Shown here: positions 1 to 64,000 of the stretch, piece by piece
How the letters are laid out: every line of letters starts with the position of its first letter
Position numbering within the stretch: position 1 is the stretch's first letter
Source of the DNA: Nemophila menziesii
Taxonomy: Eukaryota > Streptophyta > Magnoliopsida > Boraginales > Hydrophyllaceae
Length of the DNA: 64,000 nt
Direction: 5' to 3'
Assembly: GCA_029959085.1 (NCBI GenBank)
Contig: JARWIR010000021.1
Span: 21,973,620-22,037,619, forward strand
Translations under genes and position numbers: made by a program
The notes under the pieces: model-generated
Databases searched by the model: none
What the model saw: only the letters and a program-made list of their open reading frames with translations
Told to the model about the DNA's origin: nothing

Positions 1-306
1 TTCACTGGAGCTAAGTAAGGTTAAATTCTCACTTTCAGTTTCTGTTCCTCTTTTAGACCTTTCATCGAACATGTTGTCCTCATTATTTAAAATGCTATTC
101 TTCCTATTTGAATCATACTCTACACCCTCTTCAACACTTTTACTCATCATATTAACTCGTTTTGCAGCAGAAAAATTGTTACTAACTTGAATAACCGGAG
201 TAGCAGGTATATATTTACCTTGTACAGGCATCAGCTCCCCTCCAGGCTCGTTTGTTTCAACACTGTTCTTATTTCCCTTTTTTCCAGCTTTCTTTCTAGG
301 CGCCAT
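1..306 (-). CDS. N-terminal part of unidentified ORF, runs off left edge
   Basis: An open frame of 102 codons starts at an ATG at 304-306 and stays open to base 1, so the protein continues outside the window. The first residues are strongly basic (MAPRKKAGKKGNKN), and the rest is hydrophilic and rich in Ser, Asn, Glu and Lys, with no membrane segment. No conserved domain is visible in this piece. The upstream leader (307-910) looks like a long 5' UTR. A basic, low-complexity N-terminus after a long leader would fit the first ORF of a LINE or another retroelement, but also a nuclear host protein. I do not recognise it. Confidence 0.4.
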   Translation of the reverse strand, partial: MAPRKKAGKKGNKNSVETNEPGGELMPVQGKYIPATPVIQVSNNFSAAKRVNMMSKSVEEGVEYDSNRKNSILNNEDNMFDERSKRGTETESENLTLLSSSE

Positions 307-910
307 TTTATTCGTCTTGAATAATGGAGCTCAGCAAAAAAAGAACGACTAAATTTGGTGAAGAAACCAGCAAGAAATCACCAAATTTCGAACAGTATTC
401 GGATATTGCAGCACAATAGTCTGAGAACGATTTTACACGGATTTTTTTGTTGATTCTAACACAAACTTTAATACTGATTCTCCTATTATTACGTAATAAT
501 TGCACAATGAATACCAAAATTAACTTTCTGCCTTTCCCACTAAACTGGAATAAGCTTTTCCTTCACGTTAAACCCACCACCCTATCCACACAGCGCGTGA
601 CTTCAACTCACCCTCTTCACCTTCACTCAGCCGACAGCTTCAATCCTACTCAGATTTCCACTATCTCCAACTTTGAATTAATTTCCAAACTCCAAATCAA
701 TAAACCCAAAAGAAATTAAAACAAAAACTAAAAAAATATAGGAGATGAAATTTCCAACTCCGGTCAAACTCCGGTCAACCTCCAGTCAATCGCCGGTCAA
801 ACTCCAACCATAGCATCGGAGAGTCATCAGTGATGGTGGGGGGTCAAATTTGGTCAACGGGAGTCAAAGCTTGGTCAAACTTTGACCAAAACTTCAAACC
901 CTAGAGAGAG
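307..910 (-). promoter_or_regulatory. Leader with reiterated GGTCAA/TTGACC motifs
   Basis: This is the region upstream of the ORF at the left edge. Between about 757 and 892 the plus strand repeats CTCCGGTCAA-like and TTGGTCAA-like units at least eight times; on the minus strand these read TTGACC or TTTGACC. At 899-912 the minus strand reads as a CT-rich tract ending in TCTCTAGGGTTT, typical of plant 5' UTRs and LINE 5' ends. TTGAC is the core of the plant W-box, so the array could bind WRKY factors, but this is inference and the repeats may simply be a degenerate minisatellite. Confidence 0.3.
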
Positions 911-2035
911 AAAGAGGAGAGAAGGGAGAGGATTGTGTGTTTATGGTGTTGTGTGTGTTTTTGAGAGTTTTTTTATTAGAGTAATGATTTAATGATGGGG
1001 TAAAAAAAAATATTTACAAATTTACCATTGAAAAGAGAGAAATATTTTCAATAGCATTAGTCAATTTACAAAGAAAACATAAAGAATATGGATTTCACAT
1101 TCTCTAAAAAATATCTTTTTTTATCTCATATTCTAAAAAATTCTAATCTATATAAAATAAAAAATCCCAATTCTCATATCTCCCCCCCCCCCTCTGATGA
1201 GTTCTGCAGTTCAGTCTCTCCAATGGGCAGCTTCTCGGATCAACAATAGGTCATCCGTTTCACTAGGACAAACATATTTAAGCTTGAGGATTTCATAAAT
1301 ATTAGTCAATCGGGTCTAGTGCAACACATTGGGTATGATAATAAATTGATAGTTAAAAATAATAGTTTAGCAAGCCCTAACTATCATTGAACGTATAGTT
1401 CAAAACCTCCGCTATTTGGGCCAACGAGCCTAGAAAGCGGTTTTTATTTTGTTGTTTTTCCCTTGCTTTCAAATCACAACTTCTTCTATTTTATTTTGGA
1501 TTTGTTCCTCGTATTAACTTTGATATTTTTAAAAGAAAAATACTAGCTTGATATCTAAACAAAGTTTAACTCCTCTCCTACTATAAGTTGTGGACAATAT
1601 TCTGTGGGATGGCAAATAGAATACTTTGTTTATTTCTCTTAGGAGAGTTTTTTTTATTACAATGGAGGTCCTAATACTGTGTACTTTTCTTTCTCGGTAG
1701 ATAATTATATTAATTTTACAAAACTTTCTATCCACAAATAGCCCTCGTTAGTCCATTCGGTCAAAAATGTTAAAAACGAATGAAAAAAATGATACTTTTT
1801 TTTTTTTGCTATTTTCGTTCATCCCATTACCTAAAATTCAATCCATATTTTTTGTTCAAAATTTAAGGAATTTATGGAAGCATAAAAAGAATATTACAAC
1901 AAGCAAATTGAAACTTGGCCAGCATTATCCATACACACAAACCAAACTGAATCTTCCTAAATTACAACACAACTGTTTAATAAGCATAGTATCACTTTCC
2001 TACTCCTTTTTGGGCTAGCTGAATAATTAAACTTT
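911..2035. other. AT-rich stretch without recognisable gene
   Basis: No supported coding region was seen. There are T- and A-runs, a short poly-C tract (about 1181-1192) and only short chance ORFs with low-complexity translations. Confidence 0.5.
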
Positions 2036-2400
2036 GGTTGTGGCACCACCTACGATGGACCTGCCTCATTTGATGGCTCCATCTTGGGTACAGATGAGCA
2101 GGAAGGTACCGAGGCCTAGAAGTTGATGAGAAGCTAGCCTGTGACACCACCTGGGATGATCTTGCATCATCTAATGGCTCAATTTAGGTCCAAAATCATG
2201 CCTCGGTTCAATGAAGAAGCCAGGAGGGTACCGAGACCTAGAAGTAGCAGATGCAAAGTTAGCCGCCGCCTGGGATAGGCATGCATTACGCGATGGATCT
2301 TTGGTCCAAAGAAGAAGCCAGGAGGGTGTCGAGGCCCAGAAGTAGCAACTGCACCTGATGGCTCAATCTTTGGTCCAAGTGACGGTAAGAACCCATGAGG
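2036..2400 (-). repeat. Decayed tandem repeat in tail of NF-YB relic
   Basis: Units of roughly 110-120 bp recur at about 2041, 2145 and 2260 on the plus strand. Each carries recognisable blocks: a CCTGGGATG-like block, a CATCTGATGGCTCAAT-like block, a GAAGAAGCCAGGAGGGT-like block and an ending like CCTAGAAGTAG. On the coding (minus) strand the shared block encodes a Pro-Pro-Gly-Phe-Phe motif. The copies nearest 2040 are the most diverged and are no longer in frame with the pseudogene. Confidence 0.6.
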
Positions 2401-2958
2401 GTATACAGGAGTAGATGGACCTGCACGTGATGGAGGAAAGAAGCCGGGTGGAATTGTGTGTGCAGGAGGAAAGTTAGGTTGTGCCGCCTGGGATGGACCT
2501 GCAACAGACGGGTGACTGATTGGTCCTGATGCAAGTGCAACTGAAGGTGCAGGAAAAAATCCAGGGTGATGACCCACGGAAGTAGGTACAGAATGAGGAG
2601 GATGAGCTGGAAAACCAAACCTGGCTGCTTCACGTTCCCGGTAGCGACGAAGATGTATCTGCACAACAATAACATAATTGTCGTACCCAAGGGTGTTCAT
2701 GGCGGTGATCAGGTCATCACCACTTAGGATCTTCCTATAATTGTTAATTCAAACATCACTGGCTTCTGAAGTGATGAACCTAATAAAGTGGGAAACGTAT
2801 TTCTGCATTGCTTCCATAGATTCATCAGAGATATTAGCATTTGCTGGTAGGATTGTCCGCATGATCCTTGCCACATTAGCCATGGGCATGAAAAAATCTT
2901 GTTCACCAACCTAGATATCATTCACATATGGTGCCTGTGTCCCTACGCATAAAACCAT
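2179..2958 (-). pseudogene. NF-YB (LEC1-type) pseudogene with PPGFF-rich tail
   Basis: Read on the minus strand, this frame holds an almost complete NF-YB (HAP3/CBF-A) histone-fold domain. NF-YB pairs with NF-YC and NF-YA to bind CCAAT boxes in the nucleus. The order of family blocks is [61 protein letters not shown] and HLRRYRERE. The EQD...MP start and the Asp after IS (ISDES) match LEC1/L1L-type rather than ordinary NF-YBs. Two in-frame stops break it: TAG at 2911-2913, just before the domain, and TGA at 2749-2751, where the family has the Cys of the EAS(D/N)xC region. The domain is followed by a Pro-rich tail with repeated PGFF motifs ending at 2179. No intron is seen. A retained remnant or a duplicated fragment are both possible; an intact protein is not. 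Confidence 0.75.
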
Positions 2959-3216
2959 AAAATTACTAGTTTATGCTTGCATTGGTGCAACCTTCACATT
3001 GACCAAGTTATAATCAATTTTTTCATTTATAAATTTGTACAATTGATGGTCATACCACAAATATGTGGTATATTCTAGATCTACCCGAATATATTTGTTC
3101 AAAAGAAAATAAATTGGACAAGCTACAATCTTATTACTTGTAAAAATCTCATCTTCACTAAACAAGGCAAACATTTAATAATATTCACCAAAATAAATAA
3201 TCGAGGATATAATAAT

Positions 3217-3482
3217 GTGTATAGATAAATTATTGGGTCCACCAACCTAAAAAGCATAATTACAAACTTTCCACCAGGACCATAGGGGGAAATTGACCAA
3301 GTGGACAACAAAAATAATCTTAAATTAAGAGAAGAGTTATTTTAGAACAAGATCTAAAATAAATCTTCTCTTAATTTAAGATTATATATGCTGTCCACTT
3401 GGTCAATTTCTCCCTGTGGTCCTAGTGGAATGTTTGTAATTATATTTTTTAGGTTGGTGGACCCAATAATTTATCTATACAC
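3217..3482. repeat. Foldback (near-palindromic) repeat, MITE-like
   Basis: The left arm (from 3217, GTGTATAGATAAATTATTGG) is the reverse complement of the right arm (ending 3482, AATAATTTATCTATACAC) over about 125 bp each, with scattered mismatches, around a centre near 3347. Inner arms carry TCTTAAATTAAGAGAAGA and its inverse. A further TGTCCACTTGGTCAATT copy occurs at about 3541. A transcript would fold into one long hairpin. No clear target-site duplication or coding capacity was seen. Confidence 0.7.
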
Positions 3483-5460
3483 AAGGATATTAGTTTTAGC
3501 TCTAGTTCTAAAAGAACTCTTCTCATAGATTATTTTTCTTGTCCACTTGGTCAATTATATATATATATATATATTCTTTTTATTGTGAATTTAAGTTAAA
3601 GACATTTGGTAAAATTTATAGAGCTAAGACTAGGATGAGATACTCCATGAGGCAAACATATGGTGTGAGTCATATTGTATTTGCTAATAGTTTTTTTTTT
3701 TGTCAATGGTATTTGCTAATAGTTACACTTCACATTTGAACAATATGCAAGCAATGATATCGAAACATGGGTCCACTTATAGGTTTAACTCAATTTGGAA
3801 GAGAGGAAAATTACATTGGAAGACTATTATTTTAGTTTTGACACCATCTTGTAAGAGGACCTTGTGGGGGCCTTGAGAGCCTCCATTTCCTTTGACCCAA
3901 AAACATTGTACTATCAAATAAATATATTTTAAATTATTAAATTGTAGTCTCCATTTATATAAAATAATGAATTTAATTTATTAGATTCATATCTCATTTT
4001 ATAATTGATAGTAATGCATCTTACCTTCTTAATTATTTTTGTTGTCTTTTTTTGAAATATCATGACCATCCGTCTTATCTTTTAAATTAAATATATTCTT
4101 TGGGTATGCATGACCTGTAGACCATGGAAATAAAATAGTTAGTGTTATTGTATAATATATGATATCAAATAATTTAAATATTTACACGTAATCAGGGGAA
4201 ACTCCATGAGGGCTAAGGAGGTTACAACTCTCGTTGTTTTTGATAAAGTCCATATTTATCCTATTTATAAAACATATGCAAAGAAATTATAAAAATGAAA
4301 TTCAACCGTTGTTGAGTTTTAATTATTAAATTTAGAAGCATAAATATTATATTTTAAACCTTTTAATTCAGTGTACACGTAATAAGTAAATGTATATTAA
4401 TATCAGATGAAATTAAATATTATATGAAAATAAGACACATAAAAATAATAAAATAGTAAATAAATTGTAACAAAGCTATACATAAAAAACTATGAGAAAT
4501 TGTAAAATAAATATTTGTGTTTTATTTTTTTACATTAAACAAAAAAAATTGATCTATTATGAATTAATCCCTTATATATTTTTTGCACAAAAATAATAAG
4601 TATTTCAAAAAAATTGATCATTCTTAAGAACATATACTATTTATTACCCATGGAAAAGAAAAATTTCAAACTAAAATATGACTAATACAAAAAATCTGTT
4701 TTTTTACCATAAAATATACAGAAACATGAAAGGAATAAAATATATAATAAAGAACGTATTTGTGAATTTAATATAAAAAAATTATTTATTTTAGATATGT
4801 CTGTAGATCATTTAGTTGTTTCCTTAATATTCCAAGTAGATAATATTAGGTTCGAGCATAGTCAGTTAACTGGCCAATTTTCCAAAATACCCGACTAACA
4901 ATGGGTCGATGTGTCATTTATGAAAAACGATCAAGAGATGTAAACCCCTACATTATTAGGTTGATTGGTTTATTAAGGTTCAAGGTCAGTTTCGGTACAT
5001 GGTTGGATTCTGGTTAAGATTTAGATCTAAATTCAAACATATCAGAACTTTATACATAAAGTTAGAAAGTTAGATCTAGATCTAGATTCTAGTAATATCC
5101 TAATTCTTTATCAAAATATAGGAAATAAAATATAAATATACATATAATTCTATTTCAGATTTATATTAGATAATATATTTCAATATCATTATAGATCTAT
5201 AATATTGAAATTATTATAGTTTTAGTACATCAGAATTATATTTCAATGTTGCATACAGTATATATGTAGACATTATACCAAAAATTAGACATGATTTATT
5301 GGATCCATATTCATATAAAAAAACAAAAATTAAAGGTAATGGATACTGAACCTGTAACTTTATCGATATAAAAGTTCCAACAATGATCTACAATAAAATA
5401 CCTAAACAAAAATTCCTTGGGATCTCGATGGAAATAGTAAAGAGTCTTGTTGATTTGCTT
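3483..5460. other. AT-rich intergenic stretch
   Basis: No gene, tRNA or recognisable transposon end was seen. A short (AT)n run lies at about 3555-3573 and there are many A- and T-runs. Confidence 0.5.

Positions 5461-5552
<92 letters not shown>
5461..5552. repeat. (TG)n(GA)n compound microsatellite
   Basis: About 11 TG units run directly into about 34 GA units, ending before AAGAATTTC. The apparent minus-strand ORF here is only Ser-Leu low complexity. Confidence 0.97.
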
Positions 5553-5554
<2 letters not shown>

Positions 5555-5856
5555 ATTTCTGAAAGAAAAATATATTATAGTGTAGTATCATATAGGGTCA
5601 GGTTAAGAAGGGTGAGAAAATAAAAATTAATGGGCCAAAACATAGTTAAAAGATTTGGGTCAAAATCGAAATATGGGTTAAAAATGTTAAAAACCTGACA
5701 AATGGCATTACAAGCTAGATGCTTAGGTTGGTTCGATTAGATTTATACTTATATAATTAACATCTTACAAAAATATAATACATTACAATGTTTTTTAATT
5801 TTTAAAAGTAATTATTTGAGATTAATTTAAACATTCATGTAAAAGAAAAAAAATTA
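5553..5856. other. AT-rich spacer before element A
   Basis: Nothing recognisable was seen between the microsatellite and the LTR edge. Confidence 0.5.
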
Positions 5857-7366
5857 TGGTGGGGCTAATGGTGTGATAAAATAGTAGATAAATAAAGATA
5901 ATAATAAAGGACACACACCCTTAACTACCACGAGAAACTCGTTGCAAGTATTATCAAATCGTTTGAAATTTTAGTTAGTAAGTAAAGTTCGTTCGCATGG
6001 TTTTGATCCGTTATATCTACTTGTGTTCAATAATAGTGTATGTAAATTTAGATGTTTAAAACATAGATAAGATGAATAATTATCAGACATGAATAAATAA
6101 ACAAGAATACATATAAATAAATATGAATGCAAAATAAGATGATGATTAGGGTTACTAGTATGAGCCTATATACTAAGTTGTTATTCTAACCTTAAGGGTG
6201 AATTAAGCATTATATGTGTAGCTGGGATTCTAAATTCTTCCTAACCCCTGTCAAGGTGGACATAGGAGGTGGGGACTTGGGTCAGGGGACCCTGCGCAAT
6301 GATCGGTGGTTAAATCAAACCTCAATGACTATCGAGCTAGGCAAGCCCGTCGGGATCACTACCGCACACTAGATGATTATGTGGTGTTGTCAATAATTGA
6401 ATCCCCCGTCAGGGTGTAAAATCAATTACTAAGGACAGTCCTAAGATTGGCCAAATCTAGGGCTAGAATATGTCAAAGCACATAACAGAGATATACGCCA
6501 AGCTCAAATCAATTAAAATAACAAGCAGTATTCTAGGATTTAGACAAAGTAATAACCCAAATAATTAATAATTAAAACTTATAGAATAAAAGTTCAGAAA
6601 TATGGTTAAGCCACAAAATATATAGCTAATTACCCTAATTAGAGAGAAGGAAATATATTGAAGAGTAGTTTGTCACTCTCAAGCTTTTTGCTTCTTGTCT
6701 TCCTCTACATGCTAGCTTGCTTCTCTGGATGATAAAACTTGATTCTAAAGATTAACAACTGAGAGAGTACAATATCTACATATGTAAATAGCTGTATTTA
6801 TAGGTGTTAGCCAAAATCCTGGAGTGGAAGTCAAGTTATTGGAGTCCTATTCCTTTATAAATTTGTTTCCTAAAATATAGGACATGGTAAACACCGCAGA
6901 TTGATTTGGTCATATCTCATTCGTTACTTAGCCAAATTCAGTGCACCATCTATTAAAACGACCGAAATTCAAAGATCTATCTGACCATATAAAGTCTCCT
7001 TCAAATTCTTAACCGATTTTCTGCAGTATTAAAAACAGTGGATGTCGTTACAGCTTTGGCAGATTTATTTTGAAGTTTTTCCTTTCCTAATTCAGTTTGT
7101 TTCCTTTTAACTCTAGATTTCACCTTGTATCTTCTTTCCTTAACTCCTTGACATTTATTTGACATCTAATTATATTTCATATTACTTAAGAGCTTCACAT
7201 TAACACACAAATTGTACCAAATATGCTCTAAAAGTAATAAATCTCCAAATAAAGACATGAATTAAGAATTTATCAAATAATGGGGAAAATCCCTTAACAA
7301 TTAATGAAATGCACCTAAAATGATGTCTCTAAACTAGAATAATATATCAAAAATATGGAGACATCA
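5857..7366 (-). mobile_element. LTR of Athila-like element A (3' LTR, minus strand)
   Basis: This is a 1.5-kb LTR reading TG...CA on the minus strand. The left edge is TGGTGGGGCTAATGGTGTGA and the right edge is GGAGACATCA. It aligns along its length with the LTRs of element C, including the stretch with AATAAAGATAATAATAAAG and the GGTGTGATAAAA end. On the minus strand the first bases form the TGATGTCTCC...GGAGACATCA-type inverted repeat seen in all related LTRs here. The flank inside the element (7367 on) is the polypurine-like AGACCCCCAACTCAAAG (complement CTTTGAGTTGGGGGTCT), so this is the 3' LTR. No 5' LTR partner is present. Confidence 0.85.
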
Positions 7367-8778
7367 AGACCCCCAACTCAAAGTTGTATCGTCCCGATAC
7401 AATAAAGAATAAGAACACAGGGAAGTCTTTAAAAATACACCTAAGTCAATTAAGTACAAATGGAAGAAGATAGAAGTATGTGAGTAATAATCTAAAGGAA
7501 ACTACTTAGAAAGTTCCATGTAATAATATCTACAAACTAAATTACCTATATACTTGTCATACAAACAATCAACACGGTTTAAGTTCAAGATTAGATTAGC
7601 TTTACAATGCACGAAGGAGAGGTTCTAGCTTGGTCATCGATCCTAACAAAGTCTCCAATGGTCCATATAACTACTCTCTATTGGGTCAGTTGCTCCTAAA
7701 TCACATAGTCAAGAATCACAAGGTCTTTAAGGTTGTAATGTTAGGCTTAGGGACGGTATAATCGTATATTTGGATAATTTAGAGAGATTTTTTGGCTCTC
7801 ACCTCACTAGCCATCAACAAATGACCATAGGGCTTGAGTTGCTCTCATATATGTTCTCACTCAACCCAATGATTTGATACACTAATTAGCATCCCCAATA
7901 ACCCAATAATACAGCATTAAGATAATCACATAAGAAATTCCACTTTGCTGGTCCAAATCATACTCAATCTTTTTATATCAAATTTTCTTTTGTAAGTTAG
8001 CTATGACTCTCCTTTTTATGTGAGATATCATACTACTTCTTTTTTATATTTCTTTTCTTTTCAATAATATTCTCTTTTTTACCCCGGAAAAGGGTTACAA
8101 TATAATACAGCGAATCATCATCAAGAGCACAATACATAAGCTAAAAAATACCCAACCCAATGATGTTTCCCATAAAGTGAAACCACCACCCCAAACTCAA
8201 GCTCTAAAACGAATGTTTAAGCATCGCAATTCGAGTGCAGGTCATATGGAAATGTTCTAAAATCTAAAGGGTATGTCTTATAATGTGGCTAATAAAAAGG
8301 CTTAAGAAAGGCTCAAAGGGGCTGAGAATGATATATATAAATAATAAGTGGACAGTAAGCTAAAAGGCAACAAGGGGTTTATCAAAGAACTGCCTTAATC
8401 ACTTTCTAAACTATGCAAATTCATTACTTTCTCACCTCTAACACGTTCATTAAATGGGTTTATCAACTATCTCGGACCTCACGGCCTACATACCCCTCAA
8501 GGCACCCTAAGATCAAACATACTTCTACCGCATTACTCACTAATCTTTTCTTTACTATCAATGTGTGTTTTCATGTTTATACTCTAAGAATACAAAATAA
8601 CCAGCTTATAAACAAATTACTTACTATCATAAATTCACTAAATTTATGCTTTTAAGCCATTAAACACAATCTATATCAAATTCCTATCTTTCAACAATTT
8701 TATTTTCCTCTAGAAAACAATAAATCACATAATTTGGAGATGATGGACAACGAATTCCTACACCCCCAGCTTAAAAAT

Positions 8779-8798
8779 GAGTCGTGTCCCTACGACTC
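8779..8798 (-). repeat. Conserved hairpin before PPT-like motif, element A
   Basis: An inverted repeat (GAGTCGTG type) with a short GGGA-type loop sits next to a PPT-like purine run (minus strand TTTTTAAGCTGGGGGTGT). The same module occurs in B, C and D. In this copy one stem pair next to the loop is mismatched. Confidence 0.75.
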
Positions 8799-9754
8799 GA
8801 AACAGACTCTAAAAAAATCAAATCTAACATAGATATTGCAAATACAGAAATGGTAGGGAAGAAAGAAAACATACTCTTCGAGGCTATTGCCTCGCATGAT
8901 CAATATCCAAGATAAGGTGTAGTGCTTTTCTTGTATGTAAACTTCTAGTATCACCAATTTCGCATTCCCTTACCTCCTAATATGCTTCATCCCAATCAAT
9001 CATACAACTCTAGAAATCTCTTTTACTTACCTTCTCCAATTTTGTTCTTGAATACTTTGTCATGTGAAGGTGTTCATCCAGGAATCTTTGTTTTAACGAT
9101 AGCTTATAGTGTCATGTAAGTTTCACTCATCTTGGGTATAGATCTTGATATGAAGTGGTTGTGGTGATTTCTCCTTGAAAGATGTAACTGCTCTTCTCTT
9201 TGATTTCACCACTGCTAGCTTCTCTCTACTTACTAGACCTATTTTACCCTTTTCCTTTGTTCTGAACTTGCACCAATCTAAATTAATTTCTCCTTGATCT
9301 TACCCAATACCTTTCTTTGTTTCTTCATATCCCTTAACACTAGATAGCGTCTATGTTCTTTTCGTCATCTTAATTGACCCCCAACTCAAGGATTTGAACA
9401 CTCTTGAACTACCTTATGGTTATAGATATATAAGGTGTTATTTGGGTTAGGAAAGGTGTAAGCATGATGATTCTTTATGTGGGTATGATTAACTCTTGCT
9501 TGGATGATATGGAAAAATATTTGTAATTTTTGAATTTTGACTCTTGGATTCTAGGTGTTGTGGAATGATTTGGATGGTTGAATTCTATTTTTAGAACTTT
9601 AGGTGAGGATTTGGATACGTTATTTATGGTGATTTGGTAGTGTTTTTACGTGAGGTGGAGGTTTGGTGTTTCAAAGGAGGTTGGGGGATTTGGGGAAGAA
9701 AGAGGCTTAAGCTTTATGAATTCGTAAGTGTTATATAAGATAACCTCTTCTCCC

Positions 9755-10290
9755 ATCTCTTTGTTGGCGTCGTGCGCTGCACCACGGGGTTGGTGCAGTC
9801 TACCGCAAAAATCTTCTAATCTTCAAACGTGGCATGGTGCGTCGCGATTCTCGATACGGTTCTTGGGTGCGGTGCACCGCGGGAGTGGTGAGGTGTACCG
9901 CACAGTACTTTCTTTGCTGGCGGAATTTTACATGATTTCATCAAGTGTGGTGACGATTTTTGTTGTTACGGTGTACCGTGTGAATGATGTACTTGATACC
10001 GTGGTACGGTACGCACACGAGTGACGAGATGGATTTTGGTGCGGTGTACAACGCTAAGCTTCTGTCCCTCACAAAAAAACATGTTTTGTTATTTTATCTC
10101 CAAACCAAGTGTACTCTACTCCATTGGATATATCTCAAAAAAATATACGATTTAGACTCGAGAAAAAGTGAATTCTGATATCCGAGTGTAAAGTTATGCC
10201 AGATCGAAGTTCTTGTCGATTTCTATCACTAATCGGTGCGGTGCACTGCGTGTAGCTACGGTGTAGCGCAGATAAATATCTGTCCAGCAT
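9755..10290 (-). repeat. GC-rich palindrome array of element A
   Basis: Several paired, imperfectly palindromic GC-rich motifs lie in otherwise AT-rich DNA. GCGGTGCACCGC (about 9869-9880) is a perfect 12-bp palindrome; others include CGTGCGCTGCACCACG, GGTGTACCGCAC, ACGGTGTACCGT, CGTGGTACGGTACG and GGTGCGGTGCACTGCG. They occupy the same place in the element as the CGGTATACCG array of C and the GCGGTACACCGC array of B. Confidence 0.75.
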
Positions 10291-10424
10291 TTTTTAACTT
10301 CGAAAATTTTCTATTTTTTCACCCCAAACTCGAACCTTTGCATACCCACACATCAAAAACACTCATACCTTCCTTATTACTGCAATATGCACTCAAAAAC
10401 ACATAAACTAACTAATCTAACCGA

Positions 10425-12361
10425 AAAAAGTTGTACTAGTAAACAATCGTTGTTGACGGATAATACTTCAGATCCGGTTTCTCCAAACGATAATCTAGGG
10501 ATTAAATCAGATCAAAAATTGTTTAGATTTAACGGTGGAGAATTGTCTCTGATGGTGATAATGCATTTAGTACAAAGTATTACTACACGTATGATTATAA
10601 GATTCCGAAGCGGAAGGTGTTGGATTTTGCATTGGCAGAGAGAGAAGGATAGGAGGAGAAAATTGTTTGGTAGCTTTGTTGGTTCGCCAGCTTGTCTTTT
10701 ATTTTTTTTTTATTTTTTTTAAGACATATCATGAAAAAGAAAAGTAAAAAATGGTGAAAATACTTTTCTTTTTTTAGGATAATGATTAAAAAAAGAGATT
10801 TTTCTTTTAGTAGGTTTATTTATCTATTTCTATTTGAGATACTTAAAATAATGGGGTTTTGTTACATTTCACTTGTTATCATTTTCCGAAATTAATAGCT
10901 AGTCTTTCGATCTTTTCATTCTCGCTCGAAACTTGTTTTTTGTCCTGTTAGCGCCTTTATCTATTAGCACCTTTTGTTTGTTAGCGCCTAGTGCTTGATA
11001 TATGTCGATTTCTCCCAACCATGGTCATACAAGTTTATTAAATTGCAAAGAAAAAAAATGTTACAGAAAGTTAAAAATTATTATATAACTACAAATATAT
11101 TTCCAAAATACAAAGTTATTATTATATGGCTAACTTAAGGATTTGTTTGTATTTATAAGGGAAAAATTAATAAAGGAAAAGAAAAAAAAATTTAAAGGAA
11201 AAGAAAGGAAGAGAAATTTTTGTTTGGATTAAAAAATTTTATAAAAGAAAATTTCATAAATGATTTTGGATATCTTTTGTTTGAATTGAAATAATACAAT
11301 AGGTAAGAAAATAAAAGATTAATTTTAGTCTTTAATCATTAATAGAATTTCCTTCTCTCCATTTGACTCTAATTTGGAGTGATTATAAAAATGGATATAG
11401 AAATGATTTTTGGAATCATTTATTTTCTTTTTTTTATAAGATTTTCTAATACAAACACCGTAAAAAATAAAAAATGATTTCTATTCCTTTACTTTCTTTC
11501 CATTTTTCTCAATCCAAACAAACCATAATTATATAGATTACCTATAGAGAAAAGGCTACTTATTTAGGGATAATTTCAAATTTGATCGGTGACTTTCGTA
11601 AAATTTAATGCGAAGATTGTGACCACTAATTAATATTATAATATATTACTTTTATTTTTTGTTCTTATTTAACTTGAACATTTTTTATTATATTTTTTAT
11701 TAATAATATATAGTTATATACATAAATTATTTTATATAATATTCAAAGTTTTATAATTAAGTTTAACAATTTAAATTATAAAAATATTCAATAATATATT
11801 TAATATATTTAATATTATAAATATAATTATTTATTTATATCTTATTTACAAAAAAATAATAAAAAAGGGGTAAATTTTATTCATTACCTTTTACAACAAG
11901 GGATTTTTGTTCAAAACTATTTAATGATTTTTAACCTATTTTGAAAAATAATTGCAAGAAAACCTTATTCGATAAAATAATTGCAAATAATCCATTAGCT
12001 TAATTGCCCATTAACTTTTTTAATTCGGAAGCCCTTCTTTGAAGAGCGCCTTACTAAAAAAAATACACTTATTATTGGCCAACGATCTTTGTTAGCCTTT
12101 ACTCAATTTCATATTTTTTTTGCTAATTCTCCAGAAGAATTTAACAATCTAGTCTAATATCATTTCATCATGGTACCAAGAAACTTAATCTTCCGTAAGT
12201 AACACTTGATCGGTTTTTATTTACGGAATCCTTAAACACTTTTTCGATGTCTTTTAGAGATGGTGCTCTTCTTACTTACGATATCATAAAAATTATTGGC
12301 CAACAATCTTACATTTTCAAAAGAAGAACATTACATGTTTTGCTACTTCTGTAAGCAGAAG
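10425..12361. other. AT-rich stretch with MITE-like and dispersed repeats
   Basis: No gene was seen. About 11135-11530 has imperfect terminal inverted repeats (GGATTTGTTTG at the left, CAATCCAAACAAACC at the right) around an A/T-rich core, as in small MITEs. About 11920-12075 is a diverged inverted copy of the ~410-bp repeat that flanks the MULE further right (shared GCAATTATTTTATC and gCGCTCTTC...GAAG blocks). The last bases, AGAAG at 12357-12361, are the TSD of element B. Confidence 0.5.
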
Positions 12362-12940
12362 TGATGTCTCCCTATTTGTGATATAATAATCTAGGTTGGA
12401 GACATCATTTAGGTGTTTATGGTTAAATTAATTACAGATTTTTTTTGTATTTTGATAATTCTTAATTCTTGTCTTGATTTGATGATTTATTATTTTTATA
12501 GCATATTTGGTTTTATTTGTGTGTTAATGTGAAACTTTTAAAATATATGGAATATAATTAGATGCCAAATCAATTCTAAAAAGATAAGGAAAGAAGATAT
12601 GAAAGGAATTTAGAGATAAAAGGAAGTAGAGATAAAATAGGAAAGGAAAAGTTGTCAAGTAAATCTAAAATTTTGTAGCCATGTCCACTAAAATGAAGAT
12701 AACTTCATATCGGCAGGGAATTTGGATGATCAATCAAAATAGAAAGTGTATATCTTTTCTCTGCATTCGTTTTGATATAAAGTAGGCAAAATCCAGACTT
12801 AATAACGAAAGATATAGGACCAAAACAAGACAACAGTGTTTATCCCCTCTCTTATATTTAAGGAAACGAATTTGAGTTGCACTTGGACTCAAATTTCTTG
12901 CTTTTAACTCCAAGATTTCAACCAAGGGTCTTCCTAACAC

Positions 12941-12950
12941 CTATAAATAT
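12941..12950 (+). promoter_or_regulatory. TATA box in 5' LTR of element B
   Basis: CTATAAATAT lies about 580 bp into the LTR in the context CACCTATAAATATACCC. Equivalent sites are present in C, D and E, which fixes the start of transcription and puts the mini-hairpins in transcribed RNA. Confidence 0.55.
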
Positions 12951-13485
12951 ACCCTCTTATCATTGTAAACATGTTTATTCCTCTCCTTAACTAGTCGTTA
13001 GTATTATTCATCATAGAAGTCATTCAAGGGAAGCAAGTTAACAGTATGTATCTTTACTTTAGTTTTTTTATTGTTAGCATGAGCTAATTTTCCCATAGCT
13101 TGGGTTTTGCATATGTATAATCTTTGAATTCTATTTTCTTCTATCTATGTTTGTTTAGGAAAACCCTTTTAAATTGATTCTAACTTCTTAACCATATATT
13201 TGTTTTATGTGCTTTGATTTAATTCCAGTCTTAATAATGATCATGTTAGGATTGTCTTAATAGTAGTTAGATTGTCACCCGTAAGGGGTGTCTAATTATT
13301 GAAACGTCACATAAGCGTCTAGTGTGTGGTAGTGATCTGAAAGGGCTTGTCTAACTCGATAGTTACTAAGGTTTGAGATCTAATCATCGATCATTGCGCA
13401 GGGTCCTTACCCAAGTCCCCCGGTAATTGTTAGGTCGCCACCTAAGTCCACCGGAAGGGGGTTAGGAGGTATATAGAGTCCTGGC

Positions 13486-14075
13486 TAGGGCTGCAAACGA
13501 ACCGAACCGAGCCGAGCTTTAACTTTTTTGAGTTTGTTTGCTAATATTTTAGTGAGCTTGAGCTTGGTTTGAGTTTGAAAAGAAACGAGCCGAACCAAGC
13601 TTTAGCTTTCTTGAGCTTGGTTTGTTAACTAACCAGCCGAACTCAAACAAATTATTAACAAACTCAAACTCGAGCCCTTGGTGAGAGTATCAGTTCATTT
13701 GTAACCCTAGATACTAGTAGTATATTTATTAGATATACAAAAAAAATATTTATTAGATATAAAATATTTTAGTAACGTTGTAATTACATAATACAAAAGT
13801 TTTATGTAGTTTTCACTTTTTGCATATATACATATATAATTTTTAATTGATTATATCTACCAAGCCTATTAACGAGCTCTTAAAGAACCGTTACCAAACT
13901 GTTCACGAGCTTAACAAACCGAGCTTATATAGGTTTGAGTTTGTCTCGTTTAGTAAACGAGCCTGACTTTAAAGCTTGAGCTTGTCTTGTTTAACTAACG
14001 AGGCGATCTCAAACAAACCCTTAGCGAACTCAAACTCAAGCCCTTGGTGAGAGTATCGGTTCGTTTGCAACCCTA
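13486..14075. mobile_element. hAT-type MITE in 5' LTR of element B
   Basis: The element begins TAGGGCTGCAAACGAACC and ends GGTTCGTTTGCAACCCTA, near-perfect terminal inverted repeats. It is flanked by an exact 8-bp duplication GTCCTGGC (13478-13485 and 14076-14083), the size expected for hAT transposons. The homologous 3' LTR lacks it, which confirms insertion. It is non-coding and rich in GAGCTT, AAACGAGCC and AACTCAAACTCGAGCC motifs. A second copy of its own right end lies inside it (about 13657-13709), so it looks composite. Confidence 0.92.
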
Positions 14076-14467
14076 GTCCTGGCTACTTATTTAAGAGCTT
14101 TAATCACCCTTATTAACTAGTTATATAAATAGAAGGATTAATGCATACTATCAAAACCTGAGCTATACTCTCTCATCTTATTCTTACATCTTCAATTTAT
14201 TGTCTTGACTTTAAGTTTAATTAATCAGTATTTCCTCAATCAATCATTCATATTTACTTTTCCTGTCTTTAATTCATTGAACTATTTATTACTACGCTTT
14301 TCTGTTAATCCATTCGTATAACACACTAAGTCCTGAGAACGAATCTGTACTTATCATTAAAACTTGCGTACGACATGTGATACTTGCAATGAGTACCGTG
14401 TTTCGGTTAGGGTGTTAGTTTCATTTTATTATCATATTTTTATCACACCTTACCCGACACCAAGTTT

Positions 14468-14485
14468 TGGCACCGCTGCCAGGGA
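14468..14485 (+). other. Primer binding site of element B
   Basis: TGGCACCGCTGCCAGGGA begins 5 bases after the LTR end. It resembles the Asp-tRNA PBS (TGGCGCCGTTGCCGGGGA type) used by Athila/Tat elements, with several substitutions. Confidence 0.8.
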
Positions 14486-14668
14486 CTTGTGTCTCGTTAG
14501 TGTGTGGGTTTAATTTTTAGTGTAGTAGTTTATAGTTATTTTTTTTATTTACGCTTTATTTTTGTTTTTGTCTCTTTCAGTTTTTTTTAGTGTATGCTCG
14601 AGAACCCGTAAGTTTTTTTCAAGCCCTACAACAAATGCCTGAGAGAAGAATGAGAACAAAGAAAAGCC

Positions 14669-16335
14669 ATGTCTCAACAAGAGGAAATTCCAATTCCATC
14701 GGGGGATAGTCTTAATCTTAATCAGAATGAAAATCAACGTCAAGAACCAGTCCCTAGGGTTTCACCAATTATTCCTCAAATACCACCACCAGAATAATAT
14801 ATGTCAAGAACAAGATCTCCTAGGCTTGGGAGCACCTTTTCGAGTTAAACCTTTAGGTTATCGTACTCTAGAGATCCAAAACATATAGTTCGGGCCCGAT
14901 CCGGGTATGCTCAGTAAGTTTACAAGCTTTGGACTCTATAGTGGTGCAGCAATTCAAGATCTGGTAAGAGTGATTTAGAAGTTCATGCGGATTTGTAATG
15001 CCTATAAAATATTACTCCTAGCATTACACGCGAGCAAATATATTGTCATATGTTTTTGCTCTTTCTGACTAGAAAAGCTGGTGATTGGATAGATAGACAA
15101 CCACCAGGTACACTTAATACTTGGCCATAACTTCAAGCCGATTTATTTAACCATTTTTATCCGAAGAGTATGAGATTGACAAATGGAGCTTTCTAAGTTT
15201 CTCCAAGAGAATGAAGAAGAAGTAGGAGACACATGGACAAGGTTTCAACAGATGTTAACTAGATGTCCACTTAATGGTTACACCCCATCTTTACAATTAG
15301 CGATGTTTTATCAAGGTATCAATGCAGAAAGTAGATTGAGGGTAGATAATCTTGGAAGAGGAGGTTTGATGTCCATGGATCCTACAGAAGCCACTGAAGG
15401 TATGGAACGTATTATAGAAACATAAAGGAGTTGGCCACTTTTGCGAGCTCCTATTACAAATACCAAAGGTACGCTGTGATTAGATACAAAGACTACTCAA
15501 TCTGCTAAATCAATTGTATTAGAGAATCAAGTCAAAGAGATAAAGCTTGAGATGCAACAAAGACGTCAGAATTTAGTTGTAATAAATGTAGTGCAAGAAG
15601 CACAAGATTGTCAACAGTGTGAGGTACAAAATCATACATGGGAAGAGTGTGAAGGAAATCCACCATCTGCTTATTTCATATTTAACCGAGGGAATTACCA
15701 ATTTGGTAATAGAAATCATCCGGGTATGCAGTATTCAAATCCATAGGGGGCGCAAATAAAGATAACTATCAACCTCGTCCACGGAATAACACTTACCAAA
15801 CGAGAGGTCAAGGTCCTTATCAAGGAAATCAGAATTTTAATAGACCAGCTCCTCCACAACAACCTACCAATTATACTTATACTGATACTCTAGGTCAGAA
15901 GGCTTTACCATAGCATCCTCAAGAAGGAGTAGTGGGAGAGAAAAACTTAAAGAATTTTATGGATCTAATGACAAGTAATATTCACTCACAAGATGAGAAG
16001 TTAAGAGAACAAGAGGCTTCAATTCAAATCTTGGGAACACAACTAGAGCAAATGAATAAAGTTTTAACGAATATTATGGAAGCAAGAGAATTGAAGGCCA
16101 TTGAAGGAGGTGATGCCAATGTTGGGTTCGAAGCTTGTAAGGCAATTTTCCTTCAAATAGAAGAGATGGAGGAAGTGCCACATGCTGAAGAAATTGTCGT
16201 GGAAGTTCCAGAAACTGAAGAAGAACCAACCAAGTCTAGCCCCGAAGACTCTGACTTTTCTGAAGATTCGGATTCATCCGAAATATCCGAGTTTATAGAA
16301 CTTCTCAATGAAATGCAAGAATATATTAGATAGGT
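14669..16335 (+). pseudogene. Degenerate Athila-type gag of element B
   Basis: Starting at an ATG at 14669 (MSQQEEIPIP), a broken gag can be followed through several frames. It holds a proline-rich leader, a GPDPG block and a retrotransposon gag core: WTRFQQMLTRCPLNGYTPSL, then AMFYQGIN, then GGLMSMDPTEA, near 15180-15420. Next comes a CCHC zinc knuckle with all four ligands (CQQCEVQNHTWEEC, about 15612-15653), an Asn/Gln-rich spacer, and a coiled-coil and acidic stretch (15932-16335). Stops at 14796, 15423 and 15746, several earlier shifts and a stop at 16333 make it non-functional. The equivalent protein of element C is intact but has no zinc knuckle. Confidence 0.8.
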
Positions 16336-16535
16336 TATTGAGCTTACAACTACCAGAGCTAAAGAGAAAGAGGAAGAAGCCTCAAAAGAGAATAAAGAAG
16401 AAGTTGCACCTGATGTGCAAGAAAATATAGAAGAAGAGAAGGTGGGATCGCCACCAGTTGTTCAAACAATATCACCATATATTCCTAAGACAAATACAAA
16501 AGTTGACATTGAACTCAAGATATTTGTAGAGGCTT

Positions 16536-18060
16536 TGGTGTCGCCTAGGGTGTGATAAAAATATGATAAATAAATTCGGACAAGCACTGTACTACAAGTA
16601 TTACAGGACGTATGCAAGTTTTAATGATAAGAAGAATTTGTTCTCAGGGACTTAGTGTGTTACACGAATGAGCAAATAATTCAGAGTAGTAATTAATAAT
16701 TGAAAGACAGAAACGGAAGATGATTAACTGAGAGATTAATAATTAAACTAAGTAAAAAGTAAGATACAATGAAATAAATATGAGAGAATATGAGATGAGA
16801 GAGTATAGCTTAGGTTTTGCTAGTATACACTAATCCTTCTAATTCTTTCTATCAATTTCAGTTTATAAGGGAGACAATAGCTCTTAGATATATAGTCGGG
16901 ATTCTAAATTCCCCCTATCCCCGGAGAGCAGACTAGGGTGGCAAACCTCACAATCATGAGGGAACTAACAAAGGGTTAACCTGCGCCAATTGGATCCTAG
17001 GCGTAGTCCTACCTATTAATGACGATTGGTGATGAAATTAAACCCTAATGGCTATCTAGTTAGGCTGGTGTTTTCAGGACCAATTCCTTATTCTAGACGT
17101 TTATGTGGTGTTTCAGTAATAAGACACCCCTTCCAGGCGACCATCTAACTACTATTAGCAAAGCACTAAATTTATCAGGTTTAAGACAGACAATAAATCA
17201 AAGCACATAAAACAAATATATGGTTAAGCAGCTAGAATCATATTAAAACATATAACTCCCAAAGAAACTTAGATAGAAAGAAAATAGAATTCATAGATTA
17301 TACATAATGCAAAACTCAAGCTATGGGAAAATTAGTTCATACCTAAAGTAAAAAAACTAAAAGAATGATACAAAGAATTCATCTTGCTCTCTTCAATAAC
17401 TCTAGTGATATAAAACTTAAGGACTAACTTATGGGAGACAGGGATCGTTTACAAAGGTTTAAAGGGAGTATCCATAGGTGTTTAGAAGACCTAATTCGTT
17501 TTCTTGGAGTGGAAGACAAGTTACTTGGAGTCCAAGCCCAACTCACATTCGTAACCCTGAAATATAGAAAAGGTAATAATATACCGCTATTTTGTTTTGG
17601 TCATAACTTCTTTGTTTCAACTCCGTTTGACGCGTTCTATATGTCAAAACTGATCGTCTCGGAAAGCTCTATAACTTTGCTTCAAACCATTCTTCCAAAT
17701 TCCTAGCCAATATTGAGTTATGATCACTTCTATAGTCGTATGTGATGGAATTCAGATTTATTTGACAACTTTATATTTCCATATCTTATCTTTCCCTTCC
17801 TTATCTCCAATTTTCATGCATATCTTCTTTCTTTTAAATCTTAAAATTTATTTGGTATCTAATTAATCACCATATATATCTTTAGAGCTTCACAATTAAC
17901 AAACAATTCAACCAAATATGCTCTAAAAATAATAACTCATTAAATTAATACAAGAAATAGGAAATGCACTATATCATGGGAAAACGAGTATTAGACTTCC
18001 TAAAACACTAAAAATGATGTATCCAACTAATATTAAATCATCACAAATGGGAAGACATCA
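16536..18060 (-). mobile_element. Inverted solo LTR inside gag of element B
   Basis: The sequence is the reverse complement of a B-type LTR: left edge TGGTGTCGCCTAGGGTGTGA, right edge GGAAGACATCA. It includes complements of the GGTCCTAC, AATCATCGATC and ACTAAGTCCCTGAGAAC-like blocks seen in the B LTR. No internal region is attached, so it is a solo LTR. I could not find a matching 5-bp duplication (GGCTT versus GACAT at the edges), so the exact ends, or the insertion history, are uncertain. The ORF at 17431-17706 lies within it and is not a gene. Confidence 0.75.
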
Positions 18061-18336
18061 GACATACAGTCCAGAATATATCAACGCCCAAATACTTGAG
18101 ATTGCGAAGAAAGGGCTTACACCGTAACAAGTTTTAACACAAGTAATTCCAGAGAAAGAAACGAGTGTAGAAGCAAGAGAAGAGATTGTGACTCATACTG
18201 AGAAAGTCTCGAGAAGAGTAGAGAAGGAGTTACCAATCAAGCTCAAAGATTCATGAAGCTTTAATCTTCCTATTCAAATTAGTGGTATGCTCTAGATGAA
18301 AGTAATGTGTGATGTGGGTTCGAGTGTGAATCTCAT
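18061..18336 (+). pseudogene. Element B gag-protease linker and protease start
   Basis: This is the continuation of the element B reading frame between the solo LTR and element C. It aligns with residues ~510-555 of the element C protein: an ELPIKLKDS block, FNLPIQISG, then the protease active-site motif MCDVGSSVNL, whose Asp is followed by VGSS instead of the more common LGAS. The frame is cut by element C; the TSD is the last five bases (CTCAT, 18332-18336). One in-frame stop precedes FNLP and another follows ISGML. Confidence 0.78.
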
Positions 18337-19844
18337 TGGTGGGGGCAAAGGTGTGATAAAATAATATATAAATAAAGATAATAATAAAGAACACACACCC
18401 TTGAGAACCACGGAACTCACTGCAAGTATCACAGATCGTTTGCAAGTTTTAATGATAAGTCATGTTCGTTCGCATGGATTGTATACGTTAGATCTACTTA
18501 TGTTTAACAAGCATAGATGAATTTATATGTTTTAGAATAAAATATAAAAAGATAAACTAATATGAATAACTATCTGATGAGAAATAATAAATAAGAATGC
18601 AGATAAATAAATATGGATGTAAGTCTAATAGATTTGGGTCACTTATATGAGTCTATTTTACTAAGTTGTTATTCTAACCTGTCACAGATTAAGCATTATA
18701 TATTAACCAGGATTCTAAATTCTACCTAACCTCTATTAGGCTTGGGAGCAACCTATCCACTACCAAGGATTCCTGAGTAATGATTGGTGATTAAATCAAA
18801 CCCTTATGGCTATCTAGTTGGGCGAAGGATCAAAACTAGACGATTATGTGGTGTTGTCAATAACTAAGAATAATCCTAAGATTGGTCAAATCTAAGGTTG
18901 TAACAAGAAGTCAAAACACATAATAACAATATAGGCCAAGCTCAATCAATTAAAATAACAAATAGTATTATGGAATTAAAGACAAAATAATAACCCAACC
19001 ATTAAAAACTTACAGAATAAAAGCTTAGAAATATGGTTGAGCATAAATTCATAGCTAATTACCCTAAATATAGAGAAGGTGAGATGTAGAAGAGGAGTTT
19101 GTCACTCTCCAACTTCTTCTTCTTGTCTTCCTCTATAGGTCAGCTTGCTTCTTGGATGAATAGCTTGATACTAAGGATGAATATTAAATATAAAGACTAA
19201 GCTATTATTTAAAAGTGAGAAAATACAAGTAAGGACTAAGCCTAAGCTTGCAACTGAGTAAGGACATGTTTACAATGGTATAAGGGTGTATTTATAGGTG
19301 TCTTGGAAGCCCTAATTCGTTTTCTTGAAGGAGAAGTAAGTAGTGGACTCCAAGCCCAACTCTAATTCCTATGGAAATACAGATAATTACTGCTGACTTG
19401 TTTTAATCATATCTTCTTCGTTATTGGTCGGTTTTTAGCCCATAAGATACCAAAAGAATCCTCACGGAATTATCTACGTCCCTATGAAAGGGATCTTCCA
19501 GAATCGGCTCGGTTTTGGAGTTATCACCACTTCTTTAGATGTAGCTCAGCTTTTCCTTTTCCATGATTTTAGCTTTTCTTTCCTTATCTCCAATTACCAT
19601 GCTTATCTCTTTCCATATCTTGTAGCCGTTGACTTGGACTCTAATTAATCTCTATAATTATCTTTAAAGCTTCACACTAAATAAATAATTAAACCCAATA
19701 TGCTCTAAAAATAATAATTTACTAAATCAAAACTCAAAATAGGAAAGTGTAGCATTTCTCAAGAAAATCGACTCAAAGACTTCCTAAATCACTAAAAATG
19801 ATGTCTCATCCTAATATAAATCTATCACAACTGAGGAGACATCA
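18337..19844 (-). mobile_element. 3' LTR of element C
   Basis: This 1508-bp LTR has plus-strand edges TGGTGGGGGCAAAGGTGTGA and GAGGAGACATCA. Compared with the 5' LTR (1528 bp) it lacks a ~20-bp piece around 19546 and differs at scattered bases, so the insertion is not very recent. Confidence 0.92.
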
Positions 19845-21309
19845 AGACCCCCAACTCAAAGTTATCGTCCCGATACAATAAAGATAAAAACAAAGGGAAG
19901 TCTCTAATTACACACCTAGGTCAATTAAGCATAGAGGGAAGAAGATAGCAGAATATGGAGAATAGACTCAAAGCAACTACTCAGAAAGTTTCATGTAATA
20001 ATATTTAAAAACTACATACCTGTACACTTCTCATATCCACAATGAACACGACTTGAATTCAAGATTAAATTAGCTTCGCAATGTAAGAAGGAGAGGAACT
20101 TTACTCAGTTCACCAAGGAAGCTATAGATTGCTCATAGAACTTCACTAGTATCCAAAGATCCATTTAACTACTCTCTATTGGCTCAATCACTTCTTGATT
20201 ACATAGCAAAGAATCAAAAGGTCTTTAAGGTTGTAATTTAGACTTAGGGACGGTATGATAGTATATTTGGATAATTTAGAGTGAGCTTTTGGCTCTCTCC
20301 ACACTAGCCATCAACGAATCGCCCTAGAGCTTGAGTTACTCTCATAAAACGTTTCTCACTCAACCCAATGATTTCCTTGATGCACAATTTAGCATCCCCA
20401 ATAACCAATTAAAGTATAAGATGTTCACATAAAAATTCCACTTTGCCGGTCCGAATATATATATTCTTTTCAAATCAAATATTTTTTCTTTTGTATAGCT
20501 ATGACTCTATTTTTAATATTCGAGATATCACGCTATTTTTTTTCAATGTTATGCCTTTTCATAACTTTAGCTCGTAGCTTCTTTTTCATTCACTATTACC
20601 CCAACAAAGGGTTACAATATAAACTTGTGAATCATCATCAATATAATAACAGAGCACAATTAATAAGCTCAAAATCCCATCCCAATAATATTTCCCATAA
20701 TGGTGGACCCACCACCCCAAACTCAAGCTCTAAAACAACCGTCTATGCATCGCGATTCGAGTGCGGGTCATATGGAAAAGTCATATAATCTAAAGGGATA
20801 TGGCTTATAATGTGGCTAAAAAGGCTTTAGAAAGGCTAGAGGGGGCTGATAAGGATATAACATATTACATCAAATAACAGGGTGAGAAGGTATAAAAAGG
20901 CTTCAAGTGGCTTCAATATGAAAGAACTGCCTTAATCACTTTCTACACCATGTAATTTCGTTATTCTCTTACCTTTAACACTTTCATCAAATGGGTTTGT
21001 CAACTAGCTTGGATCTCACGGCCTACACACCACTCATGGATCCCTGAGATCGAACATACCTTCTATTGCATTGCTAACTAATCTTCTCTTTACTATCAAT
21101 GTGTGTTTTCCTGTAAATACTTCAAAGCATACAAAATAAAATAGCTCATAAACATACTACTTTCTAACATTAACTTACTGAACTTATGCTTTTAAGCTAT
21201 TAAACACACTTTACCTACATCTAATCCTTCTCATAAAAATTTTAATTTTGCCTAAAAACAGAAAATGGAGATGAGAGACAACGAATCCCCACACCCCCAA
21301 CTCAAAAAT

Positions 21310-21329
21310 GAGTCGTGTCCCCACGACTC
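21310..21329 (-). repeat. Conserved hairpin before PPT-like motif, element C
   Basis: This is a perfect 8-bp stem, GAGTCGTG / CACGACTC, with loop GGGA (a GNRA-type tetraloop on the element strand). It is followed two bases later by TTTTTGAGTTGGGGGTGT. Confidence 0.85.
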
Positions 21330-22339
21330 GAAAAGACTTGAAAATAAAATAAAATAAAATTAAAATTTTACAGATATTGCACATAAAGAAATGGTAAGGA
21401 AGAAAGAAAACATACTCTTCGAGGCTATTTACCTCGCCTGATCAATACCCGGAATAGGGTGCAGTGCTTTCATGTATGTAAACTTCTAGTATCACCAATT
21501 TCGATTTCCCTTACATCTTCTTATGTTTCATCCCAATTAATCACACTTTAGAAATCTCTTGTTTATCTTCTTCCAACTTTGCTCTTGAATAATCTCTCAT
21601 GTGACAGTGTTCATCCAGGAATATGTTTTGAACACATCTACTAGCGTCCCAGAAGCTCTTGTTCATCTTGGGCTAAAGGACTATCGATTGTAGAGGTTGT
21701 AGTGTCTTCTTTATGAAAGTTTACACCTTTTTGCTCTTTGAATTCACCACAGCTAGCTTTCTTCTATTCTCTTGATCCGATTTACCTTGTAGTTATTCCC
21801 AAACTAGTACCCATCTCAACTGATTTCATCCAGAACTTACCCAATACCTTGCTTTGATACTTCATCTCCCATAGCACTTGATAATATCTCTATTCTTTTC
21901 ATCATCTCTTCTGACCCCCAACTCAAAGCTTTGAACACTCTTGAAATTTGTAACTCTTGATCATAGGTGGAACAAGCTTTATTTGGGTTAGGAAAGGTGT
22001 TAGGATGACAATTCTCTATGTGGGTATGATTGAATCTAGCTTTAATGATGTGGGTTTAAGGAATTTTGGGAAAAGATTTTGAAGTTCATGGTTTTCATTC
22101 TTGGTTTCTAGGTGTTTTGATATGATTTGGGTGCTTGAATCTTCTTTGTAATGATATAGGGAAGGATTTGGATGAGAATTCATGGTGATTTGGTAGTGTT
22201 TTGATGTTGGGTGAAGGTTTGTTGAAGCTTTAATGGAGTTGGGAGAGGTTTGGAGAAGAAAGAGAGGCTTAAGGATTAATAAATTCGGAATAATAAGCAT
22301 TATACCTCTTTTATAAGCTCCAATCCCCAATTTTCTCTC

Positions 22340-22610
22340 TCCAGCGGCGCGGCGCGGTATACTGGGCATATCCTCCGGTATACCGGAACTTCTGTTGCTC
22401 CAAAAATTTTCGTCTCGTCAATAAACACGCGCCTCATACCCGTGACACAGGTTTTTGATCCCGCGGTATACCGGGAATATGGTCCGGTATACCGGACCTA
22501 TCGTCCAGAATTTATTTCTTCTCGACACGAAACCCGAGGCACCTACCCGTGACACGGGTTTTTCCTCTGCGGTATACCGGGGATGAAGTCCGGTATACCG
22601 GCCCGATGGT
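22340..22610 (-). repeat. CGGTATACCG palindrome array of element C
   Basis: Three pairs of the perfect palindrome CGGTATACCG (or CCGGTATACCGG) lie about 100 bp apart (near 22345-22390, 22460-22500 and 22568-22606). Within each pair the two copies are about 10-15 bp apart. The first unit of the first pair carries a mismatch (GGTATACTGG). Between pairs is a semi-conserved spacer with CCCGTGACACGGG-type sequence. Confidence 0.9.
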
Positions 22611-22762
22611 CAAAATTTTCCGAAAAATTTCGTTTCTCCTCCCAAACTCGATTTCTCCTATACCTAAGCATCAAAAACACCAATACCTTTCTCAAATATG
22701 CAATATCAACTAAAAAACTAATCTAAACTAAAACTAGAAACATAAAAACATAAAAAATTACT

Positions 22763-22800
22763 ATGGGATGTCTCCCAAAGGGCACTTTTGTTTAACGTCT
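22763..22800 (-). other. Post-pol conserved motif of element C
   Basis: On the element strand it reads GACGTTAAACAAAAGTGCCC followed by TTTGGGAGACATCCC. In autonomous Athila/Tat elements a similar TAAACAAAGCGCTT...GGGAGGCAACCC motif follows the integrase (recalled, not searched). Matching motifs lie at 27380-27413 (B) and 35065-35099 (D). Confidence 0.7.
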
Positions 22801-22954
22801 TTCAAAGTTAGACGAGATACCTCGGTTTTTTTTTATAGTCTCCCCAGTAGTGAGTGAGATGATTAACACTTACCAACTCGAGCTTGCAACCTTCGATAGC
22901 TTTTATTTCGACCACTTCTTCTGAGATAATTTGCGTGATAATGTATGGTCCCTT
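22800..22954 (-). pseudogene. Integrase C-terminal tail remnant of element C
   Basis: Directly after the TAG (22955-22957) that ends the gag-protease ORF, the same frame stays open for about 50 codons and reads like the C-terminal end of an Athila integrase. A KGPYIITQIISEEVVEIKA block and a LVSVNHLTHYWGDY block match the family pattern W(S)GPFVVT...GAVEI...LKHYxG. Together with the GVGDEVAWKP end of the ORF this suggests that protease was joined straight to the integrase tail by one internal deletion. Whether the stop is read through is unknown. Confidence 0.65.
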
Positions 22955-25075
22955 CTAAGAACTGTTATGTTTGGGAGGTTTCCATGCCACCTCGTCTCCT
23001 ACCCCAAACTCAATCTTTTTCTCCATGGTTTCTTGGAGACTTTCAGGTTCTGGCTTCTTGGTTACCGCTCTGATTGGATATAGTTCTTTTGACTTCTTTT
23101 TCCTCTTCTTTCCCGAAAAATAGAATGTTTCAGAATCATTTTCAATACTAAGAGTCATAGTTCCTTCATTTACATTCACTATGGTATCGCTGGTGGCTAG
23201 GAATGGACGCCCAAGAATGAATGTGACGTTCTTATCTGCTTTATAGTCAAGAATGATAAAGTCCGTTGGAATAACAAGGTTACCTACTTGAACGAGTACA
23301 TCCTCTATTACTCCCCACGGCTTAACTGTAGATTGATCCGCAAGTTGTAAGATTACGGATGTCGGTTTCGCTTCACTAATACCAATCTTCTTGAATACAC
23401 TTTTGGGCATGATATTCACACTTGCCCCTAAATCACACATGGCTTTTCCATAATATATCCCACCTATTCTGATTGGGAGGTTAAACTCTCCAGGATCTTT
23501 ATGCTTTGGTGGTAATCTTCTTTGAACTCGTGCTGATACCCCTTCATTGATTTCTACAGACTTGGCTCTTGTGAATCTCTTCTTATTGGAGAGTGCCTCC
23601 ATAAAGAATCGATCATAGTTTTTCCTTCCTTCGATAGCTTCGAGTAAAGGGACGTTAATTTTCACTTGTTTTAACGCCTCTATACACTTCTGATGTTGCT
23701 CCACGGGATAGTGGCAATGTATGGGTGTTTGTCTTGCTCTACTTCTCTCTGCAATTCTTGGTTCATCAACCACTCTAGGCTTCTTAATCTCATTATGTTC
23801 AACCTCTTCAACCCAATCTTCAACAATTATCTCATCTAAGTTTATCCGTTTTACTTTTGATTTGTTTGGTAGAATATCCTCTTTTGAGGGAGATGGTAGC
23901 GTTTCGGTGATTATCTCACCGTGTTCTTTAATCTTTTGAGCTTGAAGACTAATAGTCTTAACCCTGTCGTCAACGTATTGGATCTTCTTCATGTTAGATG
24001 TTGTATCTTGGGTCAATTGTAGGAGTTGACTTTGCATTTGTTCTATGATTGTAGTGAGCCACGTTACATTCTTCTCTAAAAGTTGATTATGTTGTTTAAG
24101 ATCTTGATTCTGTTGTTGCAGGCTTTGCACTACTGATGCATCGATCTTTGATTCAAGTCTGCTCATATTATCCTTCGAGAAGTTGATGAATTGACTAATA
24201 GTCACTTTTAACTTAGTGATTTCTTCTTGAGGACGTGATTGAGCTTGACTTACATTATGCACATTGCAGCCTGGTGGAAGATTAGCTTGGTTTTCATAGG
24301 CTTTTTCTTGCAGGTATAACTGTTGAGGTGGCTTTGGGATGCTTTCCTTTACTGTTATAGCGAGTTGATGTATTTGATCTTGCAAGCTTGAAATCCTCGC
24401 TTCTTCTTCTTCGTTAGTGGTAGGAGTTTGTTCTTGCGGCCAACTCATGTTGTTCTCAATGATTGTTTCCATACCACTCTTTGCTTCTTTTGGATCCATA
24501 GAGACAAAATTACCACGACCCGTATTATCTGCTCTCAACCTTGACTCTTTATCGAGTCCATTATAGAACATGGATAAGTGTAATTGTGGCGTGTATCTAT
24601 GTAGTGGACATCTTGCCAACATCTTTTGAAATCTCGTCCATGCTTTGCCAACATTCTCTCTAGCTTCTTGTAAGAAATTCATAGGCTCCAATAGTTCCTT
24701 CACTCGCATACTCGTAGGATAAAATTTATCAAGGAATCTTTCTTGAAGCTTGTCCCAATCGGTTATTAGCTCGGGAGGTTGATCATCTAACCAATCGCTT
24801 GCTTTCCCGGTCAAGAAAAATTGAAACATTAAATAATACATCTGTTCTTGTGTAACACCTTCATTAATGTAGGCATCACAGAATTGCATGAATTTTTGAA
24901 CAGATCTGACCGGATCTTGATTTGTATCACCATTAAATTTCCCATAGCTAGCAAATTGATTAATTAAATCAGGATCAGGCTTGAATCTAACAGCTTGGAT
25001 AGTTGGGACGCGAATCCCAATGCGCTGACCTCGAAATTTACTAGGAAAACCTAGCTCTAACCGTTGATTAGCCAT
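22955..25075 (-). CDS. Gag-protease polyprotein of element C (no pol)
   Basis: This intact 706-residue ORF encodes the structural protein and processing protease of an Athila-type element. Residues ~45-215 are the retrotransposon gag core (FMQFCDAYINEGVTQEQ, then ASDWLDDQPP, WTRFQKMLARCPLHRYTPQL and FVSMDPKEA). Residues ~220-375 are Gln-rich with predicted coiled coil, in place of the CCHC knuckle still present in element B. Residues ~420-510 are an acidic, then basic linker (IIVEDWVEEVE). Residues ~535-650 are the aspartic protease with active site CDLGASVNIMP (Asp ~548), flap region and ILGRPFLAT. The last ~20 residues (FGVGDEVAWKPPKH) resemble an integrase tail, not RT. The ATG at 25075 is about 100 bp after the PBS. 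A stop at 22955 ends it; the frame reopens beyond. Such gag-PR-only elements are usually mobilised by autonomous relatives. Confidence 0.9.
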   Translation of the reverse strand: MANQRLELGFPSKFRGQRIGIRVPTIQAVRFKPDPDLINQFASYGKFNGDTNQDPVRSVQKFMQFCDAYINEGVTQEQMYYLMFQFFLTGKASDWLDDQPPELITDWDKLQERFLDKFYPTSMRVKELLEPMNFLQEARENVGKAWTRFQKMLARCPLHRYTPQLHLSMFYNGLDKESRLRADNTGRGNFVSMDPKEAKSGMETIIENNMSWPQEQTPTTNEEEEARISSLQDQIHQLAITVKESIPKPPQQLYLQEKAYENQANLPPGCNVHNVSQAQSRPQEEITKLKVTISQFINFSKDNMSRLESKIDASVVQSLQQQNQDLKQHNQLLEKNVTWLTTIIEQMQSQLLQLTQDTTSNMKKIQYVDDRVKTISLQAQKIKEHGEIITETLPSPSKEDILPNKSKVKRINLDEIIVEDWVEEVEHNEIKKPRVVDEPRIAERSRARQTPIHCHYPVEQHQKCIEALKQVKINVPLLEAIEGRKNYDRFFMEALSNKKRFTRAKSVEINEGVSARVQRRLPPKHKDPGEFNLPIRIGGIYYGKAMCDLGASVNIMPKSVFKKIGISEAKPTSVILQLADQSTVKPWGVIEDVLVQVGNLVIPTDFIILDYKADKNVTFILGRPFLATSDTIVNVNEGTMTLSIENDSETFYFSGKKRKKKSKELYPIRAVTKKPEPESLQETMEKKIEFGVGDEVAWKPPKHNSS

Positions 25076-25179
25076 CTACAATCCTGAGAAAGACTAAAAC
25101 AAAAAGAAAGCGTAAAACTGAAAACAAATAAAAACTTCTACACTAAATAAACACAAAATAGATTTAACTTAAAGATAAA

Positions 25180-25197
25180 TCCCCGGGAGCGGCGCCA
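25180..25197 (-). other. Primer binding site of element C
   Basis: On the minus strand TGGCGCCGCTCCCGGGGA lies 6 bases inside the 5' LTR end. It is nearly identical to the Asp-tRNA PBS of Athila/Tat elements. Confidence 0.88.
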
Positions 25198-25203
25198 AAA
25201 ACT

Positions 25204-26731
25204 TGGTGGGGGAAAAGGTGTGATAAAATAATATATAAATAAAGATAATAATAAAGAGCACACACCCTTGAGAACCACGGAAGTCACTGCAAGTATCACA
25301 TATCGTTTGCAAGTTTTAATGATAAGTCAAGTTCGTTCGCAGGGATTGTATCCGTTAGATCTACTTATGTTTAACAAGCATAGATGAATTTATATGTTTT
25401 AGAATAAAATATAAAAAGATAAACTAATATGAATAACTATCTGATGAGAAATAATAAATAAGAATGCAGATAAATAAATATGGATGTAAGTCTAATAGAT
25501 TTGGGTCACTTATATGAGTCTATTTTACTAAGTTGTTATTCTAACCTGTCACAGATTAAGCATTATATATTAACCAGGATTCTAAATTCTACCTAACCTC
25601 TATTAGGCTTGGGAGCAACCTATCCACTACCAAGGATTCCTGAGTAATGATTGGTGATTAAATCAAACCCTTATGGCTATCTAGTTGGGCGAAGGATCAA
25701 AACTAAACGATTATGTGGTGTTGTCAATAACTAAGAATAATCCTAAGATTGGCCAAATCTAAGGTTGTAACAATAAGATAAAACACATAATAACAATATA
25801 CGCCAAGCTCAATCAATTAAAATAACAAATAGTATTATGGAATTAAAGACAAAATAATAACCCAACCATTAAAAACTTACAGAATAAAAGCTTAGAAATA
25901 TGCTTGAGCATAAATCTATAGCTAATTACCCTAAATATAGAGAAGGTGGGATGTAGAAGAGGAGTTTGTCACTCTCCAACTTCTTCTTCTTGTCTTCCTC
26001 TATAGGCCAGCTTGCTTCTTGGATGAATAGCTTGATACTAAGGATGAATATTAAATATAAAGATTAAGCTATTATTTGAAAGTGAGAAAATACAAGTAAG
26101 GACTAAGCCTGAGCTTGAAACTGAGTAAGGACATGTTTACAATGGTATAAGGGTGTATTTATAGGTGTCTTGGAAGCCCTAATTCGTTTTCTTGAAGGAG
26201 AAGTAAGTGGTGGACTCCAAGCCCAACTCTAATTCGTATGGAAATAAAGATAATTACTGCTGACTTGTTTTAATCATATCTTCTTCGTTATTGGTCGGTT
26301 TTTAGCCCATAAGATACCAAAATAATCCTCACGGAATTATCTACGTCCCTATGAAAGAGATCTTCCAGAATCGGCTAGGTTTTGGAGTTATCACCACTTC
26401 TTTAGACGTAGCTGCAGAAATTCAGATTTAAGGCAGTTTTTCCTTTTCCATGATTTTAGCTTTTCTTTCCTTATCTCCAATTACCATGCTTATCTCTTTC
26501 CATATCTTGTAGTCTTTGACTTGGACTCTAATTAATCTCCATAATTATCTTTAAAGCTTCACACTAAATAAATAATTAAACCCAATATGCTCTAAAAATA
26601 ATAATTTACTAAATCAAGACTCAAAATAGGAAAGTGTAGCATTTCTCAAGAAAATCGACTCAAAGACTTCCTAAATCACTAAAAATGATGTCTCATCCTA
26701 ATATAAATCTATCACAAATGAGGATACATCA
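25204..26731 (-). mobile_element. 5' LTR of element C
   Basis: This 1528-bp LTR has plus-strand edges TGGTGGGGGAAAAGGTGTGA and GAGGATACATCA. A TATA-like element (CTATAAATACACCC on the minus strand) sits at about 26153-26166. The right edge carries one substitution in the otherwise conserved GGAGACATCA arm. Confidence 0.92.
26153..26166 (-). promoter_or_regulatory. TATA box in 5' LTR of element C
   Basis: On the minus strand the sequence is ACCTATAAATACACCC, preceded by GACACCT. Its position in the LTR agrees with the TATA sites of B and D. Confidence 0.55.
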
Positions 26732-26736
26732 CTCAT

Positions 26737-27355
26737 CCTGAAGTCCGTGTTCTATAGGATTGGCTTGAAGAATATAGAAAAGCTCCCTTGAAGTTACAAT
26801 TTGTGGATAGCTCAGTGACAAAGACATGGGAAAAGTGGAGGACGTTCATGCCCGAACATGTAATATCACCATCCCTACTGACTTTGTTATTCTCGATTAT
26901 GATGCAGATAAGCAGGTTCCAATTATACTTGGAAGGTCGTTCTTGGCCACTAGTCAAAGCATCATCAACTTCCAGGAGGGAACAGTTACCCTCTGTGCTA
27001 AAAACGTATCCGAGACATTCTATATCTGGGGTAAGAAACCAAGAAAGTTGGATCCCACGGCTCCTATCATCCACACTCTTTCACATTACAGAGTCCTAGA
27101 AGGAATCCACGCAAAACATGTTAATACTAGACCAGTGAGTGAGTTTGGGGTCAGCCATTAAGTTGTACGGATAGCCCGCAAACCCGAGAATAGGCCGCGA
27201 AGTCACAAAGATTCGTGGATGGGATCATTCATAGTCACGGAAGTTGTTTCAGCTAAAGTGATAGAAATCAGGCCAAAGAGGGGCATTAAACGAATATTAG
27301 TAGATTTTCATAGCCTTGCTCGTTGCTGGGGAGGCTATATACAAAAATCTTGATA
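26737..27355 (+). pseudogene. Element B protease C-terminal half and integrase tail
   Basis: The frame resumes after element C and its TSD with the rest of the aspartic protease: a LKNIEKAPLKLQFVDSS block, a one-base shift near 26828, then ITIPTDFVILDYDADKQV and IILGRSFLATSQSIINFQEG (26870-26990), ending SETFYIWGKK. It then runs, as in element C, straight into an EFGV...VVRI block and an integrase-tail-like SFIVTEVVSAKVIEIRPKRG block (about 27220-27290). A stop at 27160 and others beyond break it. RT and the integrase core are missing at the same point as in C. Confidence 0.8.
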
Positions 27356-27375
27356 GAGGTAACGTGTCTAATTTT

Positions 27376-27413
27376 GAAAGACGTTAAACAAAAGTGTTGT
27401 ACGGGAGACAACC
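27376..27413 (+). other. Post-pol conserved motif of element B
   Basis: GAAAGACGTTAAACAAAAGTG followed by a spacer and GGGAGACAACCC marks where the polyprotein region ended in the ancestor. It is shared with C and D. Confidence 0.7.
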
Positions 27414-28271
27414 CACAATTTTTTTTATGTTCTTATGTCCTTAATTTATGTTTATGATAAGTTGTTTTTAGTAGATATTACAGTATTGAGAAAGGTATTA
27501 ATGTTTTTGATGTGTGGGTACTTAAGAAATCAAGGGGGAGAAAAATTGCAAAATTAGCGAAAACTAGAACTCCTGTGCGGTACACCGCATGAGGGCTCCG
27601 GTACACCGCAGACAAGAAGACCGTGACACGGTTCAGCGAAACGGTCTAGCACAAAATGAACTGTCTCGTCATTCGCTCCAGACTATGGTGACGGTTCCCA
27701 ACAGAAGACCCGCGTGGTACACCGAAGGGTAGGTCTGTTGCACCGCACCAACCCAGACCGTCACAATGGTAGTACAGATCACGTATTTTGCCGAGAGCAC
27801 ACTGGTCCAGACCGTATCGTCAAAAACGTGGAACAGGATCAAGAAATATTTCGTGCGGTACACCGCACCGCCCGCTAGAACGTGTTATAAGAAGGTTTTT
27901 AAAGAGAAGGTTAGTTATATCCCGAATTTTTAATCCCTAAGCCTCTCTTTCTTCCCCAAAGCTTCCTTACATGTATTAAAGCTTCTACAAACCTTCACCA
28001 TACATCAAAACACTACCCAATCACCATAAATCTACATCCAAATCATTCCCCACATCATTATAAAGAATATTCAACCACCCAAATAATATTAAAACTCCTA
28101 GAATCCAAGAATCAAAGCCCAAACTTTCCAAATCTTATCCAACAAATTCTTAAAATCCATACTAATCAAGCAAGAGTTCATCCTACCCACATATAGATTC
28201 ATCATCCTCACACCATTCCTAACCCGAACAACACTTGTTCAACCTAAACTCAAGGGTAACATATTTCAAGA
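27414..28271 (+). repeat. GCGGTACACCGC palindrome array and leader, element B
   Basis: Between about 27577 and 27868 the near-palindrome GCGGTACACCGC or CGGTACACCGC occurs repeatedly (27577, 27599, 27715 variant, 27855), with degenerate copies such as GTTGCACCGCAC and GTGACACGGT. The rest (27870-28271) is A/C-rich, with CATCAAAACAC and CCAAATCAT-like repeats, and is non-coding. Confidence 0.8.
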
Positions 28272-28304
28272 GTGTTCAAAGCGTTGAGTTGGAGGTCAAT
28301 TGAG

Positions 28305-29335
28305 ATGATGAATAGAACAAAAACATTATCTATTGTTATGGAGATGAAGAGGGGTCAAAATAAGGTATTGGGTTCTCTTGAGAAGAAGACAATTAAGAAA
28401 AGTTCAAGATCTAGTATGAAGAAAAAGGGTAAAACATGTCAAGATAGTAGAGTAAAGCCGGTTGTGGTAAATTCAAAGAACAAAAAGATTACAACTTTCA
28501 AGAAGAAGACACCACAACCTCTACAAATCGAGATTCCTATACCCAAGATGAATTAATCTTCAAAGGTCTTGTTAGCTTCCACAAAGAAAAACTTACCGGA
28601 CTTGCCTTTTGCTCATGAAAGAGTATTCGTAAAAGAAGTTGGAGAAGGTGAGTACAAGAGATTCTTAGAGATGGGAGATAGATTGGGGTTGTTTACATTC
28701 ATGATGAGAAGTTCAAATTTGTATATGGAGTTAATTTCCAAGTTCTATTTAGGCCTTTTTAACCGAGATAGTGAAGATCGTGTTCCAGTTAAAGGCAAGT
28801 TAGTTCCTTTTACAGTTGAAGAGATTAGAAACCACTCCCGTTCAAGAAATTGGTGGGATCATGTAAGTTTAGAGAGGTCGTGGAAAATATCAAGACTCTC
28901 GATTGGAATCAAATTTTTGAGCATGTATTAGATGAATAGAAAGTGCAGTCACATAAGGGAGAATTGAAGGCATCTTGGCCTTACGAATATCTTCAAGCGG
29001 ATACAAGAGTTTTGCACAATTTTCTTACACCAAACGCCTTTGGAAACACGTGAACTTCAGATGTAACTATAAGGAACGCCATCTTTTTGAATTGTCTTTT
29101 AAGAGGAGAAGAAGTAGATGTGGTACAATTGATCTTTGAGGAGGTGATGCGATTTCCGGTCTCTCCCCTTACGTTATCTAATGTAAAATGTCCTACTATG
29201 ATCGCGTACCTTGTACGAAAAGAGAATGTGATTCCGGGTGAAGAAGAGAAAATAATGTATAAGATGAGTAATGATATTGACAATACTTGGATCAAGACAA
29301 TTTTGAGAGGAGAAGGAGTTACGAGACCTCCATAA
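28305..29335 (+). pseudogene. 3' ORF with putative plant transposon protein domain
   Basis: This broken ORF follows the deleted pol region of element B. The N-terminus is Lys-rich (28305-28556, ends at TAA). The same frame reopens at 28569 with a domain found in plant retrotransposon 3' ORFs annotated as putative plant transposon protein: a YMELISKFYLGLF block, VPVKGKLVPFTVEEI, then, after stops and a shift, a RNAIFLNCLLRGEEVDVVQL block and an MIAYLVRKENV block (29060-29240). The domain's biochemical role is unknown to me. Stops near 28554 and 28929 and a frameshift before 29087 inactivate it. Elements A and C keep only a few hundred non-coding bases at this point. Confidence 0.65.
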
Positions 29336-31165
29336 GATAGATCAAAAGAAGATGATCGTTTTTTGGCGAGAAAAGGTAGAGGAGCGATTGAATAAAGTTG
29401 AAGCAGCTCAAACTCTTAGCCGAAGATGTGGCACAAATCAAAGCTAATCAGGTGCACATCATGACACTCCTTGAGCAATTAAGGCGCGATTTAGCGAAAG
29501 ATCCAGTAAATCCTATCTTGGATGTCGATAAAGCGAGGCAATAGCCTCGAGAGTATGTTCTTTTTCTTCCTTACCATTTCTGTATATGCTTTATTTTCTT
29601 GTTTTTAATTTCTTTTTAGAGTCTTTTTCGAGTCGTGGAGGTACGTCTCATTTTTGAGTTGGGGGTGTGGGGATTCGTTGTCTCTAATCTCCATTTTTAT
29701 GTGATTTTACTGTTTGGAAGAAATTAAAATTGTTGATACATGGGAATTAGATATAGAGTGTGTTTAATAAAAGCATAAGCTTAGTAAGTTAATGATAGAA
29801 AGTAATATGTTTATGAGCTGTTTATTTTGTATGCTTTGAGTACTTACAGGATACACACATTGATAGTAAAGAAAAGATTATTAAGTAATGCGGTAGAAGT
29901 ATGTTTAATCTTAGGGCGCCCTGAGGGGTGTGTAGGCCGTGAGATCCGAGCTAGTTGATAAAATCATTTGATGAACGTGCTAAAGGTAAGAGAATAGCGA
30001 AATTGTTATATTATTATCCTTCTCAGCCCCTTCTAGCCTTTCTAAAGCATTTTTATTAGCCATGTTATAGGACATATCCATTTTTTTAGGACTTTTTTAT
30101 ATGACCCGCACTCGAATCGCGATGCGCAGACAATCGTTTTAGAGTTTGAGTTTGGGGTGGTGGGTCCACCATTTTAAGAAATATTATTGGGTTGGGAATT
30201 TTGAGCTTATGTATTTGTGTTCTATATTTTTAGTGATGATTCACAGGTTTATTATATTGTAACGCTTTGCCGGGGTAATTGTAAATGAAAAAAAAGAAAA
30301 AAAAGTGATATGAAAAGATTGAATATAATTGGACCGGCATATTGGAATTTTTATGTGATCATCTTTATGCTCTTTTGGGTTATTGGGGATGCTAATTAGT
30401 GCATCAAATCATTGGGTTGATTGAGAACATTTTATGAAAGTAACAAGTTATGAAAAGAATATATGTTGAAAAAATATAGCATGATATCTCACATAAAAAG
30501 AGAGTCATAGCTATACAAAAGAAAAAAAAAGTGATATGAAAAGATTGAATATATTTGGACCGGTAAATTGGAATTTGTATGTGATCATCTTTATGCTCTT
30601 TTGGGTTATTGGGGATGCTAATTAGTGCATCAAATCATTGGGTTGACTGAGAACATTTTATGAGAGTAACTCAATCTCTATGGTGATTCGTTGATGGCTA
30701 GTGAGGAGAGAGCCAAAAGTTCACTCTAAATTATCCAAATATACTATCATACCGTCCCTAAGCCAACATTACAACCCTAAAGACCTTATGATTCTTTGTT
30801 ATGTAACCTAGAAGTGATTGAGCCATTAGAGAGTAGTTAGGTAGATATTTAGATACTAGTGAAGTTGGATGAACAATCCATAGCGTCCTTGGTAAGCTAA
30901 GTGAAGAACCTTTGCTTCGTGCATTGTGAAGCTAACCTGATCTTGAATTTGAGTCGTGTTGACCATGAGTATGACAAGTGTACATGTAATCTAGTTTGTA
31001 AATATTATTACAAGAAATTTTATGAGTAGTTGATTTGAGTTTATTTTATATCTTCTGCTATCTTCTTTCCCATTATGCTTAATTGACTTAGGTATGTATT
31101 TAGAGACTTCCCTTTATTTTTATCTTTAATTGTATCGGGACGATGCAACTTTGAGTTGGGGGTTT
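29336..31165 (+). other. 3' non-coding region of element B
   Basis: This contains the shared blocks: CGAGGCAATAGCCTCG (29534-29549, itself an inverted repeat), the hairpin at 29630-29649 with TTTTTGAGTTGGGGGTGT, the CACTCGAATCGCGATGCGC and GAGTTTGGGGTGGTGG block (about 30108-30170), and the CATACCGTCCCTAAGCC block (about 30748-30765). A ~200-bp part (TGAAAAGATTGAATAT...GGGTTGA) is tandemly duplicated (about 30309-30425 and 30536-30650). The PPT ACTTTGAGTTGGGGG abuts the 3' LTR. Confidence 0.75.
29630..29649 (+). repeat. Conserved hairpin before PPT-like motif, element B
   Basis: GAGTCGTGGAGGTACGTCTC is a decayed version of the GAGTCGTG-GGGA-CACGACTC hairpin, still flanked by TTTTTGAGTTGGGGGTGT as in C. 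Confidence 0.7.
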
Positions 31166-32091
31166 TGTCTCCCTATTTGTGATATAATAATATTGGTTGG
31201 AGAAATCAATTTATGTGTTTATGATTAATTAATTATACAATTTTTCGTATTTTGATAAATTCTTATTTCTTGTCTTGATTTGGTGATTATTATTTTTAGA
31301 GCATATTTGGTTTAATTTGTGTGTTAATGTGAAGATTTAAATATATATGAAATATAATTAGATGTCAAATCAATTCTAAGAAGATAAGGAAAGAAGATAT
31401 GGAAGGAATTAAGAGATTAAAGGAAGTAGAGATAAAAAAGGAAAGGAAAAGCTGCCAAGTAAATCTGAAATTCTGTAGCCATGTCCACTAAAATGAATAT
31501 AACTTCATATAGGAAGGTAATTTGGATGAGCAATCATAATAGAAAGTGTATATCTTTTCTCTGCAGTCGTTTTGATATAAAGTAGGAAAAAATCGGACTA
31601 ATAACGAAAGATATACGGCCAAAACAAGACAACGGTGTTTATCCCTTCTCTTATATTTTAGGAAACGAATTTGAGTTGCACTTGGACTCAAATTTCTTCA
31701 TTTCTACTCCAATATTTCAACCAAGCGTCTTCCTAGCACCTACAAATATACCCTCTTATCATTGTAAACATGTCTATTCCTCTCTTTAACCAGCCCTTAG
31801 TATTATTCATCATACAAGTCATTCAAGAAAAGCAAGTTGACCGTATGTATTTTTATTTTAGTTTATTTCTTGTTAGCATGAACTAATTTTCCCATAGCTT
31901 GGGTTTGGCATATGTATAATCTGTGAATTCTATTTTCTTCTATCTAAGTTTTTTTGGGGAAACCCTTTTAAATTGATTATAACTTCTTAACCATATATTT
32001 GTTTTATGTGCTTTGATTTAATTCCAGACTTAATCTTGATCACGTTAGGGTTGTCTTAATAGTAGTTAGATGGTCACCCGAAAGGGGTGCC
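31166..32091 (+). mobile_element. 3' LTR of element B, left piece
   Basis: This matches 12362 to about 13292 of the 5' LTR, starting at a TGTCTCCC edge that has lost two bases (GA) of the usual TGATGTCTCC. It is interrupted by element D directly after the mini-hairpin CACCCGAAAGGGGTG (32075-32089). Confidence 0.85.
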
Positions 32092-33682
32092 TGATGTCTC
32101 CCTTTTTGTTCTAATTATATGATCTTAGGAGACATCATTTTAGGTGATTAATTGACTTATTTAATAGACTTTTAAGCTTATTTGATTATATTGCGTTTTC
32201 TTCCCTTGGAATTTAGTTTATTTCATTTTTAAAGCTTTTGCACGTTAAATGGTTTGTTTTAGTGCAAAATTTGTAGGTCCATGGATTAGATGGAACACCA
32301 AGACAAGTAAATGAATAAATAATTAAAGTCATAGATCGATTGTAAAAGTCAAACGCGAGAAAAGTTGATTCGAAGAATTTATTAGAAAGGAATGGAATCT
32401 GAAATGTTGTTACAAATAACTGTTTTTGAGTATCTTAGCCACTGATTCAGCCTTGGAGCATATAATAAGAACTATAGAGCTTGAAGTCAGGAAGATTTTC
32501 CAAGCTGAACGAAGTGATTCCGAGTTCGGACGCAAAAGTTAAAGTTGTTTTACTAACAACTGTACATCAATTACGGGATTTCATTTAAGGATTGGGCTTT
32601 TATTCATTTAACCTAATCCTCTTAATTAAAAATCCCAATCCAACTCCACTATAAATACACCTTTAGACCTCATTATTCAACACCTCTCACTTTATTCTTC
32701 AAGTTAAATCATCTTTAGAAGAGAACGTCCAAAGGAGAAGCAAGAGCAGGAGTTGGAGAAAGTTATTCTTCCAACTACAGTCATATTCAATCCTTTAATT
32801 AAGTTCTATCTTTTATTTCTGTAACTGATAATGAATTCCTTTACTTTTATTTCTTTAGTTTTTAATTCGATTATGAACTAATTTCATTTGTGCTTGAGAA
32901 TCGCTTTAATGGGTTGAGCCCCAATTAAATTTAATTAGTATTTTTGAATTTGGGATTGAAAGATTTAATTTTAATTGGGTAATTTAGTATTTTCTATTAT
33001 CGTGAATTTATTTACTGTCTTTGAAGTCATGAATCAAAAATAGGAATTAGTAATTAAGCTATTCATTATAGTGGCATAATGATCACCTTGACTGGGGGTT
33101 TAGTTACAGAACTAGATAATAGATGTAAGATATAAATTATTGATCCTGACGGACTTAGTTAATCTTATAGCCAATTGGGTAAAACACTTGAACATTCAAA
33201 GGTAGCTTATAATCACCCTGACGGGGTTTGTAATACCCTAGGATAGCTCCTAAGTCCACCCTGACGGGGGTTAGGAGAAACTAGAATCCCGACTAATATT
33301 AATTACCAATTCGACCCTTAAACGAAAGTATTAATTGAATAAATTTAGGTGAAACCCTTGCAAAACTCAAGTACTACTTCTCATCCTTGCGTCTACTCAT
33401 ATTTTATTTACTTGCGTCTTATTTATTTGCATTGGTCAATTTAATATTTTACTTTATTGCATTATAGTCCTTAATCGAAAACCATAACAAATATCTTATC
33501 CATTTACTTTTATTTCTCATTCAAACAACTATTTCAATTTATTGCATAACACTTGAGTCATATCCAATCCGTCCCTGAGATCGAATTCCCGTTTACCGGA
33601 TATTACTTGGACGACCTGTACACTTGTGGTACGTGTCTTGCCTTTTTAGGTGTGTTATTTTAGAACACACAAGGAGACCCCA
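32092..33682 (+). mobile_element. 5' LTR of element D
   Basis: The edges are TGATGTCTCCCTTTTTGTTC and AAGGAGACCCCA. The first 50 bp hold TGATGTCTCC...GGAGACATCA. A TATA-like CTATAAATAC lies at about 32649. Four CCTGACGGGG-type motifs (about 33093, 33148, 33213 and 33260) lie downstream in the transcribed part. Confidence 0.9.
32649..32658 (+). promoter_or_regulatory. TATA box in 5' LTR of element D
   Basis: CTATAAATAC occurs in the context CTCCACTATAAATACACC; the 3' LTR has the same site near 38681. Confidence 0.6.
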
Positions 33683-33688
33683 AGTTTT

Positions 33689-33706
33689 TGGCGCCGCTTT
33701 CGGGAA
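33689..33706 (+). other. Primer binding site of element D
   Basis: TGGCGCCGCTTTCGGGAA begins six bases after the LTR end, in the same position and with the same first nine bases as in element C. Confidence 0.85.
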
Positions 33707-33847
33707 CGGTAGCGTGTGACCACGGTGTTATCTGTAGGTGTGATAGTTGTTATTTTATTTTATTTTTCAGTTTTACGCTTGTCTTTGTTTTTGTTTTGTT
33801 TTACAGGTTCTTTATTCAGGATAATGATCAAGAAATTTTAAGTAAAG

Positions 33848-34300
33848 ATGTATGGAGGACATTATCCAAATCCTGGTCCATTTGATTATTTGGAAGACTC
33901 TTCGGGACAACAGAATTGGGGTAGTAACTTCTACCAACCACCTTATCAACACCCGCAAGAGCAAGGATGGAACAACCAATGGACCAGGAACAATAAACAA
34001 CAATCACCTTATCACTATCAACAAGAACAAGGATGGAACCACCATTGGGTTGAGAATAATCAACAACAACCATTGTATCACTATGAACAAGATCAAATAT
34101 GGAACATTCATCAACCTCCACAAATAACTCTTGCCGATTTGAATGAAACACTTGCTAAATACATGTGCGATTCCGAGGAAAGCAGTTCCAAATTGCAACA
34201 GGCACTAGACAAATATATTGCCAATAGTAGCAAATCTTATGAAGATTCAACACCCCCAAGGGATGGAAGAGACCAACTCGAAGAAGTAGTTGAGGAGTAA
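33848..34300 (+). CDS. Gln/Tyr/Trp-rich repeat protein of element D
   Basis: This 150-codon ORF starts at an ATG 140 bp after the PBS, where gag normally starts. It begins MYGGHYPNPGPFDYLED and contains about three copies of a ~22-residue unit (QEQGWNxxWxxNNxQQxPYHYQ, residues ~36-85), followed by an acidic helix-like end (LADLNETLAKYMC, then SSKLQQALDKY). It resembles the low-complexity spacer next to the zinc knuckle in Athila-type gags, without the gag core or the knuckle itself. It could be a translated relic or a new small protein; there is no clear evidence of function. Confidence 0.5.
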   Translation: MYGGHYPNPGPFDYLEDSSGQQNWGSNFYQPPYQHPQEQGWNNQWTRNNKQQSPYHYQQEQGWNHHWVENNQQQPLYHYEQDQIWNIHQPPQITLADLNETLAKYMCDSEESSSKLQQALDKYIANSSKSYEDSTPPRDGRDQLEEVVEE

Positions 34301-35060
34301 GTGTTGAAAAAAAATATTAGTGATAGTAATATGACCACCATGCCAATTATAAATGGAAACTACCATGTGGTTGAGAATCTTGTTAGCATAGTGGAAGAAG
34401 GAGTAGCAACGCAAATCCTAGAAGTTAACACATAAATTGCTATGCCTATGGTGCGTGCACATGATCAAGATATAGAACGCAGAAAGGAAGAAGAGGTGGT
34501 CGAGATTAGAGAGATTCCACAACAAGAATATGATGAGGTAATAGTGGAAGATTGGGTTGAAGACGAAGACGAATGTGAAGTGGTTGAGGAGTCAATTTAA
34601 GAATTAAAAGCTCACAATAAAATAAAAGTTGAATCTCCGCCACAGAAAGTGTACCAACTACCATATCCACCAAGAATCTTGAATGAAAGTAGAGCTGAAG
34701 AATCACCTCCTTTATCAACAATGATCAATATGTGCTATACAAGCAAGGTGCCACACCGCGAGAGTAAAGCGGCAAGGAGGAGCACCTACCCACCATATTT
34801 TAAAGATGAATACGAGGAATAAAAATAGGCTTATACAGTTGAAAACGATCATCTACTATCATGTGGTGGAAAATGAGTTTCGCGATGAGAGCAAGGAGGC
34901 GAAACGGAGACATTACCCACCCCCTTTCAAATATCGATTAAATCAAAGGTTAGGTGGGAAAGTACCAAAAGTTTCATATAAAGGAAGAGGCGGGTTTAAG
35001 CGGAGGAACACCGCGAAAGCCTCAATACAATCTTCATGGAAGGTAACGCGTCGAACTTAA
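34301..35060 (+). pseudogene. Gag-protease linker debris of element D
   Basis: The frame after the 150-aa ORF continues with stops and shifts. An IVEDWVEDEDE block (about 34540-34570) matches IIVEDWVEEVE in the linker of the element C protein. After it comes a PYPPRIL / SRAARR-like basic stretch and no protease motif. The region runs into the GACGTTAAAC-type motif at 35060, so protease and pol are deleted here. Confidence 0.6.
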
Positions 35061-35801
35061 AAACGTAATAAACAAAAGTGCTTCTTGGGAGACAACCCAT
35101 GTTATAAATTGCTTTCATGTCTTAGAATTCTTAGTGTAAACTAGAGTAATTTATGTTTATTAGTGTATAATTTTTAAGAAATGAGAAAGGTTGGTGTTTT
35201 TTATGATTACAGGAGTAAAGGTCTTGAGTTTGGGGTAGGTAGCGCAAAAAAGAATGAAATATTTGGGTTACAATACAGTAGAAACCGGGAACCCGGTTGC
35301 TAGCAACCAGGAACCCGTTTTTGGAGTTGTACCCCGGTTATCAAAACTTCGGAAGTCATAATTTGACGCTCGGAGGTCGGAATTAACTTTTTCTTGAGCC
35401 TAAACCACTTATTTTTTCGAGACCTATCCAATGGTGAAGTAAAAAAGATATGATAAACATCTCAAACTTTCTGACGTGTGCGTAAAGGGAGAGGCAAATC
35501 GTGGTGCAAAAAGGAAGAAAAATAGAATTTTGAGAAAAATGGTAACTCCAATGGAAAATCTGAGTAGTCCAATGGATCGGGAGCATAATTTCAAATAAAA
35601 ATAAGTATAAATTTTGCGAGAATTCGAGGTGTAGGCAAGGAGAAATCGAAAAAAATAAGATGGAAATTTCTGCGCGAATACGCAACCCCTTGCGTCCAAC
35701 GAGTCGGAAATTCGCGGGCGAATAGCCAACCTGTTTTCCACAAGTCGGGAACCCAGGTTTCCAAAGCCAACTCTCTGACCCCCTGCGTAACGATAGACGC
35801 A

Positions 35802-35870
35802 AGGTGGTTGCGTCCGGAAAAAATTCAAAACCGGGTACCCGGTTTGAATTTTTTTTTCCAGACGCCACCT
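35802..35870. repeat. Long palindrome centred on CCGGGTACCCGG, element D
   Basis: AACCGGGTACCCGGTT is a perfect 16-bp palindrome (35829-35844). Its flanks extend the symmetry: AGGTGGTTGCGTCCGG on the left against CCAGACGCCACCT on the right, with A-runs against T-runs between. Total imperfect stem is about 33 bp. GGAACCCGGTT-like copies lie at about 35287, 35310 and 35730-35755. Confidence 0.9.
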
Positions 35871-36750
35871 GGTTTCCGTCGGCGAAAATTGACCTAAACC
35901 TTGAGGAAACCTTATTTTTCCCTTTCCTTTGGCCTCCAACACATGAAACGCCATTGATGACGAACCAAAGCTCCCAAAACACTCAAATTCCATCATCAAA
36001 ACACCAAAATATCACCAATACATCTCTCTAAACATCATCCCAACACATAATCAATCACAAATCTTTCCAAAAACACCAAGAAATCAACTTCTAATCCAAA
36101 TTTTTTCTTCACCAAAGTTTAAATTATATCCTTTAAACCTCTCAAACACCATAGATAATGACTACCCATCTCAATTAAACCACCATTGTCACTACTGTGC
36201 CACCTTCAACAACATCCAAAGACACAAATTTCATCAATAGCTTTTGTGCTTTGAAGGTTGGAGATTGCAAGTGCAATTCCACGATCAATCCGGTAAAATA
36301 GCTAGAACTCTTCTTTTCTTTCTATTACCAGTTGGGAATTAAGATTTGTTTTAGTTATTTATTGGAGGAATTGTGAATTGTTTGAGCCTACCATTATATA
36401 TTTTGCAAGTAATCTTTAAGTAGGTGAAAAATTGAGTTTGGAAGGTTGGAAAAGGTATGAAGAACATGATGAAGAAAGAAAGTTGGGTATTGAGGGAAGA
36501 TTTTCATAGAGGAGATGATGATTTAGAGAGCTAGGAAAAGATGGAGAGTTGGGAAATATGACAAAAGAGTTCGAGGTAATGAAGAACAATTTATTCAAGA
36601 TGAACACAGCAAGTAATGATCTTTAGAGCTTGATTCAGAACCTCAACCTGAGACTACACGTAATCGGCCTAGTGCCGATCCAGATATGATTTCCTATCCT
36701 TTCTCATTTAGTAGTGTATATTATTTTTATTCCCTTTATAGAGTCTTTTT

Positions 36751-36770
36751 GAGTCATGGGGACACGACTC
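36751..36770 (+). repeat. Conserved hairpin before PPT-like motif, element D
   Basis: GAGTCATGGGGACACGACTC has seven of eight stem pairs and loop GGGA, followed by ATTTTTGAGTTTGGGGTG. Confidence 0.8.
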
Positions 36771-38120
36771 ATTTTTGAGTTTGGGGTGAGGTGTCGTGGC
36801 CTCATCCCAATTTTATGTGTTATGCATTTTTACAGCTTTTCAAAAAATTTAAAATCAAATAAAAAATAGTTTAAGGAATGATTTGACTATAGAGTTCTTT
36901 GAATGTCCCCATAAGCATATTTTATGTAAATTAATGATAGTAAATAGTAGACCTTAGAGTTAATGTAAAACGCAACTTGAATACATGCAAACACTAGATG
37001 ATTGATAAGAAAAATTAATGAAGAATGCAAAAGAAGTAAGCTTGTACATGGTAATAATGAGTGGTGTGTAGAACGTGAGATCTAAATGAGTAGAGAACAC
37101 ACTTAATTATGAACTAAAGGTGAACTATGTATCTAGGAAAATGATAGAGGCGGTTCTTTGATAGCCATTTGAGACCTTTTTAGCTTTCTAACCCGTGATT
37201 AAATGTTATATCCTTCTTAGCCCCATTTTTATGCCTTTTTGCCTTTCTTTTGAAGCCACATTATAAGCTTATCCTTTAGGTATTAGGACTATACCGTATG
37301 ACCCGCACTTGAATCACGATTGCTTAAGACTAGTTGTCCTTGAGGTTGAGTTTGGGGTGGGGGAATCTATTATTACATCTGTTGGGTAGATTTGTGATTT
37401 TCTTGAATAATTATGCACTTTATTGTATATTCCTTTGCCGATTTGTAAAAAAAAAAGAAAAAAAAATTTAGAAAATAAGTTAGCATGAAATCTCACATTT
37501 AAAAGAATGTCATGTTTAACTTACAAAAAAAAAGAGATTGAATAAATATTGAAATAAAAGAAACATCAAAGGAATATTTTGGTAATCATATTGATAGGTT
37601 GGGTTTACTTGGGGACGCTAAATTTTTTCGTCAAGAGAGTGAGATCATATGTGAGTGTAAACTCAAGCTCAGAACAGTTTGTTGAAGGCTAGTAAGGAGA
37701 GAGCCAAAAACACACTTTTCATTATCCAAATGTACCATACCGTCCCTAAGCCTACGCTAAAACCGTAAAGTCCTCGTGATTCTTGGGTACATAGTGAATT
37801 AAAAATTCTACTAATAGGGAGTAAGTTAAGTGGAACGTTCAAAGTGAGTAAAGATTGATAAACACCCTATAGCCACCATCTCGTGCTAAGTATAAAGTGT
37901 AATCTTCTAGAATTATGAAGTTAATTTTGGATTGAAATTATTTATGTGTTTGATTTTGTACGATAGGTGCATGTGTACATTAATTCTTAGGTTGTACTAT
38001 ATGAAATTTATTTTGAGTTTTGCTTTAGGTTTATTCTTTAGATTCTGCATGTTGCTTCTTACCTTGGATCTCTGTTTTATTTTACTTTGTCAGGACGACA
38101 AAGGTTTGAGTTTGGGGTCT

Positions 38121-39712
38121 TGATGTCTCCCTTTTTGTTCTAATTATATGCCCTTAGGAGACATCATTTTAGGTGATTAATTTACTTATTTGATAGACTT
38201 TTAAGCTTATTTAATTATATTGCGTTTTCTTCCCTTGGAATTTAGTTTATTTCATTTTTAAAGCTTTTGCACGTTAAATAGTTTGTTTTAGTGCAAATTT
38301 GTAGGTCCATGGATTATATGGAACACCAAGACAAGAAAATTAATCAAGAATTAAAGTCATGTATCGATTGTAAAAGTCAAAGGCGAGAAAAGTTGTTTCG
38401 AAGAATTTATTAGATGGGAATGGAATCTGGAATACTGTTACAAATCACTGTTTTTGAGTATCTTAGCCACTGATTCAGCCTTGGAGCATGAATAAGAACT
38501 ATAGAGCTTGAGGTCAGGAAGATTTTTCAAGTTGAACGAAGTGATTCCAAGTCCGGATGAAAAAGTTACAGTTGTTTTACTAACAGTTGTACATCAGTTA
38601 CGGGATTTCATTTAAGGATTGGGCTTTTATTCATTTAACCTAATCCTCTTAATTAAAAAACTCAATCCGATTTTCTCCACTATAAATACACCTTTATACC
38701 TCATTATTCAGTACCTCTCACTTTATTCTTCAAGTTAAATCATCGTTAGAAGAGAACGTCCAAAGGAGAAGCAAGAGTAGGAGCTTGAGAAAGTTATTCT
38801 TCCAACTAAAGTCATATTCAATCCTTTAATTAAGTTCTATCTTTTATTTCTGTAACTGATAGTGAATTCCTTCACTTTTATTTCTTTAGTTTTTAATTCA
38901 ATTGTGAACTAATTTCATTTGTGCTTGAGAATCGCTTTAATAGGTTGAGCCCCAATTTATTTAATTAGTATTTTTGAATTTGGGATTGAAAGATCTAATT
39001 TGAATTGGGTAATTTAGTATTTTCTATTATCTTGAATTTATTTACTATCTTTGAAGTCATGAATCAAAAATAGGAATTAGTAATTAAGTCATTCATTATA
39101 GTGGCGTAATGATCACCTTGACAGGGGGTTTAGTTACAGAACTAGATAGTAGATGTAAGATATAAATTATTGATCTTGATGGAATTAGTTATTCTTATAG
39201 CCAATCAGGTAAAACACTTGAACATTCAAAGGTAGCTTATAATCACCCTGACAGGGTTTGTAATACCCTAAGATAGCTCCTAAGTCCACCCTGGCGGGGG
39301 TTAGGAGAAGCTAGAATCCCGACTAATATTAATTACCAATTCGACCCTTAAACGAAAGTATTAATTGAATAGATTTAGGTGAAACCCTTGCGAAACTCAA
39401 GTACTACTTCGCATCCTTGCGTCTACTCATATTTTATTTACTTGCGTCTCATTTATTTGCATTAGTCAATTTAATATTTTACTTTATTACATTTTAGTCC
39501 TTAATCGAAAAGAAAAACAAATATCTTATCCATTTACTTTTATTTGTCATTCAAACAACTATTTCCATTTATTGCATAACACTTGAGTCATATCCAATCC
39601 GTCCCTGAGATCGAAATCCCGCTTACCGGATATTACTTGGACGACTCGTACACTTGCGGTACGTGTCTTGCCTTTTTAGGTGTGTTATTTTAGTACACAC
39701 AAGGAGACACCA
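38121..39712 (+). mobile_element. 3' LTR of element D
   Basis: The edges are TGATGTCTCCCTTTTTGTTC and AAGGAGACACCA. It matches 32092-33682 throughout with scattered substitutions and small indels, so D is younger than B. Confidence 0.9.
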
Positions 39713-40443
39713 TATATTTAATTTTGTTTGGGGAAACCCTTTTAAATTAATTCTAGCTTTTTAACCATATATTTGTTTTATGCGCTTTGATTTAATTCCA
39801 GTCTTAATCTTGATCACGTTAGGGTTGTCTTAATAGTAGTTAGATGGTCACCCGAAAGGGGTGCCTAATTGTTGAAACATCACATAAGCGTTCTAGTGTG
39901 CGGTAGTGATCTGGAAGGGCTTTCCTAACTAGATAGTCATTAGGGTTTGAGATTTAATCATCGATCATTGCGCAGGGTCCCCTTACCCAAGTCCCCTGGT
40001 AATTGTTAGATCGCCACCTAAGTCCACCCAGAAGGGTTTTAGGAGGAATATAGAATCATGGCTACTTATCTAAGAGCTTTAATCACCCTTATTAACTAGT
40101 AGAAGAAATAGAATGATTAGTGCATACTAGCAAAACCTGAGCTATACTCTCTCATCTTGTTCTTACATCTTTAAATTATTGTCTTGACTTTTAATTTAAT
40201 TAATCATTATTTCCTCAATCAATCGTTCATATTTAATTTTACTGTCTTTTATTCATTGAACTATCTATTACTACGCTTTTCTGTTAATCCATTCGTATAA
40301 CAAACTAAGTCCCTGAGCACAAATTTGTACTTATCATTAAAACTTGCGTACGACCTGTGATACTCTCTGTGAGTACCGTGTTTAGGTTAGGATGTTAGTT
40401 GCATCTTTTTTATCATATTTTTATCACACCTTAGCCGATACCA
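39713..40443 (+). mobile_element. 3' LTR of element B, right piece
   Basis: The LTR resumes at TATATTTAATTTTG, about 145 bp upstream of where the left piece stopped, and runs to TTAGCCGATACCA. The TSD AGAAG follows at 40444-40448. Confidence 0.85.
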
Positions 40444-40448
40444 AGAAG

Positions 40449-41107
40449 AATAGTAAATGATTATGCAACAAAATCTAAAGTTGCTCATGAAAATTCATAG
40501 CTCGATTTTAGTCTTAAAACTTTCAATAGACTTATCCATTATTTCTTTCTAATTTACAAAGGAATCTTTTTAAGGATGTGATATAAATTACAAACACACT
40601 TACAACATCCTTTTCCAGAAAAACTACTATTTCATCACGGTTGCACATTAACACTCTTCTTCTATACATTCATAAAGAAAATGTATTTAATTAAAAAACA
40701 ATAGCAAATTAAATTCGATAGAAAAGAATTAGCTTGAATAAGTAGCGTTGTCGAGATTATAGCTTTAGGAACCTAAATTTTAAAAAGAAACGGAAAAGAA
40801 CTTGCCTGTTTTTACAAAATTGTTTAACAACAATGAGTTTCCATAAAAATCTGCGGAAACTAATTTTAAAGACTACATTCCGATGTGTTGGACAAGAGCC
40901 TGCAATGAAGATTGTAAGCAAAAGCAACATCTCCAAGGCCATCGAAAAAGTTTAAAAGAAATGAGTAGATAAAAACTGATTGAGTGCTTCTTTTGAAAAC
41001 TTAAATTTCTTGGTACCATGATAAGATAATGCTGGATCGTTAAGTTTTTTTGGATGATTAGCAAAAATTTATTGAATTAAGTAAGGGCAAAAGATCTTTG
41101 GTCAACC
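40449..41107. other. AT-rich spacer
   Basis: No gene or recognisable transposon end was seen. The short minus-strand ORFs have low-complexity, Leu/Phe-rich translations. Confidence 0.5.
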
Positions 41108-41524
41108 AATATTTTTTTATAAGTAAAAAACGCTCCTCAGATGAGTGCCTCATATTTAAGTTAATTAATGGATTTATTAAGTTAATGGGCTGATTAAATG
41201 ATAGAGGCTCTCCTTCGAGGAGCGTCTTTAAGTTATTCAGCAATTATTTTATCAAATAAGTTTTTTTTGCAATTATTTTTGTAAAATATGTTAAAAATAA
41301 ATAAAACTTAATGAAAATACCTAATTATTAAAAAAATGCTTTTAATAATTTACTATGTTTAAAACTTTTCCACTAAACTAAATATTTGTAAAAAAAAACC
41401 TCATCTATCTTTTCATACCTAGACTACCCTTATTTTAACTCTTATGTTTTACTTTTAATATAATATTTATGTATTTTTTAATATTAAACAAATAATGGAT
41501 CACCACCTCCTCTGACCACCACCA
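41108..41524. repeat. Left ~410-bp direct repeat flanking the MULE
   Basis: This starts ATTTTTTTATAAGTAAAA and runs through CTCCTTCGAGGAGCGTCTTT (an inverted repeat) and TTTTAATATTAAACAAATAA to GGATCACCACC. The copy at 48958-49368 is in the same orientation with scattered differences. A diverged inverted copy is at about 11920-12075, so it is a dispersed repeat. Confidence 0.8.
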
Positions 41525-41525
41525 G

Positions 41526-41800
41526 CGTGGCCCTTGATCTTTACCCAAAGTAAAGTTTTCGCCACCTATCTTTAAAATTCCCCCGGGTGGCCCTGCAACT
41601 TTATTTTTTTGTCAGCGTTAGCCCTTTTTTAAAATTTCGGTCAGTTGACCGTTAGTCAATGTCATCTGGCGCCACGTCAGTGCCACCTCTCCGCCACGTC
41701 TGCTCCACCTAGGCATGACATCACCATCAGTTGAAATGTTTTTTCCAACGTGGCAATGGAACTCTTGTCTTTTCATTTTGTTCATTACCCTTCACTAACC
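41526..41800. repeat. Left TIR of the MULE
   Basis: It begins GTGGCCCTTGATCTTTACCC and includes GTCAGCGTTAGCCCTTTTTT, GCCACGTCAGTGCCACCTC and TGTTTTTTCCAACGTGG. Each is found inverted in the right TIR with about 85-90% identity by eye. Several CCACGT (G-box-like) hexamers are present. Confidence 0.9.
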
Positions 41801-41904
41801 CTAAATTCAATTCACCACTTTCACTTTACCCTACCCGCTTTCCCACTCCCTTTCTTCTTCTCTCGTTGCCCCTTCGTCTTTTTTCTTTACAAAGTTACAG
41901 AGCC

Positions 41905-42198
41905 ATGGTCGGTTCAAGAAACACGATGGCATCATCTCCGATGCCTGGCCCAGGTAAGGAGGATTGGGTATGCTACTGCGGTTTACGGTGCAAGGTGAGC
42001 ACCTCTTGGACGGAGACGAACCTAGGACGGTGGTTTTACGGGTGCTCAAAGTTTCAGGCGTCAAAGAGAATGTGTTCCTTCTTCTGCTGGTTAGATCCTC
42101 CCATATGCTCGAGAGGGATGGTTGTGATTTCCGGGTTGCTTAGGTCGTTGTCGCAGAAAGATGAGGAAATCCGAAGTTCTGAAATCCGTCGAAGATAA
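41905..42198 (+). CDS. GRF-type zinc-finger protein in MULE
   Basis: This 97-codon ORF starts at the ATG at 41905 (the frame is open further upstream, but that lies in the TIR). Residues ~16-55 form a GRF zinc finger: VCYCGLRCKVSTSWTETN, then LGRWFYGCSKF and RMCSFFCWLDPP, with the conserved Cys pairs and the Gly-Arg-Trp-Phe-Tyr core. GRF fingers bind nucleic acid in topoisomerase III-alpha and APE2, and plants have many short GRF proteins. The downstream part is short and basic, often a coiled coil in family members. It starts about 100 bp inside the left TIR and points inward, so the TIR probably supplies its promoter. It could be a transposon accessory gene or a captured host gene. Confidence 0.75.
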   Translation: MVGSRNTMASSPMPGPGKEDWVCYCGLRCKVSTSWTETNLGRWFYGCSKFQASKRMCSFFCWLDPPICSRGMVVISGLLRSLSQKDEEIRSSEIRRR

Positions 42199-42912
42199 AA
42201 ATCTGAAGATATGGCATGTTTGTTTCTATATTTTGTTAGGTTTTGTAGTCTCTCCTCTCGGATGTTTTAGGATGATGAGTTTGGTTTTTGTGTTTACTGT
42301 GTGTTCTTGGTGTTCGTGTGTTTTTGGGTTTTTTTTGGCTTTTTGGGTTTTGTGGGTTCATAGGTGTTGTTAGAGGTTCCTTTTGATGTAAGAATGGTAT
42401 TGAGTAATTTAGTTATTTGGAAATTAAATAATGCTTGGTTTTTCTAATTAATTTTGTTTTGGATTTCTGAAGCTTATTTGTTTATCTGATTACCTATTAT
42501 CGTGTATTAGAAACGTAGTCGAGTAGGTGTATATTTGGCCCCTTATCTGTTATGTATGTTACAAGGTGGCCCTTTATGTAAGTTATGATAGACATTGTAG
42601 CCCCTAACGATATATGTTTAAGCCTGTCTGGCCCCATAGGTTATGATATTTAAGATTTTGTGGCCCCGTCCCATTAAATGCCAACCTTATTTGTTTTGTT
42701 TTGTTTTATTTATGTAAATAATATTTCCTTTAACTTAGTTGTGGTTTCAAGACAAGAATACCAAACGTTTTTTGCATGAGTGCTTATTAGTTTACCAGGT
42801 TTGGAATAAAAAAGTCTAAGGAAACCAAAGGGTTTTCTCGGGCAGTAAAAAAGGTTCTTTGGGTATACAAAACCGTTTATAAGTAGTATTAATGATGATG
42901 CTTACCCCTTGA

Positions 42913-42976
<64 letters not shown>

Positions 42977-43053
42977 GTCACATAGTAATTCCCTTAAAAC
43001 TTAAAATCTCAAACGAGAGTTGTAACTCAATTTTAAAGAACAACAAGGATCAA
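42199..43053. other. Non-coding MULE interior with (AT)n run
   Basis: T-rich sequence follows the GRF ORF. An (AT)n microsatellite occupies about 42914-42973. Nothing else was recognised. Confidence 0.5.
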
Positions 43054-43271
43054 ATGGCTGGTCAACAAGTTCAAATGGAGAAGGGAAAAACAGTAAGTTT
43101 TTACTTTTACTTTTATCAATTAGTTCGTAATACCTTTAGCAACAAGGATTAAAGATTTCAGTCTTATGTGTCTAAACAGTTGTATTAGTATGTATAGTTC
43201 TTATATATTTTGATTGTTAATATCTAGTAGAGTTTTAGACTCAAGCTGATTGTTTTGTATTTTTTTCCAGA

Positions 43272-43571
43272 AGTTTCAAGTGATTCTAACACTGCTCTAC
43301 CAAAGAACCAACCAAAGACTTATACAAGTCAAAACCCAGGATCAAGGTGGAGTGTTAGACTAGCTCCCATGGTTGCTCGGGTGAAGTGAAGGTGAAAACC
43401 AAAATCGTTCCTTTACCTCACGGTGGGGAGATGGTACTGGTGGAATCTAGATTTGAAGGGGAAGACAAGCCAAGCTCAAAGAGGAGGAGGGTCATCAAGC
43501 CGGTGTTGTTGGGGATGATGTCGGTTAAGTTTTTCAAGTTTGACGAGGAGCCCGATGAGTCTATGGCATGA
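43272..43571 (+). pseudogene. Remnant coding exon in MULE, unidentified
   Basis: After a good acceptor (TTTTTTTCCAG at 43261-43271) one frame reads a Ser/Pro/Gln-rich stretch to a stop at 43387-43389. An overlapping frame starting near 43357 continues as KVKTKIVPLPHGGEMVLVES, then SSKRRRVIKPVLLG, ending at TGA 43569-43571. The two halves look like one exon broken by a frameshift. An upstream ATG with a donor (43054, GTAAGT at 43093) could be its first exon. I do not recognise the product. Confidence 0.4.
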
Positions 43572-44127
43572 AAATTGTTAGTTGTTTTGGGTGGTTTAAG
43601 TTGGTTTTCTTTCTTTTTTTTTGGTATGCTTGGACTTTTGATCATCAGTTGTTGAATTTTGTTTATGTTTGTTTGGTTTAAGCATGTTAATGCTTGCCCA
43701 GAAGGGTTTATTTTGTACTTTATGAACTTTCGTTTTGTTTTGGATTGTAAGTTGGTTGACCATGAACTATTTTTTTTTTAAATTGAACTTAGTATTTGGA
43801 CTTTATATTGGACTTTAATTTACTGGTATTAAGTATTTGGACTTTTTTTTTAACTTCAGTATTTGGACTTAGTTATTTGGTTGTAACTTAGTTTAAAGCG
43901 TTTACATTACAGCTAGCTTAATTAACAACAGGAGTACTTAAAATTGAACGACAACTTAAAGCTACATTGGGACTTAAACATCAAACTAACATGGAATTTC
44001 AACTACAAACTTCATCTTCAACATCAAACTAAAATGGAATTTAAAACCTTAAACTTCAACTTAAACATCAAACTAAACTGGAATTTCAAACCATAAACTT
44101 CAACTTAAACATCAAACTAATGTTCAC
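43572..44127. other. Non-coding MULE interior
   Basis: T-rich and then A-rich. TTGGACTT and ACTTAAACATCAAACTAA-like short repeats recur (about 43796-43880 and 43960-44120). Confidence 0.5.
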
Positions 44128-44496
44128 TTACTCTCGCGCTCCGTGAACATGTTCGTCTGATGTTGGAACATCTTTACTTGTGGTAGGAAGAGGAAGTTCA
44201 TCAGGCCCAGGTAGCCAATGGAAGAAATCATATTCCTTTTTAGGAAACTCTTGCAAACGATAATCCTCGAAATGACAACAAAGTGAACGGAAAAACTTAT
44301 TAAACTCTAATACAGTAAAATCGTACAATGCGGGCATTCCGTATTTACATACGACTGTGTCGGAGTAGTTTTGCGGTGAGATTTCCATTAACAGGGAAGG
44401 CTTGATGATCGCGTCAATTAACTCACTTGGAGAGAAGTCTGGTACGAGTGGTGACCTAGTTGACCAATCACTCCTGCTTGAATTGTAGCCAGACAT
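44128..44496 (-). CDS. Hypothetical protein in MULE
   Basis: This 122-residue ORF starts at the ATG at 44494-44496. The frame is open to 44580, but a TATATATA box at about 44561-44568 would place transcription start just upstream of this ATG, so the shorter start is preferred. The protein begins MSGYNSSRSDWSTRS, has a central helical, aromatic-rich part (EFNKFFRSLCCHFEDY) and ends acidic. No known domain was recognised. It lies between the GRF ORF and the transposase remnants and may be transposon cargo. Confidence 0.45.
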   Translation of the reverse strand: MSGYNSSRSDWSTRSPLVPDFSPSELIDAIIKPSLLMEISPQNYSDTVVCKYGMPALYDFTVLEFNKFFRSLCCHFEDYRLQEFPKKEYDFFHWLPGPDELPLPTTSKDVPTSDEHVHGARE

Positions 44497-44900
44497 GAAA
44501 AACTTCCTCTTTCTTTGATGTGTGTGTGTCATATGTGGCAAAGGAAAGTAGTGTATGTTATATATAGAGTGCAATGTCATTCCAATGTTTGAAAAATACC
44601 CTAATAAATTTAGAAAGTAAATGAATCACGTGAATAACAACAAAGTCAAGTTTTTTCTTACACAACACGTAATGTACAAATTTAAGGTTTTAAAAAACCA
44701 CACCATTAAATACTGGTTTGTCTTATTACATTTTTTTCCCTTCTTAACCTTAACCAAAGTTACCCCTTACCCTTATGAGTGTCCTAAAGTTGCTTCTTTA
44801 TTTCTTTCTTCTCTTTTGCGTTCAACACCAAAGTATTTTTATCATCTTTCTTCTCTTTTTCGTTCAACGAGGTACTCTTTTGATCATCTTTCTTCTCTTT

Positions 44901-45600
44901 TTAGTCTGATGGGGTAGGCTTTTGATCATCTATATTTTCCTTTTCTTTTGAACTTGATCCACGAGTCGACAAATTCTGCATAATTTTTGCCATATTCTTG
45001 TCAAAATCCATGAAGGCTTCATTCACACCAACTAGCTCAATTACCATGTCCTTGCCTGATTTATTTCCCGCTCTAAGAGTGTCTAAACTAACATTCTTTT
45101 TCCCTTGTATAAGAATGGATTTCCATCAATTTTCTTTGACCCAATCGTAATTGTTCCTGGGGTAGTAAGTTGAGTTGGGACCGTAGTGTACCAGCTGGTC
45201 TAAAAGGGGGCCTCTAAGAAATATCCTACATAAAATGTGCTTGGATTAGTATGTTGTAAAAATTAAGTGTTACTTAAACTTACACTTGGTTGTCCAAGCT
45301 TCTTAACACCAGTTGGTAGAAAACCGTCCTTCACATCAGGGGAACTAAATTTAGTAACTTCCACACATGGTCGTTTGTTTGGTGTAAACTACATTCAACA
45401 ATAAGACTTTAAACTACTAACACTCTATATACTACACTATATATGAATATACCCACATTGTCATCGTTTGTTGAAGCTCCAACCCTTACTCGCTTATTTT
45501 ATGAATCTATCAAACTAACCGGGTTAGTGGTGCGGTGCTAGCTTGAATGTCATTACTCTAACTATGTCATCAACACCAACGGTACCCTATTCAAATGTAA
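44901..45600 (-). pseudogene. Spliced downstream exons of a MULE gene
   Basis: On the minus strand three coding pieces with plausible GT-AG borders can be linked: about 45591-45450 (GTVGVDDIVRVMTFKLAP, with stops), 45388-45285 (FTPNKRPCVEVTKF...KLGQPS, between TGTAG and GTAAGT), and 45201-44901 (a TSWYTTVPTQLTTPG block with one single-base shift, then KNVSLDTLRAGNKSG, KNMAKIMQNL, TAA stop). They follow the C-terminal exon of the transposase and may be its tail or a second transposon gene. No known domain was recognised. Confidence 0.45.
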
Positions 45601-45648
45601 AATAAAAAAAATTTAGTATGTATAAAACTACACGTATTCAGTATTAAA

Positions 45649-48512
45649 TTACCTTAGACGCCTGACTATCGTTGCTAAACAATTTGGATACTCCCTTGAC
45701 TCTTGTTGACCTTTATCACTTGTTTCAACATCAACTTCCTTTTCCTTTGGCTTGGTTGGTGTAGTAACCCTCTGAGCTCTGGATTTAGGTCTCCTACTGG
45801 TTGGGCTTACTACTTGGGTAGTCACCACAATATTGCTATCTTTGACATCTAGGTGAACTTCACTCGCATCAATATTAGCTTCTACCTTACTCTTACAACC
45901 CTTAAGTTGAAGTTCACTACTTAGCGCATCAACATTGACATAACTATTGACAACATTTATATTCACATCACTATTTGTAGCATTCACATATACATTATTC
46001 TCAGATGAGTGTGGCTTGTTTCTTAGTCTAGTTGACCTTCTTGTGTCAACCTTAACGACTCTACTGCTTTGGCTTTGTGAATCCACTGATGTCATGTTAG
46101 GTATAGCTGAATTTTGTTCCTCAATGCCATTATCCTCAACTGGATCATTAACAGCACTTTCAGCAACACTTTGTACTTGACTTCTTTGTGAACAACTTCT
46201 TTTATTTGCTTGCACAAACTACACTTACCCTTCATACCCTTTCTCCAAGTATTTTCAACCACCCCTCTGACATTGTCTTTGACTGTAGCTTTTACTTTCG
46301 ATTTCATCCTCTCCATGACATCTTCACCATCTGCCCTATCTCTTTTCTTTTTTAGGTCTACCACATAGTTTCACACCCTTTGGAGCAACCACTTTTGGCC
46401 CATTTATCGAAGGCCTTAAATCGGGTCCATTAATTGGTCTCATAAAAGGCTCATATGCTTTCTTACATGTGGTTGTCTTAAAATATTGAGACGTGTAGGC
46501 CTTTGGTTCAAGACCACTGACGATAGTGATGAAATGACGTGGATACATGGTATGCCCGACAATTCCCACCCTCTACATGCACAAGTAAAAGTGGTCAAAT
46601 CTACCGCAAATTGTATCACATTCGAACCCTTGACTTGGAAACAATTTGCACCACAATGTAAAGGTATCCACTTGGAGGACCACTTCTTTTTTTGGTTCAT
46701 TATTTTTTTTAATTTTGGACATATATCCCCTTTCCATCTAGATATCCACCTTCTTCTTTTTTCAAGTCTTTCGAGTAAATACAACCTAATACACTCTAAA
46801 CACAAAAAAATAGTGCAATCCCTAGCATCCAACAATTGTTTATTCCACGACTCACACATATTATTCAACAACACATCACAGTGTGTATTAGTTCTAAAGT
46901 GTGATCGACTCCAATACCTTGGGGGTTCCTTTGCTAGTCACTCATATGCTTCCACATCCATGCCTCTAATCATCTCCATAACATTTGTAAATCGCTCCAC
47001 ATATGTAGCTCTAGCCGTCTCCCATAATTTGTCTTTTAGCGCAAAGGAGTCATGTTTTTTTTAAAGTTTTGATGGAGATGTCTAACACAATGCTTGTGTT
47101 AAATATTGGGCAATACTTCTACAATAGTTGTACCTAAACCCTGTGTAAATAACAAAGTTACATTAATATAGATTCGGTTAAATATTATAAAGTAATAAAT
47201 AAGTAAAAAAATATACCTTTTGCTTGTCAGTTATAAAAACCCACATTCCAGGTTCATTAATATCAAGATCTTCAACTAATAGACTCACAAACCACCTCCA
47301 AGTCTCCAAGTTCTCAGTTTCAACCAAACTATAACAAATTGGATAAATGCAATTGTTAGCATCCATCCAACCGTCGTCAAGATCACACCGGGATGAGGTC
47401 CTTTCAGATGACAACTATCCAACCCTACCACCTTTCTACAACCATCTTTAAACCCCATTTTCAGAGGTTCTAAACAACAATAAAACCTCAAAAACCTGTG
47501 TTCCCCTGTAACTTCATCTTCCCCAGTTTTTAAAAACACAGTTGAACCTGGGTTAGTCCTTTATAGCGTAGCATAGTAGTTGTTAAGCAGGCTATACTGA
47601 TCTAAGAAATGTACTTCATCTAATGAGTTTCTATTCTCAATGGTCCTGTAAGTTTTCCTCCAACTTATGCTTACATGAAGATCATGCAAGACCTGTTCTC
47701 GTAAATCAATCGCTTTAATTCCGAAGTTTATCTTCAGCTGATGAGCATATCTCTTGGATAGAACGGTTGAATTCACATGCCTATTGTTTAGTGAACAACT
47801 ACGTGTATGTACTTGGTTTAGGGTCCGGATTTGAAAACTCCCATCGGCACATACAGTGGCATAATAAACCATTCACAATTTTTTCCTCTACACTTCGCTC
47901 TAACTCTACCAGGTTCATTACAGGGGAACCAAACGTTCCTTATGTCAACAATAGCTTTTGCTTTCACCACTTCCTTGAATTCAACACCATTAGTGAATAT
48001 CATACCAACCTTCAATTTCGGGTCATCCTCGTCGACACTAACATTAAACCTGGAAAGGATCCTCCTTTGAACACTCGAACCTTCACCATCCTCCTCATCT
48101 GACGTCCCTTCCAAGCTAATAAATTGCTCAGAATCGCCACAAGAACCCTCACTGAAAATATCATTGTCGATACAGATAATACTTTTGGACATGGGAGCTC
48201 TAACCCATTTAAATTAACTGACGGAGAAGAACCAACACAAACAAATTCAATGCTAATATCGACATTGTTCTGGTACAATAAATCATTTTCGTCATCATCG
48301 AAGTTGATATCGCTATCATGGAAGGAGTAATCAGAACCACTATTTTCACCACTGGAATTAACATTCTCGGATTCTACAATACACAATCATAATCTGTTGT
48401 TAAATTTCTACTCACAATCACTATAACCCTATCCCTAAACTACATAGCTCAAATGAAATGGGTCAAGTAAATTATTACCTGAATCACTGAATATTTCGTT
48501 CAAAATCTCCAT
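45649..48512 (-). pseudogene. MuDR-type MULE transposase, decayed
   Basis: The first exon starts at ATG 48510-48512, with a GT-AG intron 48478-48374. Next come a Ser/Asp-rich N-terminus, the MuDR DNA-binding region (LKVGMIFTNGVEFKEVVKA, then NEPGRVRAKCRGKNCEWF), and the MULE DDE region: FRFYCCLEPLKMGFKDGC and GLDSCHLKG with the first Asp; FITDKQKGL with the second Asp, across a 76-bp GT-AG intron (47216-47141); then CESWNKQLLDARD. A SWIM zinc finger follows (TCACRGWELSGIPCIHVI), then a basic GRPKK tail with CSLC and a Thr/Arg-rich end (STRLRNKP). Frameshifts near 48190, 47380 and 46500 and a stop at about 47104 inactivate it. The enzyme would act in the nucleus on the TIRs. Confidence 0.85.
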
Positions 48513-48664
48513 TACGACGGAGTTGATTAATTGCGTATAACGTCGGTTCTTGAACTCACGGATTTGCTGTGATTTTTCCCCCAAACTTGAAGAACACCAA
48601 GAACATGCTCGAGTGTGTGTTTTTGTTTTGTAGTTGTGTTTGTTTTAATTTGACAGGAAATAAA

Positions 48665-48955
48665 ACCCTTGTTAGTAAAAGGTAAAGAACTAAATGAAAA
48701 GACAAGAGTGCCCTTTCCACGTTGGAAAAAACATTTTAGCTGATTGTGACATCATGTCTAGGTGTAGTAGACGTGGCGGTGAGGTGGCACTGACGTGGCT
48801 CCAGATGGCATTGACTTACGGACAACTGATAGAAATTTGAAAAAAAGGGCTAACGCTGACAAAAAAATGAAGTTAGAAGGCCACCCTGGGGAATTTTAAA
48901 GATAGGGTACGGCTATTGCAGTTTGGGTAAAGATCAAGGGCGACACGGGGTCTTT
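48665..48955. repeat. Right TIR of the MULE
   Basis: This is the reverse complement of the left TIR. It ends GGGTAAAGATCAAGGGCGAC followed by ACGGGGTCTTTACC. The last ~14 bases have no counterpart at the left end, so the left outer tip may be lost. It lies about 150 bp upstream of the transposase ATG and would contain its promoter. Confidence 0.9.
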
Positions 48956-48957
48956 AC

Positions 48958-49368
48958 CGTATTTTTTTATAAGTAAAGACGCTTCTCAGAGGAGCCCCTT
49001 ATATTTAAGTTAATTAATAGATCCATCAAGCCGATGGGCTGATTAAATGATAGAGGCGCTCCTTCGAGGAACGTCTTTAAGTTATTTTTGCAATTATTTT
49101 ATCAAATACGTTTTTCTTGCAATTATTTTGTAAAAATATGTTTAAAATAAAAAAAATTACTGAAAATACCTAATTATTAAAAAAATACTTTTAATAATTT
49201 ACTTTATTTAAACTTTCTCACTGAACTAAATATTTGTAAAAAAACACCCCATCTATCTTTTTATACATAAACTACCCTTATTTTAACTCTTATATTTTAT
49301 TTTTAATATAATAATATTTATGTATTTTTTTAATATTAAACAAATAACGGATCACCACCACCACTACC
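48958..49368. repeat. Right ~410-bp direct repeat flanking the MULE
   Basis: This starts TATTTTTTTATAAGTAAAGA immediately at the MULE edge and ends GGATCACCACCACC. It is the counterpart of 41108-41524. Confidence 0.8.
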
Positions 49369-50186
49369 CACATTTTTTTATTTTCTTAATAAAATTTTGA
49401 CCACCACCACCGAACACCGCTGCAGCCACCACCACCACCGACCTTTTTTTATAATAAAAAAATATTGGGCACCGCGGTCGACCACCATTGCAACCACCAC
49501 CACCTCCGACAAGTTTTTTCTTTTCTATCTTTTGTAAAAAAAAAATTCGATCACCGCTAGCAGCCACCACCACCACCTCTGGCCAGTTAAATTTGAAAAA
49601 AAAAATTGGCCACTGCCGCCGCCACCTCCTCCTCCACCACCACAACCTACTTTATGATTTTTATCCGGTAATTTTTTTTTTGCAGACATGAAATTCATTA
49701 TTCCGAACAAGTAATTAATTATTTAAATAAGGATTTCATTCTTCGAATTATCAAAACTATTACGCATACATGAATTTCATTGTTCGAAATAAAAAATTTA
49801 TTTTTCAAAACAAAGATTTCATTGTTAAAAATAAAATATTCACTGTTTCGAACAATAAATTCCTTATTTGGAATAATGAATTCATTGTTTAGAATAATGA
49901 ATTATTTGTTCCGAACAATGAATTTTATTCCTGATCAAGGAAAAATTGGATAGTTAGTTGACGGCGGCAGTGGTAACCAGTTATGACGCCGATTTAAAAG
50001 AAAATGGTTGGAGGTGGTTGGGGTGGATGGAGTGGTGGTGATTGGGGTGGTAGTGGTTGTGGTGAAGGGTGGTGGTGGTAATTGTAGTGGTCGTGGTGGT
50101 CGTGGTGGTAGTGGTGGTAGTGGTGGTCGAAGGTAATAACAGGTGGTTAAATTTAAATGATGAATAATAAAGTAATTAAAAAGATT
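49369..50186. repeat. Low-complexity (CCA)n and TTCGAACAAT-type repeats
   Basis: About 49395-49650 is imperfect (CCACCA)n. About 49685-49930 repeats ATTCATTGTTCGRAATAA-like units in both orientations. About 50000-50135 is imperfect (GGTGGT)n, the complement of the first tract, so the whole forms a loose inverted repeat. ORFs here give only Trp/Gly/Pro runs. Confidence 0.8.
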
Positions 50187-53100
50187 TTTATGAATAAATT
50201 TGTCTTTTTTTTTTCTTTCAAAAAAGAGAATTACGAGCGTTTATACAATGATTTAAGGAAAATATAAAAGTCGTTTAGAGAGCCGTTCTTCCAGGCTGAA
50301 ATATTAATGTTACGTCTTGCACTTTTAGCTGTGAGTTCCGTGACGTTGTTAAATGTCCTGTTAACGAAATTAACCTTCCAAAAAGGGAATTTCGCAAGCC
50401 AGTTCCTCATTTCGGCAATGAACGGGTAGATTTGCCATGGAAGACCTGTGCGCTTAGAAATACCTTGAATCAATTCAAGGTTGTCGGAGTAAAAAGATAC
50501 ACTCCGTAGATTAGAACTAGCGGCCTTCCTCATAGCAAGAAGGACCGCCCAACATTCTCCTTCAATAGGGCTTCTAACAATAGATCTGGATACAATCCTG
50601 TGAGCAACTTTACCTTCTTTGTCAATTTCAATTGCTGCAATACCTGTAGGTTCATAGTCTTTCTTGAAAGACGCGTCACTCATGAAAACATAATTTGAAT
50701 CGTCCGTAAGAATTGGGTTATTCTCAATCATAAACTCATTATTGTTCTCGTCTCTTATTGTGTTCTTCTCTTCCTTTCTCTTATCTTCCATAGTCTTATC
50801 TTTAAAGAGGTCATTCATCGCTGAGTGAATTTTAAATAAGATATCTTTGATCGACCATGGAGTGTTATCGTGAAAACCTCTCATTTTCGCCTTCCATATG
50901 TTCCATAAGGTAAGTCGAAAGTATGCCGTAAATTCATTTTGATCCCATCCATTTTGACCGTATTTTTTCCGCATTTCAATTAACCACTCCCCCAAGTCAT
51001 ATTTTCTTTCTTTTTCAATAGGTATTTGTAGTCTTGAATTGGCCCAAACTGCCATACTTAGGGGACACTTAATGAATAGATGTTCCACATCTTCCTTCCC
51101 CAGTTCACACCATTCACACGTGTCATCTTTAGCACATTTCCTTAAAGTAAGATTTCGTTTAGTAGGAATAGCTCCATTGCAAACTTTCCATCCAAAGGAC
51201 CTAACTTTATTCATGACATTTGATTTCCAAATAATTCCCCAAAGACTATTATTATCATGTTTACCTTGAGAAGATGATTGAGCTTCATTTTGTACTTCCA
51301 CTTCTACTAATTTGTGATAACCTGATTTCGTACTATATATACCATCCTTTGAGAAAGGCCAAATTAATTTATCTTCTTCTTTGCTTATTAGCAACGGGAT
51401 CTTGCAAATGTCACTTACGATGTTTGGAGGAAATAATTGTCTAAGTAGCTCCAAATTCCAATTTGACATATTTTCATTGAATAGTTGTGCTACGATCTCC
51501 ACTTTGCAACCTACCGGCCTCTCCATAGATATATTACTTTTAACCCATTTTTGATCTCATATGTTAATATTTAGTCCATTTCCAATTCTCCAAATTGAGT
51601 GTTGCTTGATAAATTGGATTCCTTTATAAATACTAGTCCAGCTCCATGATCTTTTACTTGAGAGTTTTGCATTAAAAAAACTATCAAAAGGAGAGTATAT
51701 ACCCTTAAGTACCTTAGCCACAAGAGAGTTAGGGTTATTCATAATTCTCCAAGCTTGCTTAGCTAATAATGCTAAATTCATTTTTTGAAAATCTCTGAAA
51801 CCAATACCTCCAATAGCTTTAGCTCTCGCGATTTTTTTCCATTTAACCCAATGAATTCTTTTTTTATTATTTGAGTCCCACCAAAAATTAGCGACAATTC
51901 CTGATAGCTTTTTACAAAGTGATTTAGGGAACTCAAATATGGACATTGCGTAATTAGGTATTGCTTGGAGTACTGCCTTTATAAGCACCTCTTTGCCTCC
52001 ATCCGAAAGTAAGTTAGCAAAGTAACTAGATGATTTATTTAGGAGTTTATCTTTGATATAGTTAAGATTTTCCGATTTTGCCCTTTTAAGAGAGAAAGGT
52101 ATCCCAAGTACTTACCAAAGGTTGATGTCCTTGTAACATTGAGATTTCTTGCTACTTCTTCACAAGTGTTCTCTGGGGTTCCTTTGCTGAATAAAATTGA
52201 TGATTTTTGAAAATTAATTCGTTGTCCTGACGCTTGAAAAAATAGAGCTATGGTATCTTTGAATGCATCAATTTCTTTCTTATCAATATTTATGAAAAAG
52301 AGAGCGTCATCAGCAAATAAGAGATGTGTGAGGCTCGGACAATTTCTTGTAATTTTAATACCTTTGATATTACCTTCCCGACATTGATAGTTAATAAGAC
52401 CAATAAGGCTTTCCGTAAGAATTGAAAAAAGAAGGGGAGATAGTGGATCACCTTGTCGTAATCCCCTGGATGGTGAAAATTTATTGAGTCTCTGTCCGTT
52501 GACTTTAATTTGGAAAGATACCGAAGATATACAATTATATATCCATTCCGTCCATTTTTCACAGAAACCAATAACCTTAAGGGTTTGAATTAAAAAATCT
52601 CAATTGACCTGATCATAGGCTTTTGCCATGTCAATTTTAACCACCGCAAAATGCTTATTTGATTTTCTTTTATTCTTAAGAAAGAAAGAAACTTCCTGAG
52701 CAATTAAAATGTTGTCTTGTATACTCCTTCCCTTAATAAAAGCTGATTGAGTAGGCGATATTAGATCATCCATAAGAGGCTGTAATCTATTAGCCAAAAA
52801 TTTTGAGATAATTTTATAGATAAAGTTAAGACACGCTATGGGTCTATAATCTGCCACTGATTCTTGAGACTCCCCTTTTGGAATGAGCGTAATCAAAGTA
52901 TCGTTGAGACCTTTAAGTGATGTATTATTCTTGAAAAAATTATTGACAATTGTAAAGATATCATCTTTAAGAGTCTCCCAATTTTCTTGGTAGAAATTAC
53001 CTGGTAAGCCATCCGGTCCTGGGGCTTTTGATCCCGACATATCGAAAACTGCTTTTCTAATTTCTTCCATGTCTGGTATGTTAGTGATTTCTTCATTCAT

Positions 53101-53520
53101 TTTTCCAGCAATCTTGTTAGGTATATATTGAGATATATTCGCTCCTTGATTCACCGTATTGTTTGTGAACAAGTTCATATAGTAATCACGAATGATGTCC
53201 TTAATTTCTCCTTCATTCTCAATCCACAAACCATCCTTATTCTTGATCGCACTAATTTTATTTATCTTCCTTCTAAAGAGTGTTATGGCATGAAAATATT
53301 TTGAATTTTTGTCTCCTTTTTTAATCCATTGATCTCTAGCCTTATCCGCCCAAAATAGTTCTTCTTGTCTCCAAGCTTCCTCTAACTTTCCATATATTTC
53401 TTTTTCTTTTATCCAACTAGACTCTGTGACTTGTTCATTTTGAAGTGAAGAATATATATATGTAGGTATATATATATATATTATGTGAAGTGTTATGTTC
53501 TAATAGGCTAATTACTTATT

Positions 53521-53550
53521 GACGTGGCACATACGTGGCACATACGTGGC
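53521..53550 (+). promoter_or_regulatory. Triple ACGTGGC repeat in Copia U3
   Basis: GACGTGGCACATACGTGGC followed by another ACATACGTGGC gives three ACGTGGC cores, the sequence of plant ABRE/G-box-type sites bound by bZIP factors. The 3' LTR has only two copies; the difference is exactly one 11-bp unit. It lies about 65 bp upstream of the TATA box. Confidence 0.6.
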
Positions 53551-53614
53551 TTAATCTCGTGCGCTTGATCTTATTACCATCCAATGGCTCTCATTCGCTC
53601 GTGGTCTTTGTCTC

Positions 53615-53622
53615 TTATATAA
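53615..53622 (+). promoter_or_regulatory. TATA box of Copia 5' LTR
   Basis: TTATATAA in the context TCTCTTATATAAGGGAATAT. The same site is in the 3' LTR (about 58486-58493). Confidence 0.8.
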
Positions 53623-54080
53623 GGGAATATGGGTTGACCGAAGTCATAACCCTTACTCTCTCAACTTCCACGTTCTCTCTCGCCTCTCTCATACACTAAC
53701 CCTAGTTTTGTAGAAGATCATCCTCTGATTCTTCTTGTAATCGATTAGATAGCTTCTTGATTGTAATATCTCGTGTAAATTGTGATAATCATCTTGATTA
53801 ATCACTAGATAGCCTTATTCATTAGATTAGGGTTCGAGAGTTAGATTAGAAGTGGTATTCATTCGATTGTGTGGTTTGTATTGTAAGGTGAACTGAAATA
53901 TTGTATCTCTTGTGATTTCTAGTAGCCGAGCACCTCTCATCGGAGCTCAACGTGGATGTAGGTCTGATTTGGACTGAACCACGATAAAATCTGTGTTCAT
54001 ACTTTCTCGCTTTAATTTCTTGTGTTTGTGATTATTGAGTGGTGTGATTTGAAGATAATACTGATAGAAAATTACAACAG

Positions 54081-54092
54081 TGGTATCGGAGC
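54081..54092 (+). other. Primer binding site of Copia element
   Basis: TGGTATCGGAGC follows the LTR by one base. It matches the usual initiator-Met tRNA PBS TGGTATCAGAGC with one change. Confidence 0.9.
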
Positions 54093-54219
54093 TTGAGTAT
54101 TAATCTTGGGCTATCAGATTAAGGTTTTCAAATCGGTGTTCTTGGAAAATTAGGGTTTCGCCTAATTTCATCTCGTGGGTTTTATTTCGATTTCTCTCCG
54201 TTCTTGTTTCAATCATACG

Positions 54220-57200
54220 ATGACTACCTCTACACGTATCGATATGTCCGTGTTCGATGGTAAGATGGATTTTGGTGTTTGGCAGAAAAAGATGAGGGTT
54301 CTACTCTCTCATCATAAAGTGGGAAGTGCTCTTATTGAGGACATTAAAGAGTGGCGTGAAGGAGAACTTGACAAAGAAGCACAAATCAAAGAAGAAGCAT
54401 ATAATATCCTCTTCTTGAATCTTTCTGACTCTGTCATTCGACAAGTTGATGGTGCTGATACAGCTCTTGAGCTGTGGGGTAAACTCGAAACTCTCTATGC
54501 CTCTAAATCTGTCCCTAATCTTGCTTTCTTGAAAGGTTCTTTGTTTAATTATAAAATGGATGTTTCTAAGTCTATTGATGAGAATTTAGATGAATTTACT
54601 AAGATGTCCCTTGTTCTGAAAGGAACCACTATGGCCTTAGATGACACTAGTAAATGTATGATTCTTTTGAATGCTATACCTGAATCTTTTCAAGTTGTGA
54701 AAGATGTGTTTCAATATGCTAGTACTGTCCCTACTTATGATCAAGTTGTTACTGCACTTAAGACCCGAGAAAATGAATTAAAGTCCCTTAAAAAAACTGG
54801 TATTAACATGTATGTTAACCCTAGAACAGATACTACTCAATCACTTGATTTAGCTAAGAATAAGAAAGGAAAGAAAACCACTAGTTCTAAGAATAAAGAA
54901 ACTAGGAAGTGTTTTCATTGTGGGAAAGCTGGACATTTAAAGAAAAATTGCTATAAGTTGAAAAACAAGTTGAACAATAATGAATCTAATATTGCTAGTA
55001 TGCCTAAGACTACTGATGATGTATTTGAAGTCCTGAATGTGAGCAATTTGTCTGAGCATGCTAGTTGGATACTTGATTCTGGTTGTACCTTTCACATGTG
55101 TCCCATACTTGAACTATTTCATGACTTGTCTTATGTGAACAATGAAACTGTATATATGGGCAATAACAACACTTGTGAGGTTAAAGGTATTGGGAAGATT
55201 AAATTGAGAATGGGTTCTGGGAAATGTATTGAATTGACTAATGTTAGATATATTCCTGATTTGAAAAGAAATTTAATTTCTTTGGGTGCTTTAGATGATC
55301 TTGGTTGTGTTTCCAATGTTTCTAAAGGTGTTATTCATGTTTATAAGAATGGTAAATTGATTTTATCTGGTGTTAAACATGCTGGTCTATATGTTCTTGA
55401 TGGTACTCATATAGTTGGTTCTGTGAATTCTGTTACTAATGCTTCATCTCAGGCAATCACTGAAAAGTGGCACTTAAGGCTAGGACATATGAGTCAACAA
55501 GGACTCAGTGTCCTTAGCAAACAAGGTATGCTTGGAAAAGATGCAGTTGGGGACCTCCCCTTCTGTGAGACTTGTGTGTTGGGTAAACAACATAGGGTAA
55601 GTTTCAAGCCTGGAACTCATAATTCCAAGGCTTGTCTTGAATATGTTCATGCAGACCTTTGGGGTCCTGAGAGGTATGATGCACATGGAAATTTCAAATA
55701 CTTCCTTTCTTTAGTTGATGACTTTAGTAGAAGGGTCTGGACCTTTTTACTTAAAACTAAAGATGAAACTTTTCAAAAAATCAAAGAATGGAAGTGTTTG
55801 GAAGAAAATCAAACTGGTTTAACTTTAAAAGTTTTGAGAACTGATAATGGTCTTGAATTTTGTAACACTGAGTTTGATTTATATTGTAAGACTAATGGAA
55901 TTCTGAGACACAGGACAGTTAGGCATACACCACAACAAAATGGTGTAGCTGAGAGGATGAACAGGACACTCCTTGAGAAAGTCAGATGTATGCTCTTCAC
56001 CTCAGGCTTACCCAAAGAATTTTGGGGAGAAGCTCTTTATACAGCCACATACCTTGTTAATAGGAGTCCAAACAGGTCTATAGGACTTAAGACTCCCATG
56101 GAAATTTGGAAGGGGCAGAAACCAAATCTATCATTTCTTAAACCCTTTGGGTGTGCAGCTTATGCACACACAAAGGAGGGTAAGTTGGATCCTAGGTCTA
56201 TCAAATGCATAATGTTGGGTTATCAAAACCAACATGGTGTAAAGGGTTATAGACTGTGGGAAAAAGACAGTAGGGGTTTCAAAGTTATTGTTAGTAGAGA
56301 TGTGATTTTTGATGAACTAACATTTCCTTTCAAAAATGGTACAGGTACAGGTGATGATGGTTTACCTGAACCTGCACAACCTCAACAAGTGGTGGGAATA
56401 GAGAAAGAGGTGGAGTCTGAGTCTTCCAGTCCAGTTGATGATCATGGAGATGAACCAAGCCCTCCCCATGATGAAGCTGAAGCTACTGAGGACAATGAGG
56501 GTGAGGAACATCATCCTGAGTCTTCAACAGGGCAACTTCAGAACTATCAACTCACTAGAGATAGGACTAGAAGGGAAACCAGAGCTCCTTCAAGATACTC
56601 ATATGCAGATCTAGTATATACAGCTTTGAATGCTTCAATTGAGGTCACAAACTCTGAACCAACATCCTATATGGATGCTATGGAGGCAGAGGATAGCATA
56701 CAGTGGGAAAAAGCTATGAAGGAAGAGATCAAATCATTACATGATAATAACACCTGGATTCTCACTGAACTACCCCATAAACAAAAGGTGGTTGAGTGTA
56801 GGTGGTTGTTTAAGCTCAAAGAGGGCATCTCTGAGACTGACCCTCCAAGGTATAAAGCGAGGTTGGTGGCAAAAGGCTATACTCAAAGGGAAGGTATTGA
56901 TTTCAATGAAATTTTCTCTCCTGTGGTTAAGTTTAAGACTATTAGAGCTATGTTAGCTTTTGCTGCTTGTTATAACCTAGAAATTGAGCAATTAGATGTT
57001 AAGACTGCCTTTTTGCATGGTGACCTAGATGAAACTATTTTCATGAGACAACCTGAGGGTTTTACTGACCCTAAATTGCCTGATCATGTATGCTTGTTGA
57101 AAAAATCTCTTTATGGTTTAAAACAGTCCCCTAGACAATGGTATAAGAAGTTTGATTCATTTATGCTTAAATGTGACTATGTGAGATCTGATTATGATGC

Positions 57201-58215
57201 CTGCTTGTATCTATCTGTTAAAACTGATCATCATGTATATGTTTTACTCTATGTTGATGATATGCTCATTATTTCTAAGTCCCTTAAGTATATATCTGAG
57301 TTAAAGAGGAAACTTAGTAAGGAATTTGATATGAAAGACCTTGGAAATGCTAAGAAAATCTTAGGGATGATGATTGATAGAGATAGAGATAAATGCATGA
57401 TTAAGCTTCACCAGGAACCTTATTTGAGAAAAGTAATTTCAAAATTTGGTAGCTTGAATTGCAAAAATGTTATGACTCCTTTGGCTGGTCATTTTGTTTT
57501 ATCTAAACATTTGTGCCCCAAGTCTCAGTCTGATATTATTAAGATGGATACTGTCCCATATGCTAATGTTATAGGGTCCCTCATGTATGCTATGATTAGC
57601 ACTAGACCAGATTTGTCCTTTGCTATATCTCTTTTGAGCAGGTACATGTCAAATCCTGGTTGGGATCATTGGTGTGCTCTTAAACATGTTCTTGCATATG
57701 TTGGAAGTACTTTGGGTGTTGGACTGTGTTATGGAAATCATAATATACCTTTTGAGCTAGTTGGATATGTAGATTCAGATTTTGCTGGAGATAGAGACTC
57801 AAGAAAGTCTACTGCCTCTTACTGTTTCACTCTTGGAGGTAATTGTATTTCTTGGAAGTCTCAACTTCAACCCTTAGTGGCTTTGTCCACTACTGAGGCT
57901 GAATATGTGGCTATAACTGATGCTTCTAAAGAAGCAATTTGGCTTCAAAATCTGTTATCTGAGGCTTGTATAGTGAAAGGTAAAGCTACTATATTCTCTG
58001 ACAGTCAAAGTGCAATTCAATTGAGTAAAAACCCAGTATATCATGAAAGGACCAAACATATTGATGTTAAGTATCATTATATAAGAGATATATTGGCTAG
58101 TGGTGAAGTTAAGTTGTTGAAAGTTGCTACTGAGGATAATCCTGCTGATTTTGGTACTAAAATTGTTACTAATGTCAAGTTCAAGCATTGCTTGGATTTG
58201 CTTTCTATTGGTTGA
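54220..58215 (+). CDS. Copia gag-pol polyprotein
   Basis: A single open frame of 1331 codons from the ATG at 54220 (MTTSTRIDMSVFDG). An ATG at 54175 in the same frame would add 15 residues that lack family similarity. Order: gag (FDGKMDFGVWQKKMRVLL, residues ~10-190); CCHC knuckle CFHCGKAGHLKKNC (~231); aspartic protease with LDSGCTFHM (Asp ~286); pre-integrase HLRLGHM...CETC; integrase with Asp ~479, Asp ~542 and Glu ~578 (a DD35E spacing); RT with YVDD at ~1011-1014; RNase H from DSDFAG (~1185) with a STTEAEY block and a DSQSAI block. All catalytic residues are present and length is normal for the superfamily. It encodes every function for its own reverse transcription and integration. Confidence 0.95.
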   Translation: MTTSTRIDMSVFDGKMDFGVWQKKMRVLLSHHKVGSALIEDIKEWREGELDKEAQIKEEAYNILFLNLSDSVIRQVDGADTALELWGKLETLYASKSVPNLAFLKGSLFNYKMDVSKSIDENLDEFTKMSLVLKGTTMALDDTSKCMILLNAIPESFQVVKDVFQYASTVPTYDQVVTALKTRENELKSLKKTGINMYVNPRTDTTQSLDLAKNKKGKKTTSSKNKETRKCFHCGKAGHLKKNCYKLKNKLNNNESNIASMPKTTDDVFEVLNVSNLSEHASWILDSGCTFHMCPILELFHDLSYVNNETVYMGNNNTCEVKGIGKIKLRMGSGKCIELTNVRYIPDLKRNLISLGALDDLGCVSNVSKGVIHVYKNGKLILSGVKHAGLYVLDGTHIVGSVNSVTNASSQAITEKWHLRLGHMSQQGLSVLSKQGMLGKDAVGDLPFCETCVLGKQHRVSFKPGTHNSKACLEYVHADLWGPERYDAHGNFKYFLSLVDDFSRRVWTFLLKTKDETFQKIKEWKCLEENQTGLTLKVLRTDNGLEFCNTEFDLYCKTNGILRHRTVRHTPQQNGVAERMNRTLLEKVRCMLFTSGLPKEFWGEALYTATYLVNRSPNRSIGLKTPMEIWKGQKPNLSFLKPFGCAAYAHTKEGKLDPRSIKCIMLGYQNQHGVKGYRLWEKDSRGFKVIVSRDVIFDELTFPFKNGTGTGDDGLPEPAQPQQVVGIEKEVESESSSPVDDHGDEPSPPHDEAEATEDNEGEEHHPESSTGQLQNYQLTRDRTRRETRAPSRYSYADLVYTALNASIEVTNSEPTSYMDAMEAEDSIQWEKAMKEEIKSLHDNNTWILTELPHKQKVVECRWLFKLKEGISETDPPRYKARLVAKGYTQREGIDFNEIFSPVVKFKTIRAMLAFAACYNLEIEQLDVKTAFLHGDLDETIFMRQPEGFTDPKLPDHVCLLKKSLYGLKQSPRQWYKKFDSFMLKCDYVRSDYDACLYLSVKTDHHVYVLLYVDDMLIISKSLKYISELKRKLSKEFDMKDLGNAKKILGMMIDRDRDKCMIKLHQEPYLRKVISKFGSLNCKNVMTPLAGHFVLSKHLCPKSQSDIIKMDTVPYANVIGSLMYAMISTRPDLSFAISLLSRYMSNPGWDHWCALKHVLAYVGSTLGVGLCYGNHNIPFELVGYVDSDFAGDRDSRKSTASYCFTLGGNCISWKSQLQPLVALSTTEAEYVAITDASKEAIWLQNLLSEACIVKGKATIFSDSQSAIQLSKNPVYHERTKHIDVKYHYIRDILASGEVKLLKVATEDNPADFGTKIVTNVKFKHCLDLLSIG

Positions 58216-58318
58216 AATTTCGCAGGTGTTTTGGGCTGAGATGATGATGGAGATGGCTTAGGCTGGCTAGAAATCCTTGAGGTGCAGTTTTCAGGGGGAG
58301 GTGGAGGATCAACACTTC

Positions 58319-58329
58319 AAGGTGGAGAT
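58319..58329 (+). other. Polypurine tract of Copia element
   Basis: AAGGTGGAGAT directly precedes the 3' LTR, the usual Copia form (AAGTGGGAGAT type). A second purine run lies at about 58292-58306. Confidence 0.8.
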
Positions 58330-58950
58330 TGAAGAATATATATATGTAGGTATATATATATATTATGTGAAGTGTTATGTTCTAATAGGCTGATTACTTA
58401 TTGACGTGGCACATACGTGGCTTAATCTCGTGCGCTTGATCTTATTACCATCCAATGGCTCTCATTCGCTCGTGGTCTTTGTCTCTTATATAAGGGAATA
58501 TGGGTTGACCGAAGTCATAACCCTTACTCTCTCAACTTCCGCGTTCTCTCTCGCCTCTCTCATACACTAACCCTAGTTTTGTAGAAGATCATCCTCTGAT
58601 TCTTCTTGTAATCGATTAGATAGATTCTTGATTGTAATATCTCGTGTAAATTGTGATAATCATCTTGATTAATCACTAGATAGCCTTATTCATTAGATTA
58701 GGGTTCGAGAGTTAGATTAGAAGTGGTATTCATTCGATTGTGTGGTTTGTATTGTAAGGTGAACTGAAATATTGTATCTCTTGTGATTTCTAGTAGCCGA
58801 GCACCTCTCATCGGAGCTCAACGTGGATGTAGGTCTGATTTGGACTGAACCACGATAAAATATGTGTTCTTACTTTCTCGCTTTAATTTCTTGTGTTTGT
58901 GATTATTGAGTGGTGTGATTTGAAGATAATACTGATAGAAAATTACAACA
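58330..58950 (+). mobile_element. 3' LTR of Copia element
   Basis: This 621-bp LTR has the same ends as the 5' LTR, one fewer ACATACGTGGC unit and one fewer AT pair. Confidence 0.95.
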
Positions 58951-59886
58951 TGAAGTATAGTTAATTCTTTTTGATATTTATCTATGAGCTTACGATTGTT
59001 ACAAAAAATTTGTTTACTCCATCCTGTAAGAGCTAAACAAAGTGCATCTCTCTTTGTACAAAAATCTTTAATCGAAAGAGTGTTACCTTGTTCAGTCCAA
59101 GTTTTATTTATAAACTCTTTGCACTTTTCATTTTCTAGCCATCTCGATTCAAACATAAAATATTTTTCAAACCTTGATTTTGGTGTATCCATGGATAGTA
59201 TAAGGGGTGAATGGTCGGAACCAATCGCCGGTGGTACTTGAATTGATGCATTAGGAAAGTTTTCACACCAAGATAGAGAAGCAAGGCCTCTATCAAGCCT
59301 TTCTTTAACATTTTCTTCACCTTTGCGCTTATTCGTCCAAGTGTAGAAACATCCTTTACTTGATAAATCTAGCAATCCATTTTGATTAATGAAGTTGTTA
59401 AACCTTATGATTCTGTCAAAATTCGATCCTCTTTTGCCCATTTTTTTCGAAGTTCGTTATATGTCATTAAAATCCCCGATTAATAGAGTAGTAATATTGA
59501 CTTTTGAATACCAATTTGTAAGTGATTTCCATAGATTATTTCTTTCAGTTTCACAAGTAGGAGCATAAACACACACCAAATACCAAACTTCTTTATTTGA
59601 TTCCATAATTTCAGCCATTACAAAAGACGAGGTAGAGTTTATAACCCTTAGATTCACGGAATCTTTCCACAACAATAGAATCCCCCCAGACATATAAGAT
59701 CTTCCCCTGGGTTTGACTATGTGTGAATTTTCAAAACCCTTAAAATGACTACACGATGAAATCTTACTAGACTTTAACTTAGCTTCTAACAAACAAGCAA
59801 TGGAAATGTGAAATTTCGAAATAAGGGACTCAAACATACTCTTTGTCGAGGGTGCCCTCGCTCCTCGACAATTCCAAACAAGCACA

Positions 59887-62800
59887 CTATCCATCGAACC
59901 CGGCCCTCTTAAGGGATAGGCCGTCATCCACTTGAGCAAATAAAGGCCCACTTTCCATCACGGGTAAACCCTGTGTACTCGTAGCCTTGTCAGAAGAAGA
60001 CTTTTCACTTGACACTTCATCATGATTTAGGATTTTTTTTTCCTTCTCATCATAGAAGCTCGTATAAGGCCCGTCAACAAATAATTGCATATCATTTAAA
60101 ATCCTTTCAATGATATTAAATTTATTCTCATTGAAATTATGAATTTCGTTAGGTTTATCAATTTGTACCAGATTCAGAGCTAGTTTACGTTTAAGATTTT
60201 TTACCCAAACAATCATTCGGCCATCGATCTCTGCGCAAATCATTACTGCAACAACATTTTTAAAGCCAACGATCTCTGCTATGCATTCAAAAACCAAACT
60301 CTTTTTTCTAACTTCAATTTCCCCATCAAACTCGAACCAATACAAGAAAAAACTAGGCCAAGACCCATACTGTTTTCTACCTTTCCGAACCCATTGGGCT
60401 TGTTTTATGTAGTGAAAAAAGCAGAACAACCCACAAACAATCAAGCTCACTTGAGAATGAGCCAAAACGTAATAAGCAGAAACAGAACTTGTTACTTTAG
60501 CCATGAGTATCTTATGGTATGATGTCTCCCTAATTGTTCTTATTTTTTACCCTTGGGAGACATCATTTTTGGTGTTTATTTAATTAATTTGATAGACTTT
60601 TGGACTAAATATGCAATAATCCGGAATTGCCTTTTTATTTCTAGCATTTTTAATTTATTAAGCTTTTGCGCGTAATATTGGTATTTTTAGTGAAAAGTTT
60701 ACAGGTTTTAGATGTTAGCTAGGAGAGGAATCCGAGGAGAAAGTCAAAGATCGTGAATTAGAGTCAAGACTTGAAGATAAATCCCGAAGATATTATTTTT
60801 AGAGCTGAAAATCCATTTTCCAGGCCATAGATTGCTGATTTCGAGGTGCTTAAGCGATGATTTAGCCGCTGACCTTTGAAGAGAAAACATTCCTTATCGA
60901 GTTATGGAACTTTAGCAACTGGAATGAGGTCAATCGGAGTCATAACGCATCGGGAAAAGCCGTTTTAGTGAAGGCATATCAGCAGTTACGGGATTTTGGG
61001 CTTGGACATTTAATTAGTATTTTATTTTCTGGTCCAAGCCCTAATCCGTTTTTATGCTTATAAAAAGAGGTCTGGACTTCTATTTTTCAGACAATTCACA
61101 TTCCACAAGATTAAACACCAGAGAGAAACAACAGAAGGAAGAAAGAAGAAGCTTCAAGAGCTGGAGAGGGTCTATATCTCCGTTCTCAGTCATTCCAATT
61201 CCGGAAATTAGGTTCTTTTTATATTTAATTTTGTAATCAAATATGAATTCCATTTATTTTAATTTAGTTTTTCTTTTTAATATGAGCTAAACAATTCATA
61301 GTGCTTGAGAACAATTAATGGGTGAATCCCAATTTTATTGAATAATGAATGTTGAATTTGGGTTTCTGTTAAATTAAATTAGATTGGGTCTTTTACTCTT
61401 TTCGATAATTTGTGATTGTTTACTGTTTTTAGAGTCGCGAACTAAGAACAGGTATTAGTATCTAGGCTATTCCACATATGTGGCGTGTGGATCATCCTGA
61501 CGGAGGGTTTAGGTATAGAATTAATTATTTAGTTTAGGATAGAAGCTATTGATTCTGACGAACTTAGCTAATTCTAGGGCCAATGAGGTAATAAAACTTA
61601 AACATCCAACGGTGGATCATATTTACCCTGACGGGACTAGTGACACTTTAGGATAGCCTTATAGTCCACCCTGACGGGGGTATAAGGAATTTAGAATCCC
61701 GACCATTGTAATTGACCAATTTAGCCCTTAAACAACATAAGTTAGGAAATAAGATTGGGAGGATCCTTGCGTTCTCAAGTACTACTTCTCATACTGCGTT
61801 TTCACTCATTTTACTTGCGTCTTAGCTCTTACTTGCATTTATAATTTGTCTTTCATTTAGTAGTTTTAATAAATAAAACCAAACAAACATATTTTATTTA
61901 CTTGATTTCATAAGTGCAACCAATCATTATCTGCTAAACATTGTAGTCAACCATCCCGTCCTTGGAACGAATCTGTATTATCCTTATTACTACTTGGGAC
62001 AACCGTACACTTGCGGTTGTGGTTCGATTATCATTTGCATTTATTTTAGAACACACAAAGGACCACCATGGTAGATAAGAATATGTTTATAGTTCAGCAC
62101 CCTTCTAAAGTAAATATATAAAATATAATGCCTTATAATTCTCAGAGGAATCGTAGCCCACACATATGTAACAGAGAGAGTGAGAAATTTAAACAGATTA
62201 TACCAAATTTGATTTCCAAGCTTTGGGTTATTAATAAAGATCTTTAATCCAGCATCCATCTTACTCGAAGTGAGGTACTGTATAAGATAACTCAAAACCA
62301 AACGGGTAAAGTCAGAATTAATTTGTGAAGCTCTTTGCATGTGAGGAGAAATGCACTGTGAAGGCAAATTAAGGACATTAATCAAGTCTTCCACCTTAGT
62401 AAAGGCCATAAGACATCTAAAATTTAATTGCATGTTTATCCAAAACATTAAACAATGGAGATTGGCTAATTTCAGTGTTAGCTCTTCTTGCCTTTTAAAA
62501 TTAGGACCTTTCATATCAATTAATAGAACACACCCTTCTTCAAGGAGGTAGAATAGAGGAGGTCTTTCATGTAGCTAGGCGAATCCAAAGAGAAGCAATT
62601 GGAGATTGTATACTCATCTTCCATGGTCGAATTAAGGTGAAGTGTAACTAGAAGGACTTGCATGTGCTCTGACACAAGTTGGAAACCATTAAAATTCAAT
62701 CCAATATAAGTAATTATCCTAGATAAAGCCATAAGAAACACGATCAAGAGCTGTATGTGTGAGATAAGGAGATGGCCGTTCCAGCTCTCTCGGGCCATCC

Positions 62801-62903
62801 AGAAGAAGCTGTTGCTAATTAATTGGGGTCCTCTATCGAAATCAAGTAAGGCGAGAAGAAAAAGTAGAGTAGAAATTTTGTTTTTGAATACAAGGAAATC
62901 CAT
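59887..62903 (-). pseudogene. LINE ORF1-position protein, interrupted by solo LTR
   Basis: The frame ending at 59887 (stop overlapping the ORF2 start by 8 nt) can be followed upstream through MAKVTSSVSAYYVLAHSQ (60504). It continues across the solo LTR (the frame is kept if the LTR and one TGGTA are removed) to about 62570, and after one frameshift to MDFLVFKN at 62903. Total is about 480 codons. It shows a WPSFFLYWFEFDGEIEVR block, a VVAVMICAEIDGRMIVWVK block and an acidic C-terminus. I see no CCHC knuckle and no DUF4283-like motif, which most plant L1 ORF1 proteins have, so its identity as an RNA-binding ORF1p rests on position only. Besides the insertion it has a frameshift near 62560. Confidence 0.6.
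60520..62068 (+). mobile_element. Solo LTR E (Athila-like relative of D)
   Basis: This 1549-bp LTR runs from TGATGTCTCCCTAATTGTTC to ACAAAGGACCACCA and is flanked by perfect TGGTA duplications (60515-60519 and 62069-62073). It begins with the shared TGATGTCTCC...GGAGACATCA inverted repeat. A TATA-like CTTATAAAAAG lies at about 61038. It repeats a CCTGACGG-type motif four times (61496, 61554, 61625 and 61672), as in D, but the rest is clearly diverged. It is the product of LTR-LTR recombination inside the LINE. Confidence 0.92.
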
Positions 62904-63039
62904 TGATAAATTGATGAATAAAGAGTAGTATGATTTGCAGAATTCTTTAGGTCATCGATCTTTTAATGGAGATTTTTTTAGAGAGAAGACAGAGAGAATT
63001 TTAGAGAGAGAAAACTTACTTCAAAACTGCTTCGTTGCC
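62904..63039 (-). other. LINE 5' UTR
   Basis: CT-rich on the element strand (TTTTCTCTCTCTAAAATTCT, TCTCTGTCTTCTCTC), as is common in plant LINE 5' ends. It starts at the TSD. Confidence 0.6.
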
Positions 63040-63057
63040 TTTATGAATAAATTTGTC

Positions 63058-63437
63058 AAAGGATATGTTTAATAAATAATCTTATTGGGATTATTTCAAA
63101 CAAATACATTTTACGTTTTTCATTGAGTTGTTTTTAACGAACGACTCTTCAAAAATATTAAATATTATAATATTTACCAATTAAAATCCTACAAAATAAA
63201 TTTTAAAGGGATAGTTCTTAATTAATTACGAATGCTGAAATTTCAGTTCCAAAAAAATGAAAGAGGAAAATCCTTTCTACTTACTCATAATTTAAAAGAT
63301 TAATTCATAATTAAGTACTTTGTCATATTTACCTTCTACTATTACCTTTAATGTCATTTTAATTATTTCTTTTTTATTTTTATTATGTAATACCCATAAT
63401 TATTCATAATATATATTTTTTTAAATTATAAAATCTA
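63058..63437. other. AT-rich spacer
   Basis: Nothing recognisable was seen. Confidence 0.5.
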
Positions 63438-63785
63438 GCCACCGCCACCGACCACCACCACCACCACCACCTTATGGACTTACCATCGACTATCACCACC
63501 ACCTCATACATTCTCCACCGACCACCACCACCACCACCTTCGTCCATAACCACCACCGCCTCATGCATCCACCACCACCTTCACCACCATAACCATCTCA
63601 TGCATCCACTACCACCACCACCATCACCAACACCACCACCACCAACAACAATTTATGCATCCACCACTACCACCACTACCTCATGCATCCACCACCACGA
63701 CCACGACCTCATGCATCCACCACCACAACCACCACCATCTCCATTATTTTTCGTTGACCACCACCACCTTCGCCCATAACCTCCA
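63438..63785. repeat. (CCA)n with CTCATGCATCCACCAC units
   Basis: Imperfect (CCACCA)n with an interspersed CTCATGCATCCACCAC-like unit repeated at about 63560, 63597, 63681 and 63709. The His/Pro/Thr-rich ORFs are products of the repeat. Confidence 0.9.
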
Positions 63786-64000
63786 CCAACTAGTTTCGAC
63801 ACCACTGTCACCCCAATCACCACTAACTAATTCAATCACACGCGAGCGTCCGTGAATTTTTTTTGAAAAAAAATTCATAACAAATTCTTAAAAAAAATTA
63901 TTTTTTGATGAGATAAATTAATATTTTAGTCTATAAATATTTTTTGATTTTTTTTTTTTTGAAATTTTTGATTTGTTAATTCTGATATTCTGTTTTATGT
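63786..64000. other. T-rich end of window
   Basis: No feature was recognised. Confidence 0.5.

Follow-up and report, generated by a model that had tools for sequence, protein, structure and literature searches.

Introduction

The closest known system to the one described here is that of the RM boxes of Sireviruses (Ty1/copia), CGG-CCG palindromes with one version per element that lie in CpG-rich islands in the LTR and upstream of ENV (PMC2829016). The LTR cluster of RM boxes is located just before the TATA box, and the available part of this account calls the RM specific to Sireviruses, as opposed to classic retrotransposons (PMC2829016). In Athila6A of Arabidopsis, the ENV ORF has a promoter, and the route of silencing is linked to the presence of that promoter (PMC4977677). 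Two looser analogues are the VANC targets of VANDAL elements, short motifs that vary between related families and sit in rapidly evolving tandem repeats of the elements' non-coding DNA (PMC5735166), and the family-specific tandem repeats of Retand, which occupy the same part of Ty3/gypsy elements, non-autonomous ones included (PMC11963269).

Here we describe palindrome arrays in Athila-like Ty3/gypsy elements of Nemophila menziesii, starting from a 64-kb window (the whole stretch of DNA analysed, C121:21973620-22037619, in a genome of 1,516,695,462 bases or 1.52 Gb). The arrays share with Sirevirus RMs the CGG-CCG core, the many copies and the richness in CpG, and Table 3 of that source has very similar motifs, for example CGGTCGACCG from Vitis (PMC2829016). 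They differ in that the gag is of the gypsy type whereas RM hosts are Ty1/copia elements, and in that the 12 core sites of the window all lie outside its LTRs, whereas RMs sit in the LTR too (PMC2829016). The spacer within the core is almost always N4 here, against N4 to N6 in Table 3 by our own count, and a pairing at 21 bp, which characterizes the present arrays, finds no mention for Sirevirus RMs in the available part of that account (PMC2829016). Because the gag is gypsy-type and the window LTRs are free of core sites, the arrays do not count as Sirevirus RMs; judging by the evidence so far, they nonetheless seem to work in a similar way.

With Athila6A the arrays share the presumed lineage and a promoter internal to the element serving the ENV frame, which in our case is a predicted one; the available part of the Athila6A account is silent on palindromes, arrays and spacing (PMC4977677). 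VANC targets differ in belonging to VANDAL elements, in that the motifs quoted are non-palindromic and in being bound by a known element-encoded protein (PMC5735166), and the Retand repeats differ in lineage and in being described, in the text available, as tandem repeats and not as paired palindromes before a TATA box (PMC11963269). We found no description of such arrays in Athila in searches of an open-access collection, which leaves out most subscription journals.

Results

Four Athila-like elements are nested in the window

The window contains four nested Athila-like elements, A to D. Element C lies on the minus strand between a 5' LTR at 25203..26731 and a 3' LTR at 18336..19844, which are 96.3% alike over 1529 aligned columns (36 differences in 1509 aligned bases). 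Its gag-protease frame of 706 aa (22955..25075, minus strand) matches Retrotrans_gag PF03732 (2.3e-11) and the aspartyl protease PF13650, gives a weak Ty3-capsid-like match as well, and has no match to RT, RNase H or integrase in the Pfam scan. With pol missing, the class assignment of C rests on this gag and protease, which are of the Ty3/gypsy type (tested on element C only). With the same frame as query, no related locus was found in viral contigs, and a protein database returned none at E 1e-3. Protein matches on both flanks of C suggest that C interrupts the protease part of B. Element B lies on the plus strand, and its 3' LTR is interrupted by D (32084..39712, plus strand), whose LTRs, at 32084-33682 and 38114-39712, are 93.9% alike (91 differences in 1595 aligned bases). 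Element A, on the minus strand, is represented by its 3' part only.

The preliminary description took these elements to be pol-less. This holds for C; for B and D it follows from distances only, since the protease match of B (to 27047) comes close to the motif at 27380 and only 1.4 kb separates the 5' LTR of D from its motif, and A is a 3' fragment. We take the lineage to be Athila from known landmarks, among them the GGGAGRCAACCCA motif, and from the naming in the preliminary description rather than from an RT tree. In both C and D, TTGGCGCCGCT stands just inside the 5' LTR, and we presume it to be a primer binding site of the tRNA-Asp type, an Athila trait.

A post-pol motif, GACGTTAAACAAAAGTG, marks the upstream edge of the array site in C (22783..22799, minus strand), where the array lies between gag-protease and the downstream region, and recurs in B (27380..27396, plus strand); even with three mismatches allowed, its matches in the window are confined to B and C. 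The arrays had been placed at one fixed position just 3' of this motif. That is correct for B and C, while D carries only a more distant variant, and the placing of A rests on flank homology because A is cut off before the motif. The flanks align on both sides of the arrays of A, B and C, and in D over the upstream part only (about 170 bp at 70%).

The arrays share a CGG-N4-CCG core

The palindrome clusters were confirmed in all four elements. The array of C (22353..22605, minus strand) is built of three units that follow one another at 106-109 bp, and every unit holds a pair of CGGTATACCG palindromes at 21-bp spacing (22355/22376, 22464/22485 and 22570/22591; the copy at 22355 has one mismatch), in agreement with the earlier reading of three tight pairs about 100 bp apart. 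Within it, CCGGTATACCGG is found at 22375, 22484 and 22590, and CGGTATACCG at 22464 and 22570. The array of B (27577..27867, plus strand) has GCGGTACACCGC-type sites at 27578 and 27599, 21 bp apart, and at 27856, as well as a one-mismatch site near 27715; GCGGTACACCGC itself is at 27577 and 27855, and CCGGTACACCGC at 27598. The array of A (9755..10290, minus strand) holds exact cores at 9870 and 9969 together with degenerate ones, which form two pairs, at 20 and 21 bp, when one mismatch is allowed; GCGGTGCACCGC occurs once (9869-9880), the remainder being degenerate. In D (35280..35870, plus strand), CGGGAACCCG at 35286 is followed 22 bp on by a one-mismatch site at 35308, and CGGGTACCCG lies at 35832; AACCGGGAACCCGGTT spans 35283-35298 and AACCGGGTACCCGGTT, which occurs once, 35829-35844. 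The D array thus has two good palindromes but is sparse, with sites only at both ends of about 590 bp. Nor are all palindromes perfect: GCGGTACACCGC of B and the first palindrome of D each consist of inverted 5-bp half-sites that flank an asymmetric centre of 2 bp.

A second palindrome class accompanies the first. In C it takes the form ACCCGTGACACGGGT (22545..22559, minus strand, with a decayed copy at 22438-22452) and in B the form ACCGTGACACGGT (27620-27632, plus strand), and its core CCGTGACACGG (27621-27631 in B) is common to both. Similar palindromes occur in the neighbouring copies F, H and I and in some of the copies sampled across the genome (see below). As CCCGT-NNC-ACGGG, this class recurs between the pairs (in L058-L077 and in the window), and its outer bases vary, A..T in B and C..G in C.

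Compared with dinucleotide shuffles, perfect dyads are in excess in C (6 against 0.66, a number reached in 0 of 1000 shuffles), D (3 of 1000) and B (14 of 1000), which rules out a chance origin for these three; in A they are not convincingly above chance (83 of 1000). Taken on its own the A array would be weak, and it stands only through the shared core and spacing.

According to the preliminary description, the palindrome differs from element to element. The sequences do vary, but all four share CGG-N4-CCG, in the forms CGGTGCACCG (A), CGGTACACCG (B), CGGTATACCG (C) and CGGGTACCCG (D); the half-site core is CGG...CCG, usually CGGT-NN-ACCG. All 12 CGG-N4-CCG sites in the window lie inside arrays (two in A, three in B, five in C and two in D), and CGG and CCG at other spacers from 0 to 9 give 0-5 matches each. 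In 260 kb of flanking sequence there are 24 more core sites, 14 of them in five further array copies, E to I, the other 10 being solitary or part of other repeats; over window and flanks together (324 kb), 26 of 36 core sites are inside arrays. The CpG observed/expected ratio is 1.14-1.47 in the arrays against 0.61 in the window.

Array copies occur throughout the genome

With three mismatches allowed, the post-pol motif has 12,632 matches in the whole genome and none in the reversed control. From 100 listed places, all exact motif matches, we took 20 copies of 701 bp each, one to three for each of 15 types of the 5-base loop of the motif; palindromes were no criterion in this choice. The exact core is present in 13 of these 20 copies, at 38 sites, compared with 2.4 in shuffled sequence (maximum 10 in 300 shuffles). 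Counts at other spacers are 0 for N2, 0 for N3 and 1 for N5; N8 (13) and N9 (8) are raised, probably through the half-sites of neighbouring palindromes. The exact core is absent from the other seven sampled copies (L060, L062, L065, L068, L069, L071 and L075), of which, by eye, L060, L062 and L065 retain pairs that resemble a degraded CGGTATAC, and L075 shows a different inverted motif, GCGGACTACCC...GTCCGC. A GC-rich palindrome array is likewise absent from two elements with the GGGAGACAACCCA motif within the 200 kb to the right of the window.

The palindromes are thus found in other copies too, in E to I in the 260-kb flanks and in the sampled copies genome-wide, and these two sets rule out slippage in this copy only. 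The arrays are a real, genome-wide feature, more ordered than had been seen in the preliminary description, and not every copy or family carries the palindromes. The two array-less elements (C121 at about 22074376 and 22161768, minus strand) show direct repeats by eye and offer a natural contrast set. Elsewhere in the genome (G000:C270:2451222-3092822), the minus strand carries 11 exact copies of the motif, 47-81 kb apart and all with the same loop, TATAC, a pattern that looks like segmental or satellite-like amplification around one Athila-like element.

Palindromes are paired at about 21 bp

In the 20 sampled copies, with one mismatch allowed in the core sites, 21 pairs are spaced at 20-22 bp, compared with 3.5 under random placement of the sites (maximum 11 in 3000) and 0.6 in shuffled sequence (maximum 5 in 200); 13 of the 20 copies have such a pair. 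The local arrays A, B, C, D, E, F, G and I together hold 14 pairs at 20-22 bp. Placement tests on single arrays gave values of 0.022 for A, 0.006 for C, 0.079 for E, 0.023 for F and 0.012 for G, and are weak for B (0.19), D (0.17) and I (0.28).

Across the genome there are 28,187 CGGTNNACCG pairs with a gap of 1-31 bp, counted irrespective of host element, against 11 in the reversed control. Among the first 60 distinct places listed, all within the initial 3 Mb of a single contig and some of them near-identical to one another, 46 pairs are spaced at 21 bp, seven at 20 bp and one at 22 bp (54 of 60), and the remaining six at 13 bp. The 13-bp pairs occur, for example, at G000:C1:1223083-1223201, 1228491-1228609 and 1638026-1638143, and form tandem sets about 95 bp apart.

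Palindromes are conserved over their surroundings

When 14 repeat units were aligned (three each from C and G, two each from E, F and I, one each from H and B), mean pairwise identity was 0.88 for one palindrome and 0.90 for the other, compared with 0.51 in the intervening spacer and with 0.39 and 0.47 in the adjoining sequence. The ten units placed at 21 bp, a set that leaves out E, H and the second unit of I, gave 0.90 and 0.94 for the palindromes, 0.50 for the spacer and 0.43 beside. The units were anchored on the core sites, which inflates the core identity; the four central bases were not used as an anchor, and they are 0.80-1.00 alike in the ten-unit alignment.

Symmetry also extends outward from the core. 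Counting the innermost pair as offset 0, complementarity at dyad offsets 5, 6 and 7 in the 38 sampled sites is 0.50, 0.47 and 0.58, compared with 0.36, 0.30 and 0.42 for shuffled partners (p = 0.04, 0.01 and 0.01), in a statistic that carries no phylogeny and treats related, non-independent copies. In 50 local sites the corresponding values are 0.50, 0.44 and 0.50 against 0.34, 0.28 and 0.30, and at offsets 8 and 9 neither set has a clear excess. By this shuffled control, symmetry is kept beyond chance, as had been supposed. The further suggestion of selection for the palindromic form as such, with sequence free to change, does not fit this genome, where the core mostly stays and it is the four central bases and the outer flanks that change.

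A second plant has a different palindrome at the same site

A DNA pattern scan of prokaryote genome records returned 22 matches, one of which (L023) has by eye a plant-like Athila context; two pattern matches in viral contigs were judged by eye to be chance. The former lies in LFMX01000071.1, from an assembly named Candidatus Burkholderia humilis, and its surroundings, a gypsy-like gag and a plant-type DNA-transposon frame identified by eye, look like plant DNA carried along in a symbiont assembly, presumably that of the host of this leaf symbiont. Two of three motif sites in the LFMX01 assembly, L050 and L052, have the palindrome ATCGCCG-N-CGGCGAT at the same site after an Athila-like motif, with neighbouring dyads 21 bp apart in L050 and 20 bp apart in L052; other dyad spacings, from 8 to 41 bp, are present too. 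TATAAG and a CT-rich stretch follow the palindromes of L050, and L052 has no TATA box. At the third site, L051, there is no array in the plant-like part. Site and pairing thus recur with another palindrome, in an instance seen once. Symmetric C-to-T and G-to-A changes, such as those between L052 and L050, were not counted as evidence of compensation, because CpG decay hits both arms alike. In the L051 contig, plant-like sequence appears to give way to bacterial-looking sequence.

A TATA box and a CT-rich stretch follow part of the arrays

In C, a TATA box (TATAAA, 22310..22315, minus strand) lies 30 bp past the last core site, followed by the CT-rich CCTCTCTTTCTTCTCC (22252-22267, minus strand). 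In B, TATAAG (27886..27891, plus strand) lies 21 bp past the last core site, and a CT-rich stretch is at 27942-27957 (plus strand); in A, there is a TATA-like box (TATATA, 9732..9737, minus strand) and a CT-rich stretch at 9692-9705 (minus strand). The array of D has a CT-rich stretch (35915-35930, plus strand) and no TATA box after it. Overall, TATAAR or TATATA is found 21-90 bp past the last core site in seven of eight local arrays (A, B, C, E, F, G and I), which amount to few independent events because the flanks are homologous; 18.7% of 100-bp stretches of the window hold a TATA box. A script found CT-rich stretches after A, B, C, G, I and D and none in E and F. Of the 20 sampled copies, 8 have a TATA box no more than 100 bp past the last site; of the 11 with at least 100 bases left, 6 have one, and L062, L064, L067, L071 and L073 have enough room and no TATA box. 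A TATA box is thus a feature of some families and not of others.

The frames listed downstream of the arrays in these copies are all short, at most 199 aa, and some are antisense. A 124-aa frame downstream of the B array (28557..28931, plus strand) is a candidate remnant of the post-pol, env-like ORF; its match to PF20167 (E 0.019, 15.3 bits) is below the cut-off of 45. The list of frames, with a Pfam search of this 124-aa frame, yielded no candidate for the co-evolving trans-acting partner that the preliminary description had envisaged. That the palindromes are kept with only short frames after them suggests that they serve the element as a whole in cis, or that their conservation comes from functional relatives. 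In the downstream region of B there is also a near-perfect direct duplication of 154 bp (95%; 30291-30670), with 226 bp from start to start.

Discussion

We propose that these Athila-like Ty3/gypsy elements carry, in the array, a cis-regulatory block built from repeated sites for a dimeric DNA-binding protein. Each palindrome consists of two inverted half-sites, with a constant half-site and a variable centre. Since centres about 21 bp apart correspond to two helical turns, the two dimers of a pair would sit on the same face of the DNA, where they could bind cooperatively, and tandem duplication would account for the gain and loss of units of about 107 bp. The block has the gag/pol part on one side and the downstream, env-like region on the other, and in a fair proportion of copies a TATA box and a CT-rich stretch come shortly after it; it would most likely act as the upstream element of an internal promoter. 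The two-turn spacing with a free spacer, the constant half-site and the TATA box in some copies are the grounds on which we favour a dimeric protein, of host or element origin, that binds in pairs. A protein-recognition site, one of two readings offered in the preliminary description, thus appears to be the best one, to which the fixed 21-bp pairing adds a stronger argument. Judged from sequence, the case for an array of binding sites is strong and that for a promoter role, perhaps limited to some families, moderate; to the reading as a whole, with paired sites for a dimeric protein two helical turns apart at an internal promoter, we would give slightly better than an even chance. A literature search on LOB-domain proteins yielded no known plant factor for CGG-N4-CCG.

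The arrays might instead be the target sites of an element-encoded anti-silencing protein of the VANC kind, which autonomous relatives would make and which would bind the array, remove methylation over the element and serve pol-less copies in trans. VANC targets, too, are short tandem motifs in non-coding DNA that vary between related families, although the VANC motif quoted in the available text, YAGTATTAC, is not palindromic (PMC5735166). Such targets would accommodate CpG-rich palindromes that are kept though only short frames follow, and the many sampled copies without a TATA box, but no gene of this kind was found in these copies, and the TATA box right after seven of eight local arrays suits a promoter better. 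We consider this alternative unlikely, if well worth keeping in mind.

A neutral origin, in which the region between pol and the 3' LTR is simply hypervariable and the motif persists by descent and duplication, appears improbable. Family-specific tandem repeats are indeed common at this place in Retand, where the source, as far as available, gives their origin and function as unknown (PMC11963269). The array of C is plainly built of tandem units of 106-109 bp, and several copies and families are without palindromes. Neutral repeats would, however, hardly keep the palindromes at about 0.9 identity while spacers fall to about 0.5 and flanks to about 0.4, nor hold flank symmetry above shuffles, nor place an unlike but similarly paired palindrome at this site in another plant. 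Furthermore, CpG-rich sites should decay fastest in methylated neutral DNA.

We give still less credence to an array that acts as RNA, through hairpins or kissing palindromes for dimerisation or packaging, or through the production of small RNAs, which are drawn to palindrome clusters in maize Sireviruses (PMC10760457). The analysis adds little to the dimerisation or packaging role suggested earlier. RNA of the C array folds better than every one of 200 shuffles (z -5.6) and that of D better than every one of 100 (z -3.05), but the effect is weaker in B (z -2.2; two shuffles in 100 fold as well) and A is ordinary in this respect (z -1.2; 12 in 100). Folding of this kind is expected anyway because any like palindromes pair with one another, and duplex DNA is indicated by the asymmetric centres of B, A and D as well as by pairs set 20-22 bp apart around a free spacer. 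Nor does anything observed suggest a part in target choice, the third role raised earlier.

Returning to paired sites for a DNA-binding dimer, the likeness to Sirevirus RMs raises a tentative possibility, which we would sooner doubt than assert, that Athila-like Ty3/gypsy and Sirevirus Ty1/copia elements have converged on CGG-CCG arrays upstream of an envelope-like gene, bound by a dimer of dimers on one face of the helix. Site and reader, the latter element-encoded or from a small family of host factors, would then co-evolve while the two-turn geometry stays fixed. Should copia and gypsy elements both have acquired this device, a single host factor may connect them. Although the non-coding DNA of these elements is commonly dismissed as junk in decay, a geometry of about 21 bp recurs through this genome as the surrounding sequence drifts, which amounts to a directly testable prediction about a DNA-binding dimer. 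The arrays thereby bear on the open question of how envelope-like genes in plant retrotransposons are expressed and silenced.

Other features of the window

The window also contains a copia-type element (53446-58950) with LTRs that are 97.2% alike and an open polyprotein frame of 1349 aa, identified by eye, flanked by LINE-like frames on the minus strand (50231-53499 and 58818-60546, also by eye). Two self-complementary stretches of about 270 bp, at 3216-3483 (91% alike) and 49673-49945 (68%), are hairpin-like MITE candidates.
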